24,607 nt of DNA from a virus. This document shows positions 1 to 24,607 of this stretch, piece by piece. How positions within the stretch are numbered: the first letter of the stretch is position 1; the number at the start of each line of letters is the position of its first letter. Under the pieces are notes generated by a model that had not been told where the DNA came from, did no database searches, and saw only the letters and a program-made list of their open reading frames with translations. The stretch is from the IMG/VR virus record IMGVR_UViG_3300035698_011843, positions 1 to 24,607 of that record. One strand, 5' to 3'. Position numbers and translations under genes: made by a program.

Positions 1-3000
1 CACCAGGAATAACGCTTAAAATATCTTTAACGACGTCGAATATTTTTTTGATAAAATCAAAAACGCCTTGAATAGCTCCTTCGATAATCTTCAATATCGG
101 TGCGACTAAATTTTCAATAAAACCAACTATTTTTCTCACCCAAACAACTAAAAATTTAAGCTGCATAATCATCCAATCTCCGTAAAATTTAATCAAGACC
201 ATACTCGTTTTAATGATAACCGTTATTACTCTTAACTCAAACAATAATGGTTCTAGTAAAATTTTGATCAGCGGCATTAAATCTGTCAGAACATCGGTTA
301 TTACATCAAAAACAGGCTTTAAAGCTTCGAATATAGGTCCAAGAACCTCAAATATAGCCACTATAATATCTAAAATCAGTTCTATTACGGGCATTAAAAT
401 TTCTAATACAGATTCTATGATGGGCAATATAGCATCTAATAATTTACCTATCGCCATCGCGATTCTTTCAATAAATGGAGCTAGTTTTTTGATGATTTTA
501 GCCATAAATTTAGCAATTGGGACAAGAAGCTTGCCTAATGGCTCCATTAATTCTATCAATGCGTCGCCTAAAATTTTAATTGCTTCTTGAAATCCTTCCG
601 TTCTCATTAGAAGATCTGCGAAAAACCCAACTATCGCACCCACCGGTCCGCCAGCTTGCGCACCTTGAATAGCTCCTCCGACGCCTGGAATTTGTTTAGC
701 TACGTTTGCGCCAAACTCTTCTCCCGCACCTCTAATGGCGTTTTTGCTGAAAAAATCTTTAATATTAAAGTCGCCTATCCCGGAAAAATCAAAATCTTTG
801 CCCGTTTTTTGAATTTTCGCATCAACTATAATACCTTCTTTCGCCGTTTTTTGGACATCTTTTAAGGTTTCGCCAGTTTTTTTAATAGTATCATTAGTTT
901 GTTTTAACTTTTCATCCGCAGTTTCAGCCGCAGTTTTTAACGCTTCGCCAGCGTCATTACTGCTTTGTTCTAAATCTTTAGTATTTTTATTAACTTCTTC
1001 AATTGTGTCTTTAATAACTTGGAAAGATTTATTAACTTTTGGCAGACCGAATACAGCTTCTTTTTCAAATCCTAATAGGTCAGTCTTTAGAATTTCTCCA
1101 AGGTTTCCGAAATGGCCTTTTACTTTAGGAGCTAGCATCGAAAATTCTTTCTCGACGTTGGCTAATTCTTTTTTAACTTTTGCGGGTAACTTGGCGAATT
1201 CTTTTTCAACCGTTTGTTCAACATCCGCTAATTCTTTGACTACATTTCCAAACTCGTTTTTAATCTTATCGCCAAACCCCGAAAAACTACTAAAAATATT
1301 GCCAAAATTATCTTTTACTTTTGTGCCAAATCCCGAAAAACTATTAAAAATATTACCAAACTCAGTACTAAAAAAACTGCCAATCTCATTTAATGACGTC
1401 GATGTCCTATTTTTTGTCTCTTCTAATACCTTCGCTAATTTGTCGCCTAACCTGTCTAAAGCATCAGATAGTTTATCAATAGCCGTAATTGTTTTTACAG
1501 TATTTAATTTTTTTAGCGTTGCGTCTAATGCCCTTGCTCTATTATTAGCTAGTGAAAGCTTTACAGCTGAATCGTTTAATGGCTTTAATGTATTTTTTAA
1601 TTCAGTCTGAGTTTTCTGCAAAGAAACGGTTACTGTATTTCCAGTTAATGTTTTATCAAATGCGGCTGCTTGTTCGTCAGCCTTTTTAAAAGCATCGGCT
1701 ATTTTTTTTTGACTTCCAGACAAGCCACCACTAATCCCAATAATATCTTTAAATCCATTCCATAAACTTGTCAAAGTACCAATTACTTTGCCGTCAATAA
1801 ACTCCACAATAGGTTTTAACGCATCATCTAGCCATGCTGAAAATTGTTTTGATATATCACTAACCCATTGTGTTAATCCAACAAAAATAGGCTCCAAGTC
1901 TTTAATTACACTTGCAAAAACTTGCAACGCTTCTTTGATAACCTTGCTTATGATGTTAAATAAAACCCCTAATACATCTATAACGGGGGGGATTATAGAT
2001 TTAGCTAAATCTATAAGAACCGACACTACCGGACCAATCGTTTCAAATAAAAATTTAAATATGTCCACCACATTCTCAATCGCGGCCTGTATATTTTTAT
2101 TGGAAGTAACTGCATTTGCAATTACCACGGCGAACTCGATAATTTTTTTAGTTAATGGTTCCGTAACCGCAATAACAGATTGAAAAGCTAATTTAACCTT
2201 ATTCCATACTGGAAGGAAGAAATCTATAATATCTCTAGATAATTTAACTACTGTTTTTATTACATTATCAAATACTCTGACCAACCCATTAAATATTTCA
2301 TGTACAATCTCTAATTGAGAAAAACTTTTAAATACTTTGAATATATCAGCTATGACGAAAATAAGACTTTTACTAAATTTCATAAACGTAGTTATAGATG
2401 CGCTAATCCCGTTAAAAATATCAGAGACAAGTCCCCTGTTATTTTTAACAAACGATGTAAATGACTTGGCTAATTCAGTTAAAGACTTAGCTCCTGCCCT
2501 CAATGAACTTTCAAGAATATCGAATATTTCAAGTTTTAACCCAGACATTGCGCTTCCGAAAATAGTTAGATCGCCGTCTAAATTGTCCAGCGAATCAGCA
2601 GCCGATTCTTGAGCTGTCTTAGCTTTTACTAATTTTTTTTCGTAGCCTTCTAATAATGGATTAATATTTTTAATTACTTTAATAAATTTACTACCGGCTT
2701 CTTTGCCAAACAAGGTAAATACCTGCTTACTTGAAATCCCCGCCGCGTTTAGTTTTTTAAATATATCCGTAAGTTTATTCGTCTCTGGATTGATATCCTC
2801 CATGCTTAGGTTTAAGTCGCTTAATACTTCCTGCATCTGATTCGTTGGATCTAATAAATTAGATACAGCCGTCCTGAATGCAGTTCCAGCCAATGTTCCG
2901 CGCAATCCAACATCGGCAAGCAGCGCGATGGTTTTAGTGACTTCATCTAACGGCTGATTTACAGCTGATGCAGTAGACGCCGCGAACTTAAATGCTTCAA

Positions 3001-3541
3001 TAAAATCTCCCATCCCCTGTGTGGAAGAACCAACGCTTTTATTAAAATTATCTACAATTTGTCTAGCGGTTAATCCCTGCTCGCTAAATAATTTAAATCC
3101 GATACCAACGAGGCGTGATGTATCGGCTAAATCAGTTCCTTGCGCAGCCGCCAAATCCATCGCGTCGGCGGCTATGGAGATTGTTTGCGCAGCGTCAAAA
3201 CCAGCGCGTGTTAATTCCTCCATGCCCGCCGCCGCTTGTGTAGCTGTGAAAGCCGTAGTTTCCCCTATGCGCTTGGCTTCCGTTTCAAGTGCTTTAAATT
3301 CTTCAGCGGTAATTTTAGAAATGGACTTTACAATAGACATCTGCTTCGTAAATTCACGCCCTTCTTTAATTACATCGGCGAATGGAGCAGATAACGCGCG
3401 CAAACTTCGGCTAATTAATTCAATACCTTGATTAGCCACGATAATCTGCTTGCCAAATTTATCTAAAACATTCATAAACCCACGTATCGGCTTCGATGCT
3501 TTATCAGCTACGCTTAGAACTACTTGTATGCCTGCGGCCAT
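1..3541 (-). CDS. Tail tape measure protein (3' end cut by window edge)
   Basis: An uninterrupted frame runs from the ATG at 3541 to the left edge: 1180 codons with no stop. It sets tail length and is threaded through the tail tube. Residues about 60-235 resemble the TP901-type tape measure core (PhageMin_Tail), rich in Ala/Thr helices with motifs such as AAAGMEELTRAGFDAAQTI and GTLAGTAFRTAVSN. After that come long alternating hydrophobic and amphipathic helices, then a block of 18-residue repeats near residues 700-800 (units like NSFSGFGTKVKDNFGNIF), then a very hydrophobic Ile/Leu-rich stretch that runs to the edge. The gene starts 3 bases after the chaperone GT frame ends, the usual order in long-tailed phages. 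The TP901 assignment is by remembered pattern; the role is secure from length, composition and position. Confidence 0.9.
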   Translation of the reverse strand, partial: MAAGIQVVLSVADKASKPIRGFMNVLDKFGKQIIVANQGIELISRSLRALSAPFADVIKEGREFTKQMSIVKSISKITAEEFKALETEAKRIGETTAFTATQAAAGMEELTRAGFDAAQTISIAADAMDLAAAQGTDLADTSRLVGIGFKLFSEQGLTARQIVDNFNKSVGSSTQGMGDFIEAFKFAASTASAVNQPLDEVTKTIALLADVGLRGTLAGTAFRTAVSNLLDPTNQMQEVLSDLNLSMEDINPETNKLTDIFKKLNAAGISSKQVFTLFGKEAGSKFIKVIKNINPLLEGYEKKLVKAKTAQESAADSLDNLDGDLTIFGSAMSGLKLEIFDILESSLRAGAKSLTELAKSFTSFVKNNRGLVSDIFNGISASITTFMKFSKSLIFVIADIFKVFKSFSQLEIVHEIFNGLVRVFDNVIKTVVKLSRDIIDFFLPVWNKVKLAFQSVIAVTEPLTKKIIEFAVVIANAVTSNKNIQAAIENVVDIFKFLFETIGPVVSVLIDLAKSIIPPVIDVLGVLFNIISKVIKEALQVFASVIKDLEPIFVGLTQWVSDISKQFSAWLDDALKPIVEFIDGKVIGTLTSLWNGFKDIIGISGGLSGSQKKIADAFKKADEQAAAFDKTLTGNTVTVSLQKTQTELKNTLKPLNDSAVKLSLANNRARALDATLKKLNTVKTITAIDKLSDALDRLGDKLAKVLEETKNRTSTSLNEIGSFFSTEFGNIFNSFSGFGTKVKDNFGNIFSSFSGFGDKIKNEFGNVVKELADVEQTVEKEFAKLPAKVKKELANVEKEFSMLAPKVKGHFGNLGEILKTDLLGFEKEAVFGLPKVNKSFQVIKDTIEEVNKNTKDLEQSSNDAGEALKTAAETADEKLKQTNDTIKKTGETLKDVQKTAKEGIIVDAKIQKTGKDFDFSGIGDFNIKDFFSKNAIRGAGEEFGANVAKQIPGVGGAIQGAQAGGPVGAIVGFFADLLMRTEGFQEAIKILGDALIELMEPLGKLLVPIAKFMAKIIKKLAPFIERIAMAIGKLLDAILPIIESVLEILMPVIELILDIIVAIFEVLGPIFEALKPVFDVITDVLTDLMPLIKILLEPLLFELRVITVIIKTSMVLIKFYGDWMIMQLKFLVVWVRKIVGFIENLVAPILKIIEGAIQGVFDFIKKIFDVVKDILSVIPG

Positions 3542-3543
3542 TT

Positions 3544-3801
3544 TTAACTACTTTTTGAAGATTTTGAAGGCATTTTTTGTTTAATCGCTATTGCGACTTG
3601 TTCTTTAATTAAATTAAAGATTTGAGGAAGATATGCGGGTTGTTCATAATACGATTTATTATCAGGCCAACACCATTGAGTTAAACCGGCGATTCCTTGA
3701 TTATGACATGCATAAAAAACGTTCACCCATGATAATAATGAACGTTCTTTAATTATTGGAATTTCATTAATCGGCAACCCGCGAAGAAACCGCGCTATTG
3801 C
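3544..3801 (-). CDS. Tail assembly chaperone GT extension (-1 frame)
   Basis: This 85-residue frame is probably not translated on its own. It is read after a -1 slip at the AAAAAAG at 3801-3807, giving a 212-residue fusion (127 residues of the G frame plus 85). The frame is open right through the slippery site. Its only local start would be a TTG at 3777 with no Shine-Dalgarno, and that would leave just 77 residues. The sequence has Trp/Cys-rich helices (GIAGLTQWCWPDNKSYY) and a Lys/Ser-rich tail. In lambda-like phages the G and GT proteins bind the tape measure protein and recruit tube subunits during tail assembly. The position, directly between the G frame and the tape measure gene, fits. 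The assignment rests on gene order and the frameshift signal. Confidence 0.8.
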   Translation of the reverse strand, partial: AIARFLRGLPINEIPIIKERSLLSWVNVFYACHNQGIAGLTQWCWPDNKSYYEQPAYLPQIFNLIKEQVAIAIKQKMPSKSSKSS

Positions 3802-3823
3802 TTTTTTGCTTGCTCACTCTCCT
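3780..3823 (-). promoter_or_regulatory. Programmed -1 ribosomal frameshift signal (dnaX-like)
   Basis: Three elements lie in a row on the minus strand. An internal Shine-Dalgarno, AGGAG, is at 3819-3823. After 11 bases comes the slippery heptamer A AAA AAG at 3801-3807, in the correct phase for the G frame (gcA AAA AAG). After 6 bases that include the zero-frame TAG stop (3795-3797) comes a small GC hairpin at 3780-3794 (CGCG, 7-base loop, CGCG). The arrangement matches the E. coli dnaX signal. The hairpin is short, so stimulation may come mostly from the Shine-Dalgarno. Confidence 0.85.
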
Positions 3824-4181
3824 TTTCAGTCAGGTTTGAACCTGTCATCAATGCGCCGATCAATTTTGTTTTCAACGTCAAAAATGCACCTGAATCAATC
3901 GTAAAAATATCTTCAAGCGTTCCATCTCTTAATTTTCCATCTTCTTGAATCTGAAATGTTCCAATCATTTCAACATGGTGAGGGATTATTTCGAGCAAAA
4001 TTTTATCAAGCGCGGGATTGCTAATCATTTGCAATCCAGACGACTGATTATCTTCGCCTTTCATTGACTGATTAGCGAAAGTACCAAGTTTTTCAAGCCC
4101 CGATTGATTCAACGGTTTGATTTTAAACTCGATTCCGTCTAAAATTTCGATGCGAGAATCAAGATTAATTATTAAGGTCAT
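3795..4181 (-). CDS. Tail assembly chaperone G
   Basis: A 128-residue protein between the tail tube gene and the tape measure gene. It starts at an ATG behind an AGGAGT Shine-Dalgarno. It is acidic and helical with no membrane segment. It ends in TAG directly after the frameshift heptamer, which produces the longer GT form. The family role is to chaperone the tape measure protein; G protein is normally absent from the finished virion. If the TAG were read through, the same frame would add only about 14 residues before a TAA. The function is inferred from position and the frameshift architecture, because the sequence itself is poorly conserved in this family. Confidence 0.8.
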   Translation of the reverse strand: MTLIINLDSRIEILDGIEFKIKPLNQSGLEKLGTFANQSMKGEDNQSSGLQMISNPALDKILLEIIPHHVEMIGTFQIQEDGKLRDGTLEDIFTIDSGAFLTLKTKLIGALMTGSNLTEKESEQAKKQ

Positions 4182-4224
4182 ATTTTAAAAACTCCTTAAG
4201 ATTTCATATTTTTTAAATTAATTA

Positions 4225-5196
4225 TTAAATTGGATCGCCATACAGCGGCGCAACGGTATTAACTAGCGTAACTTGGATTGATGTATTGCTAGTTGTACTA
4301 AACAATGCTTGTGCCGTGAACGGAGCTTCGATAATTCCGGGACCGCTTATGCTAGGTTCAACCGATTTAAACTTGATTTTAGGAAAATCAAGAGTTAAAG
4401 CGTTTAGAGAGCTATCGCCAGTCCAATGCATTACTAAAGAATTATTTTGCTGATTAATGAAAGCATCCCAATAGCTATGCTGTTGAAAAATAAAAGTACC
4501 TGCTAATTCAATAGTTTGAAATCCAGTTCTTTTGATTTTATACGGAGTGCTAGACATTTGCAGCGTAAAATTATTTTCAAGATTATTATTAATCGTAACG
4601 GTCATATCTTTGAGGTCCATAACCGCCGCGCCATCAATAGATATACTTGACTGATCCCATCGAAACGGAGCCGCAGTTGGAAATGTCGGACTAGACGCTA
4701 CTTTCTTCGTCATTTCGCCGCCTAGAATGCCTAACGTAGCCGTTAGCAGCTCTCCATTCGCGACGTTCAAAGTAAAAGTATTCCCGCATAAATTGTAATA
4801 AACAGCCGCGCTTCCAACGTCGCGATTAACCTCGATAGTCAGAGGATCAGACGCGCATAATCCGTCAAAATCGGCGGAAGTGCTTTTATAGATATGAGTC
4901 ACTGCACTTGTCACATCGGCAACACTTGTGACGCTTGTACGCAAAGCGGATTTAAAAAAATAATCAAGCGCGGAAGGGCTAGCCTCCATTGTAATGTCAC
5001 CCTCAACTGTGCTCGCTCCATTATAATAGGGAGATTCCGCAAATCTGGCATACATTCCCGCCTCAACTATTTGCTCTTTAGCAAGCGTTATACTCTCTTC
5101 AGTAATTGCAAGTGCTTGCAATGACGCGACATTTGAAGTATTAAAACTTTCCTGAAACGCGAACATCGCATGACCTTTCATTCCATAACCAGCCAT
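4225..5196 (-). CDS. Major tail tube protein
   Basis: A 323-residue protein with a strong GGAGG Shine-Dalgarno ahead of its ATG. It is rich in beta strand, with Thr/Ser/Asn-rich alternation and few long helices. An N-terminal MAGYGMKGHAMFAFQESFNT segment and a two-domain layout resemble the Phage_tube_2 type of tail tube protein, longer than lambda V or SPP1 gp17.1. In the virion it would polymerise into the hollow tube around the tape measure. It lies just upstream of the chaperone pair and tape measure gene, the standard order. The family assignment is by remembered pattern; the tail tube role is well supported by order and composition. Confidence 0.8.
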   Translation of the reverse strand: MAGYGMKGHAMFAFQESFNTSNVASLQALAITEESITLAKEQIVEAGMYARFAESPYYNGASTVEGDITMEASPSALDYFFKSALRTSVTSVADVTSAVTHIYKSTSADFDGLCASDPLTIEVNRDVGSAAVYYNLCGNTFTLNVANGELLTATLGILGGEMTKKVASSPTFPTAAPFRWDQSSISIDGAAVMDLKDMTVTINNNLENNFTLQMSSTPYKIKRTGFQTIELAGTFIFQQHSYWDAFINQQNNSLVMHWTGDSSLNALTLDFPKIKFKSVEPSISGPGIIEAPFTAQALFSTTSNTSIQVTLVNTVAPLYGDPI

Positions 5197-5199
5197 GTT

Positions 5200-5625
5200 T
5201 TATCCCTCCAACTCTTTTTCTTGTTTATGTCCGCAAAGTCTATATCCACCATATTTTGAAGGATAGACCCCGACTCCTTGAATTTGCGTTATGCTTGTAG
5301 CGATATTATTCCCTTGCTGCTCCGACACATGAACGATGCATCCAAAACCAGGAATATCCATAGCTTTCGTCGATTTCATCCACCCTTGCGATTTTGAAGA
5401 CGCTTTCGACAAACAAAGCCATTTTCCAGGATTGCCGTAGACTTCAACGTCAGAGACATTTTGTTTCAGCGTTTTCATATCTACATTGGTTAGAGTTCTT
5501 TCATCATGTTTTTTCTCTATCGCTGGTTTATCCGCAACGATATCCGGCTTTGCTTCCGATTTAAGAATTTTTTCTTTAGCTTCCATCTTCGACGGTCTCC
5601 CCGGCCTCTTTTTCTCTTCCGGCAT
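5200..5625 (-). CDS. Unknown tail-region protein with basic N-terminus
   Basis: A 141-residue protein of unknown function, with an AAGAGG Shine-Dalgarno 6 bases before its ATG. The N-terminal 45 residues are highly charged and probably disordered, including an AT-hook-like KKRPGRPSK at residues 5-13. The C-terminal 80 residues (from GKWLCLSKASSK onward) look like a compact Gly/Ile-rich beta domain. It ends 3 bases before the tail tube start and overlaps the upstream gene by 50 bases, so it is part of the same tail operon. It could be a minor tail or tube-associated protein. The GRPSK patch may bind nucleic acid, but that motif is weak evidence alone. Confidence 0.65.
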   Translation of the reverse strand: MPEEKKRPGRPSKMEAKEKILKSEAKPDIVADKPAIEKKHDERTLTNVDMKTLKQNVSDVEVYGNPGKWLCLSKASSKSQGWMKSTKAMDIPGFGCIVHVSEQQGNNIATSITQIQGVGVYPSKYGGYRLCGHKQEKELEG

Positions 5626-5794
5626 TTTCTACCTCTTCTTTATTAGTTTTAGCAATAGGTTGAATTAAACATGCGCTTAACAACCGTTTTTTTATAACGT
5701 CGTCTCTAATTGTAACCGGCTCATTATTGACGACATAACCGCATAAAGGATTAAAGCCGGACGGTCCTTTCCAGAGAAAGTTTATTTGTTTCAT
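5576..5794 (-). CDS. Small conserved-type tail-region protein
   Basis: A 72-residue protein. Its first part (KGPSGFNPLCGYVVNNEPV, then an acidic helix) follows a pattern often seen in small phage proteins encoded between the tail terminator and tube genes, whose function I do not know. The C-terminal 25 residues are Glu/Lys-rich and probably disordered. There is no good Shine-Dalgarno before the ATG, and the upstream flank carries the promoter of the divergent gene at 5882. The 3' end overlaps the next gene by 50 bases. It is kept as a gene because of its operon position and that N-terminal pattern; the exact start is uncertain. Confidence 0.55.
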   Translation of the reverse strand: MKQINFLWKGPSGFNPLCGYVVNNEPVTIRDDVIKKRLLSACLIQPIAKTNKEEVENAGREKEAGETVEDGS

Positions 5795-5801
5795 TTTTTC
5801 G

Positions 5802-5830
5802 TTGACAGAAAGATTTTAAAAATTAATACT
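5802..5830 (+). promoter_or_regulatory. Putative promoter for the antisense gene at 5882
   Basis: A perfect -35 TTGACA (5802-5807) preceded by a T-rich run, a 17-base spacer, and a -10-like AATACT (5825-5830, four of six matches). It reads rightward against the late operon and overlaps the start of the minus-strand gene at 5794. Upstream context (T-run, then C, then TTGACAGA) resembles the element at 7708-7725. Confidence 0.5.
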
Positions 5831-5881
5831 GATGTTAACAATTCATTAAATGAAATCATAAAATTCAAAAAAGCAAATAAT

Positions 5882-6106
5882 ATGGCTCCATTAGTACCTG
5901 TAATTGTAGGAGAAATAATAAAAAAAGTTTTCCGCCGCGACAAAAAACGAGACAATAAAAATTTAAAATATCAACTAACTCATTATATTCATCAATTACA
6001 ATCAGATTCGCAATCGTTTAAAAATTTTTCACACGATTATGAAGATGGTTATCTAGATGCATGTGAATCTATTAAAAATGAAGTTAACAAAATATTTACA
6101 AATTAA
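5882..6106 (+). CDS. Small antisense accessory protein (moron), unknown
   Basis: A 74-residue protein from the ATG at 5882, the only ATG in frame downstream of the predicted transcription start. The same frame is open from 5786, but that longer start lies upstream of the promoter -35 and is unlikely. It begins with a hydrophobic stretch (MAPLVPVIVGEIIKKVFRR) running into a very basic patch, followed by a helix with aromatic and acidic residues. It has no convincing Shine-Dalgarno. It runs opposite to all neighbours and ends tail-to-tail with the tail terminator gene, sharing the palindromic TTAA. The amphipathic N-terminus could touch the membrane or a partner protein. I do not recognise a family. 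Confidence 0.6.
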   Translation: MAPLVPVIVGEIIKKVFRRDKKRDNKNLKYQLTHYIHQLQSDSQSFKNFSHDYEDGYLDACESIKNEVNKIFTN

Positions 6107-6552
6107 GCGAAAGCCTCTGCCGTAAACGTTAATTCACTCATCAAGAAATCATCACTTTGATTTTGATCTCTATTTAGTGGCGACATAGTAAAGTCAGTCA
6201 CCATTAAAACCGTATTATCAAGCGTTCTGTTGCTATTTATGGCCGTCCAAACATTATCGCGTAAATCGTTTAATTCTCGTATTGACAAGAATTGCTGCTC
6301 AATGTTTTCATAATTTTGAACTTGAACCTCAATTGTTACGCTAATTTCCTGTTTCCACGGTTGCGATATATTAGCGCGATGACCATTGATATTTATGTTT
6401 GGATCAAGTACATTGATCCAATATAGCGTATTATTTGGGTTTGTATTAGTAATCGCGTATTGTTCAACCACTACACCGCAATTAACAAGCGTTTGATTGC
6501 TTGAAAGCGTTGTAAATACTGAATTCATTACATAATTAGTATGAATTGTCAT
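6103..6552 (-). CDS. Tail terminator / minor tail protein
   Basis: A 149-residue protein with no Cys-rich or membrane segment. It has the mixed alpha/beta pattern of tail terminator proteins: an N-terminal helix, an extended strand with aromatic residues (NTLYWINVLDPN), a polar segment (WKQEISVTIEVQVQN), a helix (LRDNVWTAINSNRTL), and a final strand set (LMSELTFTAEAFA). Such proteins cap the tail tube and form the joint with the head. It follows the gpG-like gene and precedes the tube genes, the expected slot. The start is an ATG with only a weak AGAG upstream. The assignment is by order and length rather than a diagnostic motif. Confidence 0.6.
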   Translation of the reverse strand: MTIHTNYVMNSVFTTLSSNQTLVNCGVVVEQYAITNTNPNNTLYWINVLDPNININGHRANISQPWKQEISVTIEVQVQNYENIEQQFLSIRELNDLRDNVWTAINSNRTLDNTVLMVTDFTMSPLNRDQNQSDDFLMSELTFTAEAFA

Positions 6553-6553
6553 T

Positions 6554-7042
6554 TTAACTCTTAATAAAAACGTCTTTCACAAATCCCTTAATGACAGGTT
6601 CAATAATTTTGCGTCCTTGTTTATCATCAGGGAATATTTTTCTTCTAGGGAGAGTTGCTTTCGCCTTCCCAAAAACTTTAATCTTTCGCGGACCGTCTTC
6701 ATGATATTTAGAATAATCTTGCCCGTTGGTTAATTTTCCTTCCTTGTCTGATATATTTCTAAACCATCTTTGTCTTAATTGTCCGCTATCTCTTAATATA
6801 TTAGTTGAATTGGTGGGAGATTTTTTGCGCGTTCTTCTAATTTCCAAGGTTGCAAATGATAATTTTTGCCATCTTAATCTTGAATCATCATGCATAGTTC
6901 CGTTAGCGTTTATATTACGCTTTACCCACGCTTCGTATAATGCGACCATGCGACCATGAACGCCGCGTTTTTGCGACATTTTTTTTTCAATCGTTTTGAG
7001 ACGCTTTGAGAATTTTTTTAGCCCAGTTACTTTGACGGCCAT
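6554..7042 (-). CDS. Virion morphogenesis protein, Mu gpG-like
   Basis: A 162-residue, strongly basic protein resembling the phage virion morphogenesis family (Mu gpG-like tail completion, PF05069). Visible signs are an early basic helix (LKKFSKRLKTIEKKM), the WQKLSFATLEIRR segment, the ILRDSGQLRQRW motif followed by a strand, and a Tyr/His segment (YSKYHEDG) leading into an Arg/Pro stretch (LPRRKIF). Proteins of this family complete the tail or head-tail joint. It lies between the gp36-like gene and the tail terminator, separated from its upstream small gene by 2 bases, so translation is probably coupled. Confidence 0.8.
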   Translation of the reverse strand: MAVKVTGLKKFSKRLKTIEKKMSQKRGVHGRMVALYEAWVKRNINANGTMHDDSRLRWQKLSFATLEIRRTRKKSPTNSTNILRDSGQLRQRWFRNISDKEGKLTNGQDYSKYHEDGPRKIKVFGKAKATLPRRKIFPDDKQGRKIIEPVIKGFVKDVFIKS

Positions 7043-7044
7043 AA

Positions 7045-7221
7045 TTACTTTAGCTCAATTGATTTTTCATCAATGCATTTATTCATCAAGTCCGCATTAA
7101 GTTTTAATAACTGTTCTATTTTAGTTTGTTTATTTGATATTTTATCTAAATTATTTACTACTTGAGTAATTATTTTAGATACATTATCTTTTAAACATAA
7201 AGTCGTTTCTAATTTAGCCAT
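7045..7221 (-). CDS. Small coiled-coil protein of the head-completion operon
   Basis: A 58-residue reading frame that is easy to overlook. Its ATG shares one base with the TAA stop of the gp36-like gene (TAATG), and its stop lies 2 bases before the gpG-like ATG, so it is packed into the operon and probably translationally coupled on both sides. The product is helical, with heptad-like Ile/Leu spacing (VSKIITQVVNNLDKISNK) and two Cys (residues 9 and 49), suggesting a short coiled coil. The function is unknown. Tight fitting between two recognisable genes is the main argument that it is real. Confidence 0.6.
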   Translation of the reverse strand: MAKLETTLCLKDNVSKIITQVVNNLDKISNKQTKIEQLLKLNADLMNKCIDEKSIELK

Positions 7222-7685
7222 TAATAATCATCATCCCATAAGGCTTGAATAAAATCAGGATCAACTCTCTGATTGATCGCTTTTCGCATATCGAAAGTAT
7301 TTTTATAATCTTGAGTAGTGCTCCAAGCATCTAGCCTATTAGCCATTTCCGATTCGGGAAAAATAGCCTCCCCCGACGTTGTGATCATCGGCGCATTTCC
7401 CTTGCAGATATTTTCAACCCGCGACGTTAGAGCATTACGAAGTTCTTCGGAATCTTCCTGATTTCTAGTTCGTTCCAGAATCCCTAAATACGCAAAATGA
7501 ACGCTTAGGTCTTTGGCCGTTTCATTGTTTGAAGAAAACGGCACTGTAAAGCACTTTCCCAAAAACTCATTAACAAGTAATGATCCGTGCGGCAACCAAT
7601 GATTTTCAACTTCCGATTGCGTAATCCTTGGAGATAAATTATAAATAACTATGAAATCGGAATATGTCGCGTATGTTATAGCCAT
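7221..7685 (-). CDS. Head completion protein, Mu gp36-like (DUF1320)
   Basis: A 154-residue, mostly helical acidic protein resembling the DUF1320/gp36 family, whose members start with a Tyr-containing segment (here MAITYATYSDFIVIYN) and form a helical bundle in the head-tail connector. The gene order (gp36-like, small gene, gpG-like, terminator) is typical. The second half carries many Asp/Glu residues and ends in FIQALWDDDY. There is no clear Shine-Dalgarno at the ATG; the upstream side borders an antisense gene, so this part of the operon may depend on readthrough transcription from the right. Confidence is moderate because the family is recognised by pattern. Confidence 0.65.
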   Translation of the reverse strand: MAITYATYSDFIVIYNLSPRITQSEVENHWLPHGSLLVNEFLGKCFTVPFSSNNETAKDLSVHFAYLGILERTRNQEDSEELRNALTSRVENICKGNAPMITTSGEAIFPESEMANRLDAWSTTQDYKNTFDMRKAINQRVDPDFIQALWDDDY

Positions 7686-7707
7686 AAAATCAGGTAATTA
7701 AAAAACA

Positions 7708-7725
7708 TTAATTATTTTCTTGACA
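7708..7725 (+). repeat. 18-base element shared by two antisense genes, copy 1
   Basis: TTAATTATTTTCTTGACA, identical to 22870-22887. It ends in a consensus -35 hexamer and precedes the plus-strand gene at 7804. No good -10 lies at the usual distance (TATATT at 7748 leaves a 22-base spacer), so at this copy its promoter role is less clear than at the other. Confidence 0.7.
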
Positions 7726-7751
7726 GATCAGCCGCTATTCGAAAAACTATA

Positions 7752-7780
7752 TTTAACAAATCGCAATAACGCGATAATAC
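7752..7780 (+). promoter_or_regulatory. Weak alternative promoter for the gene at 7804
   Basis: TTTAAC (7752-7757), a 17-base spacer and TAATAC (7775-7780) would start transcription just before the Shine-Dalgarno at 7791. Both boxes are imperfect, so this is a candidate only. Confidence 0.25.
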
Positions 7781-7803
7781 TCAACATAAGAAAGGAGTCT
7801 AAT

Positions 7804-8025
7804 ATGACATCTAAGTTGATTGGCGTTTTAATCGCACTCAGTATTTCCGGCATAATTGGCGCGTTTGCATGGCCATATATACTTAATTCCTGGCTGCTAT
7901 TTTTAGGAAAATCAGCCGTAGTTCAATGGTGGCAAGGATTTCTTATGGGATATGTCCCGTTTATTGGCCAATTTGCGCTGCCACTTGCCATGCTGACATG
8001 GATTATTATGTTAATACTTGTCTAA
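7804..8025 (+). CDS. Small antisense membrane protein (moron)
   Basis: A 73-residue integral membrane protein. The ATG at 7804 sits 6 bases after a strong AAAGGAG (7791-7797). The frame is open further upstream to 7720, but that would start inside the shared 18-mer and lacks a Shine-Dalgarno. Hydrophobic segments lie at about residues 4-26 and 50-73, with an aromatic, amphipathic stretch between (VVQWWQGFLMGYVPF). It runs against the late operon and its 3' end overlaps the end of the endolysin gene by 20 bases. It could be a holin, since it lies beside the lysis genes, but its opposite strand and separate promoter element fit an accessory function such as superinfection exclusion better. I do not recognise the family. 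Confidence 0.7.
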   Translation: MTSKLIGVLIALSISGIIGAFAWPYILNSWLLFLGKSAVVQWWQGFLMGYVPFIGQFALPLAMLTWIIMLILV

Positions 8026-8470
8026 ATTTTTTCTTAACATATGCAACCCCGTCTTTATAGCCGAAATACCGCTGTTCAGTTATTTCGGTTCCGCCTTTGT
8101 CAACTTTAACATAACGTCCGCACCATGATCCGCCATTATGCTGAACGCCAATATGAAACCCCGGATCGTTCCAGTCTGGATACATCCCTATTTCTATTTC
8201 ATTTATTAATTTGCGACGGATGAGAAAGTTTTTCAAGTGGTATTCAGCATCAAGAAACCCGCATCCTACGACATGAAAGTCTACCGCTTTTGCAACATAA
8301 TGCAGCGATTTTGGGTTTTTATCAGAGTATCCACGATGAATTTTTATTTTACATCCAGCTGGCAAACTTTCTCTGAATTGATCCAATAAAACTAGAAGCA
8401 TAAAATCCATTTCTTCAGCGTCTCCCCATGCTTCATTTGGGTAGAAGTATTTTAATAATTTCCATTTCAT
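8006..8470 (-). CDS. Endolysin, M15-type peptidase
   Basis: A 154-residue peptidoglycan peptidase resembling the M15 (VanY/L-Ala-D-Glu, Peptidase_M15_3) family, which cleaves stem peptides to release phage progeny. The zinc-binding pattern is visible: SLHYVAKAVDF places His57 and Asp64 in the SxHxxxxAxD motif, and GFHIGV supplies His106. The RGYS segment at 46-49 is also typical. There is no signal peptide, so it needs a holin to reach the wall. Its ATG overlaps the stop of the 57-residue membrane protein (ATGA), indicating translational coupling. The 3' end overlaps the antisense gene by 20 bases. Confidence 0.85.
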   Translation of the reverse strand: MKWKLLKYFYPNEAWGDAEEMDFMLLVLLDQFRESLPAGCKIKIHRGYSDKNPKSLHYVAKAVDFHVVGCGFLDAEYHLKNFLIRRKLINEIEIGMYPDWNDPGFHIGVQHNGGSWCGRYVKVDKGGTEITEQRYFGYKDGVAYVKKKFRQVLT

Positions 8471-8640
8471 AATAATTTTTTATACTTTTCCAAAAAAAAA
8501 ATATACCCGCACTCAAGCATTTCATGTACCCGCATTTCGGCATAAGGGGGGATAACTAATATCAATAAGACAAGGAATGCAAGCAACCCTTGTAAAAAAA
8601 ATAACCCCGAAATTGATATGGCAAATGCCTGTGGATACAT
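8467..8640 (-). CDS. Small membrane protein, holin candidate
   Basis: A 57-residue reading frame starting at the ATG at 8640 and ending in a TGA that overlaps the endolysin ATG (ATGA). One long hydrophobic helix spans about residues 6-32 (FAISISGLFFLQGLLAFL and on), followed by a charged C-terminal part ending LEKYKKLL. One membrane helix plus a basic tail, coupled directly to the endolysin, is what a small holin or spanin-like protein looks like. The Shine-Dalgarno is weak; the start lies 6 bases after the previous stop. Which of the two membrane proteins here is the holin cannot be settled from sequence. Confidence 0.65.
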   Translation of the reverse strand: MYPQAFAISISGLFFLQGLLAFLVLLILVIPPYAEMRVHEMLECGYIFFLEKYKKLL

Positions 8641-8646
8641 ATTTTG

Positions 8647-9087
8647 TTACTTTGCGTAAAAACGTTCTAGCGTATTTTTAATCAATTCTATTTGCAAATT
8701 TTGGTCATTCAACTGTTTTTTCAACGCAACCATATTGAGGTTGAAGTTTTTTTTATTATCATTAATCCATTCCGAATTTTCTATTACTTTTTCTTGATAG
8801 ATTCTTTTTTCAAGAATTGTAAACCGGTCCATCATGGAATTTAATTTTCCGTAGGAGGCAAACGCCATGACAAGGACGCCCCCTATGGCAATAATTAAAG
8901 ACCATTTTTCGAACGGCTTGATAAACGCCGTTTTAGCAATTGTTTCTTCTGCCTTTTCCCTTGCAATTTGCGGAATACATTTTTTAAGCCCATCAAGATC
9001 GTTAAGAATTTCATTTTGACGAGTCTCCGCCGTTCTGAATTTCTCATTGACATGCTCCTTCAAGAAATCTATTTCGGACCCGGCCAT
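8647..9087 (-). CDS. Membrane protein with flanking coiled coils, lysis cassette
   Basis: A 146-residue protein with a single membrane helix at about residues 62-79 (WSLIIAIGGVLVMAFASYG). Charged helices lie on both sides: 1-50 (acidic and basic heptads) and 81-146 (long coiled coil ending LIKNTLERFYAK). This layout resembles the small membrane proteins found beside endolysins in many phages, some annotated as holins of the XhlA type and others as spanin-like. It is the first gene of the lysis cassette and its stop lies 6 bases before the next ATG. There is no strong Shine-Dalgarno; a TATAAT overlaps the region just before the ATG. Confidence 0.7.
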   Translation of the reverse strand: MAGSEIDFLKEHVNEKFRTAETRQNEILNDLDGLKKCIPQIAREKAEETIAKTAFIKPFEKWSLIIAIGGVLVMAFASYGKLNSMMDRFTILEKRIYQEKVIENSEWINDNKKNFNLNMVALKKQLNDQNLQIELIKNTLERFYAK

Positions 9088-9142
9088 TATAATAAAATAT
9101 CAATTGTTGCGTCTCTGCGTTTTTATCGTTTTCCCCCTGAAT

Positions 9143-9163
9143 GCTGTTGCAAATTACAACAGC
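9143..9163. repeat. Perfect 7-bp inverted repeat between sugar and lysis cassettes
   Basis: GCTGTTG, a 7-base loop, and CAACAGC. It lies in the 94-base gap between the end of the 981-residue glycosyltransferase and the lysis cassette. Neither strand has a good T-run after it, so it may be an RNA processing or stabilising hairpin, a protein-binding site or a weak terminator. Confidence 0.55.
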
Positions 9164-9181
9164 TTGCTCAGTTTAATGCCT

Positions 9182-12127
9182 TTATAAATATTGCGCATCA
9201 TTTTCAAAAACGGCTAAATTTTCATCCGTCATCAGATTCATAAGAGCTTTCAAGTCTTCTTTATTCTCTACCTTCCCTTCAACAGTCGTCATATCATTGC
9301 CATGCATTAAATTTAACTTATCTATTTTAACCCCGAACTTAAATGAATATCCGCCTGTGCCATTTGTAAGAAAATTAACCGTATTCGACACATATATTAA
9401 TGAATCCAAAACAAACCTAACTTGTTTTAATTCTATAATTTTTCGCCAGCCGCTTAATATTTGCTGACATCGGGCAAGCATTTCCGCCGATATTCGTTTG
9501 GTTTGTTCAAACTCGAATCGATTTAAATGGTCCAAATCGCGAATAGCCAACGCTCTTCCTAAAAACCTTTCGGGGTATTTCTGCATATCCCTAACCATTA
9601 GCGGCCAGTTTCTTTGAAATCTATTTCTTCTGATCGATTCGCTTTCATATCCAACATGCATAATTGCCGCGACATTGGACGGGACAATATATGTTTCTCC
9701 AGTTCCTTTATTAAGCCCCGTTTCAGGATGTTCATGAACGCATCCATAAAATCGGATTCCTTTGTAATTCCTAAATAACCGGCAAGGAAGATCGGTTTTA
9801 GTCAATCCCGCTGGTTCGGCACTAAAATGATGCTGATGAGTCGCGTATGCATTAAAATGGTTATCCCTTAAATATAGATTTATTTTATCAGGCCATACCC
9901 ATGTTTCGTCGTCGTCAATCCATAAAATCCAATCGCGAGTAGCTTTGGCAATCGTTGTATTTCTGGCTTCGTCGAAACCGATTTCAAGCGGACTATCATT
10001 TTCAAAAACATGCGCATTTGGAAATTCAGACGCTATTCGATACGTCAAACAATCTTCTACCTTTGCTCCATTAAGAGATTTTTTGTCTATCGCTATAATA
10101 AATTCATCGACAAACGGCTGGATTGATTGCAATGTTTTTTGGATACTTCCACAATCAGCTTTAGTGATCAAGCATGCGGAAACTTCTTGATCTGGATTTT
10201 GAAATTTAATTTTTCGCAGATAGTTTATATCTCCAAAATCATTGTTTTCATCTCTGGCCCAATCCCACATATAAAATCCAAATTTATCGCTGCTCTGATC
10301 TGGATGATTGAGATATAAAATTTCTTTCCCCCGCTTATGCCCGATTATGTCTTCAATATCGGATGATTCATACTGATGCAAATGTTGCCGCTTGTACGGA
10401 TAGCGATCAAACGATAATGCTTCCCACGGACCCCACGGAGTAGTAATAGACAGTTTGCCGCCTATTTTTACCGCTTGTTCAAGATTAATTAGGAATTGTT
10501 TATAATCCCATATATGTTCTAAAACTTCGGCACAAATTATGGCGTCGTATTTATCTTTTTCAAGTTCGTTTGGATTATTGCATTCAAATAATTTGATGTT
10601 TTTTAACCCGTTATCAGCAATAAATTTATTCCCGATATCAACCTGTTTCGAGTCAATATCGCATCCTTCGAACACTAAATCCGTAAAAACAGACGCTAAC
10701 GCCGTAGTAACATGACCTACGCAACAACCATATTCCAATACTATGCTTCCCGGCTCTAACTTAGCCATTTTTTCAATTAGCGGTCGAATACGCGGGATAT
10801 TCAACGTCATAGCATAATTCCCAAGCCCATGATTATCGCCGCTTTGATTAATATGGTATTCAGCCATTTCAGCGTAAAAATCTTTCGTATCAGGCAATGA
10901 AGAAAAAGCCGTTTGATACATATTTTTCAGGAACTTATCTTGTCCTAGATTTGATTTTTCATTCAAAAAACTAGCCGCCGCAACGTCTGAATTATATATA
11001 AAATGCTGGAAAAGCCGCATTTTATTATTTGTCAACCGATCAAAATCATCATGTATTAATGATTCAAATTTATCCACGGTATTAACAATATCATACTGTT
11101 TGGATTTCGCTATCGCCTTATAATATAATTCATCATATTTAGCTGTATTTTTCTGTAAATACATAATGGAATTAACGAATTCAGGTATTGACGACCAGAA
11201 AACACCACCATCTTTCAACGTTTCTGGTAAAGCAGCCGTTTTAGTAGTGAGGAACGGCGTCCCTGCCGTTTGTTCTTCCATAGCTGTGATGCAACTCACT
11301 TCCTCGAATTCGGTCGGATAAACGTGAAGCCATGCGTTTTTCATGATTTCCGCTAACTCCTGCTTGCTTAAATATCCATAATTGCGGACGTTCGGTAATG
11401 CCTGACATCGTTGATATAACTGTTGATATAATGGAGCAGACTGCGGAGTTACGTTATCGTATCCAGTCACAACTAAAGTTATTTCAGGATCGATTTGCAA
11501 CAGTTTTTCCATGATGCCGTTTTCGCCAACTAAATGCACAAGTCCGCGTTCAGGTCTTGAGCTATAAAGCAGCATCTTGTTTTGTTTTTTATACTCCAAC
11601 TCGCCAGCCACGCACAATTCAGAATCAACGCCATTCGGAATAAAATCAATATAATTCTCTCCAACGCCATATATTTTTTTGACTTGATCGACGTGAAATT
11701 GAGAAACGCCAAGTATTTTATTGACGTTCCACATCATTGAATTTATTTGCGGATGCCAGCGTTTCAAAGCAAGATCATGCGTCCAAAAATAATTCAACTT
11801 GGAATTATAATGCGCATTGAATATACCAGACGCCCTTTGAGCCAAAATCACATCGCAAGGGATATTTAATGCGTATTTCTGAAACTCATCTCCGAATGGC
11901 GACTGTTGATCGCATTTACCTATAGGCATATAATCAACGTTATCAACCGTGACCATTCGAGGAGCATTGCAAAAACATTTGACATCATGACCACGTTTGG
12001 CTAGCTCTCTAGCGACGTAATAGCCCATCGTTTCTGACCCGCCTAGAGACTTTCCCTGATTGATCGTATTTCCGTCAAACGGAAGCCCCATAACGTAAAC
12101 TATAATATTTAGTTTATTTTTTTTCAT
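9182..12127 (-). CDS. Trifunctional GT4 - methyltransferase - GT2 fusion
   Basis: A 981-residue cytoplasmic enzyme with three domains. Residues 1-345 are a GT4-type glycosyltransferase: GGSETMGYY at 29-37, SSRPERG at 189-195 and an intact EX7E motif (E276 and E284). Residues about 440-610 are a class I SAM-dependent methyltransferase: motif I VLEYGCCVGH at 463-472, then YDAIICAEVLEHI. Residues 648-860 are a GT2-type transferase with the nucleotide-sugar motif WILWIDDDETW (acidic triplet at 738-740). The linker near 370-405 (LFQHFIYNSDVAA) is also found in the neighbouring 614-residue protein, so the two are paralogues. It would build and methylate a short glycan. It has no Shine-Dalgarno but an ATAAAT just before the ATG. 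Acceptor unknown. Confidence 0.85.
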   Translation of the reverse strand: MKKNKLNIIVYVMGLPFDGNTINQGKSLGGSETMGYYVARELAKRGHDVKCFCNAPRMVTVDNVDYMPIGKCDQQSPFGDEFQKYALNIPCDVILAQRASGIFNAHYNSKLNYFWTHDLALKRWHPQINSMMWNVNKILGVSQFHVDQVKKIYGVGENYIDFIPNGVDSELCVAGELEYKKQNKMLLYSSRPERGLVHLVGENGIMEKLLQIDPEITLVVTGYDNVTPQSAPLYQQLYQRCQALPNVRNYGYLSKQELAEIMKNAWLHVYPTEFEEVSCITAMEEQTAGTPFLTTKTAALPETLKDGGVFWSSIPEFVNSIMYLQKNTAKYDELYYKAIAKSKQYDIVNTVDKFESLIHDDFDRLTNNKMRLFQHFIYNSDVAAASFLNEKSNLGQDKFLKNMYQTAFSSLPDTKDFYAEMAEYHINQSGDNHGLGNYAMTLNIPRIRPLIEKMAKLEPGSIVLEYGCCVGHVTTALASVFTDLVFEGCDIDSKQVDIGNKFIADNGLKNIKLFECNNPNELEKDKYDAIICAEVLEHIWDYKQFLINLEQAVKIGGKLSITTPWGPWEALSFDRYPYKRQHLHQYESSDIEDIIGHKRGKEILYLNHPDQSSDKFGFYMWDWARDENNDFGDINYLRKIKFQNPDQEVSACLITKADCGSIQKTLQSIQPFVDEFIIAIDKKSLNGAKVEDCLTYRIASEFPNAHVFENDSPLEIGFDEARNTTIAKATRDWILWIDDDETWVWPDKINLYLRDNHFNAYATHQHHFSAEPAGLTKTDLPCRLFRNYKGIRFYGCVHEHPETGLNKGTGETYIVPSNVAAIMHVGYESESIRRNRFQRNWPLMVRDMQKYPERFLGRALAIRDLDHLNRFEFEQTKRISAEMLARCQQILSGWRKIIELKQVRFVLDSLIYVSNTVNFLTNGTGGYSFKFGVKIDKLNLMHGNDMTTVEGKVENKEDLKALMNLMTDENLAVFENDAQYL

Positions 12128-12152
12128 ATTTATATTTTAAAATTCATATTGG

Positions 12153-12422
12153 TTAATCTGATATTTCAATTTCGCGAAAAAATATAATCTTCTCTTGCGC
12201 GTCCTTAAATATACTCAACAACTCATGCAAATCTATATTTGTATACTCTTCTTTTTTATCATGAAATTTTAACGGAATTTCCGACCCATGCAGGGTAGCA
12301 TTTTTGCTATCGGCTTTAAATAAAGCTTTAATTGCATTTTGATATATTTTAGTGCAATAAGTAATATTAAAAAATACCCCTTCAGATGTCACACCTTGTC
12401 GGCCTACAATATATATATTCAT
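12153..12422 (-). CDS. Unknown 89-residue protein of the sugar cassette
   Basis: An 89-residue protein packed 2 bases after the dehydratase stop and 25 bases before the large fusion enzyme. It begins MNIYIVGRQGVTSEGV, followed by a helix with Lys and Tyr, and ends in two acidic-basic helices. There is no membrane segment or recognised motif. The leader before the ATG is AAATAAAT, the same AT-rich type as at the two transferase genes, which supports it being a genuine member of the cassette. The function is unknown. Confidence 0.6.
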   Translation of the reverse strand: MNIYIVGRQGVTSEGVFFNITYCTKIYQNAIKALFKADSKNATLHGSEIPLKFHDKKEEYTNIDLHELLSIFKDAQEKIIFFREIEISD

Positions 12423-12424
12423 AT

Positions 12425-13447
12425 TTATTTAGATAATCTTTTCATATCGGCATTAAGCATAATTGCTACTAATTCAGGAAATAAAACTTTCGGTTTCCAT
12501 CCGCTAAGATTGCTGATTCCTTTTAAATATTTTACTTCGCTAGGCCGATAAAACTCAGGAGAAACGTCAATAATAATAGCCCCTGTTTTTGAATCAAATC
12601 CTTTGATGTCTTTTCCTTCTCCTTTCCATTCAAGAGGGATTTCAGCTATATTACATGCGCAATTAATAAATTCTTTAATTGAATGCGTTTCACCAGTTGC
12701 GATAATGATGTCTACAGGTTTTTCATCATGCAACATCATCCACATTGCTTCAACATATTCAGGAGCATACCCCCAATCTCTGCAAGCGTCAATATTCCCT
12801 AAAGTTAACTTATCGGCTAATCCTAACTTGATTTTAACAAGCCCGTCAGTGATTTTCCTGGTTACGAAATCAAGACCGCGTAGAGGTGACTCATGATTAA
12901 ATAAAATCCCACAACATGCGAATAAATTATATGATTCTCGGTAGTTTATCGTTACATGATGCGCGAATAATTTAGCTACCGCGTAAGGGCTTCTAGGGTT
13001 AAACTTAGTATCTTCGCATTGCGCTATTCCATTTTTTTCATACTCATTATATGAGTCTCCAAACATCTCTGAAGTTGACGCCTGATAAAATTTAGTGTCC
13101 GGGCTAAATAACCTAATAGCCTCAAGTAAATTCAACGTTCCAATCGCGTTTACTTGCGATGTTGCGAGTGGCTGATCAAACGATGCTTTTACAAAACTTT
13201 GCGCGGCTAAATTATATACCTCGTCTGGTTTTATTTTTCGAACTACATCTATGATTCTTGGCAACTCCAATAAATCCATATAGATTAATTCTACTTCATC
13301 TTTAATGCCTAAATAATTTAGCCGCCAATAATCGCCATCTCCATTGCGTCTGTCAGAACCATAGACTATATATCCTTTGTCTAATAGCAATCTTGCTAAA
13401 TAAGCACCATCTTGTCCTCTAATTCCAGTTATAAGTGCCGTTTTCAT
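12425..13447 (-). CDS. gmd: GDP-mannose 4,6-dehydratase
   Basis: A 340-residue short-chain dehydrogenase/reductase that converts GDP-D-mannose to GDP-4-keto-6-deoxy-D-mannose, precursor of deoxysugars such as fucose and rhamnose. The NADP-binding motif TGIRGQDGAYLA starts at residue 7. The catalytic set is present: STSEMFG (Thr/Glu) and the SPYAVAK Tyr-Lys pair. NHESPLRG and DWGYAPEYVEAMW are hallmark GMD segments. It is slightly shorter than the usual 350-370 residues. Its ATG overlaps the TGA of the upstream transferase (ATGA), so it is coupled. No reductase (fcl or rmd type) follows in the window, so the next step must come from the host or from outside the window. Confidence 0.93.
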   Translation of the reverse strand: MKTALITGIRGQDGAYLARLLLDKGYIVYGSDRRNGDGDYWRLNYLGIKDEVELIYMDLLELPRIIDVVRKIKPDEVYNLAAQSFVKASFDQPLATSQVNAIGTLNLLEAIRLFSPDTKFYQASTSEMFGDSYNEYEKNGIAQCEDTKFNPRSPYAVAKLFAHHVTINYRESYNLFACCGILFNHESPLRGLDFVTRKITDGLVKIKLGLADKLTLGNIDACRDWGYAPEYVEAMWMMLHDEKPVDIIIATGETHSIKEFINCACNIAEIPLEWKGEGKDIKGFDSKTGAIIIDVSPEFYRPSEVKYLKGISNLSGWKPKVLFPELVAIMLNADMKRLSK

Positions 13448-15288
13448 ACACTTTGCTCTTTAAACTTACGCTCATAATTAATTTCGCCAATCATCATATT
13501 ATCTTTCGACTTAGTCCACATCCATAAATAATTAGCCACGGGAATATTTTTAATCGGATAAGTAGGGATATGAATAATTTTAAAGTTATCTTTATGCCCA
13601 ACTATTTCCAATATGTCTTCATGCTCATAATGATGAATATGTTCTCTAACTAAATCAGCGTTATCAAAAGATATTGACTCTAACGCGCCGCTTGGAGTGG
13701 TTATAATTATTTTGCCACCTTTTTTAGTAGCATTTTCAAGCCCTTCTAAAAGTTCTTTATATTCCAGAATATGTTCTAGCGTTTCAGTGCAAATAATCGC
13801 GTCGTATTTATCAGACTCAATTTTCAAAGGATCGTTGCACTCGAAATAAGAAACATTTTTAATTTGTTCTTTTTCTATATATTCATTGGCTATTTTCAAC
13901 TTAACGGGGCTAATATCCGCGCCTTCAAATTGTAAAAGCGGGAATTGATTTGCCATCAACACGGTTATTTCACCCGCGCTGCATCCATAATCAAGAACTA
14001 ATGACCCAGGTTTTAAATCACTAATTTCATTAATTATATGGCGCACTCTAGGAAATCGCATCAATCTTTCAATATCGCCTAAATTTTTAAACGCTTGTTT
14101 TTTGTCGCTATCAATCGCAATTGAATCTTGTATTTCTTTCGTCGCGGTATATTTTTTATATATAGTCGGATAGTTATCTTGCAAAAATTTATCTTTCCCT
14201 AGACTATATTTATCGTTTAGTTTTTGCGCAGATATAACGTCTGAATAATATATAAAATGATTAAAAAGTTTCTCTTTATCTTTCGGCTCTTGAACGCTTG
14301 GAAAAAGCTCTGAAATCCAATATTTCTCTATAACGTCTCTCCATGCCATAGCTTTTGAGTAAATGCCTTTTTCATGCGCTACAACGTCATTTCCTTTAAT
14401 AAAATTAACATACGGTATATAATCGCCGACCGTTTCTTTTAACGCTCCTAATTTATTGACTATGGGAGTACATTCACAATATTGAGCTTTTACCGCGTTC
14501 AGACAAAATAACTCCGAATCTGGATTATTAAGCGGCAAAATCCAATATTCAGCTTTCCAATATTCTTGCTCTATTTCATCGCGTCTTAATGATCCTAAAT
14601 ATTCAATTCCATCCTGTTTTAGCAAGTCCGTAATCTGATTTTTAAAACGTCTAAGCTGGAAATTTTTAAAATTAAAATTATTCCATCCGTAAGCAACTTT
14701 TAGTGTTAATCTAGGATAATGCTTTTTGATCGTTTTCCAGTCAGTCAGCAATTGAAATAATCCACGGTCAGGCGAACTACAATATAAAATAGTTCCTGAA
14801 ACTTTATCGACTTTATTTTTATCAAGCGATTCTATATCAACTCCAAGCGGGGATGCATGACTTTTTTTATGCGGCACAAAAACATTTTTTCGTTTTTGAT
14901 AATTAGATATATTAACGAAAGCATCTATCGCGTTTATATTTAATTTTTTTGACTGCTCATTAGTACCCCAACTTTGCTCGATATCAGCCGTCCAATGAAT
15001 ACTCGTCGCCGCTTTCGCCGATTTTACCCAAGGAGTATTATCTTTCCATGTAATGAAAATATTATCTGATTCACAAGTAGCGTTTTTTCTGTCTTCATAT
15101 TTTACGCCGTTATATTCCTTCTCACCCTGAATGCGCGAAGAGTGATACACCGTGACGTCGAATTTTAGCTTGACTAGTTCTTTGGCGAACAATACAATTG
15201 CTTCTTCCGAACCTCCAAGAAAGTTTTCTAAATCCGTTGGCTCCCACGATGGAACAACTTCGTTAGTAAAAATTTTAACTTTTCTCAT
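13444..15288 (-). CDS. Bifunctional GT4 - methyltransferase fusion
   Basis: A 614-residue protein, first gene of the sugar cassette. Residues 1-315 are a GT4-type glycosyltransferase (GGSEEA at 25-30, SSPDRG at 171-176). The residues matching the EX7E motif are E259 and K267, so the second Glu is replaced. Residues about 405-560 are a class I SAM methyltransferase: VLDYGCSAGE at 431-440 and YDAIICTETLEHI at 495-507. It matches the first two domains of the 981-residue protein, including the linker LFNHFIYYSDV, and is a diverged paralogue lacking the GT2 domain. It starts at an ATG after AAATAAAT with no Shine-Dalgarno, about 40 bases downstream of its own promoter. Confidence 0.85.
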   Translation of the reverse strand: MRKVKIFTNEVVPSWEPTDLENFLGGSEEAIVLFAKELVKLKFDVTVYHSSRIQGEKEYNGVKYEDRKNATCESDNIFITWKDNTPWVKSAKAATSIHWTADIEQSWGTNEQSKKLNINAIDAFVNISNYQKRKNVFVPHKKSHASPLGVDIESLDKNKVDKVSGTILYCSSPDRGLFQLLTDWKTIKKHYPRLTLKVAYGWNNFNFKNFQLRRFKNQITDLLKQDGIEYLGSLRRDEIEQEYWKAEYWILPLNNPDSELFCLNAVKAQYCECTPIVNKLGALKETVGDYIPYVNFIKGNDVVAHEKGIYSKAMAWRDVIEKYWISELFPSVQEPKDKEKLFNHFIYYSDVISAQKLNDKYSLGKDKFLQDNYPTIYKKYTATKEIQDSIAIDSDKKQAFKNLGDIERLMRFPRVRHIINEISDLKPGSLVLDYGCSAGEITVLMANQFPLLQFEGADISPVKLKIANEYIEKEQIKNVSYFECNDPLKIESDKYDAIICTETLEHILEYKELLEGLENATKKGGKIIITTPSGALESISFDNADLVREHIHHYEHEDILEIVGHKDNFKIIHIPTYPIKNIPVANYLWMWTKSKDNMMIGEINYERKFKEQSV

Positions 15289-15336
15289 ATTTATTTTATT
15301 AAGTTAATTCAAATATTTACATTTAATGATTGGCAC

Positions 15337-15365
15337 AAATTAACATACGATATTTAATATGTCAA
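15337..15365 (-). promoter_or_regulatory. Promoter of the sugar cassette
   Basis: On the minus strand, a perfect TTGACA (15360-15365), a 17-base spacer and TAATTT (15337-15342), preceded by TG one base upstream (an extended -10). Transcription would start near 15330, about 40 bases before the 614-residue transferase ATG. It lies directly after the capsid gene terminator, so the cassette can be expressed separately from the late genes. Confidence 0.65.
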
Positions 15366-15408
15366 GTCTTTTTTTTAAAAAAGATGCCCAATTAAAACAA
15401 CCGCATAA

Positions 15409-15438
15409 CGAAAAACGCGCCGAATTAACGACGCGCTT
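15409..15438 (-). terminator. Rho-independent terminator after the major capsid gene
   Basis: Reading leftward, a stem of nine pairs with one bulged G and one G-T pair (AAGCGCGTCG against CGGCGCGTT), a 6-base loop and a T-run. It lies 9 bases past the capsid stop codon. It would limit transcription from the capsid genes into the sugar cassette. The U-tract is short, so leakage is likely. Confidence 0.65.
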
Positions 15439-15446
15439 AAAAAACA

Positions 15447-16436
15447 TTACGCGCTAATTCCGCCTGAACCAGAACTAGTTACATTAGTAAGCAGTCCAGC
15501 CAATTCTTTAGTAAGAACTTTTTCATCCTGATAATATCCAATCTCAAATTCATTGACTTTCCTTCTGTCATCATATTTGAGATTTTCAACGCGCATATCA
15601 GGTACGCCAGGGACCATCCACCTAAACGAATACATATAGGACGGCTCTTGCATGGAAGCGGTTTTAGGAGCGTAATAACATAGAACGCTATCTCCCCAAA
15701 CATCCGCAAGCGTGTTGCCTTGGCCTTCTTGAGCTGAATTATACTTTTGCTGACCAATCAAAATTTTATCGACTTCCAACAGTGCGGTAACTTGATCGAC
15801 CGTCGCATCTCTAGCCGCGCCGGTTACCCCTGTTTTATTCGCTTTATCGATAACGTTTTTATTCCTGGAAATCTTGCGCCAAGCTGCCGTGCCCATCAAA
15901 ATTCGGTTAGGCCTCCACCCCACTGCGTCATGAACTTGATCCATTCGCGCTTGAATAGTGCCAACCGGATCGGAATTAGTTATATCGTCAAATCCAGACG
16001 CGACTAATGTCGAAGTTCCAACATTTGCCGCTGAAAAAATGACATTAGCTAAACGACGCTCCCAATTAGTCATCAGTTTACGCGCTAAAAATTGCGCCTT
16101 GCCCTCTCGCGTAGTACGGAGTAGCATAGGATCGGCGTTAGCCATATCTTCAACCGTTACGCCTCCTCGAAGCGCGTAGTTTTGAGCATGATAAGTTAAC
16201 GACGTTACATCGAACCCGACCATGTTCGCTTCCACGCCGGGTGATCGTTTGTCGTCGTCTTCTCGATACCAGTCTTCCTGAGGCCAGCTCAAGATTATAT
16301 CGGTTTGTTTCTGCACACGTACAATTGGAGCAACTTCAGGAGCAATAAACATCTCCGTGTTGACCAAATTTTGCACGATGTTAGTAAGGTGTCTATCAAC
16401 ATGCAGTTTGTTGACACCTGTTGGCATAAAAGTCAT
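15447..16436 (-). CDS. Major capsid protein
   Basis: A 329-residue protein following the protease/scaffold and decoration genes. It resembles HK97-fold major capsid proteins of the Mu-like/GTA-like type: an N-terminal helix (VDRHLTNIVQNL), a basic-acidic E-loop-like segment (WYREDDDKRSPGVEAN), a spine-like helix with RKLMTNWERRLANVIF, the P-domain phrase WRPNRILMGTAAWRKI, and a final strand (VNEFEIGYYQDE). A strong AGAGAGGT Shine-Dalgarno precedes the ATG, consistent with high expression. It is followed by a probable terminator. Cleavage by the upstream protease is possible, but no cleavage site can be named. Confidence 0.85.
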   Translation of the reverse strand: MTFMPTGVNKLHVDRHLTNIVQNLVNTEMFIAPEVAPIVRVQKQTDIILSWPQEDWYREDDDKRSPGVEANMVGFDVTSLTYHAQNYALRGGVTVEDMANADPMLLRTTREGKAQFLARKLMTNWERRLANVIFSAANVGTSTLVASGFDDITNSDPVGTIQARMDQVHDAVGWRPNRILMGTAAWRKISRNKNVIDKANKTGVTGAARDATVDQVTALLEVDKILIGQQKYNSAQEGQGNTLADVWGDSVLCYYAPKTASMQEPSYMYSFRWMVPGVPDMRVENLKYDDRRKVNEFEIGYYQDEKVLTKELAGLLTNVTSSGSGGISA

Positions 16437-16451
16437 GATTTACCTCTCTTA

Positions 16452-16859
16452 TTATCTGCCTAAAAATGTACAATCCACCGCGAACCAAGGCGATGCGAAA
16501 TTAAAAATACCAGTCGCGACAATGCCTGATGCGACATCCGCCCCGGTGTGTTTTCCAACAATCCATTGTCCAGAATCAGCCGGAATCATATAGCCGCTCG
16601 TAGTCGGGGACAATAAAATGCCACTTGAAGCGACGGCAATCCCCGCAACGTATTTCATTTTTCCGGCGTCGGCATATGTAGCCGTATCCCCGGAACTAGC
16701 ACCGCCGACAAGCACCCCATGAGCGGCCTGCCCATTGTCTATAATGTCTCCGATTTCGCCAGCAACAGTCTTGTATAGCGGTCCCGTTCCTTCGGTAGTG
16801 CTACTGAGATCGTTTTTAGTTGTAAACGTCCAAGTAGTTTGATATCCATAAGTTGTCAT
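16452..16859 (-). CDS. Capsid decoration protein, copy 2 (DUF2190-like)
   Basis: A 135-residue, Gly/Ala/Thr-rich beta protein resembling the DUF2190 capsid cement family. It is a clear paralogue of the upstream gene at 16873-17283: both share KNDL(S/T)ST, YADAGK(M/I)KY, the TTSGY segment, ADSG.W.VGK, and FASPWFAVDC or FSNPWFAVDC. Such proteins sit as trimers on the capsid surface and stabilise it. It lies 15 bases upstream of the capsid gene and 13 bases after its twin. The Shine-Dalgarno (AAGAAG) is weaker than that of the twin. Confidence 0.75.
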   Translation of the reverse strand: MTTYGYQTTWTFTTKNDLSSTTEGTGPLYKTVAGEIGDIIDNGQAAHGVLVGGASSGDTATYADAGKMKYVAGIAVASSGILLSPTTSGYMIPADSGQWIVGKHTGADVASGIVATGIFNFASPWFAVDCTFLGR

Positions 16860-16872
16860 AATATACTACTTC

Positions 16873-17283
16873 TTAATTACCTAACCATGTACAATCTACC
16901 GCGAACCACGGATTTGAAAAATTAAAATGCCCGATTCCCAGCGAACCCGATCCAACATCATTTCCGATGCTTTTCCCGACAACCCAAAAACCAGAGTCGG
17001 CGGCAATAACATATCCGCTTGTTGTCACTGACAACAGCGTATTTTGAGAAGAAACAGCCGCGCCAGCCGTATATTTTATTTTCCCGGCGTCCGCGTATGT
17101 TCCGCCATGAGTTCCCGACTTGGCGGAAGTATATAAAATACCAGTCGTATTTCTTCCATTTGACGCAAAATCGCCAGTTTCCGCGTCAATCGCTTTGTAA
17201 ATCGATCCAGTTCCTCTTACAGTACTGGTTAAATCGTTCTTGGCATTAAAATACCAAGTCGTCATTTTGTTATCGACAGCCAT
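16873..17283 (-). CDS. Capsid decoration protein, copy 1 (DUF2190-like)
   Basis: A 136-residue twin of the next gene. It has the same fold signature with about half of the residues identical by eye, differing mostly in the surface-type segments (residues 45-60). A strong GGAGG lies 9 bases before the ATG. Two adjacent copies may form a mixed or two-site coat on the head, or one may be specialised. The DUF2190 assignment is from pattern and from position between protease and capsid genes. Confidence 0.75.
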   Translation of the reverse strand: MAVDNKMTTWYFNAKNDLTSTVRGTGSIYKAIDAETGDFASNGRNTTGILYTSAKSGTHGGTYADAGKIKYTAGAAVSSQNTLLSVTTSGYVIAADSGFWVVGKSIGNDVGSGSLGIGHFNFSNPWFAVDCTWLGN

Positions 17284-17317
17284 AATAATAAACCTCCATG
17301 TTTATTAGTTTTAAAAA

Positions 17318-18847
17318 TTAGTTAGAAGCGTATTCCGTCTTCATCCATTCGTGATACTTCATTTCGAGAGTCGGATTTATTTTAAAAGCCAAGTCGGACG
17401 CTTTAACATAGTCTAGATCGGCATTTTTCGCTTGCAGCTTGAAAATCTCATGTTCCAACTCTTCACTAGCGTTAGAAAACTGCACTCCTTGTTCATCTTC
17501 ATCAGTTAAATCTTTTCCTTGTTCGCCAACCGGCAATTGTCCCGCATATGCTTGTCCAATCTCATGAGCTAGTTTAGCCGGAATACTTAATTCCGTTTCT
17601 TCATTGAAATTAATTTTTTGAGAATCCAAGTGGTCCTCTATCTTTTTCATCATCGCCGGAGCCAACTTTCCATCTTTTACAGATGCTTTGTACGGCTGAA
17701 GAACTTCATCTTTCTTGATTGAAAACTGAATAGATTTTTCTTTTTCATCTTGTTCGGCAATTTTAGTCGTCAATTCAGTTATCTCTTTATCCTTCGCGCT
17801 TTCTTTTTCTGAAAATTGCATTTTTTCAGTTTCAAGCTCAGTTATTTTAGTTTGAGCTTTTTCAAGTTCAACATGAGCTTGCGCGGAGTCAGTATCTTCC
17901 ACTTCAGCTTTAAACTGCATTAATCCAGTATTCGTTTCTTTTAGTTTGGCCAATTGAGCTTGTACAACGCTTAATTTAGCCAGAACTTCGGCATGATCTT
18001 TAGGATCGACGCCTACAGTTTCTTTTTTTTCGTCACCCATTTTTTCATCCTTGATAGGGTTTTTAAAAAAATCTTCATTCATAAAAGGCTCTGAAAAATT
18101 AAGCGAAAAACTTTCATTTTCAGATAAATTACGGGCAGTCAACCATTTCTGAGCTTTATCTTGCGACCAAAACTCTTTGCTAAAATGATATGACTGTAAA
18201 ATGGCGGATTCAGGATTGGAATTTTCAGGAACTTTATCAGCATTTAACCTTCCAGTTATAATTTGAATTCCCTGAACTCCATCTAAATCCTTTGTTCGGA
18301 ACGTATCTGACTGAAAATCGTTAGGATCGCGCATTCTAGCTCTCCATTGACTTTCCGTTTCGTCCCAGGACAACACGGCGAAACATAATATGTTTTCCGG
18401 CATCCCTTCCGATAAAAATAATTGTAAATCCTTTAAATTCTTAACCGCAGGGCTATCAGTTCCAAGCAATGCGATAGCGTCTATGAAAGGATTGTTTTTT
18501 GCGTCGCTTTGTATTTCAATTGAAATATTAGTTAATCTTTTTTGCTTGATAGCTTGCAATAATAAATCTGGAATTCCAATAAAATCAGCTATGATTTTAC
18601 TACCTTTGATTCTGAAATTTGTAGCACTTCCAAACAACGGAATTCCTTTCGAACTTCCCTTTGCAACTTCTTCAGTCGTATGCCCTATTTTAAGAGCCGG
18701 ATTTATTAGCTTTTTTGCAAAAAAATCTTTCGTGTTTCTTAATAATTTAGCCACGAAATCTTTCGTGATTTCAACACCTTTTTTGGGACCGTTACTAGGG
18801 AACCAATGCCCCGGCGCAAATAATTCAACTTCTTTTAATGTTGCCAT
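17318..18847 (-). CDS. Capsid maturation protease with scaffold (Mu I-like)
   Basis: A 509-residue protein. The N-terminal part resembles the Mu I-type prohead protease: INPALKIGHT (His56), a core strand/helix block (SKIIADFIGIPDLLLQAIK), LTNISIEI (Ser109) and AIALLGTDSPAVKNL. An inserted region at about 160-240 (RDPNDFQSDTFRTKDLDG, then a GRL segment and WSQDKAQKWL) resembles a domain seen in related phage protease-like proteins. Residues about 285-375 form a long Glu/Lys/Gln coiled coil, the internal scaffold, with conserved helices at the C-terminus. The enzyme would cleave scaffold and capsid precursors in the prohead. GAGGT precedes the ATG and overlaps the TAA of the upstream gene. Confidence 0.8.
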   Translation of the reverse strand: MATLKEVELFAPGHWFPSNGPKKGVEITKDFVAKLLRNTKDFFAKKLINPALKIGHTTEEVAKGSSKGIPLFGSATNFRIKGSKIIADFIGIPDLLLQAIKQKRLTNISIEIQSDAKNNPFIDAIALLGTDSPAVKNLKDLQLFLSEGMPENILCFAVLSWDETESQWRARMRDPNDFQSDTFRTKDLDGVQGIQIITGRLNADKVPENSNPESAILQSYHFSKEFWSQDKAQKWLTARNLSENESFSLNFSEPFMNEDFFKNPIKDEKMGDEKKETVGVDPKDHAEVLAKLSVVQAQLAKLKETNTGLMQFKAEVEDTDSAQAHVELEKAQTKITELETEKMQFSEKESAKDKEITELTTKIAEQDEKEKSIQFSIKKDEVLQPYKASVKDGKLAPAMMKKIEDHLDSQKINFNEETELSIPAKLAHEIGQAYAGQLPVGEQGKDLTDEDEQGVQFSNASEELEHEIFKLQAKNADLDYVKASDLAFKINPTLEMKYHEWMKTEYASN

Positions 18848-18849
18848 AA

Positions 18850-19341
18850 TTACCTCAAGTTCTGATCATGAAAAAAATTATTCTTAACTAATCCCGCCGA
18901 TTGATTTAATAAGACATCAGTTGCTGCACCCATGCTGTTAACTCTCCATTGCAGTTCACTTTTTTCGCTCACTAACACTGGAACATCATAATTAGGCCCT
19001 ACAGTAGGCGATGAAAAATAAGCCCTATTTCGTTTGAATACATGGTTTGTACTCGGTTTAATAAATTGCCCAATAATAAACGTTTTAAAAACATCCATTG
19101 TTATCGATGGATTGGACAATAATAAAGAATGCGAACCCGGAACTGTGTATTTTGCCGACGCCGATATGTTTGTATTTATTAAAATTGTTTCATATTTAGT
19201 AGCGGGAACCCCGGCTGTAAAAGCTCCAGCACCTATAGATATTGCGCCTAAGTTTTTACCCTCCGTTCCGGCAAGCGATACATAAGCATCGTTTATTCTG
19301 AAAATAGGATCAACAATTGGCACTACAGTTTGTCCGTTCAA
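18850..19341 (-). CDS. Structural protein, part downstream of the amber codon
   Basis: This segment continues, in the same reading frame, the protein that stops at TAG at 19360-19362; seven codons (19342-19362, including the TAG) separate the two open stretches. It has no credible start of its own: the nearest is a TTG (Leu in the native phrase LNGQTVV) with no Shine-Dalgarno. The content is beta-rich, with FRINDAYVS, KYTVPGSHSLLLSN and VFKRNRAYFSSPTVG, and matches the second half of a family of phage virion structural proteins whose members I recall as single chains. It ends at a TAA inside the Shine-Dalgarno region of the protease gene. It is probably made by readthrough or suppression of the TAG. 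Confidence 0.6.
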   Translation of the reverse strand: MNGQTVVPIVDPIFRINDAYVSLAGTEGKNLGAISIGAGAFTAGVPATKYETILINTNISASAKYTVPGSHSLLLSNPSITMDVFKTFIIGQFIKPSTNHVFKRNRAYFSSPTVGPNYDVPVLVSEKSELQWRVNSMGAATDVLLNQSAGLVKNNFFHDQNLR

Positions 19342-19359
19342 TGAATATGTCGCCGTTTG

Positions 19360-19362
19360 CTA
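19360..19362 (-). other. In-frame amber codon inside a structural gene
   Basis: TAG as codon 99 of a 268-codon frame (19656 to 18850). The next codon is CAA, giving UAG CAA, part of a known leaky context in some plant viruses. A single base change would convert it to CAG (Gln) or GAG (Glu). Confidence 0.75.
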
Positions 19363-19656
19363 TATATATTCCGTATCTAGATACTCAATAGTGACCTCAT
19401 GCGCACCAGTGCCGCCATGCACATCATTAGAACTGGCAGACGCCAAACCATAGCTACTACCGGCGGAAGCCATCGCTGAAGTTGGATAAGTATATGCAGT
19501 GCGATTCGGCCAAAGCAATATTTCGCCATCGCTCGTCACGGCATCATTGACCTGTCCTTGAATTAAAAACGGCTCTATCCCTCTAAAATTACCAATCGCT
19601 ACTTGAGTAGGCATATCGCCGATAGGATGTCCGAAAAAGTCTCTTGTAATAGCCAT
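19360..19656 (-). CDS. Structural protein, part upstream of the amber codon
   Basis: The first 98 residues of what looks like a 268-residue virion structural protein, perhaps a head fibre or decoration protein. It starts MAITRDFFGHPIGDMPTQVA, followed by DGEILLWPNRTAYTYPTSA and then a GTGAHEVTIEYLDTEYI strand block. In the family as I remember it, that block runs straight on into a TLNGQT strand, and here the equivalent (QTATYSLNGQTVV) follows the TAG in the same frame. The start has a modest AAAGAA Shine-Dalgarno. The 98-residue form would lack the larger C-terminal domain. The exact virion role is not known. Confidence 0.65.
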   Translation of the reverse strand: MAITRDFFGHPIGDMPTQVAIGNFRGIEPFLIQGQVNDAVTSDGEILLWPNRTAYTYPTSAMASAGSSYGLASASSNDVHGGTGAHEVTIEYLDTEYI

Positions 19657-19688
19657 GTTTTCTTTATATCTTCCTTGATAAATTTATT

Positions 19689-22028
19689 TTAACGAAAGCC
19701 TACAGCGGGCTTGACTGATTTAACTATACGCGACTCCTTCCAAGTGTCTAGAATCGTTACTGGAATTAGTACGCTTCGGCAGCTCATATGATTAGCCGGC
19801 GTTATTGAACTCCATATTTGGTTGTCAATTTTGAACCGTCTACCATCATACGTTCTACAAAATACAGTCGTTCTATTATCCATAATCGCTGAATATTCCA
19901 ATCCTTCTACAAAATCGCCTAATGCTGGATCGGTATATGTCGCAAGTTGAGCCTGAACAAAAATATTCGTAATATTTGTTCTAGCTATTGTTGCCCATCT
20001 AGCATCGCCAAAACGACCATTAATCTGTTCTTCTAAATCCGTTATAATCGCTGTAATGCTTTTTTCGTCCTTAATGCCTTCAACTAACGCTCTATGAACT
20101 AATTCTCGCTCATCATCAGTTAAATCTTTAGTCCCCATGAACGCCTCTGAATTCAGATAATTTTCAGCGACCTCCAATGAAATCCCATCGACAAAATTTA
20201 ATACAGTCCATTTGTCAGATACGCAAGCCATCTCTTTACTTGTAGCCGATGCGAATTTAATGCGATCTTGAATTTCTTTAGGCTGATCTATAACCGATTC
20301 TTTTAATGAATCTTGCCCCGCTTTTCTTCCCGCTTTATATGCAAAACCCAAATTCGATTTAAAAACCTGTCTTAATTCACCCATCAAGTTTTTAGTCGGG
20401 AACTTTTCGAGTTTTAAGACAATACCTTCATAATCTATTTTGTTTTTATCTTTTGGTAGATTTTTATAAATTATTCGCATTTGCTTTTTGAATTCAGCGA
20501 ATATTTTATTATTTACCTTGCTTAAATCATTAGCGAACCCGGCTTCTAAATTATCGAACGTTTTCTCTATCTGAACGAAATCAAGTCGATTAGTTAAGTC
20601 CGTTTGCTTTTGATCATCATCTTGAAATTCAAGATGCCTGTGATCGCAATCTAGATGATTTAAGTCTATTTTTTTTTTACCTTTCGCTTCTATCTCGTCT
20701 TCTTCAATATCAGTGTCAACGTCTTCATCTGCTTCTCTTTGAGGGTATTTTAATAATTGTCTCGTTCTATTTTCGTCGTCAACCGTATTAACTACCGCTT
20801 GTTCTTTCGTTGCCGTTATCCATGCATTTGCGGACGCTCGTTTTTGATCATCGGTTAGCTCGTCAAATCGAAAACGCGGATAACTTTTTACACCAAAATT
20901 CCACCATGCCAATTGAGAAAAAAGCTGCTCGTTTAATATTTCGGCAAGGGTATCGGCTTGCTCCGTTAAAATCTGCATGAAAACTTCAAATTGAATTTTC
21001 GCTTGCGCTTGACTTCCAGCTTGTTTTTGTTCTGTAAATCCCATCAGATTTGGAACTAATAGCCCCTTGCTGATTTCTCGGTTTTTCTGCTGAACCGCGT
21101 TTTCGAAAGCATCCGTATCCGTGCCGTTTACTATGTCTATATTATAGCCCATAGGAGCTTTAATGCTTGTCGATTTTGTTATATTATTTAATATTCTCTT
21201 GAAATCAGCATTTTCATTAGGAGCTAAATTAACCGCTTTTTCAGTCGGATTTGCAACGACGAAACCTCCTGCGATACGCTCAATCCATATGTTCTGAAAT
21301 CTTAGAATTATATCTTTTTCCCAATATGATCTATAAACCGATCTTAACTCAGACTCTCCCCATACCGGATCAATGTCGGGTTTATTTACGTATATAATGA
21401 ACTTTCGCGGATCGAGAGATTTACTTAATCCGTCAATATCTTGTTTGATTTCAACAATGTCTCCGAAATCATTGATTTTATAGTTAAAAGACCAATACGG
21501 TTTTTTCTTAATTTGCGTCAAAATCCATCGTTCTTTTCCATCTATTTCCGTAACGCCAAAAACTTTCTCGGACACAGAAAAACCTTGCGCTTTCCCTATT
21601 AAAATAGTTCTTAACGCTTGCATCCATGACCCTTTCAACAAAGCGTTGATATTCAGCTCGAAAAATTCTATAATCTCATCTTGAATTGGTTCTTCAGATT
21701 GTTTCTCGAAAAACGAACTTCTCGAAATAATCATATTTATCAGGGTATCATACGACGCTTTTATTTGCGGATCGCGAAGCATTTTGACATAGATGTCATA
21801 ACCTTTTTTGGCAGCAAGTTCATCAGGATTATACGCTTGAAAATCAGAGAACAAAGACAAAAATACTGAATCGCCAGACAACGCGATTTCGTTCGCGGTT
21901 GGCTTCATTTCTATTTGCTTTTGCCGCTTTTGACGATCTATTTCAACTCTCTCAACAAAAGTAATTTGTTGATTGGGCTGATGATTTAGTTTTTTATTTA
22001 AAGTCCGCCAGTCGAAATTTTCAAACAT
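19689..22028 (-). CDS. Portal - MuF head morphogenesis fusion
   Basis: A 779-residue protein. Residues about 40-420 resemble the Mu gp29-like (DUF935) portal: LRDPQIKASYDTLINMI, KPYWSFNYK, PRKFIIYVNKPDIDPVWGES, and KGLLVPNLMGFTEQKQAGSQ. The portal forms the vertex ring through which DNA is packaged. An acidic linker (READEDVDTDIEEDE) follows. Residues about 590-760 are a MuF domain: ARTNI at 682, MDNRTTVFC at 716-724, and PANHMSCRS at 744-752 with the conserved His and Cys. These are usually two adjacent genes and here are one chain. The start ATG shares one base with the TAA of the terminase C-part (TAATG), and an AGAGG lies 9 bases upstream. Confidence 0.85.
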   Translation of the reverse strand: MFENFDWRTLNKKLNHQPNQQITFVERVEIDRQKRQKQIEMKPTANEIALSGDSVFLSLFSDFQAYNPDELAAKKGYDIYVKMLRDPQIKASYDTLINMIISRSSFFEKQSEEPIQDEIIEFFELNINALLKGSWMQALRTILIGKAQGFSVSEKVFGVTEIDGKERWILTQIKKKPYWSFNYKINDFGDIVEIKQDIDGLSKSLDPRKFIIYVNKPDIDPVWGESELRSVYRSYWEKDIILRFQNIWIERIAGGFVVANPTEKAVNLAPNENADFKRILNNITKSTSIKAPMGYNIDIVNGTDTDAFENAVQQKNREISKGLLVPNLMGFTEQKQAGSQAQAKIQFEVFMQILTEQADTLAEILNEQLFSQLAWWNFGVKSYPRFRFDELTDDQKRASANAWITATKEQAVVNTVDDENRTRQLLKYPQREADEDVDTDIEEDEIEAKGKKKIDLNHLDCDHRHLEFQDDDQKQTDLTNRLDFVQIEKTFDNLEAGFANDLSKVNNKIFAEFKKQMRIIYKNLPKDKNKIDYEGIVLKLEKFPTKNLMGELRQVFKSNLGFAYKAGRKAGQDSLKESVIDQPKEIQDRIKFASATSKEMACVSDKWTVLNFVDGISLEVAENYLNSEAFMGTKDLTDDERELVHRALVEGIKDEKSITAIITDLEEQINGRFGDARWATIARTNITNIFVQAQLATYTDPALGDFVEGLEYSAIMDNRTTVFCRTYDGRRFKIDNQIWSSITPANHMSCRSVLIPVTILDTWKESRIVKSVKPAVGFR

Positions 22029-22864
22029 TAAAATAATCCTCTTTCGATGTCATGATAATCAGACATTGTCCCGTCAATCGAATAATCAAGTTCTGAATTA
22101 GTAGTGCGTTTTTCGATAATTTCATCAATGGCGTCATCATCTTGATTCTCGAAGTGTGCGCCAAGAGATATTATTTCTATAGCGTCAGTCATGCAATCCG
22201 CTTGATCATCGTTTTTATGAGTGTCTAACGGCGTTATTTTTCGTATTTCTTCTTTAAAATCAAATAAAAATTCAGCATCAATCGGTAAATAAACAAGTCC
22301 GCTAGCAATTGCAGGAGTAACGTTGAAAAACCTAATGACTTTAGATATATGCCGTTGTACCGCAATGATCGGAAAATTACCTTTTCTTCCAATCTGCTGA
22401 ATAAGAGAAGTTCCTGAAACTTTGTCCTCGACGAACATCCCTCTTAAAATTCCCTGCGCTTTTACATGTTTATTCCAAAATGCAATCGCTTGAATTTCAA
22501 GTTCGGGGGCTTCAATCTTATCCCTATATTGATCGATTAAAAACGCTTGATTTCCAACAGCCCCCCATAGTTGGAATACGCTGAAATCGTTAACCTCTTT
22601 ATCTTTTTGCGCCGTATCCGCCGTTATGATTCTATAATCGAACGTCGGCAACATCTCGTAATATTTCCACCAATCAATCTTGAATATCGCGCCGCCAGCT
22701 GGTGACGGGCTTTGCATATATTGTCCGTTGAATACGTGCGGATCGGTAGTCCGCATCACTTCAAGCTCTTCTACCGTGTGTTTATATTCCCACAACGCGC
22801 CTGACTTTAGATTATGTTCAATCGGTATCGCGTGAGAATATCTTTGTTTTTCAGCCACTTGCAA
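22028..22864 (-). CDS. Large terminase, C-terminal nuclease part (split gene)
   Basis: A 278-codon frame carrying the nuclease half of the large terminase. From AEKQRYSHAIPIEHN onward it matches the family region that normally follows LPALID directly. Visible parts are FNGQYMQSPSPAGG at 45-58, RIITADTA with Asp83, FVEDKVSGTSL with Glu146/Asp147, and HKNDDQADCMTDA with Asp219, Asp220 and Asp227, which together form an RNase H-like metal site for cutting concatemers. The first possible codons are TTG (22864) and GTG (22858); neither has a Shine-Dalgarno, and the upstream DNA is the promoter of an antisense gene. How this half is translated is unclear. It overlaps the portal start by one base. 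Confidence 0.8.
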   Translation of the reverse strand: MQVAEKQRYSHAIPIEHNLKSGALWEYKHTVEELEVMRTTDPHVFNGQYMQSPSPAGGAIFKIDWWKYYEMLPTFDYRIITADTAQKDKEVNDFSVFQLWGAVGNQAFLIDQYRDKIEAPELEIQAIAFWNKHVKAQGILRGMFVEDKVSGTSLIQQIGRKGNFPIIAVQRHISKVIRFFNVTPAIASGLVYLPIDAEFLFDFKEEIRKITPLDTHKNDDQADCMTDAIEIISLGAHFENQDDDAIDEIIEKRTTNSELDYSIDGTMSDYHDIERGLF

Positions 22865-22869
22865 ATAAT

Positions 22870-22887
22870 TTAATTATTTTCTTGACA
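22870..22887 (+). repeat. 18-base element shared by two antisense genes, copy 2
   Basis: TTAATTATTTTCTTGACA, identical to 7708-7725. Here it ends in the -35 box of a good promoter and lies at the very edge of the split terminase gene. Confidence 0.75.
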
Positions 22888-22909
22888 ACTATCCGCATCC
22901 ATATAGAAT
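22882..22909 (+). promoter_or_regulatory. Promoter of the gene inside the terminase
   Basis: TTGACA (22882-22887), a 16-base spacer and TAGAAT (22904-22909, one mismatch to TATAAT). It drives the 96-residue gene at 22957 and reads against the late operon. Confidence 0.65.
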
Positions 22910-22956
22910 AGGTATCAACAACATCGCGAAACTAAAAACAATAAACGGAGAACAGC

Positions 22957-23247
22957 ATGGAACTAACCGCAACGCCAAGAGAAATCAACAAACACAACCC
23001 GCGCCAAGACGGATGGAATATCTTACGCAAAAATCTGATAGTTTTCGGAGATAAATACCCAAGCGACGAACGACCGCGCAAGGCTATTGAAGCCGTTGAA
23101 AATTGGATTAATGATCCAAATGAAGATAATTTGATGATTGCCGCTGCTGATGCCGTTAACGCCGCTACCGCCGCCATTAAAGCCGCTAATAATCGAGACG
23201 CGGAGTTGATCGCTCAGACCGAAATCATCAAAAACCACTTGTCTTAA
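22957..23247 (+). CDS. Antisense gene splitting the terminase, Imm5-like motif
   Basis: A 96-residue protein from the ATG at 22957, 6 bases after GGAG (22947-22950), with its own promoter. The central segment SDERPRKAIEAVENW (36-50) matches the pattern RPRxAIEAxxxW found in Imm5-like/putative immunity proteins, and the following Ala-rich helices (MIAAADAVNAATAAIKAANN) fit the helical repeats of that group. The N-terminal part (QDGWNILRKNLIVFGDKYP) is also helical. It is much shorter than a full immunity protein. It lies between the two halves of the large terminase on the opposite strand. A role in immunity or exclusion is inference from one motif and from its moron-like setting. No membrane segment. 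Confidence 0.7.
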   Translation: MELTATPREINKHNPRQDGWNILRKNLIVFGDKYPSDERPRKAIEAVENWINDPNEDNLMIAAADAVNAATAAIKAANNRDAELIAQTEIIKNHLS

Positions 23248-23263
23248 TTTACTTAACGAATAA

Positions 23264-24004
23264 TCAATCAATCAAAGCTGGTAAACATAAATGATGCCAT
23301 AGTTCACCACTACCGCCATTCAGAAGAAACCCTGATAAATCATCTTCATGAATGCGCTGCATGATCACGATAATGGGAGTCTTTCTGGCTTCCATTAATC
23401 TACTCATGACTGAATGATTGAATCTGTCATTTACCTTTTTTCTTACCGTATCCGAATATGCATCTTCAATTTTAATTGGATCATCAATGATAAACGCGCC
23501 ATGAAATCCTTTTCCCGGTTTTCCCGCTCTAAATCCGGTAACTTGACCACCAGACGCCACCGCATATAATCCGCCGCCATTAATAATATTCCAACGTTTT
23601 TTAGATTTCATGTCCGGCCTGATTTCAGTCGGCCACAAAAACTGATATTCGTCAGATTCGACAATATCTTTGATCGCCGTCGAATTTAAAAGAGCTAAGT
23701 CGTCTGAATAGCTTGAATGAATAAAGCGACAATTTTTGTTTTTAGCTAACGACCAGGATATAAACGCGATTACGGCAAGCTGCGTTTTAGAAAAGCCAGG
23801 AGGTATATTAACAATAAGTCTTTGTATCTCTCCGTTATATACCCGTTCAAGCGCATTGCAAATTAGCTCATGATGCGGATTGATAAAGAACTTATGCCTT
23901 TCTTGATGCTTGAAAAAAAACCGTTGAAACCTTAATAAGCTAGACTCAAGTTGCGGTTTAAGAACAGCCGGATTATGCTTTTTGAAAATTTCCATCCCGA
24001 CCAC
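23264..24004 (-). CDS. Large terminase, N-terminal ATPase part (split gene)
   Basis: A 246-codon frame carrying the ATPase motor half of the large terminase. The Walker A variant NIPPGFSKT is at 66-74, Walker B GAFIIDDP at 169-176 with Asp174/Asp175, and the coupling segment IVIMQRIHEDDLSG at 212-225. It ends in LPALID and then TGA; the nuclease half resumes about 400 bases further on. The start may be GTG (24004) or the ATG three codons later; the upstream TAA is 1 base away. It powers DNA translocation through the portal. Without the nuclease half it could pump but not cut, so the phage must supply both parts. Confidence 0.85.
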   Translation of the reverse strand: MVGMEIFKKHNPAVLKPQLESSLLRFQRFFFKHQERHKFFINPHHELICNALERVYNGEIQRLIVNIPPGFSKTQLAVIAFISWSLAKNKNCRFIHSSYSDDLALLNSTAIKDIVESDEYQFLWPTEIRPDMKSKKRWNIINGGGLYAVASGGQVTGFRAGKPGKGFHGAFIIDDPIKIEDAYSDTVRKKVNDRFNHSVMSRLMEARKTPIIVIMQRIHEDDLSGFLLNGGSGELWHHLCLPALID

Positions 24005-24005
24005 A

Positions 24006-24191
24006 TTAGACAGTTTTTAGTCCTTCCCAATTTATAACAACTTCTTGTCGATTGTCATACCATTTTGTGTGCATCCCGCAATAGCTGCAAATAATTCTAA
24101 ACTGTTGCTTTTGAGATATTTTAGCTAATGGATTATCAACTACTATTCTTGCTTGCTTCCCGCAATTGCAATCATATTTAAAAGTCTTCAT
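24006..24191 (-). CDS. Small zinc-ribbon protein, Lar/Com-like
   Basis: A 61-residue protein overlapping the end of the small terminase by 14 bases. It carries CNCG (Cys8, Cys10) and CSYCG (Cys35, Cys38), a four-cysteine zinc ribbon, followed by a polar segment and VINWEGL. The layout recalls small phage zinc-ribbon proteins such as Lar (restriction alleviation) or Com. The first knuckle is C-x-C rather than C-x2-C. Its place between the two terminase subunits may be accidental, or it may assist packaging or DNA protection. The assignment to Lar is tentative. Confidence 0.6.
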   Translation of the reverse strand: MKTFKYDCNCGKQARIVVDNPLAKISQKQQFRIICSYCGMHTKWYDNRQEVVINWEGLKTV

Positions 24192-24564
24192 CGAAAGCTT
24201 TTCTAGCGTTTTCCGCCTCTTCCGCCGTTAGTTTGGGGAACCTATGCTCATGCTTTTGTTCACCGCCAATATCTATTTGATCTCGCCAACCAAAATTATT
24301 TTTTAGGTTGAACACCACCCCCGATGATATTTTAGGAGTAAGCAATTCTTTTTCCCATGACTCTTCTACAATCGCCTTCGCTTTAGCTAGAATGTCGCCA
24401 AATTTTTCTTTTCTGCGATAATTTACAACAGACATTCTGCTCATATCAAGAGCAAGTCCTAGCCCACTCATGGTATAGCATTTTCCAACATTGTCTGCAA
24501 AATATTTATCAATAACCGCTTGCATTTCTTCCGGCGTTTCAAATTTTAGTGGTCTTCCACGCAT
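24178..24564 (-). CDS. Small terminase subunit (gp3-like)
   Basis: A 128-residue DNA-packaging protein resembling the gp3/Sf6-type small terminase. It starts MRGRPLKFETPEEMQAVIDK, continues with a helix-turn-helix region (SGLGLALDMSRMSVVNYRR) and ends with the family phrase VFNLKNNFGWRDQ, followed by an acidic tail. It recognises the pac site and recruits the large subunit. It is the first visible gene of the late operon. No Shine-Dalgarno precedes the ATG (the upstream bases are A/T-rich), and a promoter may lie beyond the right edge. Confidence 0.85.
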   Translation of the reverse strand: MRGRPLKFETPEEMQAVIDKYFADNVGKCYTMSGLGLALDMSRMSVVNYRRKEKFGDILAKAKAIVEESWEKELLTPKISSGVVFNLKNNFGWRDQIDIGGEQKHEHRFPKLTAEEAENARKAFDEDF

Positions 24565-24607
24565 TTGTTTTTTTTAAAAATATTAAGTTATTGCAAATAT
24601 ATAGGTC

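Follow-up and report, generated by a model that had tools for sequence, protein, structure and literature searches.

Tailed phages are recognized and classified most often by the gene for the large terminase subunit (TerL), which is taken to be a single polypeptide with motor and nuclease coupled in cis. Morons are accessory genes with their own promoter that are found between phage late genes. The closest described systems in which an essential enzyme is encoded in pieces are the split genes of the T4-like phages, among them nrdA of Aeh1 (mobE), gene 43A/43B of phages 25 and 44RR, and the topoisomerase genes 60/39 of T4; for gene 43 of phage 25, the intervening element may have entered a gene that was already split (PMC2988022). 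In herpesviruses the antisense genes UL16 and UL17 lie between the two exons of the large terminase gene UL15, and the content of this interval varies among herpesvirus groups (PMC3079670). The terL gene of phage ICP1 is interrupted by an intron (PMC10448857). The literature that we searched contained no account of a phage TerL divided between two genes, of the recurrence of such an arrangement, or of a slot between the two genes, which is not proof of absence. Separate half-length PHROG families exist, phrog_4758 of ATPase length (243) and phrog_5573 of nuclease length (250), both annotated as terminase large subunit, and suggest that half-size terminase genes are already present in phage collections.

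The two terminase genes and the slot between them

The window, that is, the whole stretch of DNA analysed, is a 24.6-kb virus record in which the phage late genes lie on the minus strand in the order small terminase, Lar-like Zn protein, ATPase half, nuclease half, portal/Mu F-like head fusion, protease, major head protein, and tail genes. The small terminase gene (24178..24564, minus strand) matched GP3_package (E 1e-17) and phrog_606. The next late-operon gene after the nuclease half encodes a portal protein fused to a Mu F-like head domain (19689..22028, minus strand; Portal_Mu E 3e-43, Phage_Mu_F E 1e-13), and its ATG is overlapped by the stop codon of the nuclease gene (TAATG). A preliminary description of this DNA had reported an ATPase half ending LPALID-TGA, a nuclease half, and a gap of about 400 bases holding a plus-strand gene; all were found, the gap measuring 405 nt (22859..23263).

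The ATPase (motor) half occupies 23264..23995 on the minus strand, with the stop codon of LPALID-TGA at 23264-23266. Its start is likely to be the ATG at 23995 rather than the alternative GTG at 24004, because the ATG aligned with the MDIFKRHNP of a relative. It matched phrog_4758 (E 1e-66) and phrog_38 (E 6e-61); its Walker A (PPGFSKT), Walker B (IIDDP), and MQR motifs all fell in alignment columns invariant among 24 homologues, and its model (pLDDT 90) matched the fold of the ATPase domains of the PhiV-1 terminase, T4 gp17, and HK97 TerL. By invariant columns, PHROG matches, and fold, this gene thus encodes an ATPase that has both Walker motifs and the coupling motif.

The nuclease half occupies 22028..22858 on the minus strand and, as previously stated, has only TTG (22864) or GTG (22858) available as a start codon; the GTG is supported by the presence of GTG at the same codon in two relatives, L130 and L132. 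It matched Terminase_6C (E 3e-9), phrog_38 (E 2e-48), TIGR01630 (E 2e-22), and also phrog_5573. The invariant acidic residues D81, E144, D217, D218, D221, and D225, judged among the same 24 homologues, were all present, and the model, of low confidence over its first 60 residues, matched the solved terminase nuclease domains of D6E, G20c, RB49, and SPP1; by residues and fold this is an RNase H-like nuclease domain. In both halves every invariant residue was retained in the window, in agreement with the earlier statement that all catalytic motifs remain. As each model matched one solved terminase domain type, the split falls at the linker between the domains. Intact homologues such as the locus L014 and phage KPP23 join the two halves directly, also as described earlier, and almost no coding sequence has been lost at the junction. 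The reported lack of a Shine-Dalgarno sequence before the nuclease gene was true but not distinctive, since no member of its clade had a good one (duplex energy −2.4 to +1.7) and about one third of the genes in the window lack one.

A putative promoter lies in the slot on the plus strand (22870..22909), consisting of an 18-nt box, TTAATTATTTTCTTGACA (22870-22887), with the −35 element at 22882-22887 and the −10 element TAGAAT at 22904-22909. Judged by sequence only, TTGACA-16-TAGAAT (22882-22909) has 11 of 12 consensus matches; it points away from the nuclease gene. It is followed by a leader (AACAACATCGCGAAAC..., 22910..22956, plus strand), common to other cassettes, with GGAG at 22947-22950, and then by an ORF of 96 aa (22957..23247, plus strand), in accordance with the promoter and Shine-Dalgarno sequence first reported there. 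The ORF matched Imm5_like PF21805 weakly (E 3.5e-5, under the family cut-off) and phrog_38757 (E 4.5e-5); it had no homologues in viral_contigs, phages, plasmids, and six related records and no match in PADLOC and NCBIfam. The case for selection on this ORF would thus consist only of the promoter, the ribosome site, and the weak family matches. Target-site duplications or transposon ends were sought at the slot, and only short repeats at chance level were seen. No transcription terminator was found on the plus strand after 23247; an antisense transcript, having no visible terminator, would run into the ATPase gene, and that such transcription regulates anything is speculation.

A second antisense cassette of the same kind (7708..8025, plus strand) sits between late genes elsewhere in the window; its 18-nt promoter box (7708-7725) is identical, and its ORF (7804-8025) encodes a small membrane protein. 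The box occurs twice in the window, against 0.13 occurrences expected (three or fewer mismatches), each time preceding a small plus-strand ORF among the late genes. It also precedes oppositely oriented small ORFs of L002 and L117, making it common to four cassettes, and the L117 leader resembles that of the window slot. Most of the 26 exact matches found elsewhere look like chance, and a strict cassette pattern (CTTGACA-N12-17-TANAATAG) was not found in a 104-kb relative.

Relatives with and without an insert

All loci compared are metagenome contigs. Eight relatives (L002, L131, L140, L188, L130, L132, L151, and L224) share the breakpoint of the window, marked by the common motif ...LP.xI(D)-stop / M..Y[ST]HAIPIEHN, and form with it a tree clade (support 89-90) within which the window, L002, L131, and L132 group at 100%. 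In the window and all eight of these relatives, the two domains are encoded by two genes rather than in one polypeptide. Four of the eight have no insert. In the closest relative by TerL, L002 (80% and 70% identity), the junction reads ...LPALID-TAG-CT-ATG-AAA..., an empty gap of 2 nt; L131, on a 104-kb contig, has 11 nt between the halves, and in L140 and L188 the stop and start codons overlap by 4 nt (GTGA). The window has its two halves in one frame, whereas their frames differ in all seven relatives compared. Because insert-free relatives are split at the same point with their halves in different frames, the split is, on this comparison, older than the antisense gene. Insert-free relatives with a continuous frame, as expected for an intron-containing terL, were not seen, L002, L131, L140, and L188 all being split. 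Two other loci, L148 and L189, first looked split and are in fact intact. Among isolated phages, the close matches examined (KPP23, Haboob, mEp021, Fyn8, BgManors32, Geezett, LPKP33, MEW1, XM1, SL25, MR14, and tonnikala) all had an intact TerL.

The slot is occupied in the remaining four relatives. L130 and L132, which were assembled from different metagenomes, carry in the same place a 365-nt gap whose antisense ORF of 90 aa is unrelated to that of the window; as they show the same architecture, misassembly is unlikely to be the source of the layout of the window. The slot of L151 (1484 nt) contains three antisense ORFs preceded by a promoter-like TTGACA...TATTAT site, which adjoins the nuclease start, and by ACGGAG; that of L224 is a 364-nt stretch. 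The occupants share no core sequence, only the promoter and leader on the opposite strand. Between the window and L130, 81 nt spanning the nuclease start, promoter, and leader are 78% identical, and the ORFs do not align. A homologue of the L130 ORF (39%, E 2e-12) lies in the 104-kb L131 genome about 20 kb from its terminase genes. This location and the recurrence of the 18-nt box at other small ORFs suggest that the slot occupant is a phage accessory-gene cassette moving from one site to another.

Trees of the two halves gave conflicting results. For the ATPase half, L132 paired with L131 (100/99) and the window with L002 (95/92), and a pairing of L132 with the window was rejected (p 0.0005); for the nuclease half, L132 paired with the window (98/95), and a pairing of L132 with L131 was marginally rejected (p 0.048). 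As the trees conflict and the promoter-leader-nuclease block is shared while the ORF-ATPase block is not, these data are most simply read as a crossover within the cassette. The slot would thus be a recombination point, since promoter, leader, and nuclease gene are common to the window and L130/L132, whose slot ORFs and ATPase halves are of separate lineages, and reassortment of motor and nuclease genes between lineages is indicated by these comparisons.

A further 40 loci are split about 30 residues downstream of this breakpoint. In these, the ATPase gene extends to YTHGIPI..NGIL.ALHGG..YAF-stop and overlaps the ATG of the nuclease gene, which is often preceded by a Shine-Dalgarno-like GGAGG. 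They form one clade (100%), and intact relatives, including Pseudomonas phage KPP23, lie between the two split groups. A single origin of both splits was rejected in an AU test that included eight members of the window clade (p-AU 0.0038); an earlier test with only two members did not reject it (p 0.59). From these trees and also because the breakpoints differ, the two clades apparently had independent origins in separate fission events. Gaps in the second clade can also be occupied, by an HNH endonuclease gene in L011 (phrog_99 E 6e-76) and by small lysis-like genes in L015, one with a weak Rz-like match.

A probable two-subunit terminase and its alternatives

We consider it highly probable that this locus encodes a functional large terminase of two subunits and that the gap between the two genes takes up exchangeable promoter-ORF cassettes. 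One gene would encode the ATPase motor and the other the RNase H-like nuclease. Fission in the interdomain linker in the ancestor of the clade would have produced two adjacent genes whose stop and start codons at first touched or overlapped, as they do in relatives, an arrangement in which translation of the nuclease was probably coupled to that of the ATPase gene. Later, small antisense cassettes would have settled in the gap, every one of them with its own sigma-70-like promoter, a leader, and an ORF. The window and L130/L132 have the promoter directly beside the nuclease start, with the ORF directed back toward the ATPase gene. An occupied slot would abolish the coupling to the ATPase gene, and the nuclease start lacks both a Shine-Dalgarno sequence and a known promoter, which tells against this reading. 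The conflicting trees suggest that cassette ORFs and flanking terminase halves were swapped between lineages through recombination in the slot. Presumably the two proteins form a single motor-nuclease complex on the portal. The antisense gene probably belongs to the accessory genes of the phage and would be expressed while the late operon is silent. A more far-reaching proposal, which we think rather unlikely, is that split TerL is an evolved, recurrent motor design with exchangeable subunits, the slot serving as a subunit-reassorting recombination joint and as a switch in which slot-promoter transcription opposes the ATPase gene in dormancy.

The preliminary description had interpreted the locus as a terminase cut by the antisense gene, which would have inserted into an intact terL. 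The nearly complete preservation of coding sequence at the junction, through which L014 and KPP23 run straight, would fit such an event; however, in the insert-free relatives L002, L131, L140, and L188 the break occurs at the same codon, with the halves in another frame, which refutes the insertion for the clade of the window and leaves it very improbable for this locus. That description had also held that relatives in which the two genes are always separate would speak against it; the finding that insert-free relatives are already split at this point comes close to that situation. Its further suggestion was that the insert may be removed from RNA. Such removal, by a self-splicing intron or otherwise, would restore an mRNA for full-length TerL, as happens with the terL of ICP1 or of Bastillevirinae; we consider it the least probable of all. 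Introns in terL are real in other phages (PMC10448857, PMC11878797) and the window halves happen to share a frame, but no group I or group II intron structure was found in the gap with Rfam at gathering or permissive thresholds, the occupants have in common an opposite-strand promoter and leader and no core sequence, and with gaps of 2, 11, or −4 nt and halves in different frames the empty relatives offer nothing that splicing could restore.

It is also improbable, if less so, that the window nuclease half is a decaying remnant, with packaging performed by another nuclease or the phage defective. Its GTG start without a Shine-Dalgarno sequence is in keeping with decay, as are H216N, which adjoins the catalytic aspartates, and the comparison with L002, in which 13 of 17 informative differences in the nuclease half were on the window side (13:4) compared to 6 of 13 for the ATPase half; this hints, at a borderline level, at relaxed constraint. 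Against decay, every invariant catalytic residue is retained, the frame is open over 276 codons, and the same arrangement occurs in two other metagenomes (L130 and L132). Moreover, between the nuclease genes of the window and of L130, a locus with the same cassette, 54% of third positions and 15% of second positions in codons differ; the pN/pS is 0.20, and synonymous sites are saturated. If the cassette was inherited from the common ancestor of the two, as the shared promoter-leader-nuclease block suggests, the nuclease gene would have been kept under purifying selection with the slot occupied, although the 13:4 excess weakens this conclusion somewhat where the window itself is concerned. Purifying selection was seen on both terminase genes, and together with the conserved catalytic residues it favors the earlier proposal that the phage still uses both halves, a two-subunit enzyme being the simplest form.

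Comparison with known split genes

Split-domain clades, apparently of two independent origins, provide natural material for asking if translocation of DNA and cutting of the genome require covalently linked domains, and half-terminases are easily mis-annotated. Like the T4-like split genes, the window has two genes for one essential enzyme, separated by another element, and, as possibly in phage 25, the element of the window clade would have invaded a gene already split. The T4-like products work as two polypeptides, and the same may be proposed for the window halves. The T4-like gaps, in contrast, hold sense-strand homing endonucleases or untranslated sequence, whereas that of the window holds an antisense promoter-ORF cassette without a nuclease domain; an endonuclease gene in the gap, as in Aeh1 nrdA, was found only in L011 of the second clade. 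Unlike ICP1 terL, the window is not an intron case.

The slot cassette resembles a moron in having its own promoter, in lying on the opposite strand, and in its variable presence at one site, being absent from that site in the close relatives L002 and L131. Its promoter and translation start are predicted from the 11/12 consensus match, the GGAG, and the box in four cassettes. It differs in that no terminator of its own was found after 23247 and in that promoter and leader are common to several cassettes of the phage itself. With herpesvirus UL15 the locus shares a terminase coding sequence in two pieces, with antisense genes of variable content between them; UL15, however, is spliced to give one mRNA and one protein, splicing is impossible in the empty relatives of the window clade, and the break in that clade sits at a domain boundary. 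By analogy, the arrangement is akin to known genes-in-pieces and to morons, and a packaging gene that can host an exchangeable antisense gene slot would be the unspliced parallel to the spliced UL15 locus.

Terminase genes of the second split clade and of isolated phages

In the second split clade, the 40 loci in which the large terminase (TerL) is divided about 30 residues further downstream than in the window, the gap between the terminase halves was sometimes occupied by other genes. In locus L011 (4375-4899) it held an HNH endonuclease gene, possibly that of a homing nuclease lying in a terminase gene which had been split beforehand. The corresponding gap in L015 (5794-6407) held three small genes, the first with a weak match to Rz-like spanins and the other two lipoprotein-like and membrane-protein-like in appearance. 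At L065 (5700-5804) and 39 similar loci of this clade, the ATPase half was extended by a conserved tail, INGIL.ALHGG..YAF, to which the nuclease subunit may dock.

Two isolated phages showed other TerL peculiarities. Escherichia phage BUCT618 (800-3169) encodes a 789-aa TerL with its ATPase domain interrupted by a large in-frame insertion, possibly an intein; the record of Cronobacter phage ENT47670 has no annotated terL, yet ATPase-domain coding sequence was present at about 2480-3960.

Plus-strand ORFs and transferase genes among the window's late genes

A second plus-strand cassette, encoding a 73-aa membrane protein, lies amid the late genes at 7708-8025, and its 18-nt promoter box is identical to that ahead of the antisense ORF in the terminase slot (22870-22887). 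A third plus-strand ORF (5786-6106), also flanked by late genes, has a promoter-like site, TTGACA-17-AATACT; a search for a family match to this ORF gave none. Within the structural operon (9182-15288) we also observed large glycosyltransferase/methyltransferase proteins of 981 and 614 aa, together with a nucleotide-sugar epimerase gene.

The portal region

At 19689-22028 the window encodes a single 779-aa protein, a fusion of portal and Mu F-like head protein. In L130 and L132, relatives of the same clade with occupied slots, an additional gene for a 126-aa membrane protein separates the portal gene from the nuclease gene. In Pseudomonas phage Fyn8 the gene at the portal position (2238-3608) carries the label anti-CBASS Acb1-like protein, which is probably wrong; its equal-sized counterpart in phage Haboob is named portal.
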